DNA of 51,001 nt, from assembly GCF_000334895.1 (NCBI RefSeq), contig NZ_BAFM01000020.1:1-51001 (forward strand). The letters are read 5' to 3'. A program made the translations under genes and the position numbers. This DNA is from Halococcus agarilyticus. GTDB lineage: Archaea; Halobacteriota; Halobacteria; Halobacteriales; Halococcaceae. This document shows positions 1-51,001 of this stretch, in pieces. Under the pieces are notes generated by a model. That model was not told where the DNA came from. It saw nothing but the letters and a program-made list of their open reading frames with translations, and ran no database searches. Numbering within the stretch: the first letter of the stretch is position 1; each line of letters begins with the position of its first letter.

Positions 1-233
1 GCGAAGTCGAGGAACTCCACCGCGTCGGCCCCGAGCACCTCGCCGGACGCCCGGGCCTCGCGCTCGCGGACGTCGGCGATCTCGGCCTCGGTGTCGGCCC
101 CGAGACCGCCGTACTCGCCGCGGGTCATGTGGGCGATCGTCACCCTGTCGCCACGGGCCGCGTGCTTCGCGAGCGTTCCGCCACAGAAGATGTCGGCGTC
201 GTCCGGATGGGCGACGATCGCTACCACGTGCAT
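1..233 (-). CDS. PIG-L (LmbE) family deacetylase, N-terminal part
   Basis: Only the first 77 residues are in the window; the gene runs off the left edge. The start ATG is at 231-233. Residues 8-20 read AHPDDADIFCGGT, the zinc-binding AHPDD signature of the PIG-L/LmbE family of de-N-acetylases, followed by a typical THMTRGE-like turn (here AHMTRGEYG). Family members remove acetyl groups from N-acetylglucosaminyl compounds; haloarchaeal members also include bacillithiol-type or glycolipid deacetylases, so the substrate is open. It shares its strand with the SelA-fold enzyme just upstream (81 bp gap) and could be cotranscribed with it. An amino-sugar role would fit the neighbourhood, but that is inference. 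Confidence 0.85.
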   Translation of the reverse strand, partial: MHVVAIVAHPDDADIFCGGTLAKHAARGDRVTIAHMTRGEYGGLGADTEAEIADVREREARASGEVLGADAVEFLDF

Positions 234-314
234 ACCAAAGCGTGCGGAAACCGGCCACAAATAGATTGTGATCGATGAAGCGGTGGAAAAACTAGTTCCG
301 GCCGCGGCTCGACG

Positions 315-1523
315 CTACTCGACGTTCGCGACGATGCGATCGATCACGTACTCGGCCTCGCCCTCGTCGAGGCACATCGGATTCACGACGATTTCGCCGT
401 CGGGGAGGTCGTCGGTGCCGACGTACACCCGAGGGTCCTCGTCGCGGAGCGTGCGCGCGAGCTCGGTCGCGTCCATCCCCAGGTCGCTCGCCTCGACGTC
501 GACGACGACCTCCGGGGCGACACTCGTACCGTTGGGGCTCGTCACCCGTACGTCGAGCCCAGTTTCAGTGAGTCGCTCCGCCATCGCCTCAGCAGTATCG
601 ATCCAGTTCGCTTCGAGCCGGCCGTGATCCTCCTCGACGAACAGCTCGAGTGCACGGATCGCGCCGACGAGTTCTTCCTTCCCGACCTTCAGCGGCCGGC
701 CGATGCCCTGGCGTGGCACGCCGTCGAGCCGATCGCGGTCGATGAGATCGGTCGGCGGGTCCCAGAGGTCGTTCGCGACGTGCATGTCGAGGTGCTGGGC
801 CGCGATCGATTCGATGTACTCGCGCTTGCCCGCGACGAACCCGGTGGTCTGGGGCCCGCGGATCCCCTTCCCGCCGCTGAACACCACCATGTCCGCGCCC
901 GTCTCGACGAACCGCGAGAGGTTCTCGCGCGGCGGGACCTCGGCCGCAGCGTCCACGATCACCGGCACGTCGTTCTCGTGGGCGATCTCGACGACCGACG
1001 CCAGCGATGGCTGGGTGTAGGATTTCTGTATGTAGCCGACGGCGACCGTCTCGTCGGTGATCGCGCGATCGAGCTGCCACGGCTCGACGTCGGTCGCACC
1101 GGTGCCGAGGTGGCGGTCGTTGGTACCGACGTCGACGATCGTCGCGCCGGCAGTCCGGAACGCGTGGTCGTAACCCGTCCGGTGAGTGCGGGGCATGACG
1201 ATCTCGCTCGGCACATCGGACGTGTCCGGGAGGGCGTTCATCACGCCGACGTCGTGGCCCGCGATGGCGGCCGCCGCACACAGCAACAGCCCCGCGCTCG
1301 CACCGCTGGTGACGTAGCCCGCCTCCGCATCCGTGACGTCGGCGATCACCGTCGAGGCCCGCGCTTCGAGCTCGCCGATCTCGACGAACTCGTCGGCGGC
1401 CCGCCGCATGGCGTCGAGCGCCGCCGGTCGGATACGGCTCCCGCCGATACGGGTCTTCGTCCCCGCTGCGTTCACGACGGGCGTCACGTCCAGCTCGCGG
1501 TAAACGGAGTCGCCTTCGTACAT
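315..1523 (-). CDS. PLP-dependent SelA-fold enzyme (D-glucosaminate-6-phosphate ammonia-lyase-like)
   Basis: About 402 residues from the ATG at 1521-1523; an in-frame start 14 codons further upstream exists, but family homology begins with the VTPVVNAAGTKTRIGG stretch near residue 13. The fold-type-I PLP features are visible: VDAAAEVPP (Asp191, pyridine-nitrogen partner) and SGGKGIRGPQ (Lys219, Schiff base). The family is called L-seryl-tRNA(Sec) selenium transferase-like, yet many members are ammonia-lyases for amino-sugar acids such as D-glucosaminate-6-phosphate. No other selenocysteine gene is near, so a lyase role is more likely than SelA itself. With a PIG-L deacetylase next door and MurNAc genes 2 kb away, an amino-sugar-acid substrate is a reasonable inference. 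Confidence 0.75.
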   Translation of the reverse strand: MYEGDSVYRELDVTPVVNAAGTKTRIGGSRIRPAALDAMRRAADEFVEIGELEARASTVIADVTDAEAGYVTSGASAGLLLCAAAAIAGHDVGVMNALPDTSDVPSEIVMPRTHRTGYDHAFRTAGATIVDVGTNDRHLGTGATDVEPWQLDRAITDETVAVGYIQKSYTQPSLASVVEIAHENDVPVIVDAAAEVPPRENLSRFVETGADMVVFSGGKGIRGPQTTGFVAGKREYIESIAAQHLDMHVANDLWDPPTDLIDRDRLDGVPRQGIGRPLKVGKEELVGAIRALELFVEEDHGRLEANWIDTAEAMAERLTETGLDVRVTSPNGTSVAPEVVVDVEASDLGMDATELARTLRDEDPRVYVGTDDLPDGEIVVNPMCLDEGEAEYVIDRIVANVE

Positions 1524-1921
1524 CGTCCAACGATGTGCGCCCTCGCTGTCAGTAGTAATAATCATTGTGGTCAGATTGCTTCGGCACTAAACGGGCAAGT
1601 CACGCCCATCCCGGCCGCAGTTCTCGACTACTGCGACCGGCAGCGACAAAGCGATACGTCTCCACTACGAGCCGCTCGCTTCATATTTCACGTCTGTCTC
1701 TAGTGTTTGTAACCCAAGACGCTAATAGTTCTCACGATAATAGTGGTGATACAATCCGGGTAGATCGCGCTGAAACTGTGGATGGCCGATGTATGCGTCG
1801 ACAAATTCGGTTACCGGCGACGTTGCGATTCGACCGGCCATATCGTCGTCACCCACCTGGACCGCTTCGGTGCGTTGCAGTCGGCGGTGATCGTCGGCAA
1901 AACCCGAACGGGCTAAGCAAG
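1524..1921. other. Divergent intergenic region between SelA-like enzyme and HTH regulator
   Basis: About 400 bp without a supported gene. A long open frame runs through it into the regulator at 1922, but its composition (Arg/Ser/Thr-rich, no acidic bias) is unlike a haloarchaeal protein. It must carry the promoters of both flanking genes; an AT-rich stretch near 1681-1745 is the best candidate. No clear operator repeat was seen. Confidence 0.5.
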
Positions 1922-2707
1922 ATGCATCATCAACACGAAATCGTCCAGTTCCTGTCCGCATCGCCTCACCGGCTCCGGCTTCTCGAACACTTGCGGGAAA
2001 ACCCATGTTCGCCTTCCGACATTACCGGGGCGCTCGATCTCTCCCGTCGTAGCGTCCAGCGCAACCTATCGGCGTTGGCCGATCAAAACTGGGTCACGAA
2101 GACCGACGGGAGCTATCAGCTCACGACCAGCGGCGCGCTGGTTGCGCTGCAGTACACGACGTTCCTGGAGGTGCTCAAAACGATCGAGCGGTGTGAGCCG
2201 TTCCTCGCCCACCTCCCGGATTCAGAGCACGTCCCGGACCTGAGGTGGCTTACCAACGCCGAACTCGTCGTAGTAGATTCGTCCCGTCCGTACGCGCCGA
2301 TGATGGCATACACGAGCCATCTGTACGAGTGTTCGACCGAAGCGATTCAGGGGACAGTCCCGGTGTTGAGCCGGTTTCATGCGAACGTCCACACGGAGCT
2401 ACTCGATCGGGGGGTCGAAACGGAGCTCGTTCTCCCGCGAGCGGCGGCCGAACGCGCCGTCGACCTTGAGGCCGCGCTTCATTCTCTCGGGTGTGACCTA
2501 TACATCCACGATGGGACGATCGAGGTCGGGGTCACGCTCACCGACCACCGGGGGTTCGTAGGTGCCTACGACGACCACGGTCGACTGCGCGCGTGCGTAC
2601 ACGGGACGAACCCCGAACTTCGTGACTGGGCCGCACGATTGTACGAGCGATACCGCGATCGCTCATGCCCGCTCGCGGGCGACCTAACTGGTGAACACGT
2701 CCCCTGA
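1922..2707 (+). CDS. Winged-helix transcriptional regulator (haloarchaeal, FilR1/DUF1724-like)
   Basis: A 261-residue protein starting MHHQHEIVQFLSASPHR. Residues about 8-70 form a winged helix-turn-helix (SPSDITGALDLSRRSVQRN is the recognition region), followed by a C-terminal domain of the kind fused to HTH domains in many haloarchaeal and methanogen regulators (methanogenesis-regulator FilR1/DUF1724 type). The frame stays open for 119 codons upstream, but that part lacks haloarchaeal composition, so the ATG at 1922 is chosen. It is divergent from the SelA-like gene and precedes the secreted amidase, so it may control either. Ligand and target are not visible from sequence. Confidence 0.8.
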   Translation: MHHQHEIVQFLSASPHRLRLLEHLRENPCSPSDITGALDLSRRSVQRNLSALADQNWVTKTDGSYQLTTSGALVALQYTTFLEVLKTIERCEPFLAHLPDSEHVPDLRWLTNAELVVVDSSRPYAPMMAYTSHLYECSTEAIQGTVPVLSRFHANVHTELLDRGVETELVLPRAAAERAVDLEAALHSLGCDLYIHDGTIEVGVTLTDHRGFVGAYDDHGRLRACVHGTNPELRDWAARLYERYRDRSCPLAGDLTGEHVP

Positions 2708-2863
2708 TGCCGACGCCTCCACAGTAACTCGGTTCCACGGTGCTATCCGATGCTCGCACGGGGTGCTTGATAGGGGTGTGACACTGTTCGTCACACGCGC
2801 CGGAAACCAACACGTGTGTCATGAGGTATCGTAAAACATCCGGCCCCGGTAGGAACGTTTGCA

Positions 2864-3466
2864 ATGTCCCGGACCAGACGAGACGCACTGAAGCGTATCG
2901 GCACGGTCGGCGCGGCCAGTCTCGGTGGAATCATCGCCGTCTCGGGAAGCGCGGCGGCGAAACCGAGCGTCGACTGGGAACCCGCTCACTCGAGCAACTA
3001 CGCGAGCGCGGACCGCGGCGCAGGTAAGATCGACTGGATCATCGTCCACACCGTACAAGGCTCGGCCCGCAGCGCGGTCAACTACTTCCAGGACCCCGAC
3101 GCCAACGTCAGCGCCCACTACACCGTCGCCGAGAATGGACACAGATATCAAAGTGTTAGCGACCTCAACATCGCCTACCACGCCGGGAAGTACGACTACA
3201 ACGAGTATTCGGTCGGGATCGAACACGGTGGCTACGTCAGCGGCACCTACGAAACCGTGCAGTACCAGTCTTCGGCCAAGATCACCAGTTGGCTTTGCGA
3301 CCAGTACGGTATCCCGAAACAGCATCCAGCAGACGTCCCGTACGACGCGGCGAATCCGGCCAACGGCGGCGTCATCGGCCACGAACAGGTGCCCGAAGCT
3401 ACCCACACCGACCCCGGGTCAAACTGGGACTGGAGCTACTACATGGACCTCGTCAGGTCGTACTGA
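2864..3466 (+). CDS. Tat-exported N-acetylmuramoyl-L-alanine amidase (Amidase_2 family)
   Basis: A 200-residue protein with an N-terminal twin-arginine signal (RTRRDALKRIG, then a small-residue hydrophobic stretch ending near AAA, residue 32). The mature part is an Amidase_2/PGRP-type domain: WIIVHTVQG (His62), SVGIEHGG (Glu120), GHEQVPEATHTDPG (His173 and Asp183), matching the zinc triad and catalytic Glu of AmpD-like amidases. The family cleaves the bond between MurNAc and L-Ala of peptidoglycan. Archaea lack murein, so the substrate must be foreign cell wall; this suits either antibacterial lysis or feeding on dead bacteria. A TATA-like ATCGTAAAAC lies near 2827. It sits just before the AnmK operon, supporting a shared theme. 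Confidence 0.88.
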   Translation: MSRTRRDALKRIGTVGAASLGGIIAVSGSAAAKPSVDWEPAHSSNYASADRGAGKIDWIIVHTVQGSARSAVNYFQDPDANVSAHYTVAENGHRYQSVSDLNIAYHAGKYDYNEYSVGIEHGGYVSGTYETVQYQSSAKITSWLCDQYGIPKQHPADVPYDAANPANGGVIGHEQVPEATHTDPGSNWDWSYYMDLVRSY

Positions 3467-3573
3467 TGGCTCACGCGTGAGCGCGCGGTAGGGACCCGCT
3501 CGAGAGTGGTCCGGCAACGAGTCCCACAGTCGGCACGCTCATGGGAACGAAACGACGACGAGCAGTTCCCGAA

Positions 3574-3604
3574 CGTATAAGTCATCGCTTTCCTCGTTTT
3601 GGGT
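3574..3604 (+). promoter_or_regulatory. Promoter of the SDR-anmK-HAD operon
   Basis: The stretch CGTATAAGT (3574-3582) is an archaeal TATA box 25-30 nt ahead of the ATG at 3605, so the message is probably leaderless. It also argues for the ATG at 3605 rather than the TTG two codons earlier. Confidence 0.6.
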
Positions 3605-4432
3605 ATGCACGATGGAACGGAGCATGCGGGTGATCTCGCCGGACGAACGGCCGTCGTCACCGGTGGAGCTGCCGGCATCGGCGAGTCGATCGCCAACCTG
3701 TTCGCCCGCGAGGGAGCGACGGTTGTCGTCGCGGACGTAGACGAGAAAGGCGGCGAATCGACGGTCGCAGCCATCGAGGACGCCGGCGGCACCGCCGCAT
3801 TCGTCCCAACCGACGTCACCGACGAACCGCAGGTCCGGAGCCTCGTCGAAACCACGACTGAACGGTTCGGCGGCCCCGACGTGCTCGTGAACAATGCGGG
3901 CGGCTCACTCGACGACGACAACCCCCACCAGGTGGACCGCGCGACTTTCGAACGCGTCGTCGAGCTCAACCTCACGGGGACGTTCCTGTGTACACGTGCG
4001 GTCCTCCCGCCAATGATAGCGGCCAGCGGGGGCGCGATAGTGCATATCTCCTCGATCAACGCCAACCTGGGCATCGGCCTCGCGGCCTACTCCGCTGCGA
4101 AAAGCGGCATCATTGCGCTTTCCCGACTCGTCGCCACCCAGTACGGCTGCCACGGCGTCCGTTCGAACGCATTGTGTCCAGGAACCGTCATTACCGACGC
4201 CTCCAGCCCCGCGCTCCGCGAGGGCAGCCCCGTCCGCGAACAGTGGCTCGATCAGTACCCGCTTGGTCGGTTCGGTCGGCCCGACGACGTGGCGGAGGCC
4301 GCGCTCTTTCTCGCCACCGAACGCGCCGCGTTCGTCACGGGCACGGAACTCGTCGTCGACGGGGGCTTCACCGCTGGTCCCGACGGAACCTTAGAGCGAG
4401 AGATGTACGATATCGGAACCGTCCCGCGATGA
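3605..4432 (+). CDS. SDR family NAD(P)-dependent oxidoreductase
   Basis: A 275-residue classical short-chain dehydrogenase. Visible motifs are TGGAAGIG (residues 19-26, dinucleotide binding), NNAG (96-99), the Ser of HISS (about 150), YSAAK (Tyr162/Lys166) and the PG turn after the active site. The acidic ADVDE end of beta-2 suggests NAD rather than NADP. The stop codon overlaps the anmK start as ATGA (4429-4432), so translation is likely coupled. In this operon a sugar or lactate-type alcohol is a plausible substrate, for example a muramic-acid derivative, but the sequence itself only supports 'SDR'. Confidence 0.9.
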   Translation: MHDGTEHAGDLAGRTAVVTGGAAGIGESIANLFAREGATVVVADVDEKGGESTVAAIEDAGGTAAFVPTDVTDEPQVRSLVETTTERFGGPDVLVNNAGGSLDDDNPHQVDRATFERVVELNLTGTFLCTRAVLPPMIAASGGAIVHISSINANLGIGLAAYSAAKSGIIALSRLVATQYGCHGVRSNALCPGTVITDASSPALREGSPVREQWLDQYPLGRFGRPDDVAEAALFLATERAAFVTGTELVVDGGFTAGPDGTLEREMYDIGTVPR

Positions 4433-5598
4433 CGGATCGGTACGCTATCGGATTGATGTCCGGCACCGCCCTCGACGGAATAGACGCCGCGTGCTGTCGG
4501 GTGCGCTGTGACGACACTGGTCCACTAGGCTACCAAGTCGCAGTCGAGGCGTTTCACACCGAGCCCTATCCGGCGGCGCTTCGTGCAACCCTCCGCGACC
4601 TCTGTGCCACCGAGGGTCGGGTTCCCGCCCTGTGTCGAATGAACGTGGCCCTCGGCGAGGTCTTCGCCGAGGCCGCAGAACGTGTCCGCGAGCGTGCGGG
4701 CCTCAGTACCGCGGAGATGACAGTGATCGGCAGCCACGGCCAGACCGTCTGGCACGCACCGGAGCCGAAGCCGGTTCCTGGCGCGGAGCCGGTTCGCGCG
4801 ACGCTCCAGATCGGCGACGGTGCGGTCGTCGCCGCTCGAACCGACGTTCCAACTGTTTCGGACTTCCGCGCCGGCGACGTGGCCGCCAGCGGGCACGGCG
4901 CGCCACTCGCACCGCTGCTCGATGCCACGCAGTTCGCCGGCGATCGGTCGCGTGCGCTGCAGAACGTTGGCGGTATCGGCAACTGCACGCTCGTCCCGCC
5001 GGAGCCGACCCTCGACGATCTCGTTGCTTTCGATACTGGCCCGGGCAATGTCGTCATCGACGCTGTGGTCGAGCGGATAACCGACGGGCGACGGACCTAC
5101 GACGAGGACGGTGAACTCGCTGCCCGAGGCACCGTGGACGACGGTCTCGTCGCACGACTGCTCGACGATGAGTACTTCGGACGAGCGCCGCCAAAAACCA
5201 CCGGCCGCGAATATTTTGATACGAAATACATCGATCGTTTTCTTAAGGAAGGACGCAATCGAAACCGTTCGGACGTGGACCTCGTCGCCAGCGCGACGGC
5301 ACTCACCGCCCGTTCTATCGCGGACGCATACGAGCGATTCTGTGACCCGTACCCAGATGAGGTGCTCGTCTCCGGCGGCGGCGCGAAAAATCCCGTGCTG
5401 ATGGAGATGCTCCGGGCGGCAGTCGATGCTCCGGTCGAGCGACTCGACGCCATCACCGGCTCCATGACCGGCGATCAAAAGGAGGCCGCTCTGTTCGCAC
5501 TGCTCGCAGTAATGCGACTCGATGGCGTTCCGAACAACGTTCCCGCCGCGACGGGAGCCGACCGACCCGTCGTGATGGGGAAGGTGAGTCGACCGTGA
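4429..5598 (+). CDS. anmK: Anhydro-N-acetylmuramic acid kinase
   Basis: A 389-residue member of the AnmK family (ASKHA fold). Diagnostic segments are all present: GLMSGTALDGIDAA at the N-terminus, SHGQTVWH, DFRAGDVAASGHGAPL (carrying the Asp that serves as likely catalytic base), NVGGIGN, FDTGPGN and VSGGGAKNP near the C-terminus. The bacterial enzyme opens 1,6-anhydro-MurNAc and phosphorylates it to MurNAc-6-phosphate during murein recycling. Here it starts inside the SDR stop codon and ends inside the HAD phosphatase start (GTGA), a tight operon. An archaeon has no murein of its own, so the kinase should serve scavenging. Specificity could have shifted; the motifs do not decide this. Confidence 0.92.
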   Translation: MTDRYAIGLMSGTALDGIDAACCRVRCDDTGPLGYQVAVEAFHTEPYPAALRATLRDLCATEGRVPALCRMNVALGEVFAEAAERVRERAGLSTAEMTVIGSHGQTVWHAPEPKPVPGAEPVRATLQIGDGAVVAARTDVPTVSDFRAGDVAASGHGAPLAPLLDATQFAGDRSRALQNVGGIGNCTLVPPEPTLDDLVAFDTGPGNVVIDAVVERITDGRRTYDEDGELAARGTVDDGLVARLLDDEYFGRAPPKTTGREYFDTKYIDRFLKEGRNRNRSDVDLVASATALTARSIADAYERFCDPYPDEVLVSGGGAKNPVLMEMLRAAVDAPVERLDAITGSMTGDQKEAALFALLAVMRLDGVPNNVPAATGADRPVVMGKVSRP

Positions 5599-6251
5599 CG
5601 GTCGAGCTGCTCGTTTCGGATTTCGACGGGACGCTTGCGACACACCGCGGCGGATGGAGCCTGCTGTGGACGCTGTTCGGCACCGCCGACCGCGGTGAGA
5701 GCCACACCGCCGCGTTCGATCGGGGCGAGATCACGTACGCCGAGTGGTGCGAACAGGTCGTCAAAGACTGGCAGGCCCGTGGAGTGACCCACGACGACGT
5801 GCGCCGGGCACGGGATGCGGTGAAGCCTACCCTCGGCGTCGACGCCCTGCTCGCAACCGCGGCCGAACGCGATGTGCCAGTGGGAGTCCTCAGCAGCGGT
5901 CTCACAGACCTCGTCGCCCGTTTCGACGCGCTCGAACGTCAGCCCGCCTTCACCATCGCTAATGAACTGTGCTTTGATGCAGCCGGGGAGATCACGGGCG
6001 TGACTGCACGGGTCGGCCCGAACGATAAAGGCGACCTGCTCCGCGAGTGCTGTGCCGAACAGGGCGTCGACACCGCCAACGTAGCGTATGTCGGGGACTC
6101 TTATTCCGATCTGGAGGCGTTCGCCACCGCGGGAACGGCGGTTCTCTTCGACCCGTCACCGGCGGTCGGGAGTGAAGCCTTCGAGCACGCAGACCGGATA
6201 ATCGAGGAGCGCGACCTCGCGCTCGTGGCCGAAGCGGTATTCGGTCGGTGA
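5595..6251 (+). CDS. HAD-superfamily phosphatase (SerB/MupP-like)
   Basis: A 218-residue HAD hydrolase starting with GTG that overlaps the anmK stop by four bases. Motif I is SDFDGTL (Asp9 nucleophile, Asp11 acid/base), motif II the Ser of GVLSSG, motif III Lys of NDKGD, motif IV GDSYSDLEAF. The closest named relatives would be phosphoserine-phosphatase-like enzymes. In Pseudomonas a HAD enzyme, MupP, removes the phosphate from the MurNAc-6-phosphate made by AnmK. The coupling to anmK makes the same reaction attractive here, but this is inferred from context only. Confidence 0.85.
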   Translation: MTVELLVSDFDGTLATHRGGWSLLWTLFGTADRGESHTAAFDRGEITYAEWCEQVVKDWQARGVTHDDVRRARDAVKPTLGVDALLATAAERDVPVGVLSSGLTDLVARFDALERQPAFTIANELCFDAAGEITGVTARVGPNDKGDLLRECCAEQGVDTANVAYVGDSYSDLEAFATAGTAVLFDPSPAVGSEAFEHADRIIEERDLALVAEAVFGR

Positions 6252-6341
6252 TCCCTGAGTGGGCGTCGGCCGTACCGAGGGGTCGCCGATCGTCGAGTGC
6301 TCACCATACTTATTTCTCTGGGCGTGCGTCCCTGACATACG

Positions 6342-7559
6342 ATGGCGAAAGAACCGGGTGAGGATTCACTTGATGCCGACGACTCCGACGGTGAAACCGT
6401 CGAGAAGCCGTACTCCGACGCCGCGATTGACGGTAGCGAAGCGGTCGTCGCCACCGGCTCCAAGGGATCTGCATCAGCAGTATCGACGAACGAAATCGGC
6501 GATCCGGCCGGGATCATCGCCAGCGACGACACTGGGGTGTCGATCGACGATCGACGGTCGGCCGCGAGCGCGATCGTGGAGCGCGCACTGGCGGGTCACA
6601 TCCGCACGTCTGAGGCAGTAGCAACGCTCGCCGCGGGTCTCGATGACCCGGTGTCCGAGGCCGTTTCCCTGCGCGCACTCCTCACGATCGCCGAGGAGTG
6701 TCCGGGCGCGGTCGATCCGGTGCTTGATGCGGTCGGTCGACGGCTGACGGATGCACCAGTAGTGATACGGCGACACTCCAGCCGGATCGTCGTCGAACGG
6801 GCGGATGACGACCCGGCGGCCGTGACCGGACTGGTGTCGCAACTCGTGGAGACGGTCGTCGCGGGACGAGCCGACATCCCCGACGGCGAACGGCCCTCCT
6901 ACCGGAGGTCTCGCCTCGAACCACGGGCCGTTGTGGACGAGGGGCTCGGACGGCGGGCGGCAGCGGTGCTCGGCGACATCGCACGCACGGAACCCGAGAG
7001 CATCGCGCCGGAGATCGGTCGACTCGATCCGGTCTTCGACCCGGACACCGCCTGGAACGTTCGTCTAAGAGAACAGGTTGCGGCGGTCGTCCAATCTGTC
7101 GCAATCGCCTGCCCCGAGGCGTCGATGGCACTGGTCCCCTCGCTCGTCGAACTGCTCGAAGCCGAGAACGTACCGGCGTCGGCGCGGGCCGGCGGAGCCG
7201 CCGCACTCGCCGCGCTCGCTGAGACGCGCTCCGAACGGGTGGCTGATCGCGTCGGAACGGTAATCCCGGCGCTCGAATCTCTTCTGACCGACGATGACCC
7301 AAGTGTGAGGGCCCGGGCCGGGAGTTTGCTTTCCTACGTCGCACAGCACCACCCCGAGGCGGCCGCGCCGCTGACTCACCCGCTGATCGACCGCCTCGAC
7401 GACGAACCGGTACCGGTGCGCGCAAGCACAGTATGGACGCTCGGGTACGTCGATACCGAACTCGCACGAGAGACGCTTCGGGCGGTCGCGAGCGCCGACC
7501 GCGACCCGGACCTACGGGCGCTCGCGGCCGATCGCCTCCGTGCGGCGACGGATGAGTGA
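6342..7559 (+). CDS. HEAT-repeat protein with acidic N-terminal tail
   Basis: A 405-residue, strongly acidic protein. Residues 1-65 are low-complexity, Asp/Ser/Glu-rich and probably disordered. The rest is alpha-helical with HEAT-like units (for example LPSLVELLEAENVPASARAGGAAALAALAE-type pairs near 265-300 and VRARAGSLLSYVAQ near 325). No enzyme motif is seen, so a scaffold or interaction role is likely. A TATA-like CATACTTATTT (about 6305) lies 26-36 nt before the ATG, so it is transcribed apart from the anmK operon. Function is unknown. Confidence 0.8.
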   Translation: MAKEPGEDSLDADDSDGETVEKPYSDAAIDGSEAVVATGSKGSASAVSTNEIGDPAGIIASDDTGVSIDDRRSAASAIVERALAGHIRTSEAVATLAAGLDDPVSEAVSLRALLTIAEECPGAVDPVLDAVGRRLTDAPVVIRRHSSRIVVERADDDPAAVTGLVSQLVETVVAGRADIPDGERPSYRRSRLEPRAVVDEGLGRRAAAVLGDIARTEPESIAPEIGRLDPVFDPDTAWNVRLREQVAAVVQSVAIACPEASMALVPSLVELLEAENVPASARAGGAAALAALAETRSERVADRVGTVIPALESLLTDDDPSVRARAGSLLSYVAQHHPEAAAPLTHPLIDRLDDEPVPVRASTVWTLGYVDTELARETLRAVASADRDPDLRALAADRLRAATDE

Positions 7560-7611
7560 GTCCCCGCCGGGACCCTAACGACACCCCACCGTCGGTCGAA
7601 TCCGGGCGCTG

Positions 7612-7643
7612 GCTATAAATAGCTCCGCGATAGTACCATCTGT
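7612..7643 (+). promoter_or_regulatory. Strong TATA box of the small membrane-protein gene
   Basis: CTATAAATAG at 7612-7621 is a near-consensus archaeal TATA element, 22-32 nt ahead of the ATG at 7644, as expected for a leaderless haloarchaeal message. Confidence 0.65.
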
Positions 7644-7922
7644 ATGAGTGACACTCGCACAAACGATCTCGACGAATCTGGTGATCAAAACACCGTCGTA
7701 TCGTTCGTGACGTCCGTGCTAGTCGCCGTCCGGCGCTCATTTCTTGCGTTCGTCACCACGATCGGCGTGTTGTTGCTCCTGACAAGCGTGCTCGTCTCGG
7801 GGATCGTCGTGTCGAGCGTAGAGTACGGCCTCGTCTCGGCGATGACGTTCATTTGGGGAGTCAGCGCGCTGATCTACGCCGTTCTCGGCAACATCGGTCT
7901 TCGCGTGATCGGCTACCGATGA
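7644..7922 (+). CDS. Small two-helix membrane protein, unknown
   Basis: A 92-residue protein: an acidic, cytosolic-looking first 20 residues, then two hydrophobic segments (about 40-57 and 64-85) separated by a short SSVEYG loop. No family recognised. A near-consensus TATA box at 7612 supports expression. It converges on the ABC transporter cluster and need not be related to it. Confidence 0.65.
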   Translation: MSDTRTNDLDESGDQNTVVSFVTSVLVAVRRSFLAFVTTIGVLLLLTSVLVSGIVVSSVEYGLVSAMTFIWGVSALIYAVLGNIGLRVIGYR

Positions 7923-8038
7923 GGACCGACGTCGTCCCTCCGGCTCGCGCGTCACTTGAACGGACCGGCGGGCCCTCTCGATCGGGATCGCCGTTCATCG
8001 GCGAAAGCGGCAAGCGCACCAATCGGTAAAAACGCCGG

Positions 8039-9139
8039 CTATCGGTTCGTTGCGATCCCGTCCATCTCGTCACTGATCTCGTCGCTGTCCCAGTAGGCGT
8101 GATCATCCCGCTCGCGGAAGCACGCCGCTCGGTGTCCGTCGCCGAGCAGTTTCGGCTGCTCTCGACGACAGACGTCGCGGGCCTCGAGACAGCGTGTGTG
8201 GAACCGACAGCCCGATGGTGGGTCCGCTGGGTCCGGGATATCGATCTTGCGCACCGGTGGATCGCCTATCTCATCGGGCCGATCTAGGTCGGACGTCGCC
8301 CATAACAAGACCTTCGTATAGGGATGTTGCGGATCATTGATGACCTGCGTGACCGGGCCGATCTCGACGAGTTCGCCGAGATACATGATTCCGATCCGTC
8401 CGCCCGCCCGCTGCGTAATGTACTTTGCGTTCGAAAGGTCGTGTGAGATGAACAGATACGAGGTGTCGAACCGATCCTGTAGCTCGATCATGAGGTCCAT
8501 CATCTCGACTCGGAGCGAGACGTCTAATGCACTGATCGCCTCGTCGGCAAGGATGAGGTCGGGGTTCATCAACAGCGCGCGGATCAACGCGACACGTTGC
8601 TGTTCGCCACCCGAGAGCTGATGGGGGTACCGGGTCGCATAGTCCTCCGCCGGTGTCATCCCGACGTACTCCAAGAAGCCGAGGATTCGCTCCCGTCTGT
8701 CGCTGCGGTTCAAATCGGGCTCCCACTTCTTCAACGGGTCCGAGAGAATCGATTCGACGGTGTAGTTCGCGTTGAGCGAGCTTCCCGGATCCTGATGGAT
8801 CATCTGGAGTGAGCGCCTGATCTCGGCGAACGAAACCGCGTCCGGATCGTCATTGCCCCGGAAGAGCCCGCGGTCGTCTTTGGTCTCCCAGATGTCCTGG
8901 CCGCGATACGTGACGCGCCCGCCGGTCGGGCGCTGGACGCCGATGGCGGTCTTGCCGAGGGTCGTCTTCCCGCAACCGGACTCGCCGACGAGCGCGACGA
9001 CGTCGTTTTCGGGGATTGTGAGCGACACGTCGTCGACGGCGTGGACCGTCTCGGACCCCATCAGGCCGAAGAGCCGCTCGTTGTCGAAGTGCACCTCGAC
9101 GTTTTCGAGCGCGACGACGTGATCGGCGTTCGAGCTCAT
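8039..9139 (-). CDS. Oligopeptide/dipeptide ABC transporter ATPase (OppF/DppF type)
   Basis: About 366 residues from the ATG at 9137-9139, which overlaps the stop of the upstream oppD-like gene (ATGA). Walker A is GESGCGKTT, the signature is LSGGEQQR, Walker B ends in LADEAIS, and the C-terminus has the oligo_HPY domain with Cys-rich CRFHTRC...C...C segment common in Opp ATPases. A DPGSSLNANYT stretch is typical of OppF. It energises the two permeases upstream together with the OppD partner. In this locus the likely cargo is cell-wall peptide or muropeptide. Confidence 0.92.
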   Translation of the reverse strand: MSSNADHVVALENVEVHFDNERLFGLMGSETVHAVDDVSLTIPENDVVALVGESGCGKTTLGKTAIGVQRPTGGRVTYRGQDIWETKDDRGLFRGNDDPDAVSFAEIRRSLQMIHQDPGSSLNANYTVESILSDPLKKWEPDLNRSDRRERILGFLEYVGMTPAEDYATRYPHQLSGGEQQRVALIRALLMNPDLILADEAISALDVSLRVEMMDLMIELQDRFDTSYLFISHDLSNAKYITQRAGGRIGIMYLGELVEIGPVTQVINDPQHPYTKVLLWATSDLDRPDEIGDPPVRKIDIPDPADPPSGCRFHTRCLEARDVCRREQPKLLGDGHRAACFRERDDHAYWDSDEISDEMDGIATNR

Positions 9140-10206
9140 GATTGTTCGGTGGTAGCGACGTCGAGGGGTACCCGCTGCCGAGCGTCCTCCCAGTGGTGAC
9201 ACGCCGCGACGTGGTCGTCCCCAACGTCATGGAACGACGGGTTCTCGCTTCGACACTTCGCGTCTGCCAGCGGGCAGCGCGGGTGATAGGAGCACCCTTC
9301 CGGAACGTCGACCGGGTCCGGACTGGCCCCTCCGACGGACGTGATGTCCTCCGGCGATGCCTTGAGGTTCGGGACCGAGTTCAACAGTGCACGCGTGTAG
9401 GGGTGGGAGGCGTCGGCGAGGAGTTCGCGGGTCGGGCCGATCTCTGCGACCTCGAACGCGTACATCACCGCGAGCCGATCGGCGATGTTGGCCACCAGCG
9501 GCATGTCGTGAGTGACGAACACCAGCGTCAGGTCGTACTTGGTTTTGATCTCTTGGAGCAGGCTGACGATCGAACGCTGCATCAACAGATCGAGCGCCGC
9601 CGTCGGCTCGTCCATCACCAGCACATCCGGTTCGAGGAGGAGACTGAGTGCGATCAGCGCGCGCTGTTTCATCCCGCCGGAGAGCTCATCAGGGTACGAT
9701 CCGAATATCAGTTCGGGATCGAGATAGAGGTCCGAAAGGAGGTCACGGACGTGTTCGAGCCCGGCGTCGACGTCACGATCGTGCGCTCGGAGTGTCTCGA
9801 CGAAGTGTGTCCGGACGTTCATCGTCGGATTGAACGCACTCTGAGCGCCCTGTATAGCGAAGGAGATCTCCTCCCACCAGAGTTCCCTGAGCTCTTGTCG
9901 GCCCGCGGTAACGACATCGATCGGTTCGCCATCAGCCGGGTAGTACATCACCGTTCCCGAAACCTGCCCGGGGGCGACAACGGCGTTGAGCAGCGACGAG
10001 GCGAGCATCGACTTGCCGCTGCCGCTCTCGCCGACGATCCCGAGGACCTCTTCGCGATAAACGTCGAAGCTGACGTCGTTTACGACCCTCGACTCGCCAC
10101 GGGCCGTCTCGAAACTCACCGCGATGTCGCGTACTTCGAGGACGACATCGGTCTCGTCGGGGGGTCCGACGTCCGTCCCGCTTCCGTGGTGGATTGATTC
10201 GCTCAT
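9136..10206 (-). CDS. Oligopeptide/dipeptide ABC transporter ATPase (OppD/DppD type)
   Basis: About 356 residues from the ATG at 10204-10206. Walker A is GESGSGKSM, the signature LSGGMKQR, Walker B VLVMDEPTAALD, and the C-terminal oligo_HPY region holds YHPRCPLADAKC. FNPTMNVRTHF matches OppD's FNPV-like segment. The stop overlaps the start of the OppF gene, so the two ATPases are translationally coupled. A possible TATA (GGGTTTATTG on the minus strand, near 10250) suggests the pair also has its own promoter. Confidence 0.92.
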   Translation of the reverse strand: MSESIHHGSGTDVGPPDETDVVLEVRDIAVSFETARGESRVVNDVSFDVYREEVLGIVGESGSGKSMLASSLLNAVVAPGQVSGTVMYYPADGEPIDVVTAGRQELRELWWEEISFAIQGAQSAFNPTMNVRTHFVETLRAHDRDVDAGLEHVRDLLSDLYLDPELIFGSYPDELSGGMKQRALIALSLLLEPDVLVMDEPTAALDLLMQRSIVSLLQEIKTKYDLTLVFVTHDMPLVANIADRLAVMYAFEVAEIGPTRELLADASHPYTRALLNSVPNLKASPEDITSVGGASPDPVDVPEGCSYHPRCPLADAKCRSENPSFHDVGDDHVAACHHWEDARQRVPLDVATTEQS

Positions 10207-10389
10207 GTCTGAATCTCGCTTCAGCGTTACTCGACCGTCCCGGTGCCGGAACAATAAACCCGTCGGTGGTTTCGGGGACACCGATCACGGAGCACCGCCG
10301 TGGCTCTCGGCGGCCGGCGATATCTCGACGGTCTTGATGGGATAGATTATGAACGATCGGCGAACGGTCGGGGCGGGGGTCGTCCGCGA

Positions 10390-11421
10390 TCAGTCGCCGG
10401 CTTCGCTTTTCGGTTCGTCGCTAGCGACAGTTCGCGCGTGCCGGGCGCGAAGCTGGACATTGAACACCCGGTCGAGCCCCTGTGAAGCCAGGATGAACCC
10501 GAGCGACAGGACGATGATGGCGACCATCGGGACGAGGATGACGTACAGCTTCGTGGGATCAGTGAGGCTGATATTCTCGTAGGCCTCGTTCAACATCACG
10601 CCCCAGTTCAACGTCGTGAACGGCAGGATACCAAGAAAGTACAGCGCGACCGACTCGAAGATGATCCGCCGGGCGCTGTTCGCGAAGTTGATCGAAATGT
10701 ACGGCATCAGATTGGAGATCACGTCCTTTCGGAGCAGCGTCGCCTCGCTGAGACCCATGATGCGCGAGGCCTCGGTGAACGCCTCCTCCCGGATCGAGAG
10801 GACCTGCGAGCGGATTGTGCGCGAGAGCCGCGGCCAGTTGTCGATACCGAGGATAAGACCGACGAGGACCGGATCCTCGGGCCGGTAGATCGCAGCCAGC
10901 ACGACGATCAACGCGAGACCCGGAATCGTCAGCACGAGGTCGGTGAACCCCATCAACGCCGTGTCCAGTCGTCCCCCTTTGTAGCCAGCGACCGTGCCGA
11001 TGAGAGTCCCGATGCCGGTCGAGAGAAGCGCACCAGCGAGGATCATCTTCAACATCGACGGCGCGGAGTGGACGACCTGTGCGAACAGGTCCTTCCCGAG
11101 ACCGCCAGTACCCAGCGGGTACTCCAACGTTCGAAACGGCTGCTGGAAGATCGGTCCCTCCATCGTCTGTGGTGGCTCGACGAGCACGACCCCGACGGTC
11201 GCCATCAAAACGAACCCAGCGACGATCGTCCCGCCGATCAGCGTCCGGGTGTCCTCGACGGCCACCGCGAGCGGGGCGTAGACGTGCGCGTCGAGCGCGT
11301 GCCTGAGGCGATTGGTCCGAGAACTATCAGTTACTCTGGATGTTCGTGTGAAGAGATCGTCCTCGACCGGCGAGCCGCCGTCGGTTTCGGTGTCGTTGGC
11401 GGGACTATCAGTACGACTCAC
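10390..11421 (-). CDS. ABC transporter permease (OppC/DppC type)
   Basis: A polytopic permease of about 343 residues; a GTG start at 11419-11421 is chosen because a GGGGGTG stretch sits just before it, with another GTG at 11428-11430 possible. Helix 1 lies near residue 60-80, and the conserved EAA-type loop with EEAFTEASRIMGLSEATL binds the ATPases. LGTGGLGKDLFAQVVHS is an OppC hallmark (LGTDxxGRD). The start overlaps the end of the oppB-like gene, indicating an operon. Confidence 0.9.
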   Translation of the reverse strand: MSRTDSPANDTETDGGSPVEDDLFTRTSRVTDSSRTNRLRHALDAHVYAPLAVAVEDTRTLIGGTIVAGFVLMATVGVVLVEPPQTMEGPIFQQPFRTLEYPLGTGGLGKDLFAQVVHSAPSMLKMILAGALLSTGIGTLIGTVAGYKGGRLDTALMGFTDLVLTIPGLALIVVLAAIYRPEDPVLVGLILGIDNWPRLSRTIRSQVLSIREEAFTEASRIMGLSEATLLRKDVISNLMPYISINFANSARRIIFESVALYFLGILPFTTLNWGVMLNEAYENISLTDPTKLYVILVPMVAIIVLSLGFILASQGLDRVFNVQLRARHARTVASDEPKSEAGD

Positions 11422-12436
11422 GGTTAGCACCCCCTTCGACCCGTGGGTCGATGATGCCGTAGGTCAGGTCAGCGACGAGAATGCCAAGCAGCGTGATCGC
11501 ACTGAAAAAGATAAACGCACCCATGAGGAGTGGGTAGTCCCGATCCAACAGCGCGTTGAACGTCACAAACCCCATCGCCCGGTAGTTGAAGATCTGTTCG
11601 AGAATGATGCTACTGCCGAACACCGATGCAACCCCCAACATCAACGTGGTGTAGATCGGCAGCAGCGCGTTCCGCCCCACGTACCGGATGGCGATGCGGC
11701 CCTGACTCAGTCCACGGAGTCGCGCGAGGCGGAGGTAGCCTTTCCCCATCTCGCGCACACAGTTACCGCGGTACGCCAACGCCCCCCCGAAGCCGGCGAC
11801 GAAACTCGACAGGACCGGCAACGCCGCGTGCTCGACGACACCGGCGATGAACGGCCAGTTCAGGCCTGGCGCTGTTCCCGGCGTCATCTTTCCCCCCGTC
11901 GGGAGCCATTCGAGTTGGAAGGCAAATACAATGAGCACGAGAATCGCCACGATGTAGTACGGCACGGTCTGGGTCAGCGTGCTCACGACGGTCAGACCCG
12001 TATCGAAGCTGCTCCCTTCCTTGTACGCCATGATCGCCCCGAGCAGCAGACTGATCGTCGTGCCGAGTGCGAGCCCGTAGACGCTGATGAAGACGGACCA
12101 CGGCATCGCCTCGAAGAGTACCTCGAAGACGGGTTCTTGGAGCACGATCGAGGTCCCGAAGTCAGCGTGCAACAACACGCCCTCCATGTAGCTGAGATAC
12201 TGCTGGAACAACGGCGCGTCCGGCTGGATGTTGGTAAGCGTCTCGACTTGCTGGTTGATCTGTTCGATCTGTGCCCGCGAGAGACTCTGCCCGCTCTTTT
12301 GATACTCGGATTGCAGCTGGCTTTTCATCTGCTCAACCGGGCCGAACGGCATCAGCCGGTACATCCCGAACGTCACTGTGACCGTCGAGAGGAAAACGAC
12401 GATCGTTTGAGCGATACGTTTGACGTAGTATGACAT
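11408..12436 (-). CDS. ABC transporter permease (OppB/DppB type)
   Basis: A 342-residue permease starting MSYYVKRIAQTIVVF, the usual OppB N-terminal helix. It has an extended periplasmic insertion (Gln-rich, residues about 45-85), then five further helices and an EAA-like loop around GKGYLRLARLRGLSQGRI. The start is supported by a TATA box (AACTTATAC on the minus strand, 12461-12469) about 25 nt upstream. It is the first gene of the permease/ATPase run. Confidence 0.9.
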   Translation of the reverse strand: MSYYVKRIAQTIVVFLSTVTVTFGMYRLMPFGPVEQMKSQLQSEYQKSGQSLSRAQIEQINQQVETLTNIQPDAPLFQQYLSYMEGVLLHADFGTSIVLQEPVFEVLFEAMPWSVFISVYGLALGTTISLLLGAIMAYKEGSSFDTGLTVVSTLTQTVPYYIVAILVLIVFAFQLEWLPTGGKMTPGTAPGLNWPFIAGVVEHAALPVLSSFVAGFGGALAYRGNCVREMGKGYLRLARLRGLSQGRIAIRYVGRNALLPIYTTLMLGVASVFGSSIILEQIFNYRAMGFVTFNALLDRDYPLLMGAFIFFSAITLLGILVADLTYGIIDPRVEGGANRESY

Positions 12437-12624
12437 AGACGGGAATAAGCAGAAGCGATGGTATAAGTTTACCGGCAAGCATCGCGAGAGGTCGGATCAG
12501 GTGAAATCTACACCCCGGTCTCGGAATCGAGTCCGAGCACGGACCATATCCGGTCGGCGATCCTCGGGTTCGTCGGTGCAGATAGGCAAACTCGAAACCC
12601 GCCGAACGAAGGCGTCGGGTATAG

Positions 12625-12849
12625 CTATCGACGGAAACACAAGACGACAACCGTCCCCGATAATCCGAGGAGTACGCCGAGACCCAGCGCATTGAGCAGC
12701 CAGACGACGTGCTCCGGGGAGCTTGGATCCGTGACGACCAATCCGGTGATCGACACCGCCAATACGATGGACTCGAGCATGACCATAGCGTAAATGAGGC
12801 CGATACTGTTACACAGCTCGTCGAGCACGCCCGAAAGATGTGCTCTCAT
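12625..12849 (-). CDS. Small two-helix membrane protein inside the opp cluster
   Basis: A 74-residue protein with two hydrophobic segments (about 15-36 and 47-70) and an Arg-Arg C-terminus. The ATG at 12847-12849 follows a GAGGTGA Shine-Dalgarno-like stretch and a TATA-like AGTATTTACTAG about 25-30 nt upstream (12869-12880), both supporting a real gene. No family was recognised. Sitting between the binding protein and the first permease, it could be an accessory subunit of the importer or unrelated. Confidence 0.6.
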   Translation of the reverse strand: MRAHLSGVLDELCNSIGLIYAMVMLESIVLAVSITGLVVTDPSSPEHVVWLLNALGLGVLLGLSGTVVVLCFRR

Positions 12850-13066
12850 ACGTTCACCTCGAGGAGCACTAGTAAATACTCGACGGTCCCGCAGAGTCTC
12901 GGACGATCCGGCCACCGATCATGCAACGGGCGCGAAACGGGGCGAACGAGTGGTCGAAATGCCAGTCGGAACTTTCTCTGGGCCCAGCGACGACAGGGCA
13001 CCGAACGCCCTTTCGGACGTGTTCACCGACTTCATTCGGCGTGTTCGAAGCGAGTATGTGAACCTG

Positions 13067-15055
13067 TCACTCCGTTTTGGCGCTGACATGGCCCTGCCAC
13101 ACCTGGATAGCGTCCTCGTTCGGAATGGTGTGTTCGCGTGCGGTCCGATCGGTTTCGGGGTGGTTCTGTTTGAATGTGAACTTGTCCGTTCGGCCCCACG
13201 ACTGCCAGACTTCCTCGTAGAGGCCGATGTGCGGGACCTGCCAATTGTAGTACCACGAGAGCTTCCGAGCGATTTTTGCGACCTCTTCTTTGTTCTGACC
13301 CTGACTCAGCTGCTGGTTCCACTGAAGCGGATAGAGCGTCTGTCCCTCATCCGAAACCGTCTTCGATCCGACTTTCGTCGGGAACTGTGGCCGGATCGGC
13401 TGGTTGAGCCGCTGGGTTCGCTTCGCGTTCAGCTTCGGGGGCTCGTCGGTCGACAGACTTCCCTCGACGGCGGGCCGCATCGTGTCGAACCCTGTTGGCG
13501 ATCCCTCGCCGACGTAGTAGTTGTTCGCCGGATGGAACCCGAAGTGATACCAGTTGAGCAGGTCGAACTCGTAGGACTCGTTGAGACGCTTATAGAAGTT
13601 GGCCGAGGAGGGCTGGACGGTCTCGATGCCGAGACCGAAGTCGGTGAGCACCGGACCGAGGTACTGCTGGATGCTCTGGTAGATCGGCCACGGTGGCGTG
13701 ATGTACGTCAGTCCGTCGACCTTGTTGCCGTCTGGTCCAACCCAGAACTTACCGTTTTTCGAATAGCCCGCGTTCTGCATCGCCTGACGTGCTTTCTCGG
13801 GCTGTGAACTGCTGCCGTAGTTCAGGAGTTTGTTTAGGTGGTCGGTGCCGAGCCAGTCTTTGCCGATCTCAGAGGACATCCCGTTGATGTGCGGGTGGCT
13901 CTTGTATGGCGTTCCGTGGTTGGCCTTCAGGACCTGTCGCAGCTGGTCGTGGTCGATCAAATGCGCGATCGCCCGGCGGACTCCGCGGCGTCCAAGGTGT
14001 TTGTTGCCGAAGTTGATCGTCAGCTTTGGCACACCGGGGAGCCCCATCCGCCAGACGGGCTCGTAGATGTCGGACTCGCTGACGAGATCGAAGTTGATTT
14101 CGCCCATGTCGAACTGACCGCTCTTGAATGCCTGGTCGAACTTCTGGTCGCCGCCGACGAGCTCCCAGATCCAGGTGTCGAGGTTCGTCCAGTCGGCCCG
14201 CGGATGGTCCCCGTACTTCGTGTAAGTGACGCGCTGTGGGTTCCACTCCTCCGGTTTCCACAGCGAACAGCCGAGACCTTCATCGACGAACTTCTCCATC
14301 GAGATCTGGTGTTGGGTCAGGTCCTGGGTGACTGCGTCGATTTCCTCCTGACTCCCGGCCTCCCTGTAGCGTTTGAGCCATCGCCGGTAGTAATCGGCCT
14401 TGGTGTACATCGCCTGTACGTGACTGAGGAGCCGGAAGGACGGGTTTATCGGGTTGTCGCGGATCTCCCTGACCGTGTGATCGTCCACCTTTTCGAGCGT
14501 CACGTCGGCCTCCTCGAGGGAGCCGAACTGCTGGAACATATCGATCCGGCGCTGAACCAGATAGTCATCCGCGGTGAGGTCCGTTCCGTCCCACCAACTG
14601 TATCCGTCGTTGAAACGGAATATGATCTCCTTTCCGTCGTCGTTGAACTCGACGTCCTCGATGGTGTGGTAGGTTATCTGGCCGCTACTGTTCCGGTAGA
14701 GGGTCCCCTCGGTCCAGAGGTACGTCGAAAACGGTGGCTGGTTGCCCGTTGGTGAGAAGAAATTGAAGTTCGTATTGCTGGGTTCCCATGCACCGAAGTG
14801 GGTCTTGATCTCCGTCGTCACCGGTTTTCCCTGCCCCTGGCCGGATGTCTGACTTCCGCTCCCGGTCGCGTTGCCGGACGAGCCGCCAGTTCCGGTTTCC
14901 GCACCGCCACCATTACCCGACGAGTTCGTCCCGCTGTCGCCGCTACATCCAGCGAGACCGCCGATGGACGCGGCAGTCGACAGCTCTAGGACTCGCCGGC
15001 GGGAGAAACGATACGAACGATTGCTGTCCGCTTTCGATTTGTTGCCGTCTGCCAT
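13067..15055 (-). CDS. Extracellular solute-binding protein family 5 (OppA/DppA type), Tat lipoprotein
   Basis: A 662-residue lipoprotein. Residues 15-37 combine a twin-arginine motif (FSRRRVLEL) with a lipobox LAGC (Cys37), followed by a long Gly/Ser/Thr linker to about residue 80. The body fits SBP family 5: the DGKEIIFRFNDGYSWWDGTDLTA-type segment and the later DHDQLRQV region are typical. A TATA box at 15080-15088 lies 25-33 nt before the ATG. It is the receptor of the importer encoded downstream, with namZ immediately upstream on the same strand. Peptides, muropeptides or oligosaccharides are possible ligands, since family 5 proteins bind all of these. Confidence 0.92.
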   Translation of the reverse strand: MADGNKSKADSNRSYRFSRRRVLELSTAASIGGLAGCSGDSGTNSSGNGGGAETGTGGSSGNATGSGSQTSGQGQGKPVTTEIKTHFGAWEPSNTNFNFFSPTGNQPPFSTYLWTEGTLYRNSSGQITYHTIEDVEFNDDGKEIIFRFNDGYSWWDGTDLTADDYLVQRRIDMFQQFGSLEEADVTLEKVDDHTVREIRDNPINPSFRLLSHVQAMYTKADYYRRWLKRYREAGSQEEIDAVTQDLTQHQISMEKFVDEGLGCSLWKPEEWNPQRVTYTKYGDHPRADWTNLDTWIWELVGGDQKFDQAFKSGQFDMGEINFDLVSESDIYEPVWRMGLPGVPKLTINFGNKHLGRRGVRRAIAHLIDHDQLRQVLKANHGTPYKSHPHINGMSSEIGKDWLGTDHLNKLLNYGSSSQPEKARQAMQNAGYSKNGKFWVGPDGNKVDGLTYITPPWPIYQSIQQYLGPVLTDFGLGIETVQPSSANFYKRLNESYEFDLLNWYHFGFHPANNYYVGEGSPTGFDTMRPAVEGSLSTDEPPKLNAKRTQRLNQPIRPQFPTKVGSKTVSDEGQTLYPLQWNQQLSQGQNKEEVAKIARKLSWYYNWQVPHIGLYEEVWQSWGRTDKFTFKQNHPETDRTAREHTIPNEDAIQVWQGHVSAKTE

Positions 15056-15196
15056 GACTCCCGTGGAGTACGACAGGCTCTTAAATCTTGGGGGGACCGG
15101 AGTCAGTAGAATCACGCAAATTCACACCCCGCTACTGTCACGATCCCGGCTCGAAGAGAGAGGTTCGAGATCGAGCGTTGACTGTGAGGCAACCGA

Positions 15197-16372
15197 TCAG
15201 TCAGTGCCGTACAGGAGATGCTGACTGCGCGTCTCGGTGAACGCTGTCTCGTCGCTTTCCCAGTCGTCCCGGACATCGCCGAGCAGTTCGTGCGGATCGA
15301 CGTCAGCCCCTCCGGCGTCGATCCTCTTCCGAAGATACTCTCCTCCCGCTAGCTTGTCCACGAAGTAGTCGTCGTCCATCGTCAGCCAGTCGCATTCCGG
15401 ATACGTAGCGAACGCAGAGGCGAGCATCGTGATCCCCACTGCGACGGGATCGGCGGCGTCGCGATCGAGAATGTGAACGTGCACGCCCTCGATGTCCTTA
15501 CGCTCGTGTTTCGAGAACGTCGGGGTGAAGTACGCTGGCCGGAACCCGATCCCATCGAGGTCAAGTTCGTTCAGCGACGCGGACCACTCCTCGGCGTCGA
15601 TCCACGGTGCGCCGACGAGCTCGAAGGGCTTGGTGGTGCCACGACCCTCCGAGAGCGTCGTCCCTTCGAAAAAACAGGTGCCGGGATAGATCGTCGCCGT
15701 CGTCAGCGTCGGCATGTTCGGTGAGGGATGGATCCACGGAAGCCCCGTCTCGTCGTACCACTCCCCCCGGGACCACCCCGAGAGTTCGACAACGTCGAGA
15801 TCGGCACCGATTTCATACTCCGCGTTGAAATATCGGGCGAGTTCGCCGACGGTGAGGCCATGAACGATAGGAAGACCGTAGCCGCCGACGAACGATTCGA
15901 CATCGCTGCTGATGCGGTTGCCGCGCACGGAGAGTGGGGCGATCGGATTCGGCCGGTCGAGCACCATGATTCGGGTATCCGTTCCCGCAGTTCCCTGCAG
16001 CGCGTACGCGAGCGTGTAAATGAGCGTGTAAAACCGCGAGCCGATGTCCTGTAGATCGTACACAACGGTGTCGAGTTCCGCGACCGACGCCGGCCGTAGC
16101 TGGCGGTCGTCGCCGTAGAGGCTCTTCACGGGAAGTCCGGTCTGTTCATCGATACTGTCTTCGACCTTCACGCCGGCCTGTTTGCTGCCACGGATCCCAT
16201 GCTCCGGGCCAAACAGCTGGCGGAGATCAACGTCTTCGGCCGCGTGAAGCAAGTCAGTCGTGGGAGTCAGGTTCGAATCGACGCCGGACGGGTTCGTGAT
16301 CAGCCCGACGCGTTCGCCCGTGAGCGTGCTATGCTCTCGGTCCATGAGGTTTTCTATGCCAAGACGGACCAT
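15197..16372 (-). CDS. namZ: DUF1343 / NamZ-type exo-beta-N-acetylmuramidase (GH171)
   Basis: A 391-residue protein of the DUF1343 family, whose characterised bacterial member NamZ removes non-reducing MurNAc from murein fragments. Hallmarks are GLITNPSG (23-30), LFGPEHGIRG (53-62, with the conserved Glu57-His58), YDLQDIGSRFYT (105-116), LDRPNPI and SPNMPTL. No signal peptide or lipobox is visible, so unlike many bacterial members it should act in the cytoplasm on imported fragments. The ATG at 16370-16372 is chosen because a TATA box (CTTATATGG, 16394-16402) would start transcription right there; an upstream ATG at 16411 would lie before the TATA box. Confidence 0.88.
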   Translation of the reverse strand: MVRLGIENLMDREHSTLTGERVGLITNPSGVDSNLTPTTDLLHAAEDVDLRQLFGPEHGIRGSKQAGVKVEDSIDEQTGLPVKSLYGDDRQLRPASVAELDTVVYDLQDIGSRFYTLIYTLAYALQGTAGTDTRIMVLDRPNPIAPLSVRGNRISSDVESFVGGYGLPIVHGLTVGELARYFNAEYEIGADLDVVELSGWSRGEWYDETGLPWIHPSPNMPTLTTATIYPGTCFFEGTTLSEGRGTTKPFELVGAPWIDAEEWSASLNELDLDGIGFRPAYFTPTFSKHERKDIEGVHVHILDRDAADPVAVGITMLASAFATYPECDWLTMDDDYFVDKLAGGEYLRKRIDAGGADVDPHELLGDVRDDWESDETAFTETRSQHLLYGTD

Positions 16373-16492
16373 ACGCTCATTTCTCAGGCCAATCCATATA
16401 AGCGTGCGCATCGGCTGCCGTCGATGTGATTTTAGTCATACTGAAATGGGCTGTGACAGAAACTACTTATCTCTCGATGGTGAACATCACGT
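16373..16492. promoter_or_regulatory. Divergent promoter region with a candidate operator
   Basis: The 120 bp between namZ and the gene at 16493 hold two outward TATA boxes: CTTATATGG (minus strand, 16394-16402) and ACTTATC (plus strand, about 16465-16471). Between them, 16431-16446 reads TTTAGTCATACTGAAA, an imperfect palindrome (TTT-AGT / ACT-g-AAA). The IclR gene two genes away is a natural candidate to bind it. The TATA boxes are direct observations; operator function is inferred. Confidence 0.45.
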
Positions 16493-17680
16493 ATGCCTAC
16501 TGTCTGGACCTATCCGTGGTCTCTGGTTTCCGAAGGCATCGACTCGGCCTGCGATCGTCTGTCGGCCTGCGGGGTTGACGAGCTTCGCGTCGCCAGTCAC
16601 TACCACTCGATACGCACCCTCGATCCGCGGGCAGACCCTCCCAGCTTCACTGCTTACCCCGGTGGTTGCTACTTCACGCCCGACCCCGAATCGTTCGACA
16701 CCATCGTTCCGCCGGTCAACGAAATCGCAGAAAGCACGGACCCGCTCGCGGACGTGACGGCAGCGGCCGCCGAACACGGTCTTTCGGTCAATGCGTGGTG
16801 TGTCTGCTTGCATAACACCCGCCTCGGCAGCGAATATCCCGAGTACCGTCTGCAGAGTGCGTTCGGTCAACACCACGACCACGCGTTCTGCCCATCATAT
16901 CCCGAGGTCCGGGAGTACTTCACCTCGGTTGTTCGATCACTCGCGGAGTACGACATCGACGCCATTAACCTCGAATCGCTGGGGTTTCAAACGATTTTCC
17001 ACGAGCACGGTCCCGAGTTCGGTCACTCGAAACAGCAGGCAGTTGGTGGACGAACCACCGAAATGTTATTTTCGCAGTGTTTCTGTCGGGCTTGCCGCGA
17101 GCGTGCTCGTGACCATTCCGTCGACTTCGAGCGTGCACGGAGGCTCGTCCGTGACTGCTGCCGCGAGGCACTCAACAGTACCGAATGGCGGCAATCGCTC
17201 GCATCGCTGACCGCCGAATACCCCGTCCTCGCGGAGCTTTTCGATTTCCGCGCAGCCGTCATCGAGGATATGGTTGCCGATCTCGCAGCCGCCAGCGGTG
17301 CTGTCAACCTTGACTACTCAGTCGCGGATGGGTTCGGTCGCAGCCCAGGCGATGGCTGGCCGGCAGGCGTCGACCTCGATCGTCTCGAACCCCATCTCGA
17401 CGCCCTCACTGCGCTCTGTTACGTGAGTGATCCCGAACTGGCCGAGGATCGCGTGCGCGCGTTCGACGAACGCTTCGACCTCCCAGTGAACGCGGGTATC
17501 TCCCTCGACCCCGATCTGGTTGGTTCACGGGCGGAATGGGAGACGATCGTCTCTCGGGTCCGCGGGGCAGGGGCCAACGTAGCCGTATACAACTCCGGGT
17601 TGATGACCAACGAACACCTGGACTGGCTGCGCGACTCCTTCGGTGCGAATCGGGCAGAGAACCTCGAAGCCTACGAATAA
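16493..17680 (+). CDS. Uncharacterised protein, possible TIM-barrel glycosidase-like
   Basis: A 395-residue soluble protein without signal peptide. It starts MPTVWTYPWSLV and alternates strands and helices in a way that suggests a (beta/alpha)8 barrel (GVDELRVASHYHS, LSVNAWCVCLHN, DIDAINLESLGF, LTALCYVSDPE, PVNAGISLDP). A CFCRACRERA segment near residue 197 resembles the Cys-x-Cys-x2-Cys insert seen in some putative glycosidase families. Strand-end residues such as NLES could carry catalytic acids. It is divergent from namZ across a shared promoter and ends 10 bp inside the convergent IclR gene, so it belongs to this locus. The activity is not known; a cytosolic glycosidase for GlcNAc-containing fragments is one possibility. 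Confidence 0.75.
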   Translation: MPTVWTYPWSLVSEGIDSACDRLSACGVDELRVASHYHSIRTLDPRADPPSFTAYPGGCYFTPDPESFDTIVPPVNEIAESTDPLADVTAAAAEHGLSVNAWCVCLHNTRLGSEYPEYRLQSAFGQHHDHAFCPSYPEVREYFTSVVRSLAEYDIDAINLESLGFQTIFHEHGPEFGHSKQQAVGGRTTEMLFSQCFCRACRERARDHSVDFERARRLVRDCCREALNSTEWRQSLASLTAEYPVLAELFDFRAAVIEDMVADLAAASGAVNLDYSVADGFGRSPGDGWPAGVDLDRLEPHLDALTALCYVSDPELAEDRVRAFDERFDLPVNAGISLDPDLVGSRAEWETIVSRVRGAGANVAVYNSGLMTNEHLDWLRDSFGANRAENLEAYE

Positions 17681-18438
17681 GCCAGCTTCAGCTCGATAAC
17701 ATTCGTCGCATTGTGGAGGGATTCGACGTACTCCCTACTAGTTTCAGTATCGCTGAAACGCTGAACCGGTCCGGATATACCCAGCGCGCCAAGAATTTTC
17801 CCCGTCTCGGCCCGCACTGGGGCAGCGATGCAGGCGATGCCATTCACGCGCTCTTCCAGGTCGTATGCGATACCCTGCTCACGAATGGTCTCGATCTCCG
17901 CAAACAGCGTTTCCCGGTCAGTAATGGTGTTCTCGGTGCAAGATACGAGCCCGTTCGAATCGACGATCCTCTCGATGTGTTCGTCGGGCAATCCAGCGAG
18001 GATACACTTTCCGAGAGCTGTCGTGTGCAAACGAACGCGTTTCCCGACACGGATGTCCAGCGGAACTGCATCAGGTCCGTCGACCGAACAGATATAGACG
18101 CCGAATTCGGCCTCTTCGACGACGAGACTCGCGACTTCACCCGTCGTCTCAGCTATGTCTTCGACTTCCGAGTAGCCGACATTGTAGAGCCTCCGACGGC
18201 TCCGGGTGTACTCACCGAGGTCGAGGAATCGAAGACTCAGCCGATAGTTGTCGCCCTCGCGCACGACGTACCCGCACTTGATCAGCGTCATGAGGTGGTT
18301 GTAAGCGGTACTGTTCGGTAGATTACAGGCCGTTGCGACTTCGGTCAGGCGGGCACCATCAAGCTCACGAAGAGTTTCAACGATAGCGAAGGAACGACGC
18401 GTAGACTCGATCGAGCCGGACCAAGAGTCTTCAGTCAT
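17671..18438 (-). CDS. IclR-family transcriptional regulator
   Basis: A 255-residue regulator with an N-terminal winged HTH (residues about 8-70; ACNLPNSTAYNHLMTLIKCGYV is the recognition helix region) and a C-terminal IclR effector domain (HTTALGKCILAGLP, then GIAYDLEERVNGIACIAAPVR). Its end overlaps the convergent gene by 10 bp. TATA-like sequences lie at about 18450-18480. IclR proteins usually control a neighbouring catabolic operon in response to a small acid or sugar, so namZ and its divergent partner are the likely targets. Confidence 0.9.
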   Translation of the reverse strand: MTEDSWSGSIESTRRSFAIVETLRELDGARLTEVATACNLPNSTAYNHLMTLIKCGYVVREGDNYRLSLRFLDLGEYTRSRRRLYNVGYSEVEDIAETTGEVASLVVEEAEFGVYICSVDGPDAVPLDIRVGKRVRLHTTALGKCILAGLPDEHIERIVDSNGLVSCTENTITDRETLFAEIETIREQGIAYDLEERVNGIACIAAPVRAETGKILGALGISGPVQRFSDTETSREYVESLHNATNVIELKLAYS

Positions 18439-18529
18439 CGTTGATTGACATAATATTCGGATCTCGCTACATATACCTGTTTCGAGTGCGCCCTACCCTG
18501 TTCGTGACTATTTCAGCTGTGTCGAACCA

Positions 18530-18973
18530 ACGGATGATATTGTTAAATTGACCCTTCCAAGTCGAGTGCTTCGATCGGCGTTTGACTCTGGCACCGCACC
18601 AATGGCGGCCGACGCCGACGCTGTCATCACCCTGTTCGGGATGCCCATGCTGTCGAGGATGAGCGCCGAGGCGGCTCAGGGAGCCGCCTCTGGCGCGTTC
18701 GTGCGAAGGTCCTGCTCGACGTTCTCGTAGTCCCACGGGTTCTCGCGGGACAAACCGCTCCAGTTTCTCCTGTTTGACATCGACCATACTGGCGATATCT
18801 GCTACTGATTTGTTGGTTCCTGGGCGGGTGAGTCCGCGGAAATACCGCATTGCATGACGCCACGTCTGCTGCCAGTTCGGCCAGGAAGAACCGTCCGATC
18901 TGGTTGTGAACGACGGCTGGTACTCCGTGAGAAACCGCAGAGCTTCGAGTTGGTTGTGGGCAAAGTGTTTCAT
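18530..18973 (-). pseudogene. IS701-like transposase remnant, frameshifted and truncated
   Basis: From the ATG at 18973 the product begins MKHFAHNQLEALRFLTEYQPS and continues as an intact transposase N-terminus up to KLERFV near 18755. There an extra C shifts the frame; the correct continuation RENPWDYENVEQDLRTNAPEA is in the next frame and then stops. Further on, GIPEQGDDSVGVGRHWCGA (the Asp-containing part of a DDE_5 nuclease domain) reappears in another frame after a missing A. The C-terminal half is absent. Several independent lesions mean the element is dead. Confidence 0.75.
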
Positions 18974-18989
18974 TTTCCGGGTAGCTCAA

Positions 18990-19500
18990 CCAGCAAAATC
19001 AGTCTGACGATTAAACCTCAGAGTAGTGCTAGACGGTACACACGCCACAAATCAATCATTCGACAGGGGATTGATACCCATTCATCAGTAACAGAGATAT
19101 GTGTGTTACTCGGTTGAGACGGACTGTCGACTCCTCCACACAGTTTATCATAGCGTTATATTATACCACTCGATCTCTGAGATTGGTTGAGTATATCGAG
19201 AACCGACCTCAACGACACTAATAGCTGGATCTGTAATATTCGAGATATTTGCTGCTGTATATGCTATAGTCGAACTTTTTATTTCAAATTCGTGGTTGAT
19301 CACATCAGATTCCGTAATTTCGATAGCACGTTCTGCATTCGGCATGAGTTTTTAGTTCTATATTTATGGACAAGTAACACTCTCCATAAGTGATTGATAG
19401 GAGAGTCTTGAAATTCGATTGGAAGGTGAAGCCGGATCAAGATTAGCAATAATTAGTAATATATCCGATTTTTCCCTGCTATTTTTATAGTATCACATCG
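18990..19500. other. AT-rich island between the IS remnant and the cas relics
   Basis: About 500 bp with clearly lower GC than the rest of the window, ending sharply near 19500 where the truncated csc1 sequence begins. Only one small gene is plausible here (19148-19345). Composition suggests recently acquired DNA, and the sharp right border suggests a recombination junction. No repeats of CRISPR type were seen. Confidence 0.6.
19148..19345 (-). CDS. Small hypothetical protein in AT-rich island
   Basis: A 65-residue product beginning MPNAERAIEITESDV with balanced, mildly acidic composition (Glu, Ile, Ser, Thr), unlike the Arg/Ser-rich shadows of noncoding frames. A TATA-like CATAAATATA (minus strand, 19359-19368) lies about 20 nt before the ATG, as for a leaderless message. 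No family was recognised; a small beta-rich domain is possible. Low GC suggests foreign origin. It may also be chance. Confidence 0.4.
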   Translation of the reverse strand: MPNAERAIEITESDVINHEFEIKSSTIAYTAANISNITDPAISVVEVGSRYTQPISEIEWYNITL

Positions 19501-19902
19501 AACGTGAAGTGAAACCACCGGACTTCGAATTCTTTCGACGTCGTCCACGGAACATCCTTGAAACCTCCGGGGCCGCGTGGCAGACGATCCGGAACTACCT
19601 CGGGATCGCTCCGGGTTCGAGCTTCGAGTTCACGGTCTGGAGCGACGAACCGCTCCCGGAACGGCCGTTCTTCCGCATGGAGATCAAGCAGACGGGCGAG
19701 TTCCGCGCCCAGGAACGCTCGCCCGATACGATCGTGCTCAGCAAGTTCCTCCTCTCGGAGGTCTATGACCTGCCAGAGGGCACGCTGACGGAGCTGATGG
19801 TACGGAGCGCGTCGTTCCGGCGCGGTAACGACCCTCGACTCCAGCACTTCGTCGGCGTCGAACCGGAATTCGTCCGGGTCGAGTCGTCCCGGAGGTGGCG
19901 TG
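19500..19902 (+). pseudogene. csc1: csc1 (cas5d) C-terminal remnant of a type I-D CRISPR-Cas system
   Basis: The frame from about 19500 gives an Arg-rich stretch, then IAPGSSFEFTVWSDEPLP and FFRMEIKQTGEFRAQ, the pattern of the Csc1/Cas5d C-terminal half. The N-terminus is missing; coding character begins exactly at the border of the AT-rich island. Near the end, one base has been lost in the CC run around 19888-19891: restoring a C gives ESSPEVA and a stop whose TGA overlaps the ATG of the cas3' relic at 19903. Thus the fragment is both 5'-truncated and frameshifted. Csc2 is the alternative assignment. Confidence 0.6.
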
Positions 19903-20610
19903 ATGCTCGTCAGAGGCGCGAGTTTGGCGACCGAAGAGCCGAAGTACGGGTTCGCTGACCGAGAGGAGTTCAACTACGCTCGGGCCTTCCAGAACCGCGT
20001 CGCCGAGTGAGTTCACGAGAGCGATGAGCCGGTCGCAGTGCTCCGAGCGCCCACTGGTGCGGGTAAGACCGCGACGTTCTACGAGCTCATCGACGCCCAC
20101 GACCTGACGCTCCTTGTCTATCCGACGAACGCCCCGCTCCAACAGCAACGGAACCGCTTCGAGGACGAAGGAGTCAGCGCAAAGCCGCTTTCCGGCGACA
20201 CGCTGGAGGGACATGGCTACCAGCGTACCGAGAACCTCCTCCAATTCGTGAACAAGTACGCGGCCGACCACGAGGTCGTCGTCACGAACCCGGATATTCT
20301 GCAAACCGTCGTACAGAACCTGTACCGAGGTAATCAGGCGATGGAGTTCTTCGACCGGTTCAACGCGATCGTCTACGACGAGTTCCACTTTTACGACGAC
20401 CTCGCGGCCAGCGGTCTCCTAGTATCGACACAGATCATCGTCGACCGACAGCCGAACGCCCAGATATTGCTCGCGTCGGCGACGCCGAACGAGTCGTTCG
20501 TCCGGTCGAACTTTGACCTCCCCGTACGAGACATTTCGGAGACATACGATCCGGACGGCGATCCGTTCCGCCACGACGTAACGATACACAGACGGCGACG
20601 ACACCCTATC
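19903..20610 (+). pseudogene. cas3': cas3' helicase remnant (type I-D), nonsense-mutated and truncated
   Basis: Starts at the ATG 19903 (MLVRGASLATEEPKYGF), then hits TGA at 20008-20010 in a position where the surrounding frame (RVAE, stop, VHESDEPVAVLRA) suggests TGG became TGA. Reading on gives Walker A APTGAGKTATF, motif II YDEFHFYDD and motif III SATPN, as in the type I-D helicase Cas3'. Homology ends near 20600; the rest of the helicase is gone and the frame runs into antisense of katG. The upstream csc1 tail and this head keep their original overlap, so this is one broken piece of a former operon. Confidence 0.75.
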
Positions 20611-20652
20611 GAGACGCCGCGGAGCGCTATCGATCCGGACCGGGAGTCAGAG

Positions 20653-22947
<2,295 letters not shown>

Positions 22948-23057
22948 TCAGCGAACCGTCGTGAGCGAGGCACTCTTTCCGACGCGAGGTGTGGTCCGTC
23001 GTACGCTACAACGCTAGCGTCCGGTATCAAGTGGTGATGGTGGAACGCAGAGGTGCG

Positions 23058-23216
23058 ATGAACTGTCGAAACTGCGGCCGAGAGCTTCTGGCGGAGCGAG
23101 TCACGACGACGTTGCCCGACGGGAGAACGACGCTCCACCAGTGTCCGAACTGTTGGGCATGGACTGAAGACGGATACCCGAAAGTCAGGCGATCCGGTCG
23201 ATCCCGAGGTCAGTAG
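23058..23216 (+). CDS. Small zinc-ribbon protein
   Basis: A 52-residue protein starting MNCRNCGRELL with two CxxC knuckles (CRNC and CPNC) about 30 residues apart, the pattern of a single zinc ribbon, and a basic C-terminus. A start 21 bp upstream (ATG 23037) is possible. Such small zinc-finger proteins are common in haloarchaea and may bind nucleic acid or partner proteins, but nothing here fixes the role. Confidence 0.55.
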   Translation: MNCRNCGRELLAERVTTTLPDGRTTLHQCPNCWAWTEDGYPKVRRSGRSRGQ

Positions 23217-23539
23217 AGCGATGGCTCGTCACGATAGACGGGGTTCGCGGACGATGTCGGACCCGACGAGCCCCACAGTAATCGACATCACTACTGCAAC
23301 GGCATCGCTCCCACGGACGAGGCGGTGTCCACGAGATCACCCCCTCGGAGACGTTCGATCGGCTATATGCCACCAGTCAGTAGTACCGCTCGCCGACATC
23401 GGTGTTTCCGATGTCACGACCCCCTCTAGTAAGAACTCGTTCTGTGACCCCGATTCGTCCGTCAGGGCGGTTTTGCTCATCGAAGTCACGACCCACGCCG
23501 TAAGGCAATCTTCATCGGACGTGACGCCGGAGCAGTCGT
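23217..23539. other. Intergenic region before the MFS gene
   Basis: About 320 bp; no convincing gene. It presumably holds the MFS promoter, though I could not point to a clear TATA box. Confidence 0.4.
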
Positions 23540-24793
23540 ATGTCGCGATCGTTCACCTCACGTCTGGTTTCGGTGTCGAATCCCCGTGAGGTGTGGCTCA
23601 TCACGGTCGCCCACGCCGTCAACGAGTTCTACAGCGTCGCGCTCCCGCCGATCCTGCCGCTGTTGGTGAACGACTTCGCGATCACCTACGGGGAGGCCGG
23701 AGCGCTGCTGACCGTCTTCTTCGCCACCTACTCGATCTTTCAGTTGCCCGCGGGCATGCTCGCGGATCGGATCGGCCAACGGTGGCTCCTCGCGGGCGGG
23801 ATGATCGTGCTCGCGGCCGGCATCCTCGTCGCGGCGAGCGCACAGGGGTACTGGACCCTCGTCGTCGCCGAGGTGATCGCCGGCATCGGCGGCAGCACCT
23901 ACCACCCATCGGGGATGTCGATCATCAGCGATCTGGAGAGCGGGGCCACCGAGGGCAAGGCGATGGGCATTCACGGACTCGGCGGGGTCGTCGGCACCGC
24001 TCTCGCCCCGGCGCTCGTCGGTGGTCTCGCCGCGCTGTTCGACTGGCGGCTCGCGCTCACGGTCAGCGCGGGCGTCGGGGTCGTCTACGCGGTGGTGTTT
24101 CTGGCCGTCTTCCAACCCGAGAGTCGCTCGGACGGCGATGCTCCGGTCGAACCCGACGGCGGAACCGACGAACGGACCGCCTCGCAGACGACCGAGGGGG
24201 CCAGCGGACGGCTGGCCGGTCTCGCCGACCTGATCTCGGTGCCGCTCGAACCCTGGGTCGCGGTGCTGTTCCTCGCCAACCTCGCAATCGCCACGGAACT
24301 CGGGGCAGTCCGGACGTTCGCGACGTCGTTCCTCGTCGAGCAGGCGGGCACGACCGCCGGCGTCGCCAACGCGATCTTCTTCGTGCTGCTCGTCGGCGCT
24401 GGTGTTTCCTCGCTCGCCGCCGGCTCCCTCGCCGATAGCATGGACCGGCGGGCCCTCGGGTTCGGTGCGCTCGCGGTCTCCACAGTTGCATTGGGTCTGA
24501 CCGCGATCGTTCCGCTGGTCCCGATCGTGCTGTTCGGATGGTTTTTCCTCCTCGGCGTCGCGATGTGGGCCGCCCTGCCCGCGATGAACGCGATCACCTC
24601 CCAGTACTCCGAGCGCGGGTTCAGCGGGAGCCTCTTCGGCGTGATGTTGACGGCGGGATCGCTCGGCGGTGCACTCGGACCCCTGCTGTTCGGCGTCGCC
24701 GCCGAACGGTTCGGCCTCGGCGCGGCGTTCCCGCTCGTCGCGGTCGTCAGCGCGGGCGGTGCGGTCGCCTTCCTCGGGATGTATCGGATCTGA
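23540..24793 (+). CDS. Major facilitator superfamily transporter
   Basis: A 417-residue MFS protein with twelve predicted helices in two halves joined by an acidic, Thr-rich loop (about residues 195-225). The loop after helix 2 reads GMLADRIGQRW, the MFS motif A, and GIGGSTYHPSGMSIISD resembles the fosmidomycin-resistance (FSR) type of exporter. Substrate is unknown. It stands alone between katG and the enolase-family gene, without an evident partner. Confidence 0.88.
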   Translation: MSRSFTSRLVSVSNPREVWLITVAHAVNEFYSVALPPILPLLVNDFAITYGEAGALLTVFFATYSIFQLPAGMLADRIGQRWLLAGGMIVLAAGILVAASAQGYWTLVVAEVIAGIGGSTYHPSGMSIISDLESGATEGKAMGIHGLGGVVGTALAPALVGGLAALFDWRLALTVSAGVGVVYAVVFLAVFQPESRSDGDAPVEPDGGTDERTASQTTEGASGRLAGLADLISVPLEPWVAVLFLANLAIATELGAVRTFATSFLVEQAGTTAGVANAIFFVLLVGAGVSSLAAGSLADSMDRRALGFGALAVSTVALGLTAIVPLVPIVLFGWFFLLGVAMWAALPAMNAITSQYSERGFSGSLFGVMLTAGSLGGALGPLLFGVAAERFGLGAAFPLVAVVSAGGAVAFLGMYRI

Positions 24794-25445
24794 ACGTCTC
24801 ACAGCCCTCTCCGGTGGAACGGCCGTGACGTCGGGACACGCTCGATCAGGCTCCACGACTACACTCCACACACCGGCCTTCGTCCCCGTGACGGCGGAAC
24901 CGCGAGGCGATGACCAAATCGAGCAGATTCATCTAACGTGATCCGATTTGCTCTCTCGGCGACACGAACGAGGACGGAGCCACGGTCCGCGATCGCACCG
25001 TACGGCTGTACCCACTCCCCGTCGTGTCACGGTATCCAGTCGAGCGGACGCGGGCAGTGGCACCGCCGAAATCGACCTCCAACACACGGAACCGAGTCGG
25101 CGGAGCCTACTCGACCATCTCGATCTCGACCCACGAGACGAGGCGACGCCCGATCCGCGTTCGGCAGACGGGGATCGGACAGCCGACGGCTTCAAATCGT
25201 GGAACAGCCACCGGAGCGGTGAATATCGGATTTCTTGTCTGGAACCAGCCCATTATATCGAAACAAACGACGACCTTCGACGGCAAAAAATCCGCTTGGC
25301 GATTTCCCTCTATCTGGCTGTTCTCCCTCCGACAGAGACGAACGAAAGACTCCCGAACGGTCTGTGTACGGTTTTTGGGTGATTCGCCGAACCCTCAACG
25401 GGATAAACAAAGAAGTATCGACCCGATACTTCACAGCACGTTCGG
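24794..25445. other. Noncoding stretch between convergent genes
   Basis: About 650 bp between the 3' ends of the MFS and enolase-superfamily genes. The open frames here are Arg/Ser-rich shadows. GC falls around 25230-25400. I see no RNA gene, repeat or gene relic I could name. Confidence 0.4.
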
Positions 25446-26726
25446 TTACAGTTCGAACATCTCCTCGCCGGGAGCGGTGTGCTCCGCGGCCACCTCGGTG
25501 TCGAGCTCGATCCCCAGTCCCGGTGCCTCGGGCACCGCTATCTCGCCGTCCTCGATGAGCGGTTCCTCTCGGACGAGCAGGTCGTCCCACCACTCCACCT
25601 CGCGGGCGTGCCACTCGAGCGCGAAGGCGTTCGGGACGGTTGCACAGGCGTGGACGCTCGCCATCGTCCCGACGGGACTGGAGATGTTGTGGGGCGCTAC
25701 CGGCATGTCGAACGCGTCGGCGACCGTGGCGATCTTCCGGAATTCGAGGAGTCCGCCCGCCTTCTGGAGGTCGGGAGCGATGATGTCGACCGCCTGCTCG
25801 GTGAGGAACGGCAGGAACCCCTCGACCCGGGTGAGGTTCTCGCCGGCGAGGATCGGGGTGCTCGCCGCCGCCGTCACCTTCCGATGGGAGTCGACGCCCT
25901 CGGGTGGGACGGGATCTTCGAGCCACGCGAGGTCGTACTCCTCGAGGCCGCGAGCGATGCGCTCCGCGGTCTCGACCGAGAAGTTCCAGTGGAGGTCGAA
26001 CGCGAGCGCCGGGTCGGCACCGATCTCCTCGCGGACCGCCTCGACGATGGCGAGTTTGTGCTCGACCGCGTCGTTCGAGAGCCGGCGGGTGGCCGTGTCG
26101 GCGTCCTCGATCCGCACGTCGAGGTCGAACTTGAGCGCGTCGAACCCCTCGTCGATCACCTCGCGGGCGGCGTCCGCGTACGACGCCGGGGAGTAGATCT
26201 CCCGTGGGTCGGCGTCGGACGACTCCGCGAGCGCCTCACCGGCGTGACAATCGCAGTAGATGCGAACGGCATCGCGGTACTTTCCCCCCATCAGCTGGTA
26301 GGCGGGGAGGTCGACGAGCTTCCCGACCACGTCGAACAGCGCGGTTTCGATCCCGCTGACCGCTGCCTGGGAGTAGCCGAGCGAGCCACCGAGACCCGAG
26401 AGGAGCTGGGTCATGTGCTCGGTGAGTCGGTCGATGTCGAAGGGGTTCTGACCGACGAGACCGGGACGGAGGAACTCGATGTACTCGGAGGCCGGTCCGG
26501 GGAACGCCTCCCCGAGGCCGTACTCTCCGGCACTGGTCTCGACTTTGATGAGGTTCCACGGGAAGTTCCCCTCGATCACGACGCAGCGGACGTCGGTTAT
26601 CTCGATGTCACGCTCGTCGTCCCGTCTGCTTCCGTCCATCTGCAGGTCACGCCAGCCGACTCCGCCCAGCATGTCGTCGACGAACTGGCTGTACTTCGAG
26701 GTCGTTGGATTCGTCAAGGGTGGCAT
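25446..26726 (-). CDS. Enolase-superfamily dehydratase (mandelate racemase/muconate lactonizing type)
   Basis: A 426-residue member of the MR subgroup. Metal ligands are visible as Asp in AFDLHWNFS, Glu in WLEDPVPP and Glu in LAGENLT; the His-Asp dyad lies in VAPHNISSP and IAPDLQKAGG, with a Glu near the C-terminus (FALEWHA). The second-strand Lys motif is ALKFDLDV. About 40 extra residues precede the capping domain. Members dehydrate sugar acids to 2-keto-3-deoxy acids, so an aldonate is the likely substrate. It opens the polysaccharide-related half of the window, next to the relic of an FAH-type hydrolase that often acts later in such pathways. Confidence 0.88.
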   Translation of the reverse strand: MPPLTNPTTSKYSQFVDDMLGGVGWRDLQMDGSRRDDERDIEITDVRCVVIEGNFPWNLIKVETSAGEYGLGEAFPGPASEYIEFLRPGLVGQNPFDIDRLTEHMTQLLSGLGGSLGYSQAAVSGIETALFDVVGKLVDLPAYQLMGGKYRDAVRIYCDCHAGEALAESSDADPREIYSPASYADAAREVIDEGFDALKFDLDVRIEDADTATRRLSNDAVEHKLAIVEAVREEIGADPALAFDLHWNFSVETAERIARGLEEYDLAWLEDPVPPEGVDSHRKVTAAASTPILAGENLTRVEGFLPFLTEQAVDIIAPDLQKAGGLLEFRKIATVADAFDMPVAPHNISSPVGTMASVHACATVPNAFALEWHAREVEWWDDLLVREEPLIEDGEIAVPEAPGLGIELDTEVAAEHTAPGEEMFEL

Positions 26727-27027
26727 ACACCACCCAGTAACGATGGGTACATAGATGTGCTGGTTCAGCCGAATCCGGCTAGTTCGATATGTTTGGAAGG
26801 TGCTGATCTGAGCGTTCGAATCCGGATGCCCGGTCGAATACGGTCGGTGAAGACGTCCGTCGGCCGTCGGGAGGCAACTGCGACCCCGCTCGTGTGACGG
26901 ACGACCGAAGGACTACCCGGACAGCCGTCGATGAGTGACCGACGGAACTCTACCAGACAGGTTTCTCGCTACTCTAGCGGAGAGTGTTATAAAAAGTTTA
27001 ACTCGGATGGTTCCCCAGAGAAGGGTG
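26727..27027. other. Intergenic region upstream of the enolase-family gene
   Basis: About 300 bp without a gene; contains the promoter of the minus-strand enolase-family gene (AT-rich CATCTATGTA near 26748-26757). A tRNA-like GTTCGAATCC was checked and discarded. Confidence 0.4.
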
Positions 27028-27310
27028 ATGCAGTTCGTTCGCTATACTGACGGTACAAGCGTCCTCAAACACCGAGCAGTTCATCTTCGACGTCGGGGAA
27101 CTCGTCTCGTACATCAGCGAGACGATGACTCTCCGGCCAGGCGACGTGATATCGACTGGCACCCCCGGCGGCGTCGGGATCTTCCGTGATCCGGTAGAGG
27201 TACTCGAACCCGGACGGACGACCGAAGCCGAGATCGAAGGTATCGGTACGCTCACGAACACCGTAGTCGAGCAACCACTGGAACCCCGGTCGCTTCCACG
27301 TACGGGGTCG
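27028..27310 (+). pseudogene. Fumarylacetoacetate hydrolase family gene with internal deletion
   Basis: An ATG at 27028 starts MQFVRYTDGT, the typical N-terminus of haloarchaeal FAH-family proteins. After about ten codons the frame shifts, and the next frame continues with SSNTEQFIFDVGELVSYIS and LRPGDVISTGTPGGVGIF, the conserved C-terminal FAH domain (SNT, metal-site and GTPxGVG motifs). The roughly 190 residues that should lie between are missing, so the gene is a deletion derivative. FAH-type enzymes often hydrolyse diketo-deoxy sugar acids such as those from L-fucose oxidation, which fits the theme. Confidence 0.75.
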
Positions 27311-27482
27311 GTGAATACCGGTACACAGCCCAACAGTCCCTATGAACCTTGTTTGGCCGCACGAGGGGGGATCCCTGTATCACCGGCCAGTCGGGAGATC
27401 CACAGCCTTGGGTAAACGTGCTCTCGGCAGCGACAACCGCTCGAAAGCAAGTGGTTGAAGCAACCTCTTCGGGCACCGACTC

Positions 27483-27584
27483 ATACTGTCGGTCAGAAGT
27501 ACGTGAACATCGACGGCCCGAGAACCCATCGCAGGTGGTGGATGTTCGGGTCTGTGGTTCTCGATCACTTCTGACCGACAGTAT
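27483..27584. mobile_element. Possible 102-bp MITE bounded by an 18-bp perfect inverted repeat
   Basis: ATACTGTCGGTCAGAAGT at 27483-27500 is repeated as its exact reverse complement at 27567-27584. The 66 bp between have no gene. This geometry fits a miniature inverted-repeat element or one end-pair of a lost insertion sequence; a hairpin RNA is an alternative. No target-site duplication is visible at the outer edges. Confidence 0.45.
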
Positions 27585-27662
27585 CACCCGGTGAGTCCGT
27601 CCGGCGAAACCGTTGCGTTGAACCAAATAGTTGATAAGCCTATTGCGAATTTTTGGAGGTAG

Positions 27663-28652
27663 ATGTCGTCAGAGACCGCAGAAAGCGAAGCGATGAGACG
27701 GTTCAGAGAACGAGATCTCAAATACGACGAGGAAAACGAATTCAACAGGCAGTTCAGTTATTCGCCTGCGATTGGGTTGGGGGAAGAAGAGGGTGTGAGC
27801 CGCCGCGACCCATCCAGCGTCGTTCGGGTCGGGTCGACCTACTACGTCTGGTACACCAAGGTGGAGGGCCCAAGCGTCGGCATCGAACACGCCACCGAGG
27901 AACTACCGGCACGGACGTGGGACCTCGCAGATGTCTGGTATGCGACCTCCGAGGACGGGCACTGCTGGACCGAACAGGGAAAAGCCGTCGAACGCGGCGG
28001 ACTGGAGTTCGACGAACGGAGCGTGTTCACACCCGATATTCTGGTAGCGAACGATCGATACTACCTGTTCTACCAAGCGATATCGGACCACTACTATCGA
28101 TCGACCCAAAACGTCGTTGCGATGGCTTCCGCGGAGTCCCCTGACGGCCCGTGGGAGAAAGAGTCTGAGCCGATCTTGGAAGCAGGCGAGGGGCCGAGCA
28201 AGTGGGATCGACAAGCCCAGAAAAACCACGACCCAGGGCCTCTGAAACTGGATGGTCAGTATCTCCTCTACTACAAAGGGACCGTCGTAACTGAAGGCCA
28301 ATCGAACCAGAGACGGCCCCAGTGGGGAGTCGCAGTCGCGGATGACCCCAGTGGACCATACGAAAAGTCGGAGCTGAATCCGGTGACGAACAGCGGCCAC
28401 GAGACACACGTGTGGCGACACGGAGACGGCGTAGCCGCCCTGATCACTCGTGATGGTCCGGAGAAAAACACGATCCAATACGCCTCCGATGGGCTGAATT
28501 TCGTTCCAAAGGCGAATATTCGTGACCCGCCGATCGCGGGTGGTCCATACCGGCCAGAAGTGGCTGACGGCGAAGATATCGAACGGATGTCGTGGGGGCT
28601 CTCGCACGAACCATGGGGGACGTGGCCTCACATCGTCCGGTTCGACTGTTGA
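27663..28652 (+). CDS. GH117-like glycoside hydrolase (five-bladed propeller), copy 1
   Basis: A 329-residue cytosolic protein, preceded by a clear Shine-Dalgarno-like TGGAGGT just before the ATG. The sequence SRRDPSSVVRVGSTYYVWYTK, then blade-like repeats VWYATSEDGHCWTE, TPDILVANDRYYLFYQA, GPWEKESEP, KNHDPGPLKLDG and GHETHVW are characteristic of the GH43/GH117 beta-propeller clan; the overall pattern is closest to GH117, whose known members are alpha-1,3-(3,6-anhydro)-L-galactosidases that split neoagaro-oligosaccharides. A close paralogue lies at 41406-42404 on the other strand. No signal peptide, so it should act on imported oligosaccharides. GH43-like is the fallback. Confidence 0.72.
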   Translation: MSSETAESEAMRRFRERDLKYDEENEFNRQFSYSPAIGLGEEEGVSRRDPSSVVRVGSTYYVWYTKVEGPSVGIEHATEELPARTWDLADVWYATSEDGHCWTEQGKAVERGGLEFDERSVFTPDILVANDRYYLFYQAISDHYYRSTQNVVAMASAESPDGPWEKESEPILEAGEGPSKWDRQAQKNHDPGPLKLDGQYLLYYKGTVVTEGQSNQRRPQWGVAVADDPSGPYEKSELNPVTNSGHETHVWRHGDGVAALITRDGPEKNTIQYASDGLNFVPKANIRDPPIAGGPYRPEVADGEDIERMSWGLSHEPWGTWPHIVRFDC

Positions 28653-29011
28653 ACAACGCTCGTAATCGAGGAGTGTGCTATCTGAAATAGATCCGATTGG
28701 TCACCCATCGGTGCTCACCGCGGTTGGAGATGGGTGATCGAAGTCGTCCGTAGCCGACGGCAAAACCTGTCAAACGCAGCGATAGGGATCAGCAGTGGTG
28801 TTCGGAGTTTTTCTCCCGAGACCATTCCCGGCGAGCGGTCTCTCCCGGTGGAATCTATGGAAATAACTGCTGATCCCGATACCACACCCACGACTGCACG
28901 GCGGACCCGAGCGGTCGCTTCGCGGTCGAGAACGCGGTTTCGAGCATCGACCGCTACCCATGCAGCGTTCATTCCCGAAGGAGTTAAACAGTACGTCGGG
29001 TTTGATCCGCT
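28653..29011. other. Intergenic region between GH117-like and FAD oxidoreductase genes
   Basis: About 360 bp. Both strands have short open frames, but none with a recognisable domain. A TATA-like GGAGTTAAAC at about 28979-28988 lies 25-30 nt before the FAD oxidoreductase ATG. Confidence 0.4.
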
Positions 29012-31357
29012 ATGACAGCGAAGGAAACTGTATCGGCAGACGTGACCGTCGTCGGCGGTGGTATGGCCGGGACGTGTGCCGCACTCGCCGCGGCCCGCCT
29101 CGGGTGCGAGACCGTCTTGATCAACGACCGACCGGTCTTGGGCGGCAACGCGAGCAGTGAAGTACGCGTCTGGATCAACGGCGCTACCGGCGGGAACAAC
29201 AACCGCTACGCACGGGAGAGCGGAATCATAGAAGAGCTATTGCAGCGAAACAAGCACGACAACCCGGCTGGCAGTCCCGACGCCTGGGACGCGGTGCTTG
29301 TCGATGCTGTCCGCGCCGAGGCAAACCTCGAGTGCTATCTCAACACGATCGTCACGGACCTGACCACGGACGACGACGAAGTCACGTCCGTGACCGGCCA
29401 CCAGCTCATGTCCGAGCGGACGATCGAGTTCCGGGGCCCACAGTTCGTGGACGCCACCGGCGACGGTGTACTCGCGGACAAAGCGGGCGCGGAGTGGATC
29501 CAAGGCCGCGAGAGCGAGGCGGCGTACGACGAACGTGCGGCCCCATCACAGCCCGATCGCCGAACCCTCGGGTCGAGCATCATGTTTTCCTCGAAGGTTG
29601 CTGACGAGCCAGTCGCGTACGAACCACCCACGTTCGCACATGAGTTCAAAGAGAATCCACCAGGAATAATCGCCGAGCGCACCGACCCCCAGCAACGCGA
29701 CGAGTGTTACTGGTGGATCGAGTACGGCGGCGACGAAGACCTCGACCCGATCACCGACAACGACGAGATCCGCGACGAACTGTGGGCGACCGTCTACGGT
29801 ATCTGGGACTACATCAAAAACAGCGGCGAGTTTCCCGAAGAGGAGGTTGCGAACCTGCAACTGGAATGGGTCGGGAAGGTCCCTGGGAAACGCGAGTCCC
29901 GCAGGGTGATGGGCGACCACGTACTCACCGAACACGACGTCGTGACACAACGTCGATTCGAGGACCGCGTCGGACACGGTGGCTGGTCGATCGATCTACA
30001 CCCACCGTCCGGCATCTACGACGACCAGGGTCGCGGGTCCCAGCACTACCACATCGACGGCCCCTACACGTTTCCTTACCGGAGTCTGTACGCGCGCGAC
30101 CTCGACAACGTGTTTCTGGCCGGACGCCACGTCAGTGCGAGCCACGTCGCCTTCGGCACGCTCCGCGTCCAGATGACGCTCGCCACCGTGGGGCAGGCTG
30201 TCGGGACTGCGGCGGCGCTCTGCCGACACCGTAGCGAGACCCCTGCGGAACTCGCCAGCAGCGAGAGCGGTACCGACGAACTCCAGCAGACACTCCTCCG
30301 AAACGACCAGTGGGTCGTCGACGTGCCGAACCGCGACCCGACGGACCTCGCACGTGATGCGACCGTTGTTGCGTCGTCCGCACAGCCGAGTTCGCTGACC
30401 GACCCCGAAACGACCGTCACGCTCGACGGAGACACGGACATCGGCTTTCACCTCGCACATGCTGGGGAACTCGAGTCGATCGAATTGCTGCTGGACGCGG
30501 ACCCCGGCGTCGTCGACGGCGACACGCTCGACGTCGTCGTCGAAGTGTACGACGAGAACAGACCGGAGAACACGGTTCCCAACCACCACATCGGCGAGAC
30601 GACGGTCGCCGTTTCCGTCGACGATCCGTCGTGGGTGGAGATTCCGGTGAATCACGACGTGGGCGAGGAACAAGGCGTGTTCCTCGTCCTCCGGAACCCG
30701 GACGGCGTCCGTGTCCACTCCAGGGAGCGCGAATTGACCGGCGTTATGGCCTTCCCTGAGGTCGAACACCACTCCCACAGTATCGATGGACTCCCCGAAC
30801 AGTCCGCATTCTGGGGCCAGCCCGACCAGCACGAGATGGCACCGTTCGACTGGGTGCCGTGTTTCCGGACGACGCCAGCGTCGGCGACGCCGCTGTTCGC
30901 GGCCGAGAACGTCGTCGACGGCTATTCGCGGCCGTGCGGGCTGGGCCACAGTTGGATCTCAGCACCGTTCGAACCCGCGGGCGGAAACGCCGACGGGGCG
31001 GTGGCGACCGAAGCCGAGTGGGTCGAGTTCGCGTGGGACGAGACCCGGACGGTGAGTACCGTCCAATTCGCCTGCAACACCCGTCTCAACGAGTGGTTCA
31101 ATATTTACGGCGAGGAGGCACGCGCCGAACCCGAAACCGTCCGTGACTACCGCGTCGAGGTCGAACGCGACGACGAGTGGGAGACAGTGGTACGAGAGAC
31201 GGACAACTACCAGCGCTTCAGACGCCACTCGTTCGAGCCCGTCGAAACCGACCGCTTCCGGGTTGTCGTCGAGGCGACGAACGGCGTCCCGTGGGTCGAA
31301 CTGTTCGAAGTCCGCGCCTACGGTCCCGACCACGATCTCCCGCTTCCCGAGCGCTGA
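29012..31357 (+). CDS. FAD-dependent oxidoreductase with C-terminal discoidin-like domain
   Basis: A 781-residue protein. Residues 10-40 contain the dinucleotide fold VVGGGMAG followed by LGGNASSEVRVW, the signature of the FAD_oxidored (PF12831-type) family often found in polysaccharide loci. FVDATGDGVLADKAGA and AGRHVSASHVAFGTLRVQMTL complete the FAD domain (to about residue 440). A beta-rich linker follows, then a tail (about 620-775) resembling an F5/8 type C carbohydrate-binding fold (SAPF, EWVEFAWDE, VQFACNTRLNEWF, FRVVVEATNG). No export signal is visible. It may oxidise a sugar unit held by the tail domain; the reaction is unknown. Confidence 0.82.
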   Translation: MTAKETVSADVTVVGGGMAGTCAALAAARLGCETVLINDRPVLGGNASSEVRVWINGATGGNNNRYARESGIIEELLQRNKHDNPAGSPDAWDAVLVDAVRAEANLECYLNTIVTDLTTDDDEVTSVTGHQLMSERTIEFRGPQFVDATGDGVLADKAGAEWIQGRESEAAYDERAAPSQPDRRTLGSSIMFSSKVADEPVAYEPPTFAHEFKENPPGIIAERTDPQQRDECYWWIEYGGDEDLDPITDNDEIRDELWATVYGIWDYIKNSGEFPEEEVANLQLEWVGKVPGKRESRRVMGDHVLTEHDVVTQRRFEDRVGHGGWSIDLHPPSGIYDDQGRGSQHYHIDGPYTFPYRSLYARDLDNVFLAGRHVSASHVAFGTLRVQMTLATVGQAVGTAAALCRHRSETPAELASSESGTDELQQTLLRNDQWVVDVPNRDPTDLARDATVVASSAQPSSLTDPETTVTLDGDTDIGFHLAHAGELESIELLLDADPGVVDGDTLDVVVEVYDENRPENTVPNHHIGETTVAVSVDDPSWVEIPVNHDVGEEQGVFLVLRNPDGVRVHSRERELTGVMAFPEVEHHSHSIDGLPEQSAFWGQPDQHEMAPFDWVPCFRTTPASATPLFAAENVVDGYSRPCGLGHSWISAPFEPAGGNADGAVATEAEWVEFAWDETRTVSTVQFACNTRLNEWFNIYGEEARAEPETVRDYRVEVERDDEWETVVRETDNYQRFRRHSFEPVETDRFRVVVEATNGVPWVELFEVRAYGPDHDLPLPER

Positions 31358-31362
31358 GGAGT

Positions 31363-31500
31363 ATGACGGCCCGCGTCAACGACTTCGAAGAGGCCGCCGC
31401 CGACCCGCAGGTCGAGCACAACGAGATGATCGTCGAAGTCGACCATCCCCACGAGGGCACCTTCCGCACGACCGGCACCAGAGAAACGCGGACGTTTTAA
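31363..31500 (+). pseudogene. CaiB/BaiF CoA-transferase C-terminal fragment
   Basis: A 45-codon stretch reading VNDFEEAAADPQVEHNEM then IVEVDHPHEGTFRTTG matches the C-terminal region of family III CoA-transferases, where a NDF...DPQV...HP..G..R pattern is usual. The other roughly 350 residues are absent and the preceding sequence is the intact end of the FAD oxidoreductase. It is therefore a stranded fragment left by deletion or recombination. Confidence 0.65.
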
Positions 31501-31542
31501 TTTATGGAAAGGTATTTAGGTATCGAAACAGGACGTGTGGTG

Positions 31543-32997
31543 ATGTCTGACTATACCACGGATATCGATAGACGTAAAGCGCTCGAGATATCTGGTTCCG
31601 CCTCGGCTCTCTTCCTCGCTGGATGTGCAGACAGTGGAAGCAGCGGTCAGGGCTCAAACAGCAACGGCACGGGGCAGGACGCTGCCGGCAACGACACCGG
31701 TTCGAGCGGTGGCGACTCCGGCCAGCAGAAGGTCAGGCTGCTGACCCACTACGGCTCCGAGACCGAAGTTTTCAACGGCATCATCGACCGGTTCGAGGAA
31801 GAAAACGGCGCGACAGTCGAGCTGACGCAGATACCGCCGGCGAACTACTGGCAGCAGTTCTCGACGGCACTCGGCACGTCCAACGCCCCGGACATGTGGG
31901 GCAAAGGGCCCGGGCCTGGAGAGCTCGGAAAGTACGTCGCCCGCGGCGTGCCGGTCGATCTCAGCGAGCATCTCGAACAGAGCTTCGTGGACGAGTTCGC
32001 CGGGACTCGCACCTGTCGGTACGAAGGCGAGGACATTCTGTCCTGGCAGTCCCAGGACGGGGCCCTCTACGGTCTCCCGATCGACGTCTTCGGCTGGTGT
32101 TACTGGTACAACAGGGACGTACTGGCCGATATCGGTATCGACGAGTCGAAGGTGAAGCGCCGGTCGGACATGACGTGGCAGGAGTTCCGGGACGTTCTTC
32201 AGCAGGCGAAAGACGCCGGATACACGCCGATCGTGATGGGTGGGAACAAGAACATGGACCTCATCGGCATCTGGGTCGCCGATTCGCTGTTCAAGCAGGT
32301 GGGTGCGCAGACGATGACGCAGACGCTGCTGGGAAGAAACGACAGGAAACTCAACGAGGAACCGTTCGTCGAAGCGATGCGGAAGTATCAGCGTCTGTAC
32401 GACGATGGGTTGATCAACGAGTCCGTGACGGCCATCACCCGTCCACAGTCGGTGAACCTCTTTTATAACGGCGATGCCGCCTTCTACTCACAGGGCAGTT
32501 GGATGCCCAGTCAGATCGATCGGATGATCGGCGAGGACGCCCCCGAGATTCACGAGAAGATGGGATACTTCTGGCATCCGTACTATCCCGACGCGTACCA
32601 AGACGGGAAAGACGAGCGTTACGGTGCCACTGGCAACGTCATGGCCCTGAACAAGCAGAGCATCGAAGAGCGTGGCAACATGGACGAATCGATAGCGTTT
32701 CTGAAGCACTTCTTCAACCAGAACAACCAGCACGCGTTCTTCAGCGAAGGTGGTGTCCCGGTCGCTCGTGTCGACGCGTGGTCCGACCTCAACGAGGAAC
32801 AGAAGGTCCAGCAGACGGTCATCGACCAACTGAACGAAGCGAGTACCACGTACCCGATCGCGTCGGGTGCCTTCCTACCGAGATCGTGGGAGGCGTTCGT
32901 CGCGGGAGTCGGTGATCTGTTCTCGGGAACGGACCCACAGAAGATCATGGACACCGTCGAATCCGCCAGACAGGACGACCTGGAAGAGTACTCCTGA
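31543..32997 (+). CDS. Sugar ABC transporter substrate-binding lipoprotein (family 1)
   Basis: A 484-residue binding protein. The start at 31543 is preferred: it gives a compact leader with Tat-like DRRKALEISGS and lipobox LAGC (Cys28), followed by a Ser/Gly/Asn linker. The mature domain fits SBP family 1 (MalE/UgpB): VELTQIPPANYWQQF, a PDMWG turn, YGLPIDVFGWCYWYN, GAFLPRSWEAF. A TATA-like GGTATTTAGG lies near 31511. It feeds the permeases and ATPase downstream. Oligosaccharides released outside the cell are the likely ligand. Confidence 0.93.
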   Translation: MSDYTTDIDRRKALEISGSASALFLAGCADSGSSGQGSNSNGTGQDAAGNDTGSSGGDSGQQKVRLLTHYGSETEVFNGIIDRFEEENGATVELTQIPPANYWQQFSTALGTSNAPDMWGKGPGPGELGKYVARGVPVDLSEHLEQSFVDEFAGTRTCRYEGEDILSWQSQDGALYGLPIDVFGWCYWYNRDVLADIGIDESKVKRRSDMTWQEFRDVLQQAKDAGYTPIVMGGNKNMDLIGIWVADSLFKQVGAQTMTQTLLGRNDRKLNEEPFVEAMRKYQRLYDDGLINESVTAITRPQSVNLFYNGDAAFYSQGSWMPSQIDRMIGEDAPEIHEKMGYFWHPYYPDAYQDGKDERYGATGNVMALNKQSIEERGNMDESIAFLKHFFNQNNQHAFFSEGGVPVARVDAWSDLNEEQKVQQTVIDQLNEASTTYPIASGAFLPRSWEAFVAGVGDLFSGTDPQKIMDTVESARQDDLEEYS

Positions 32998-33112
32998 GAC
33001 CGTACCGAAACCGACCGCGTCGTCCGATCGGGGGCGATCGGCGGTTCGATCCCGCTGGGTAGATCGTTACGGGAACGGAGTCGGCGTGTCGCACGTTGTT
33101 CCATAACGAACG

Positions 33113-33150
33113 CTTATATACCTCGTCCGAGTACCGGTCGCCCGGGTACA
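33113..33150 (+). promoter_or_regulatory. TATA box of the sugar permease genes
   Basis: CTTATATA at 33113-33120 lies about 31 nt before the ATG at 33151, within a 150-bp gap after the binding-protein gene. The permeases can thus be transcribed separately from the binding protein. Confidence 0.6.
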
Positions 33151-34059
33151 ATGGCGACAGCAGATGCGAGCATAGTCGACGGCCTGCGTTCGGTGAAGAA
33201 TTCGTACAAACAGTGGATCTATCTTTTCCCCGCACTCGTTTTCTACATACCGCTCGTGCTCCTCCCAGTCCTGTTCGTCTTGTGGCTCAGCTTCAACTCT
33301 TGGGGAGGTGGGATCGAACAGCAGTACGTTGGCCTCGCCAACTTCGAATCCGTGTTCAGTAGCGACGTCTTCTACACGTCGCTGTGGCACAACATCGTCA
33401 TTCTCGGTGTGAACCTGGTGGCTCACACTGTCGGAGCGTTACTGCTCGCGATGGCGCTACGGAAGGCTCACAGACGACTCCAGCCGCTCTTCCAGACGGC
33501 GATCCTGCTCCCGATGTCGCTCATGTCGGTCGCCGTCGCACTCATCTGGTCGCTTCTGCTGAACCCGGAACTCGGTGCGATCAACGCGATCATCGCTGCG
33601 CTCGGCATCGATTGGCAACCGATCTGGCTTGGCGATCCCGGCCTCGCCTTGCTGTCCGTGATCTTCGTCACGAACTGGTGGTGGTTCGGGTTCTGGGTCG
33701 TCATCTGGCTGGTTGGACTCTCCAGCATCGACGAGAAATACTACGAAGCAGCGGCCATGGACGGTGCCAATCGGTTACAGATATTCCTCTACGTGACACT
33801 CCCCCAGCTGAAGCAGTCGGCCGTTCTCGTGACCACCCTCACCACGATCAACGCGATCCGTCAGTTCGGACTGTTCTGGGTCATGACGGAAGGTGGCCCC
33901 GGACGAGCCACGGAGGTACTGCTCACGTGGATCTACAAGGTGGCGTTCTCCATCAACAGCTTCGGCCAAGCGGCCGCCGCCACGGTTCTTCTCTTCTCAC
34001 TCATCCTGGTGTTCACGTTCGTCAACCTGAAACTCACCGGTGCCGGGAGTGAGGCGTGA
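33151..34059 (+). CDS. Sugar ABC transporter permease (MalF/UgpA type)
   Basis: A 302-residue permease with six helices (first at about 25-47, last near 275-297). The EAA loop reads YYEAAAMDGANRLQIF followed by VTLPQL, which contacts the ATPase. The C-terminal region LFWVMTEGGPGRATEVLLTWIYK is typical of the MalF-like partner. Its stop overlaps the start of the next permease (TGATG at 34057-34061). Confidence 0.93.
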   Translation: MATADASIVDGLRSVKNSYKQWIYLFPALVFYIPLVLLPVLFVLWLSFNSWGGGIEQQYVGLANFESVFSSDVFYTSLWHNIVILGVNLVAHTVGALLLAMALRKAHRRLQPLFQTAILLPMSLMSVAVALIWSLLLNPELGAINAIIAALGIDWQPIWLGDPGLALLSVIFVTNWWWFGFWVVIWLVGLSSIDEKYYEAAAMDGANRLQIFLYVTLPQLKQSAVLVTTLTTINAIRQFGLFWVMTEGGPGRATEVLLTWIYKVAFSINSFGQAAAATVLLFSLILVFTFVNLKLTGAGSEA

Positions 34060-34928
34060 TGAGTGTCGCCTCGCGGACTCGGGAACTCGTACGGGAGGTC
34101 CGTTCCGAAACGATCGGTATCAGAAGCGCTGCTCTTCACCTCGCGATGTTCGGTATCGTGGCGATCTTCGTCGTCCCCGTGCTCATCTTCTTCATGAACA
34201 GCGTGAAATCCTCTTCGGGAATCTTCACTCGATCCTACGAGCTTCCGGAATCCATCACTCTCGGGAAGTACGTGACGGCGTGGACCCAAGGTGGGTTCTC
34301 ACAGTACATGGTCAACAGCATTCTCGTCGTGGGTGTGAGCCTCCTGTTGATCCTCGTTTGCTCCACCCTGGCGGCGTACGCCATCGTCCGATTCGAGTTC
34401 CGAGGGAAGTACGTGGTCGTCTCGTTGGTGCTCGCGGGATTCATGATCCCGACGCAGGTGTTGTTCATCCCCCGGTTCGTCATGCTCAGCTGGGCGGGAC
34501 TGATCGACACCCACCTGAGTCTCGTTCTGGTCTACGTGGCGAGTGCGCTCCCGTTCTCCATCTTCCTGCTCAGACAGTTCTTCGTCGGTATCCCGGCCTC
34601 GCTCGCCGAGGCAGCACAGCTCGACGGGTGTTCGGACTTCCAGACCTTCTACAGGATCTATCTACCGCTCGCGGTCCCCGCGATATCCGCCGTGTTCATC
34701 TTCCAGTTCGTCATCCTGTGGAACGAGTTCCTGTATGCGTTCACCTTCATCAGTTCCGACGGGCTGCGAACGCTGCCAGCAGGACTGCTCAACTACAGAG
34801 GGGCATACGGAACCGACTGGTCGAAGATGATGGCCGGTGTCGGGATCTCAGTTATCCCGACCATCATCGTGTTCGTCCTCTTCAGAAACCAGTTCCTCCG
34901 AAGTCTCAACATGCAGGCCAAAGGATAG
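34059..34928 (+). CDS. Sugar ABC transporter permease (MalG/UgpE type)
   Basis: A 289-residue, six-helix permease whose ATG overlaps the preceding stop. LAEAAQLDGCSDFQTFYRIYLPL is the EAA loop of the MalG-like family, split here by the acidic DGC turn; ALPFSIFLLRQFF and VILWNEFLYAFTF are further family markers. Together with the MalF-like gene it forms the membrane channel of the sugar importer. Confidence 0.93.
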   Translation: MSVASRTRELVREVRSETIGIRSAALHLAMFGIVAIFVVPVLIFFMNSVKSSSGIFTRSYELPESITLGKYVTAWTQGGFSQYMVNSILVVGVSLLLILVCSTLAAYAIVRFEFRGKYVVVSLVLAGFMIPTQVLFIPRFVMLSWAGLIDTHLSLVLVYVASALPFSIFLLRQFFVGIPASLAEAAQLDGCSDFQTFYRIYLPLAVPAISAVFIFQFVILWNEFLYAFTFISSDGLRTLPAGLLNYRGAYGTDWSKMMAGVGISVIPTIIVFVLFRNQFLRSLNMQAKG

Positions 34929-35075
34929 CCCTCGCTGATCACGCCCAGACACGCTGAGGACCGGGCCATAACTCCGTCTTAGCGAGCGTGTGATCAAATG
35001 CGGCCAGTTCACTTATGTCGCCACGGGATGTTGTAACAACACTTTTGTACGAGAGAAGGAGTACTTTGGACGAAG

Positions 35076-36206
35076 ATGGGCGCACTACAGATCAGTGGAC
35101 TCACCAAGCGATTCGAGAATGACGGAAACGAGATCACCGCCGCCGACGACATCAGCATCGAGGTAGCTGACGGTGACTTTCTCGTGCTGGTTGGGCCGTC
35201 CGGCTGCGGAAAAACAACCACCCTTCGTTGCGTTGGTGGCCTAGAGAGACCCTCCGAGGGAAACATCAGTCTCGATGCCGAGTCGTTGGTTGGCAAGCCA
35301 CCACAATCTCGAAACATCGCGATGGTGTTTCAGGATTACGCGCTCTATCCCCACATGACGGCCAGGGAGAACATGAGTTTCGGACTGAGGATGAACACAG
35401 ACCTGTCCGCTGAGGAGATCGAGACAAGGGTCACGGATGTAGCCGAGATGATGGGGATCGAGAGCCTCTCGCAAAAGAAACCGGGCGAACTTTCCGGCGG
35501 ACAACAGCAGCGAGTGGCCCTTGGCAGAGCGATCGTTCGTGATCCAGAGGTGTTTCTGATGGACGAACCTCTCAGCAATCTGGACGCGAAACTGCGGACG
35601 ACGATGCGTACGGAAATCCAGGAACTACAGGAAAAACTGGAGACGACCACCGTCTACGTCACGCACGATCAGACAGAGGCAATGACTATCGGCGATTCTA
35701 TCGCGATACTCAACGACGGGAAGCTTCAGCAGCACGGCACGCCGCTGGAGTGCTATCATATGCCCAAGAACCGATTTGTCGCTGGTTTTATCGGTTCGCC
35801 GAGCATGAACTTCGTCGACTGTACGGTCTCCGATCGGTCGCTCGAGTATGGAGGGGGATCTCACAGCATGTCGGAGGACCTTCGAGCCGATCTCACGGAT
35901 GCGCCAGAAGAGGTGACAGTGGGAATCCGTCCGAGCGATATCGAAATCGCTCGAGACCACGTAGACGATGCTGTCCGGTGTGAAATCAACGTGGTCGAAC
36001 CGCTCGGCGATGTAACCCACGTCTACGTCACATTCGACGACACGGAACTGGTGGTCACAGTCGATGGCGAACGGGCAGTTCAAAACCAGCGATCGGTTCG
36101 TGTCAAATTCCCGGATGACAAACTGCACGTGTTCGATCAGGTGACTGGAGAGGCGATCCGGAACCGGGCCCCTCCCGAAGATCAGAGTGATCTACTGAGA
36201 GTGTGA
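35076..36206 (+). CDS. Sugar ABC transporter ATPase (UgpC/MsmK type)
   Basis: A 376-residue ATPase: Walker A GPSGCGKTT, Q-loop VFQDYALYPHMTARENM, signature LSGGQQQR, Walker B VFLMDEPLSNLD, H-loop YVTHDQTEAMT. The C-terminal 130 residues form the MalK-like TOBE domain (GIRPSDIEI, then EPLGDVTHVYVTF). It follows the permeases after a 147-bp gap. A short GGAG lies before the ATG. It should energise the sugar importer. Confidence 0.94.
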   Translation: MGALQISGLTKRFENDGNEITAADDISIEVADGDFLVLVGPSGCGKTTTLRCVGGLERPSEGNISLDAESLVGKPPQSRNIAMVFQDYALYPHMTARENMSFGLRMNTDLSAEEIETRVTDVAEMMGIESLSQKKPGELSGGQQQRVALGRAIVRDPEVFLMDEPLSNLDAKLRTTMRTEIQELQEKLETTTVYVTHDQTEAMTIGDSIAILNDGKLQQHGTPLECYHMPKNRFVAGFIGSPSMNFVDCTVSDRSLEYGGGSHSMSEDLRADLTDAPEEVTVGIRPSDIEIARDHVDDAVRCEINVVEPLGDVTHVYVTFDDTELVVTVDGERAVQNQRSVRVKFPDDKLHVFDQVTGEAIRNRAPPEDQSDLLRV

Positions 36207-36318
36207 TCTCGATACGAAACCGCTGGCCGCCGGCTCAGTGGACCCAATCTTCGACTGCTGGAGGTTCGGAGATATCGGACCCGTTGAGTCGGCCGTGATC
36301 GTGAGCAGACGCCTTCAC

Positions 36319-36774
36319 TCAGCTGGTGTTCAGGGTGACATATCCATCGAAGCCGAGAACGACTTCCTGAGCAACGTCACCGAACAGCGCCTTCCCAGTC
36401 GGCGATCGATGTCGGCCGAGCATGAAGACGTGATCACAGTCCCGGTCGGCCGCAACGTCGAGCACGGTACCGGCGACCTCGTCGTCGTCCGACGCTACGG
36501 CGATAGCCTCCACGTCCACAGCCTCCGGGAGAGTGTCGTTCGCCATCTCTTGGAGATCGTTTGCAGCGGCGTTGAGGACGGTCTGGCTATCGTAGCTCAC
36601 GTTTTCGACCGAACCGATCAGAGCGAGCGTCTCGCTATCGGCCTCGTACTCCGTTCTGGTCACTACCTGCAGGAGAACGAGTTCTGCATCCGCGCCCAAC
36701 GCCTGCTCCCCCGCCTCCCGGAGGAGATCCCGATGTTCGTCAGTCTTTTCAGCAACTACTAATCCTCGTATCAT
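36319..36774 (-). CDS. Universal stress protein (UspA family)
   Basis: A 151-residue single-domain Usp protein starting MIRGLVVAEKTDEHRD. Strand-helix pattern fits, and the C-terminal GRHRSPTGKALFGDVAQEVV resembles the ATP-binding G-x2-G-x9-G motif with the first glycine replaced, so nucleotide binding may be altered. A TATA-like GATTTATGC (minus strand, near 36802-36810) supports the start. It converges on the ABC ATPase gene. Role in stress or metabolite sensing cannot be specified. Confidence 0.85.
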   Translation of the reverse strand: MIRGLVVAEKTDEHRDLLREAGEQALGADAELVLLQVVTRTEYEADSETLALIGSVENVSYDSQTVLNAAANDLQEMANDTLPEAVDVEAIAVASDDDEVAGTVLDVAADRDCDHVFMLGRHRSPTGKALFGDVAQEVVLGFDGYVTLNTS

Positions 36775-37546
36775 GTTCGAACCACTCGCAGTACTTCAGC
36801 ATAAATCCACCGGAGCGCTCGTTCGTGATGTTTTTCGGATCGAACTCCTCTAACGGTTCGACCGCGGCCGGTTGTAAGTGTCTGGCAGATCCCCAACTGA
36901 CGCTGGGTGACTCTCGCTGGAGTGCTCGACGCGTGACGCATGGGCCAGAGTGCAGAGGCGAGACAGTATCTCGTGTCACGAAGTGACACGCGCTGACGCC
37001 GTGAGGTGATTCGGTGACGTCGGCGAGCAGTCCCGCGCTCGATGTGACCTCTGGCGTGTGCAAACACGCCGAGGTTGGCGGTGAGAACACGAACCGCTTG
37101 CTCGTCACACCCCCGTCCTCTTCCGCCGCAACCTGCGATTCACGTCTAAAGGTCGCCCTATCGATACTGTGTGATGAACGTCCAGTGTTGCCGCTGAACA
37201 TGCGAGCGTACGAAGTGCTGGAACGGGAACAGCCAGTTCAGTACAGCAATGCTGGAATGTGTCCATAACAGCGCTATTAGTGTTATGCAGTAGGACAGAT
37301 CTGATACGCCTCCATTCGAGAGTGCCTTCCAAGCAATCAGCAGACAGTATCGAAGTAATACTGTGTGATCCCCCATCATTGCTGTATCTGTCCCAATCCT
37401 CCCGAATCACTGGATGTCGTGGGCCACTTCGGTAGCCGCCGACACGAGGATCGGTGGCTGTCGGTGAACAGTTTGTCGAGCAAACAACCGACGGCTCGGT
37501 CCCACGACTCCCCACAGACCGAACGAGCGATCTGCCGGCGACGGCA
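36775..37546. other. Noncoding region with probable mobile-element debris
   Basis: About 770 bp without a supported gene. A 12-bp direct repeat ATACTGTGTGAT occurs at 37164-37175 and 37358-37369; the second copy forms a hairpin with ACAGTAT at 37344-37350 (7-bp stem, 7-nt loop). GC is lower than in the neighbours. These features suggest an insertion-sequence scar, though no transposase residue is recognisable. Confidence 0.4.
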
Positions 37547-38578
37547 CTACTCAGGAAACGTGAAGACTGGCTTGGTGGTCTGGGCCTCGAGGAACGTGGT
37601 GAACGCTGTCTCGGGGTCGTCGATCGAAAAGGACGTATCGATGATCTGCTCCGGTTCGATGACGGACTCCTCGATCAGCGACAGGGCTTGGCGGAAGTTC
37701 TGCCACAGCGATCCGTAGGAGGTATCGATATCGATTTCACCGCGAACGACGGGTGCCATCTTGATGCCACTCGGTTCGCCGGGTATCCCGACGATCAGGA
37801 TCTGCCCGCCCTTTCGCACCTGTTCGGCGGCGATCTCTACCCCGGATCGATGACCGGTGGCGTCGAACACCACATCGAATCCGATATCGTCGGTGAACGC
37901 CGATGCGGCGCTGTCCAGCTCCCGTCGACCGAGGTCGATCGTTTCGATCCCGAGGTCGTTCGCCAGCGGCAGCCGGTAGTCCGCGTCGGGCTCGAGCCCG
38001 GAGAGAAGTACGGACGCTCCCATCGAGTCGGCGATCGCAGCGGTCAGCAGTCCGATGGGACCCGGCCCCTCTACGAGGGCGGTGTCTCCTGCAGTGAGAG
38101 CCGATCGCGTCAAGACGGCCCGTGCCGCGACACTGAGCGGTTCGGCGATCGCTGCGTGCTGGAGCGGAACGTCGTCCGGGACGAGATGGAGGTTCGTCGC
38201 CGCCGCGCACGTGAACTCGGCGTAGGATCCGTCGCGATGCATACCCTTGATCGAGAAGTCCTGACAGACGTTCTCCTGACCGTTTCGGCATTGAAAACAG
38301 ACACCACATCGTCGTGTCGGGTCCTCGACCACCCGGTCACCGACCGAGAACTGGCTTACGTCGCCGCCGATGGCGGTGATCTCGCCGGAGTACTCGTGAC
38401 CCATGATCCTCGGGAGGGCGACCCATTCGAAGCCGTTGTGATACTGGAACGCGTGCACATCGCTTCCACACACCCCGGTCGAGTGGACCTTGATCACCAC
38501 TTGGTCGTCGTCTGGGTCAGGCATTTGCCGCTCTGTCACGTCCACGTCCTTGGGCCCAGTTTGTACGATTGACTTCAT
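37547..38578 (-). CDS. Zinc-dependent medium-chain alcohol/sugar dehydrogenase
   Basis: A 343-residue MDR enzyme. Catalytic zinc ligands are in GVCGSDVHAF (Cys37) and GHEYSGE (His-Glu); the structural zinc lobe has all four cysteines (CGVCFQCRNGQENVC). The Rossmann motif is EGPGPIGLL. The family covers sorbitol, threonine and galactitol-type dehydrogenases, so oxidation of a sugar or polyol released by the nearby hydrolases is the best guess. A TATA-like TTTTTATG lies about 60 nt upstream (38640-38647). It shares its strand with the Gfo/Idh gene at 38909. Confidence 0.92.
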   Translation of the reverse strand: MKSIVQTGPKDVDVTERQMPDPDDDQVVIKVHSTGVCGSDVHAFQYHNGFEWVALPRIMGHEYSGEITAIGGDVSQFSVGDRVVEDPTRRCGVCFQCRNGQENVCQDFSIKGMHRDGSYAEFTCAAATNLHLVPDDVPLQHAAIAEPLSVAARAVLTRSALTAGDTALVEGPGPIGLLTAAIADSMGASVLLSGLEPDADYRLPLANDLGIETIDLGRRELDSAASAFTDDIGFDVVFDATGHRSGVEIAAEQVRKGGQILIVGIPGEPSGIKMAPVVRGEIDIDTSYGSLWQNFRQALSLIEESVIEPEQIIDTSFSIDDPETAFTTFLEAQTTKPVFTFPE

Positions 38579-38908
38579 GTGTCTGTGTGAGGCGTTTCGG
38601 CCGTCTGGTTGCCTCAGTTCTGTGCTCTCGTCGCAGACATAAAAACCACTAGCTCAGCACACACCACCCTCTGGCCGCCGGTTCAGTACCTCTCGGCCGG
38701 TGTCCCGACGCTGGTCGTGCGGTCGGACCGTGACAGCCGCAATGACCGATGACGACGATGAGCCAGCGTTTCCCAGTGTTCGATAGCAGACGCCCCTCCC
38801 GCCTCGTGGGACCTTTCGGAACCGTATCCGCGCGGAATCGAATCTCACACGACCCTTCGGCCAAACGTCGTCCCAGAGTCACGCTGACCGGTCGAGGCCA
38901 CAAGCTCG
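38579..38908. other. Intergenic region between two minus-strand dehydrogenase genes
   Basis: About 330 bp; promoter for the zinc dehydrogenase at its left end (TATA-like sequence at 38640-38647). No gene supported on either strand. Confidence 0.4.
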
Positions 38909-39982
38909 TCAGTTCAGGTGAACCGTCTGCCCCGTCTCACCGGCTTCGTAGATCGCCTCGATCGCCCGCATATCCAGCAAGCCGTGGTCGCCGCTCGGCC
39001 CGATGGGGGACGCCGACATGACACGATCGGCGAAGTAATCGAAGATCTCGACCATCTGATTCACCTGGGGCGTGTCGAGTGCAATCGTCTTGTCCTGCCG
39101 TGTGAGCCTGATCTCCGTCTCCATGTGGTACGCAGGCTCGACGAACACCTCCCCCTCAGTGCCAACGAGGCGCAAGCTCGTCGTCGTGTGGGCGTTCGAG
39201 CTGGCTGTGCACGCGAGATACGTGCCGTCCTCGAACGTCGTGGTGTAGGCAGTGTGTTCGTCCGGAACCTCCTCGAACGCCCCGTGCTCCGAGTGCATCA
39301 CGGACTGGATCGCGATCGGATCCGCATCGAGCAGGAACCTCGTCGTGTTGAGGGGATAGATCCCGATGTCGGTCACCGTCACACCGGACCCGACCAGGTC
39401 CGGATCGAGGCGCCACCGATCCGGTTCGTCGCCGAGATCGTCCATGCTGTCCGAGTTCGTTCCGATCGCGTGGACCGGATCGCCGATGAACCCGGCGCGC
39501 ACCAGCTCCCGTGCCCGACGGATCGCGGGTTCGGTGTGCATGCGGTAGTCGATCGCGAGCGGTACGTCGGCACTCACACAGACGTCGACCACCTCCCGAG
39601 CACGGTCGACGCTGGCTTCGATCGGCTTCTCACAGAGAATCGCCTTGTCGAGTCCCGCAGCCGTCTCGACGAACGGGAGATGCAGGGCGTTCGGGGAGCA
39701 GACGTACACAGCGTCGTAGGCGTCGGCGGCAACGCCGTCGTGGAACTCGTCGTACGTGATGCCGTGTTCGATGGTCGCCGAGTCGTCGGCGATCCGTCGG
39801 GCCTTCCGTTTGGAGCCACTCACGGCAACGGTGGTTTCACACAGCTCGGCGTCGACGGTCGCGGGAATCGCGTAATCGATCGTCCACCAGCCGAGGCCGA
39901 TGACGGCCAGCCGGACCGTCCCGTCCGTCACCGTCTGCCAGTCCCGGGTTTCGAACCCGTCGACGAACTCCTCCAGGGTCAT
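38909..39982 (-). CDS. Gfo/Idh/MocA family sugar dehydrogenase
   Basis: A 357-residue protein from the ATG at 39980-39982. The N-terminal Rossmann region reads VRLAVIGLGWWTIDYAIP, and the family motif CEKPIEASV (Lys-Pro of the active site) is present, with YRMHTEPAIRRARELV and DIGIYPLN further on. It resembles haloarchaeal NADP-dependent D-xylose/aldose dehydrogenases, so oxidation of an aldose such as galactose to its lactone is plausible. A TATA box (CTTATAGG, 40006-40013, minus strand) lies 25-33 nt upstream. It is divergent from the enolase-family gene at 40166, suggesting consecutive steps: oxidation then dehydration. Confidence 0.88.
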   Translation of the reverse strand: MTLEEFVDGFETRDWQTVTDGTVRLAVIGLGWWTIDYAIPATVDAELCETTVAVSGSKRKARRIADDSATIEHGITYDEFHDGVAADAYDAVYVCSPNALHLPFVETAAGLDKAILCEKPIEASVDRAREVVDVCVSADVPLAIDYRMHTEPAIRRARELVRAGFIGDPVHAIGTNSDSMDDLGDEPDRWRLDPDLVGSGVTVTDIGIYPLNTTRFLLDADPIAIQSVMHSEHGAFEEVPDEHTAYTTTFEDGTYLACTASSNAHTTTSLRLVGTEGEVFVEPAYHMETEIRLTRQDKTIALDTPQVNQMVEIFDYFADRVMSASPIGPSGDHGLLDMRAIEAIYEAGETGQTVHLN

Positions 39983-40165
39983 ACTCCGTTTCTCGTCGAT
40001 GAGACCTATAAGTGTTCTGTGAACCGTCCCCCGCGTTCGTCCGGAGTGCGTATCGCGAACCGCCGAACAGCCGGCAAACCAGCCGGTGGAGAGCCTCTGG
40101 CGCAGAGGACGCGCGACGGAGACAGCAACGTTTATCAATCCACGAGATGTCCGTACCACGTACTT
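39983..40165. promoter_or_regulatory. Divergent promoter region of Gfo/Idh and cycloisomerase-like genes
   Basis: Two outward TATA-like boxes can be seen: CTTATAGG for the minus-strand gene (40006-40013) and TTTATC for the plus-strand gene (40131-40136), each 24-35 nt from its ATG. The shared region implies coordinated control. Confidence 0.55.
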
Positions 40166-41257
40166 ATGGACGATATATCCACGATCACAGCCGTCGAGAC
40201 GGGGCTGTACGGTATCCCGAACGACGAAGCACTCGAGGACGCGACGCAGACGTTCGACGAGCTCGAACTCGTCACGGCCCACGTCGAGACGTCCGGAGGG
40301 CATCGCGGTGTCGGCTTCACGTACACCATCGGCCGAGGAGGATCGACCGTCAAGGAGTTCCTCGACGACGTTCTCGTGCCTCGATTGGAAGGTGCACCCG
40401 TGGCTCCCCGGCAAGTGTACGCCGACCTCAGGTCAGAGACGACGTTCGTCGGCCGAGAGGGAATCTCGGAGTTCGCCATCGCCGCCGTCGATACGGCGCT
40501 GTGGGACGCGAAGGGCAAGGAGACCGACCAGCCGCTGTACGGTCTTCTGGGCGGAACGCAGCGACGCGTCCCCGCCTACGAGACGAACGGGGGGTGGATC
40601 CAGTTCAGCGAAGCGGAGCTCCGTGAGAACGCACGGCGCGTCGCCGACGAGGGGTTCTCGGGGATGAAGATGAAGATCGGCCGTGGTCACGCCGAGGACG
40701 CACGTCGCATCCGTGCCGTCCGCGAGGAGCTTCCGGAGGACCGGGATCTGTTCGTCGACGCCAACTGCTCGTTCACGGTCGCCGACGCACGCCGGTTCAC
40801 CAACGAACTCGACACGTCCATCGATTGGCTCGAAGAACCGCTCCTGAAGGGGGACTACAGTGCCTACGCCGATCTGCGGAGCAAGGTCGACGTCCCCATC
40901 GCGCTGGGCGAGAACGGGTACAACACGACACAGTTCAAACAGGTGCTCGCCCAGGACGCGGCCGACTTCCTCCAGCCGGACGTGAGTCGCGTCGGGGGAA
41001 TCACCCCGTGGCTGACCGTCGCGGAGACGGCCGATCTGTGGAACACGCCGGTGTCGCCCCACTACGTCGAGCCAGTACACGTCCACCTCGCCGCGCCGTT
41101 CGAGAACGTTCCGTTCGTCGAACACCACTCGACCGTTCTCAACGAGGTCGTCGAGTCACCGCTCGAACTCGAAGACGGTGGGTTCGTCCCACCGAACGCT
41201 CCCGGCCACGGGATGGTCTTCGAGGGGCTGGAGCAGTACGCCCGCGACGCCGCGTAG
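40166..41257 (+). CDS. Enolase-superfamily enzyme, 3,6-anhydro-L-galactonate cycloisomerase-like
   Basis: A 363-residue MR-subgroup protein. It has MKMKIGRG (KxK on strand 2), metal ligands in LFVDANCSFT, WLEEPLLKGD and ALGENGYN, QPDVSRVGGIT and a His in VSPHYVEPVH. The N-terminal GVGFTYTIGRGGSTVKEFL and FVGREGISEFAIAAVDTALWD resemble, from memory, the anhydrogalactonate cycloisomerase group known from agar-degrading Vibrio. With GH117-like enzymes in the same locus this assignment is attractive. L-fuconate or rhamnonate dehydratase is the alternative. Confidence 0.85.
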   Translation: MDDISTITAVETGLYGIPNDEALEDATQTFDELELVTAHVETSGGHRGVGFTYTIGRGGSTVKEFLDDVLVPRLEGAPVAPRQVYADLRSETTFVGREGISEFAIAAVDTALWDAKGKETDQPLYGLLGGTQRRVPAYETNGGWIQFSEAELRENARRVADEGFSGMKMKIGRGHAEDARRIRAVREELPEDRDLFVDANCSFTVADARRFTNELDTSIDWLEEPLLKGDYSAYADLRSKVDVPIALGENGYNTTQFKQVLAQDAADFLQPDVSRVGGITPWLTVAETADLWNTPVSPHYVEPVHVHLAAPFENVPFVEHHSTVLNEVVESPLELEDGGFVPPNAPGHGMVFEGLEQYARDAA

Positions 41258-41405
41258 TCGAGCGCGAGCGAGTCGCCGAACCACACAGACTGACGGTTCC
41301 CCGACTGCCGGTTCTCGACTGGACGACCGCGCTACGTCTCGGTCGAGCTTTCGATATTTCGTCGGATTCGGAGACACGCTTCGGCCGGAGAAGCGACGTG
41401 TGATC

Positions 41406-42404
41406 TCAACAATCGAACCGAACGATGTGCGGCCAGGTCTTCCACGCCCGATGGGCGAGCCCCCACGTCATCTGCTCCACGTCTTCCCCGTCCGCGAACT
41501 CCGGCCGGTACGGACCGCCCGCGATCGGCGGGGACTGGACGTTCGCTTTCGGCGTGAAGTTCAGCCCGTCGGGTGCGAACTGGATCGTGTTCTTTTCGGG
41601 CCCGTCACGAGTGAGGAGTGCAGCCACGCCCCCGTCGTGTCGCCACACGTGCGTTTCGTGACCGCTGTTCGTTACCGGGTTCAGCTCCGACTTCTCGTAC
41701 GGGCCCTCGGGGTCGTCGGCCAGCGCGACCCCCCACTGGCGTCGCCACTGGCTCGGCTGTCCCTTCGTCTCCGGGGTTCCTTCCCCCTTGTAATAGAGGA
41801 GGTACGTGTCGTCGAGCTTCAGCGGCCCGGGATCGTGGTTCTTGAGCACCCGTCGGTCCCACTCGGTCGGCCCCTTCCCCGCCTCCAGGACCGGTTCGGA
41901 CTTTTTCTCCCAGGGTCCGTCGGGCGAATCGGCGGACGCCATCGCGACGACGTTCCGGGTGGACTGGTATCGGTGATCGGGGATCGCCTGATAGAAGAGA
42001 TGGTATCGACCGCTCTCGACCAGGATATCGGGAGTGAAGACGCTTCGTTGGTCGAATCCCAGTCCGCCGCGTTCGACGGCTTTTCCCCGCTCGGTCCAGC
42101 AGTGCCCGTCCTCGGACGTCGCGTACCAGATATCGGCGAGATCCCACGACGTCGCCGGCAGCTCGTCGGTGGCCGAATCGATGCCGACCTCGGGGGACCC
42201 CTCCATCTTGGTGTACCAGACGTAGTAGGTCGACCCGACCCGAACGACGCTGGAGGGATCGCGACGGCTCACGCCCGATTCCTCCCCTAACCCCACAGCG
42301 GGCGAGGAGCTGAACTGCTCGTCGAACTCGTTCTCGTCGTCGTATCTCAGGTCTCGCTCCCTGAATCGTTTCGTCGCTTCGCTTTCCGTGGAGTCGGGTG
42401 CCAT
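41406..42404 (-). CDS. GH117-like glycoside hydrolase, copy 2
   Basis: A 332-residue paralogue of the protein at 27663-28652, sharing most residues along the entire length, including SRRDPSSVVRVGSTYYVWYTK, TPDILVESGRYHLFYQA, KNHDPGPLKLDD and GHETHVWRH. It carries a few extra residues (for example EGSPEVGIDSA and GEGTPETKG). A TATA box (CATTTATAC on the minus strand, 42430-42438) lies 26-34 nt before the ATG. It is cytosolic by sequence and lies next to the GH29, sulfatase and GH2 genes on the same strand, unlike copy 1. Confidence 0.72.
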   Translation of the reverse strand: MAPDSTESEATKRFRERDLRYDDENEFDEQFSSSPAVGLGEESGVSRRDPSSVVRVGSTYYVWYTKMEGSPEVGIDSATDELPATSWDLADIWYATSEDGHCWTERGKAVERGGLGFDQRSVFTPDILVESGRYHLFYQAIPDHRYQSTRNVVAMASADSPDGPWEKKSEPVLEAGKGPTEWDRRVLKNHDPGPLKLDDTYLLYYKGEGTPETKGQPSQWRRQWGVALADDPEGPYEKSELNPVTNSGHETHVWRHDGGVAALLTRDGPEKNTIQFAPDGLNFTPKANVQSPPIAGGPYRPEFADGEDVEQMTWGLAHRAWKTWPHIVRFDC

Positions 42405-42530
42405 TCAGCTAAAGCAGCACGAGGAGCCTGTATAAATGTAGCGGTTGGGTCGGTTCCGTCGCTCGGTACAGAGCGTCGCGGTCGGACCGTCCCGGTCGGC
42501 TTCGGTCGCGGTGGCAGCAACGCGGCTCGC

Positions 42531-43985
42531 TCAGGTCTTCGAGTTCGACGCCAGCGAGAGGCGCAGCACGTACGCGTGGTCCAGGTCGACGTCGGATGGC
42601 AGGTCCACGGATAGCGTCTGATCGCCCCGGTCGAACGGTATCTCGTCGCTCGGCTGGTCGGCGACGTGCCAGTTCAGATCGCTCGGTCCGCCAACGAGAT
42701 CGATCCGTTCGATCGCGGGCTGGGAGTGGTTCCCCTCGGAGACGATCCGATGGAGCGGCGTCTCGATCGTGACCTCGCCGTCCTCGGGCCAGTCGAGCAG
42801 GGCGACGTAGTAGGTCTCCCCGTTCCGGAGGAACCGCTTGTCCTCCGGTGTGAACGAGACGCTCGAGGCCTCCTCGAACTCCGTCGACGTGACCTCGGTC
42901 GGTCCCTCACCGGGAACCCACCCTGGCCGTGCGCCGAAAACCGACTCGCCGTTCGTCTCGAACCAGTCGCCCAGCTCCCGGAGCAGTTCAGCCGGTTCGT
43001 CGGGCACCGTTCCGTCCGGGCGTGGGCCGACGTTCAGGAGCGTGTTCCCGTTCTTGCTGAGACGGTCGACGAACCCGGTGACCAGGGTCTCGGCCGACTT
43101 GAAGTCCGCGTCCTCGACGTACCCCCACGACTCGCGGTCGACGGAGGTGTCGGTGAGCCAGCTCTGGATCGAGAGGTCCTCCCGACGCGAGCGCTCGTGG
43201 TCGACGACCCCGACGCCGGGCGGGAGCTGTCGCTTGTGCGCGACGTCGACCTCCTTGCCCCACTTCTCGGCCTCGTTGTAGTAGTGTGAGACCACCTGCC
43301 GACGGTACTCGTCGTGTTCGAGGAACGGCTGGAACCCCCACGCGAAGTCGAACCAGATGAGGTCGGGCCGGTACTCGTCGACGACCTCGTTCGTGAGGTC
43401 CCGCCACTCCTCGTAGTACTCCTCCGGTGGCTCCTCCCCCTCCTCGTGGGGATCACCGTAGAGACCCGCGTACTCGGGATCCATCGTGTCGTAGCCCTCC
43501 TCGCGGGGGAAGTACCACCAGCGGAAGGCGTGGTGGAACGCGGCGACGAACTTCATCTCCCGGTCGCGGACCGCCTCGGCGAGCTCGCCGACGATGTCCC
43601 GTTCGGGGCCCATCTCGACTGCGTTCCACTCGGTGATATCCGAGTCCCACAGGGCGAAGCCGTCGTGGTGCATGGCGGTGACGCCGACGTACTCGGCACC
43701 GGCCTCCTCGCAGAGATCGACCCAGCGTTCGGCGTCGAACGCCTCGCCGGTGAACTCCGGGATGAACTCCCTGTAGCCGTGTTCGGACGGGTCGCCGTAC
43801 GTCCGGGTGTGGTGCTCGTTCGCGTCGGACCCCTCGCGATACATGTTGCGCGGGTACCACTCGTTGTGGTGGGCGGGCACCGAGTAGGGGCCCCAGTGGA
43901 AGTAGACGCCGAACTTCGAGTCCTTGAACCACGTCGGTATCGAGTGCGATTCGAGCGATTCCCACTCCGGTCTGTAGGTGGCCAT
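42531..43985 (-). CDS. GH29 alpha-L-fucosidase (or alpha-L-galactosidase)
   Basis: A 484-residue GH29 enzyme without export signal. FGVYFHWGPYSVPAH near the N-terminus, VTAMHHDGFALWDS and the nucleophile segment PDLIWFDFAWG (Asp213) are diagnostic; KNGNTLLNVGPRPDGTVP closes the barrel, and a small beta domain follows (about 370-480). GH29 hydrolyses alpha-L-fucosides, and some marine members prefer alpha-L-galactosides of porphyran. The neighbours (sulfatase, GH2, GH117-like) point to a sulfated algal glycan rather than to host glycans. Confidence 0.92.
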   Translation of the reverse strand: MATYRPEWESLESHSIPTWFKDSKFGVYFHWGPYSVPAHHNEWYPRNMYREGSDANEHHTRTYGDPSEHGYREFIPEFTGEAFDAERWVDLCEEAGAEYVGVTAMHHDGFALWDSDITEWNAVEMGPERDIVGELAEAVRDREMKFVAAFHHAFRWWYFPREEGYDTMDPEYAGLYGDPHEEGEEPPEEYYEEWRDLTNEVVDEYRPDLIWFDFAWGFQPFLEHDEYRRQVVSHYYNEAEKWGKEVDVAHKRQLPPGVGVVDHERSRREDLSIQSWLTDTSVDRESWGYVEDADFKSAETLVTGFVDRLSKNGNTLLNVGPRPDGTVPDEPAELLRELGDWFETNGESVFGARPGWVPGEGPTEVTSTEFEEASSVSFTPEDKRFLRNGETYYVALLDWPEDGEVTIETPLHRIVSEGNHSQPAIERIDLVGGPSDLNWHVADQPSDEIPFDRGDQTLSVDLPSDVDLDHAYVLRLSLASNSKT

Positions 43986-44056
43986 ACCCCCTCCCTGATT
44001 GGGCCCCGCAAAACAGTTACGGAACCGGCTGCCGAGCGACTCCGCCGGGCGGACGG

Positions 44057-45430
44057 CTACCCTCCAGACAGCGGATCGCTTTTCGCCGCCTGTTCCCGAC
44101 GAAGCCGCTCGCGGAGCCGTTCGCGCACGGCGGCGTGATCGTCGCGTTCGGCCAGGTTCGTCGTCTCCGCCGGATCCGATTCGAGGTCGAACAGCTGTGT
44201 CCGACCCTCGCCCGTTCGATACTCGATCAGTTTGTACCGCTCGCCCCGTATCGCGCGCTGTACGTCCTCGTAGGCGAGGAAGACGTGCTCTCTGAGCGTC
44301 GTATCGGGACTGTCGAACGTCGGGACGAGCGATCCGCCCTCGACCTCGTCGGGGACGTCGACACCGGCGAGGTCACACAGCGTCGGGAAGAGGTCGTAGT
44401 GACAGGAGAGTGTCTCCCGGCGTTCCGCTCCCGGCACGCCGGGGCCGGCGAGGACGAGCGGCACGCGAACGCTGTGGTCGTAGAGGTTCTGTTTGCCCAT
44501 GAGACCGTGCTGGCCGACCGCGAGACCGTGGTCGGCGGTGAAGACGACGATGGTGTGCTCTCGCTCGCCGATCCGTTCGAGGGTGTCGAAGACGCGGCCG
44601 AGCTGCGCGTCGAGATGGGTGATCATCGCGTAGTAGTCGGCGATGTGCCGGCGTATCTTCTCGGGTTCACGCGGGTGGTCCTCCAGGCGCTCGTCCCTGC
44701 CGCGCCACCCGATGTCGAAGGGGTGTTCGGGGGCGAAGTTCTCCGGAAGCGGGATCTCGTCGTGGTCGTACATCGCCAGAAACTCGCCGGGGCAGGTCCG
44801 CGGGTCGTGTGGTGCCATCGTCGCCACGTACGCGAAAAACGGTCGTTCGTTCCCCGTCCGGCGGTGCTCTTCGAGGAAGTCGATCGTCGTGTCGGCGAAC
44901 AGTTCGCTCGAATGCGTTCCGGAGGCGTGTCCGTCGTACCGTTCGTGGCGGGGCCAGACGGATCCCGTTCCGGTGAACCCTCGGGTCGGCTTCGATTGTG
45001 GATGCTCCTTACCGGGGTGTCGGTCGGTAACCGGCACGTTCCAGTGGTTGCCCATGCCGCCGAAGAAGACGTTCCTTCCCTCGTCGAAACACCGATCGAA
45101 CGCCTCGTGGCCGTTGTGCCACTTCCCGGTGCCGAAGGTCCGATACCCGCTCCGCCCGAACGCCTCGGGGAGCGTCGGGTGAGAGCGGGTCATCCCCCCC
45201 GGACCCTCCAGTTGAAACAGGGAGTGTCCGCTCAGCAGCATCGACCGGGCGGGGACACAGACCGCACCGCCGTCCGCACCCGTGTTCGTGTGGTGCGTGA
45301 ACGAACACCCCTCTCGAACCAGCGCGTCGAGGGTCGGTGTCGCGATGCGTTCGTTGCCCAGCGCGCCGATCGTGTCGAAGCGCTGGTCGTCGGCGACGAT
45401 CAACAGGACGTTGGGCGGGTCGTCGGTCAT
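44057..45430 (-). CDS. Type I (formylglycine) sulfatase
   Basis: A 457-residue arylsulfatase-fold enzyme from the ATG at 45428-45430. NVLLIVADDQRFD gives the N-terminal calcium-site Asp pair, and AVCVPARSMLLSG holds the C-x-P-x-R motif (Cys58 to Arg62) whose Cys must be converted to formylglycine. GTGKWHNG and HLDAQLGRVFDTLE, FTADHGLAVGQHGLMGKQNLYD-type segments complete the family. No signal peptide is visible, so it should remove sulfate from imported oligosaccharides. No formylglycine-generating enzyme is in the window; it would have to be encoded elsewhere. Confidence 0.93.
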   Translation of the reverse strand: MTDDPPNVLLIVADDQRFDTIGALGNERIATPTLDALVREGCSFTHHTNTGADGGAVCVPARSMLLSGHSLFQLEGPGGMTRSHPTLPEAFGRSGYRTFGTGKWHNGHEAFDRCFDEGRNVFFGGMGNHWNVPVTDRHPGKEHPQSKPTRGFTGTGSVWPRHERYDGHASGTHSSELFADTTIDFLEEHRRTGNERPFFAYVATMAPHDPRTCPGEFLAMYDHDEIPLPENFAPEHPFDIGWRGRDERLEDHPREPEKIRRHIADYYAMITHLDAQLGRVFDTLERIGEREHTIVVFTADHGLAVGQHGLMGKQNLYDHSVRVPLVLAGPGVPGAERRETLSCHYDLFPTLCDLAGVDVPDEVEGGSLVPTFDSPDTTLREHVFLAYEDVQRAIRGERYKLIEYRTGEGRTQLFDLESDPAETTNLAERDDHAAVRERLRERLRREQAAKSDPLSGG

Positions 45431-45535
45431 TGGAAACGGTTGGTGCCGTAGGATGGGGTTCGATCGACATGAAATCGACGGTCGTGTGCTGCGAGTCGTC
45501 GATGGACACACCACGGGCGGGTATCCGACGCCGAG

Positions 45536-47896
45536 TCACTCCACCTCCCACTGGTCCGGGAAGTAGCGGTGGTAGTGACGACCGTGCTCCTCGATCCGCT
45601 CCCGGCTCTCCTCGGCGTGCTTCTCCGCGCGACGTTTCGCCTCCTTCTGGTCTCCGACGAGCAGCGTGTATCGGTTCGAGGACATCGTTTCGCCGTCATC
45701 GGCGAGCAGTTCCAGCTCGACGGCGAACTCGCCGTCGATCTCCTGCGGGAGGGTCCAGGCGACGTCACCGACGTCCCGCGCGGAGTTTGGATCGACCGAG
45801 GTCGTCAGCGATCCGCTCGCCACGACCGCCTCATCGTCAGAGATCTCCCATCGGAGGGTCGCCGCCGGGTAGCGCTCGTGGAGGTCGTTGACGATCCAGA
45901 GATCGGCCTCGAAGGTCTCGCCCGGCTTCCAGCGCCGTCGCGTGAACTTCAGACTGGGCAGGAGCGGCTGGTAGGACCGCTTGACGTAGTCGTACGAGCG
46001 CTTTTGCTCCCGGTAGTAGTCGACGATCCCCCACTTGATGTCCGGCCAGTTCGTGATGAAGTGACAGAGCGCGACCCCGCTCGTACGCGGTTTCCGTCGC
46101 CGATACTCCTCCAGGGCGAACTGGAATATCCGCCCCTGGGCGACCTGCGTCGCCTCGACGAACTCCTCCAGGGACTCGGTGCGCGTGTCGCCGAAGACCT
46201 CGATGTTCAATCCTTTCAGATTGTCTATATCCGCCCAGTGATAGCCCCAGCTGAGCCCCATCGGCCACAGCTCGTCCTCGGGGATGAACTTCCGGAGGCT
46301 CTCGACCGACGGTGCGGACGCGGCCGTCAGCTCGGGCACGATGGCGGTCTCGAGCGAGGGGTAGTACTCCTCCATGAACAGCCGCCCTCCGGAGTAGTAG
46401 TGGGCGTTGGCGTGTTTGGGTTCCATCGGCTTGAACCCCATGCGCTGTCCGATCTCGTCGCCCATCGGCGAGGCCAGCCCGTACGGGTCGGCCGTGTACT
46501 CGGTGACGTTCTCGCCGATGGTCTCCATCAAGTTGCGATTGTTGCTCTCCGCGTGGGCCTGCGTGAAAAACACCTCTTCGCCGCCCATCCAGAAGACGTT
46601 CGACGGATGGTTGTCCCGCTGTTCGACGACGCCGAGGCACTCCTCGACGGCGGCGTCGACGAACGCGTCGTCGTCCCGGAAGACCTGCGTGGCGAAGGGG
46701 AAGTTCGTCCAGACCGTGATCCCCAGTCGGTCACAGAGTTCGTAGAACTTCGGGATCTCGGGGGGATGCCAGCCGAATATCCGGAGGTTGTTGATGTTGC
46801 AGTCCCGAGCCATCGCCAGCAGTTCCTCGTACTTCTCGTCGCTGTTCCGACCGTACAGGAAGGACGGCTGTCCGCCCCAGCAGGCGGAGCGAAGGAAGGT
46901 CTCCTCGCCGTTTATCACGAACGTCCACGGGTTGTCCACCTCGTCGTCGGCCAGCCCGGGGTTCGTCGCCATCTCGACCTCCCGGATGCCGACGACCTCG
47001 GTGACGGAGTCCAGAACGGCATCGTCCCGCACGAGACGGACGTCCAGTTCGTAGAGGTGCTGCTCGCCCATATCCCACGGCCACCACAGGTCGGCGTCGG
47101 GAACGTGGATCTCGGCCGTTGCCGCGTTCGAGCCCGGCTGCACGTCGACCTCCACCGCCCCGTCGTATCGCTCCGAGTCGAAGTTTTCGCCCTCCAGAGC
47201 GTATTCGAGGCGAACGGTCCGCTCGGTATCGGCGTGGTTGTGGAGTTCGGTGTCGACCGTGAGGACCGCGTCGTCGCCCTCGACGGCGGACGCGGTCCGG
47301 ACGTCGTCGACGCGAACCGAGCCCGTGGCCTCGATCAGAACGGGTCGCCAGATCCCGAACGGGGTGATCCCGGTGAAGTAGTCCCCGGACCAGTTCGGCT
47401 TTCCGCCGGCGACGTTCCGGTAGTTCTTCGGTGGGGGGTTCAGTTTCACCATCAGCATGTTCGACCCCCGCTTCCAGTTCTCGTGTTCCACGAGTTCGGT
47501 TACATCGAAGGCGAACGCCGAGAACATCCCCTCGTGATCGCCCAGACGCTGACCGTTGAGCCAGACCTCACAGCCGTAGTCGACCCCTTCGAAGGCGAGG
47601 CGGATCTCCTTGCCCTCCATCCCCTCGGGGAGGTTGAACTGACGGACGTACCACCACTCGTACTCCTGAGCCCACTTCGCCTTCTGCATGTTCCGTCCGA
47701 AGTAGGGGTCCTCGAGCTCTCCCGCCCGATGGAGATCGGTGTAGACGTCACCGGGCACGGTGCCGCAGTTCCAGTTCGTGATCGGCCCCTGCATCTCGGC
47801 CGGTATCTCGTGGACGTTCTGCCGGGTCCCCTCTCCCGGTCGCATCTTCTCCATTCGCCACTCGCTGCCGCTGAGATCCTTGACGGTTCTGGTCAC
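45536..47896 (-). CDS. GH2 glycoside hydrolase (beta-mannosidase/beta-galactosidase type)
   Basis: About 786 residues. The sugar-binding domain (KAKWAQEYEWWYVRQF, WLNGQRLGDHEGMFSAFAFDV) is followed by an Ig-like domain and the TIM barrel. The acid/base Glu is in FWMGGEEVFF and the nucleophile probably in IVPELTAASAPS; layout is nearest beta-mannosidase-like GH2. In agar utilisation GH2 enzymes act as beta-galactosidases. The GTG at 47894-47896 is preferred because a TATA box (TTTTAAC, minus strand, 47924-47930) would start transcription just after the alternative GTG at 47908; an ATG at 47854 would remove part of the first strand. No export signal. Confidence 0.88.
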   Translation of the reverse strand: MTRTVKDLSGSEWRMEKMRPGEGTRQNVHEIPAEMQGPITNWNCGTVPGDVYTDLHRAGELEDPYFGRNMQKAKWAQEYEWWYVRQFNLPEGMEGKEIRLAFEGVDYGCEVWLNGQRLGDHEGMFSAFAFDVTELVEHENWKRGSNMLMVKLNPPPKNYRNVAGGKPNWSGDYFTGITPFGIWRPVLIEATGSVRVDDVRTASAVEGDDAVLTVDTELHNHADTERTVRLEYALEGENFDSERYDGAVEVDVQPGSNAATAEIHVPDADLWWPWDMGEQHLYELDVRLVRDDAVLDSVTEVVGIREVEMATNPGLADDEVDNPWTFVINGEETFLRSACWGGQPSFLYGRNSDEKYEELLAMARDCNINNLRIFGWHPPEIPKFYELCDRLGITVWTNFPFATQVFRDDDAFVDAAVEECLGVVEQRDNHPSNVFWMGGEEVFFTQAHAESNNRNLMETIGENVTEYTADPYGLASPMGDEIGQRMGFKPMEPKHANAHYYSGGRLFMEEYYPSLETAIVPELTAASAPSVESLRKFIPEDELWPMGLSWGYHWADIDNLKGLNIEVFGDTRTESLEEFVEATQVAQGRIFQFALEEYRRRKPRTSGVALCHFITNWPDIKWGIVDYYREQKRSYDYVKRSYQPLLPSLKFTRRRWKPGETFEADLWIVNDLHERYPAATLRWEISDDEAVVASGSLTTSVDPNSARDVGDVAWTLPQEIDGEFAVELELLADDGETMSSNRYTLLVGDQKEAKRRAEKHAEESRERIEEHGRHYHRYFPDQWEVE

Positions 47897-48179
47897 GACT
47901 CTTCGCACTACGCGACACCTGGGTTAAAAGCATCGGGGTCCGAAGTCCGAGATCGTCCCTCGGTACGGTGGTCACGAGAGGCGACCAGTCATCCAGTATC
48001 GGCACGGTCCGGCCACTCGTCCGGGTTTCCGTCACGGAGGTGTCGTCTGACGACACCGACCCAGGGCGAGAGCTTCCGGGCCGCGTTCTCACTCGCAGAA
48101 CGGTGCTGGCCGTGCTGTCCTCGAGAAGGTACGGTCTCCCACCCCGGGTATTATCACCCGCAGTGGTGTACGGGGGCCC

Positions 48180-49181
48180 ATGCAGTTCGACTGGATGGTA
48201 CAATGTTACGCCGGTGCAGGCGTTCACCGCGATACCCCGATGCTGGAGACGGTCGAGCGAGAGACGATCATGCGGGGCGTCGACACCACCGTCGATGCCG
48301 GCTTCGAAGGGCTCTGGGTGCCGGACCACTTCATGCTCGGTCCGAAGGCCGAGGAGTACGAGGTGTGGACGCTGCTGAGTGCGCTGGCCGAGCGCACCAC
48401 CGACGTCGAGCTCGGGCCGCTCGTGGGATCGATCACGTACCGCAACCCGGCCCTGCTGGCGAAGATGGCGACGACCGTCGACGTTCTCTCGGAGGGGAAC
48501 CTCCGACTCGGTCTCGGTGCCGGCTGGCACGAGGCGGAACACGCTGCGTACGGCTTCGACTTTCCCGACGTCGACACGCGGATCGAGATGCTCGATGAGG
48601 GTGTGCAGGTCGTCAAGACGATGTTCACCGACGACGAACCGACGTTCCGTGGCGAGCACTACCGGATCGAGAACGCACTGAACAACCCGAAACCGGTGCA
48701 GGAGCCACACCCACCGATCGTGATCGGTGGTGCCGGCCCACGCATGCTCCGCCTCGTCGCCCGCCACGCCGACGAGTGGAACGTGGAGATCAGCGCTCGG
48801 GCCCGCGGGAAGCCAATCGAGTTCAAGGTACGGAAGTTCGACGACTACCTCGAATCGGAGGGTCGTGACCCCGAAGCGGTGGACCGGTCGTGGCTCGCAC
48901 ACGTCCTCGTCTGCGAGGACCAGGCACAGCTGGACGCCTACGTCGATCGGATATTCCCGCTCCCGTGGGGCGAAGAGGCCGACATGAACAGCAGCCTGGA
49001 CGACGCCGAAGACGCCCGTGAGAAGGGGAGCATGCTCATCGGCACTCCCGCCCAGGTCGGAGAGCAGATAGAGCGGATCAGGGATCTCGGGTTCGGGAAG
49101 CTGCAGCTGATGTTCCTCGATTTCCCCGAGACGGGAGGAATGGAGCTGTTCGCCGACGAAGTCATCCCGGAGTTCGAGTAG
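48180..49181 (+). CDS. LLM-class (luciferase-like, F420-type) oxidoreductase
   Basis: A 333-residue luciferase-like monooxygenase fold protein. GFEGLWVPDHFM, LGPLVGSITYRNPALLAKM, LGLGAGWHEAEHAAYGFDFP and PPIVIGGAGPRMLRL are standard for F420-dependent members of this family, and haloarchaea make F420. A TATA-like GGTATTATC (48147-48155) lies about 25-33 nt upstream. It may oxidise a sugar or alcohol, or be unrelated to the glycan genes; its position between GH2 and the galactonate dehydratase-like gene favours a link. Confidence 0.88.
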   Translation: MQFDWMVQCYAGAGVHRDTPMLETVERETIMRGVDTTVDAGFEGLWVPDHFMLGPKAEEYEVWTLLSALAERTTDVELGPLVGSITYRNPALLAKMATTVDVLSEGNLRLGLGAGWHEAEHAAYGFDFPDVDTRIEMLDEGVQVVKTMFTDDEPTFRGEHYRIENALNNPKPVQEPHPPIVIGGAGPRMLRLVARHADEWNVEISARARGKPIEFKVRKFDDYLESEGRDPEAVDRSWLAHVLVCEDQAQLDAYVDRIFPLPWGEEADMNSSLDDAEDAREKGSMLIGTPAQVGEQIERIRDLGFGKLQLMFLDFPETGGMELFADEVIPEFE

Positions 49182-49270
49182 CGAGCTCGTTCCGATCGTG
49201 CTCCACCCGACGGAGACCCCGCCCCCGTCGTCCGGAACGGGACGGCGGTGGCATTCGACGAGACCGTTCG

Positions 49271-50446
49271 CTACGTCTCGCCGACGCTTCCGTCCGACCG
49301 TCGGAAGACGGGGCTGCTCTCGGTCGGGTTCTCGCGAGCGCGTTCGCACAACACCTCCTCGTCGAGTTCGACTCCCAGACCGGACGCCTCGGGGAGATCG
49401 AACGCGCCGTCCGTGACGCCGAGTGCTCCCGGGTTCGCGACGTAGTCGAACGCGTCGACGTCGCGAAGGCGTTCCTTGTGGATGACCTGCTCCTGTACCG
49501 TCGCGTTTCGAGAGACGGCGTCGACGTGCAGCGACGACGCGAGCGCTATCGGTCCGAGGGGACAGTGGGGAGCGAGCGCCACGTCGCGTGCGTCGGCCAG
49601 CTCGGCGATCCGGACCGCTTCGGTGATCCCGCCGACGTGTGAGAGATCCGGCTGGGCGACGTCGACACCGCCCCCGTCGAAGGCGCGACTGAACCCTTCG
49701 CGGGAGTGGATCCGTTCGCCGACGGCGATCGGCGTCGTCGTCGCCGCCGCGATCTCGGGGAGCCTCTCGGTGTGTTCGGGGAGAACCGGTTCCTCGACGA
49801 ACAGCGGGTCGTACGCGTCCATGCGGTCGACCAGCCGTTTGGCGGCCGGTGCCGACACGCGGCCGTGGAAGTCGAGTGCGACGTCGACGGACGGACCGAC
49901 TGCCTCCCGTACGGCGTCGAGGCGTTCGACGGCCCGACGTACGTCGTCCGCCGAAACGACGTGCCCGGTGTCCTCGAGCGGCATGAGCTTGAGCGTCGAG
50001 AAGCCGGCTGCCACCTGCTCCGCGGCATCTTCGGCCAGCGATTCGGGATCGGCACCGCGGGGCGACCGCGGGTTCTTCCCGTGGACCCACTGGTACGCGG
50101 GGATCGACTCCCGAACAGCGCCGCCGAGCAGTTCGTACACCGGGAGGTCACACTGCTTGCCCTTGATATCCCAGAGCGCCTGGTCGATGCCCGCGATGGC
50201 GGTCATCAGAACGGGGCCGCCACGGTAGAAGCTCCCGCGGTACATCGCCTCCCAGATGTCCCGGACGGAACCCGTATCGATATCGAGGACGGTCCGCTCC
50301 AGCAGGTCCCGAACGGCCCCCTCTACCGCGGACGGATAGCTCGAGAGCGTTGCCTCTCCCCACCCGACCGTGCCGTCGCTCGTGACGAGCTTCAGGAACG
50401 TCCATCCCGGCGGCACGTAGTAGAGTTCGTAGTCGCTGACGTTCAT
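49271..50446 (-). CDS. Enolase-superfamily dehydratase (D-galactonate dehydratase-like)
   Basis: A 391-residue MR-subgroup enzyme from the ATG at 50444-50446 (MNVSDYELYYVPPG). Metal ligands lie in VALDFHGRVS, FVEEPVLPEH and AVGERIHS; QPDLSHVGGIT and LAPHCPLGPIALA carry the Asp-His dyad. The HCPLGPIALA stretch is typical of D-galactonate dehydratase. A TATA-like GGTTTTACT (minus strand, about 50476-50484) lies 30-38 nt upstream. It would convert galactonate from galactose oxidation into 2-keto-3-deoxygalactonate, joining the anhydrogalactose branch. Confidence 0.88.
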   Translation of the reverse strand: MNVSDYELYYVPPGWTFLKLVTSDGTVGWGEATLSSYPSAVEGAVRDLLERTVLDIDTGSVRDIWEAMYRGSFYRGGPVLMTAIAGIDQALWDIKGKQCDLPVYELLGGAVRESIPAYQWVHGKNPRSPRGADPESLAEDAAEQVAAGFSTLKLMPLEDTGHVVSADDVRRAVERLDAVREAVGPSVDVALDFHGRVSAPAAKRLVDRMDAYDPLFVEEPVLPEHTERLPEIAAATTTPIAVGERIHSREGFSRAFDGGGVDVAQPDLSHVGGITEAVRIAELADARDVALAPHCPLGPIALASSLHVDAVSRNATVQEQVIHKERLRDVDAFDYVANPGALGVTDGAFDLPEASGLGVELDEEVLCERARENPTESSPVFRRSDGSVGET

Positions 50447-50627
50447 TGCTACCCGTAGATCGTGATCCCCCCCAGTAAAACCTGTTCCATCTCCGCACGT
50501 CCAGTCCGGACACGTCGTGTCCCGCTCGCAGCGCTTCGTTCCCGATTCGCGTCTCGACCCCGAAAGTGAGCTCCGTCGGGTGAGGCACGGACCGTGCCGT
50601 TCCGTCACGACACGTCGGTCACGTCCG

Positions 50628-51001
50628 TTACAGCGCCGCCCTGTAGTACCAGCCGAGGTTGTCCGTGCCGCTCGCTGGCGCGTTCCGGTACGTGATCGTG
50701 ATCGCTTCCCCGTCGCCGTCGACCCGATACTCGCCCATCGCGGCCTCGGTCTTCGGCGTGATCTGGACGTGTTCGGGCGCGGCGACCATGTCGTGTGCGA
50801 TCGTGAACTGTTTCCCGTTGCCCCCGCTCCGGACCGCGCTCCCCTCCTCCCACGACATGCCGGTCCCTTCGGCCGAACCGGAGAGCGCGATGTGGAACTC
50901 GTCGGTGGAGTCGGGGAGCGTTCCGTCCTCGGTGTCGTAGCCCACGTACTCCCCCGCGATCCAGTCCCGGAGGTTCACGCGGTTGTACGAGTTGACGTTG
51001 T
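50628..51001 (-). CDS. C-terminal part of a probable secreted beta-helix polysaccharide-active protein
   Basis: At least 123 residues of a protein whose N-terminus lies beyond the right edge. The visible part begins NVNSYNRVNLRDWIAGEY and ends with AITITYRNAPASG then TDNLGWYYRAAL, a beta-rich tail that resembles the C-termini of haloarchaeal pectate-lyase-superfamily or tailspike-like proteins. Acidic, no transmembrane segment. If the rest is a parallel beta-helix, it could be the extracellular depolymerase that supplies oligosaccharides to the importer. The family call is tentative. Confidence 0.5.
   Translation of the reverse strand, partial: NVNSYNRVNLRDWIAGEYVGYDTEDGTLPDSTDEFHIALSGSAEGTGMSWEEGSAVRSGGNGKQFTIAHDMVAAPEHVQITPKTEAAMGEYRVDGDGEAITITYRNAPASGTDNLGWYYRAAL

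Follow-up and report, generated by a model that had tools for sequence, protein, structure and literature searches.

A predicted exported amidase linked to a probable murein-feeding island in haloarchaea

Results

A predicted exported amidase in a murein-free host

A stretch of 51,001 nucleotides from Halococcus agarilyticus (hereafter, the window; contig C20 of the genome coded G000) encodes an Amidase_2 protein that is probably the exported opening enzyme of a system for feeding on murein. We observed the genes and their families, the conserved catalytic residues of the amidase, its linkage to genes for murein uptake and catabolism, and the co-occurrence of these genes across haloarchaea. 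Archaea such as the window organism have no murein.

The amidase gene is an intact ORF starting at ATG, and its product is a single-domain protein: across the 200 aa, Pfam gave Amidase_2 alone (residues 54–185; E 4.5e-27, 95.4 bits against a cut-off of 26), and this match is not due to chance. It is the sole Amidase_2 gene of the source genome, which is 98% complete. Contamination was rejected as its source, since the gene is intact and single in this genome and copies with 55–79% identity are found in other haloarchaea. The residues H62 (in IIVHT), E120 (GIEHGG), H173 (VIGHEQ) and D183 (THTDPG), together with H181, were invariant across 11 aligned haloarchaeal amidases, the window copy counted. 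H62, H173 and D183 are the predicted zinc ligands and E120 the predicted catalytic residue, and the numbering given for them in the preliminary description was correct. The N-terminus contains the sequence TRRDALK, followed by a hydrophobic stretch and an AAA site, judged by eye to be a Tat-type signal. The twin arginine (R5–R6) was invariant in the same alignment, in agreement with the Tat signal proposed earlier.

The closest solved structure by sequence was AmpD (1j3g, E 2.7e-6), and AmpD was also the top match of the predicted fold (2y2c, E 8.5e-8), from a low-confidence model (pLDDT 63) that informs the fold only. However, the protein scored only 56 bits against the AmpD NCBIfam equivalog (cut-off 143), and we therefore refer to it as an exported AmpD-like amidase rather than as AmpD. 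The Pfam match, the conserved catalytic set and the AmpD fold match are consistent with the earlier view of an active-looking secreted murein amidase whose producer has no substrate of its own.

Genes surrounding the amidase

The features of the window bearing on this system are listed in Table 1.

Table 1. Coordinates and assignments of the amidase and neighbouring genes in the window
Position	Strand	Assignment	Evidence
3..260	-	PIG-L/LmbE deacetylase, truncated by contig end	recurs in islands
315..1565	-	DgaE/SelA-like PLP enzyme (D-glucosaminate-6-P ammonia lyase family, under equivalog cut-off)	
2864..3466	+	predicted exported Amidase_2/AmpD-like N-acetylmuramoyl-L-alanine amidase	Pfam, alignment, fold
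3605..4432	+	SDR dehydrogenase, glucose 1-dehydrogenase subfamily (recurrent family F4)	NF005559, 238.7 bits, cut-off 215
4429..5598	+	AnmK, anhydro-N-acetylmuramic acid kinase	PF03702, E 1.6e-95; NF007148
5595..6251	+	HAD-IB family phosphatase	family profile, position
8039..9202	-	Opp/Dpp-type ABC ATPase	sequence; homologues in islands
9136..10281	-	Opp/Dpp-type ABC ATPase	sequence; recurs in islands
10390..11430	-	ABC permease	sequence; recurs in islands
11408..12478	-	ABC permease	sequence; recurs in islands
13067..15115	-	exported lipoprotein-like solute-binding protein, SBP_bac_5 (oligopeptide/MppA class)	
15197..16411	-	NamZ exo-beta-N-acetylmuramidase	PF07075, E 3.6e-78; PF20732, E 1.9e-47
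16493..17680	+	family F1, Pfam-negative, predicted GH-type TIM barrel	structure model
17671..18438	-	IclR-family regulator	recurs in islands

About 140 bp downstream of the amidase gene, on the same strand, lies an SDR-AnmK-HAD operon, the genes of which overlap by 4 bp (ATGA at the SDR stop/AnmK start and GTGA at the AnmK stop/HAD start) and are thus translationally coupled. A TATA-like element (GTATAAG) upstream of the SDR ATG suggests that this operon has a promoter of its own, and we therefore do not claim that the amidase is co-transcribed with it. AnmK passes both the Pfam cut-off (320.7 bits versus 24) and that of the NCBIfam equivalog NF007148 (422.1 versus 387). However, in a sequence search of the PDB, levoglucosan kinase (5e-69) ranked slightly ahead of the AnmK structures (1.2e-59), and this is the chief doubt about a murein substrate; the co-occurrence with NamZ described below, in turn, favours murein. 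The position of the HAD gene suggests that its product is a putative MurNAc-6-phosphate phosphatase with a MupP-like role. At the contig end, the DgaE/SelA-like enzyme possibly catalyses an amino-sugar acid step. Its gene adjoins that of the PIG-L deacetylase, a pairing that recurs in some islands, and the two enzymes could provide a route from GlcNAc to 2-keto-3-deoxygluconate.

The solute-binding protein of the Opp/Dpp-type importer is a candidate for binding a muropeptide or murein sugar. Both Pfam domains of NamZ scored above their cut-offs (262 and 162.3 bits); no signal peptide was seen, so this enzyme is taken to be cytoplasmic, and its real start is probably MVRLGIE, inside the listed ORF. 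The model of F1 (pLDDT 81) was a glycosidase-like TIM barrel with Cwp19 as its top fold match (E 5.5e-12, 11% identity). However, F1 had no GHL10 Pfam match and no signal peptide, and its profile match to Cwp19 was not significant (E 0.21), so the Cwp19-like assignment is only a lead. The region from 20653 to 50978 of the window, with genes named from their sequences, resembles a glycan-use region; it includes KatG, three enolase-superfamily enzymes, two paralogous hydrolases (27663–28652 and 41406–42404), sulfatase-like, fucosidase-like and GH2-like genes, and a sugar ABC importer.

Distribution of the island

In profile searches of 391 haloarchaeal genomes, all from one class, 15 carried AnmK and 16 carried NamZ. 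NamZ accompanies AnmK in every one of the 15 (Fisher p=3.6e-26, kinship ignored), and the two genes are less than 20 kb apart in every genome with both. Those congeners of the window genome that were sampled have neither. Around the 16 NamZ loci, the recurrent island comprises NamZ (16/16), AnmK (15, by profile), F1 (14) and IclR (13), and further recurrent members are the SDR, HAD, Opp parts, GH3 and creatininase, with some islands devoid of the SDR or of an MR_MLE (enolase superfamily) enzyme. Named plasmid records place NamZ on replicons of 219–816 kb, and in some genomes (G276, G026) NamZ lies on the largest contig. Named cultured carriers of the island are Halorussus limi, H. aquaticus, H. 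vallis and H. halophilus, Haladaptatus salinisoli, Natrialba swarupiae, Haloprofundus marisrubri and Natrononativus amylolyticus.

GHL10 exceeded its cut-off in four genomes only, three of which carry AnmK, with the GHL10 gene near the island; both GHL10 proteins whose N-termini were examined have Tat-like signals. Islands may thus differ in which exported murein-cutting enzyme they have recruited. No GH25 muramidase was found in the carriers, and no shared operator was evident by eye in the stretches upstream of island genes. The haloarchaeal AnmK proteins formed one clade (support 100/99), a topology that fits one acquisition from bacteria and later transfer or loss; the bacterial neighbour in this tree gave no credible donor.

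Linkage and origin of the amidase

On plasmids of H. limi, H. aquaticus and H. vallis, an amidase 72–76% identical to the window copy has its place within the island between the AnmK and NamZ genes; the order is HAD, amidase, serine hydrolase, F1, NamZ and nagZ. This gene order is unlike that of the window, and the association of the amidase with the island has therefore either outlasted rearrangement or arisen more than once. Amidase_2 was found in 10 of the 15 AnmK genomes and in 40 of the 376 others (p=9e-7, kinship ignored). The island of Haladaptatus salinisoli has no amidase, and in several AnmK-free haloarchaea the short amidase stands alone, with housekeeping genes around it; its association with the island is therefore not universal. 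A congener without AnmK or NamZ (G208) encodes an exported Amidase_2 protein, an M23 protein and a glucosaminidase in a row, adjoined by M55, a DAP-decarboxylase-like gene, an SBP and NlpC/P60. The hydrolases of this congener (L214, 6406–8886) had no SH3 Pfam match though they are SH3-like in sequence, and a filter for modular enzymes may miss them.

In our tree, where long branches meet, the haloarchaeal Amidase_2 proteins formed one group, weakly supported. The best bacterial matches were from Actinomycetota, at about 44% identity. The phylogeny that had been proposed for locating a bacterial donor thus placed none.

Candidate murein-peptide genes

Further candidate genes lie on C30, a separate contig of the same genome, and we do not claim that it joins the window; absent functions in this genome were judged family by family. 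This contig encodes a NagZ-type GH3 along with a GH18, a creatininase, an MR_MLE enzyme and a serine hydrolase. The NagZ-like GH3 exceeded the NCBIfam NF003740 cut-off of 207 (232.9 bits), as did that of genome G273 (224.5 bits). The peptide genes encode a DUF1611/DgcN-like protein, a Dpp importer, an M55 D-aminopeptidase, an NlpC/P60 protein with SH3 and a DAP decarboxylase, which may simply serve lysine synthesis. The peptide genes also include one for an MR_MLE enzyme that is closest to L-Ala-D/L-Glu epimerase, under the cut-off. NlpC/P60 was found in 10 of the 15 AnmK-positive genomes and in 16 of 341 others (p=1.6e-9, kinship ignored), in a sample slightly different from that of the other searches.

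C30 of this murein-free archaeon also encodes an exported PBP4/DacB-type carboxypeptidase above the TIGR00666 cut-off and, adjoining the DAP decarboxylase gene, a second DacB-like stretch (L179, 13945–15441, and L167, 8857–10254). For the second stretch, the reading frame searched gave no family match, and the gene may be frame-broken. In genomes without AnmK, genes for DAP decarboxylase, NlpC/P60, epimerase-like MR_MLE and serine hydrolase are clustered (L216, 1036–7898; L217, 4664–7839), with DacB present in L216 as well, suggesting that a separate murein-peptide cluster exists in AnmK-free genomes.

Discussion

Proposed pathway

For the murein-feeding system, we infer export, substrate, order of steps and growth benefit as follows. 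Outside the cell, the amidase would cut the MurNAc-L-Ala bond, freeing stem peptides from the glycan, and the fragments would be imported by the SBP_bac_5/Opp-type transporters. In the cytoplasm, NamZ would take off MurNAc and NagZ would take off GlcNAc. The Cwp19-like protein could form 1,6-anhydro-MurNAc; AnmK would open and phosphorylate any formed, and the HAD enzyme would then strip the phosphate from the product. The stem peptides would pass to the NlpC/P60 protein, M55 D-aminopeptidase, L-Ala-D/L-Glu-epimerase-like enzyme and DAP decarboxylase encoded on C30. The breadth of the HAD, SDR and importer families counts against this reading.

No MurQ (MurNAc-6-P etherase) scored above its cut-off in any of 16 genomes, in which there were just short matches under it. 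The standard route of MurNAc degradation is therefore incomplete at cleavage of the lactyl ether. We know of no evident use for UDP-MurNAc in archaea. MurNAc might instead be degraded by a MurQ-free oxidative route, the members of which recur in the islands. AnmK and the HAD phosphatase would yield MurNAc, the C1 of which would be oxidised to the acid by the SDR of the glucose 1-dehydrogenase subfamily; the MR_MLE enzyme would abstract the C2 proton and eliminate the 3-O-lactyl group; and RidA-, creatininase- or PIG-L-type enzymes would clear the nitrogen, leading to 2-keto-3-deoxygluconate and the Entner-Doudoroff pathway. These steps are jointly unlikely to hold.

Alternative explanations

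Cutting murein can kill bacteria, and killing may be a by-product of feeding. Feeding could also take the form of predation, in which live cells are killed by the hydrolases and their breakdown products eaten. The three exported murein hydrolases of G208, which differ in bond specificity and lie beside murein-peptide enzymes, fit such a lyse-and-eat strategy, and Woldo-type enzymes do kill (Strock et al. 2025, PMC12352652). However, the window strain has just one exported amidase at the locus, and such an enzyme may by itself be unable to lyse intact cells. We therefore hold this sub-case of the feeding reading only tentatively.

The preliminary description considered use as a weapon and use in feeding to be both plausible. 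The adjacency of AnmK, the Opp importer and NamZ, the Halorussus islands and the enrichment of Amidase_2 in AnmK genomes strengthen the latter, and this linkage favours feeding over a pure weapon. If the amidase were secreted mainly to kill rival bacteria, the nearby catabolic genes would be coincidental or secondary, but linkage to murein uptake and catabolism recurs, and no antibacterial or immunity-like gene was found among the neighbours. Peptidoglycan hydrolases of Halogranum salarium kill Halalkalibacterium halodurans (PMC12352652), but those enzymes are modular, whereas the amidase, at 200 aa, has no wall-binding domain. Its patchy distribution, its plasmid location and its solo short copies in AnmK-free genomes would suit a weapon, a reading that we nevertheless judge quite unlikely.

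It is very unlikely that the sugar genes act on a different 1,6-anhydro sugar, such as levoglucosan, or on generic glycans, the amidase being an unrelated neighbour. The PDB ranking of AnmK and the many further glycan genes in the window point that way, but AnmK passes its equivalog cut-off, the muramidase family NamZ is present in every AnmK carrier, and NagZ, the amidase and GHL10 recur with AnmK. Lastly, Amidase_2 is a common endolysin fold, but it is scarcely credible that the gene serves lysis by an integrated archaeal virus or encodes a phage endolysin, and the latter was rejected as the origin of the amidase: the phage matches are weak (identity of about 33% at most, covering two thirds of the sequence), the N-terminus bears a Tat-type signal, the gene neighbours are metabolic, and archaeal hosts have no murein.

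If murein feeding is correct, archaea in brines would draw nutrients from bacteria by an additional path, and the absence of MurQ hints at chemistry yet to be described. The island offers concrete genes and named cultured carriers for the question, raised in the 2025 report of bacterial killing, of whether bacteria are rivals or food.

Comparison with known systems

Sets of genes for murein recycling and utilisation are known in Bacillus subtilis (murQRP-amiE-nagZ-namZ and ykf/dpp). The haloarchaeal genes share with them NamZ, NagZ, an amidase or serine hydrolase, NlpC/P60, an epimerase-like MR_MLE, M55 and a Dpp importer. They differ in the murein-free archaeal host, the lack of MurQ, the replacement of the MurP-MurQ route by AnmK, the IclR regulator and the cytoplasmic NamZ. 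Zinc amidases of the AmpD/AmiD/PGRP type share the Amidase_2 fold and catalytic set with the window protein, and AmpD is the best match by both sequence and fold; nevertheless, AmpD is cytoplasmic, whereas the window protein has a Tat-type signal, and their identity is only 28–32%.

Archaeal murein hydrolases exist, and some kill bacteria, among them Woldo from Halogranum salarium (Strock et al. 2025, PMC12352652). The enzymes of that survey resemble the amidase in being exported murein hydrolases of bacterial type with a Tat signal, patchily distributed and often plasmid-borne, although Woldo is of the M23 type. The survey was defined by a catalytic and a wall-binding domain within one protein, and the single-domain amidase thus falls outside it. 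The survey notes an enrichment of OppBCDF-MppA, leaves open the choice between killing and scavenging, and, in the sections consulted, reports no linkage to AnmK, NamZ or NagZ. MupG-like archaeal proteins have been deemed unlikely to act on murein fragments, since archaea lack murein (PMC6262408), and we found no description of an AnmK-NamZ-NagZ island in archaea in the open-access literature.

Cwp19 of Clostridioides difficile, a lytic transglycosylase of the GHL10 type, generates 1,6-anhydro-MurNAc ends (PMC6016235). It resembles F1 in fold, and true GHL10 proteins lie in or near three islands; F1 itself differs from Cwp19 in the low identity and in the missing GHL10 match and signal peptide given above. 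In Pseudomonas, which has no MurQ, the HAD enzyme MupP dephosphorylates the AnmK product (PMC5371407). The islands share AnmK, a HAD-family phosphatase and the absence of MurQ with this anabolic recycling, but their host is an archaeon without a known use for UDP-MurNAc, and the HAD enzyme is only putatively MupP-like. The component families are known, and it is their MurQ-less assembly into a probable archaeal murein-utilisation island that is new.
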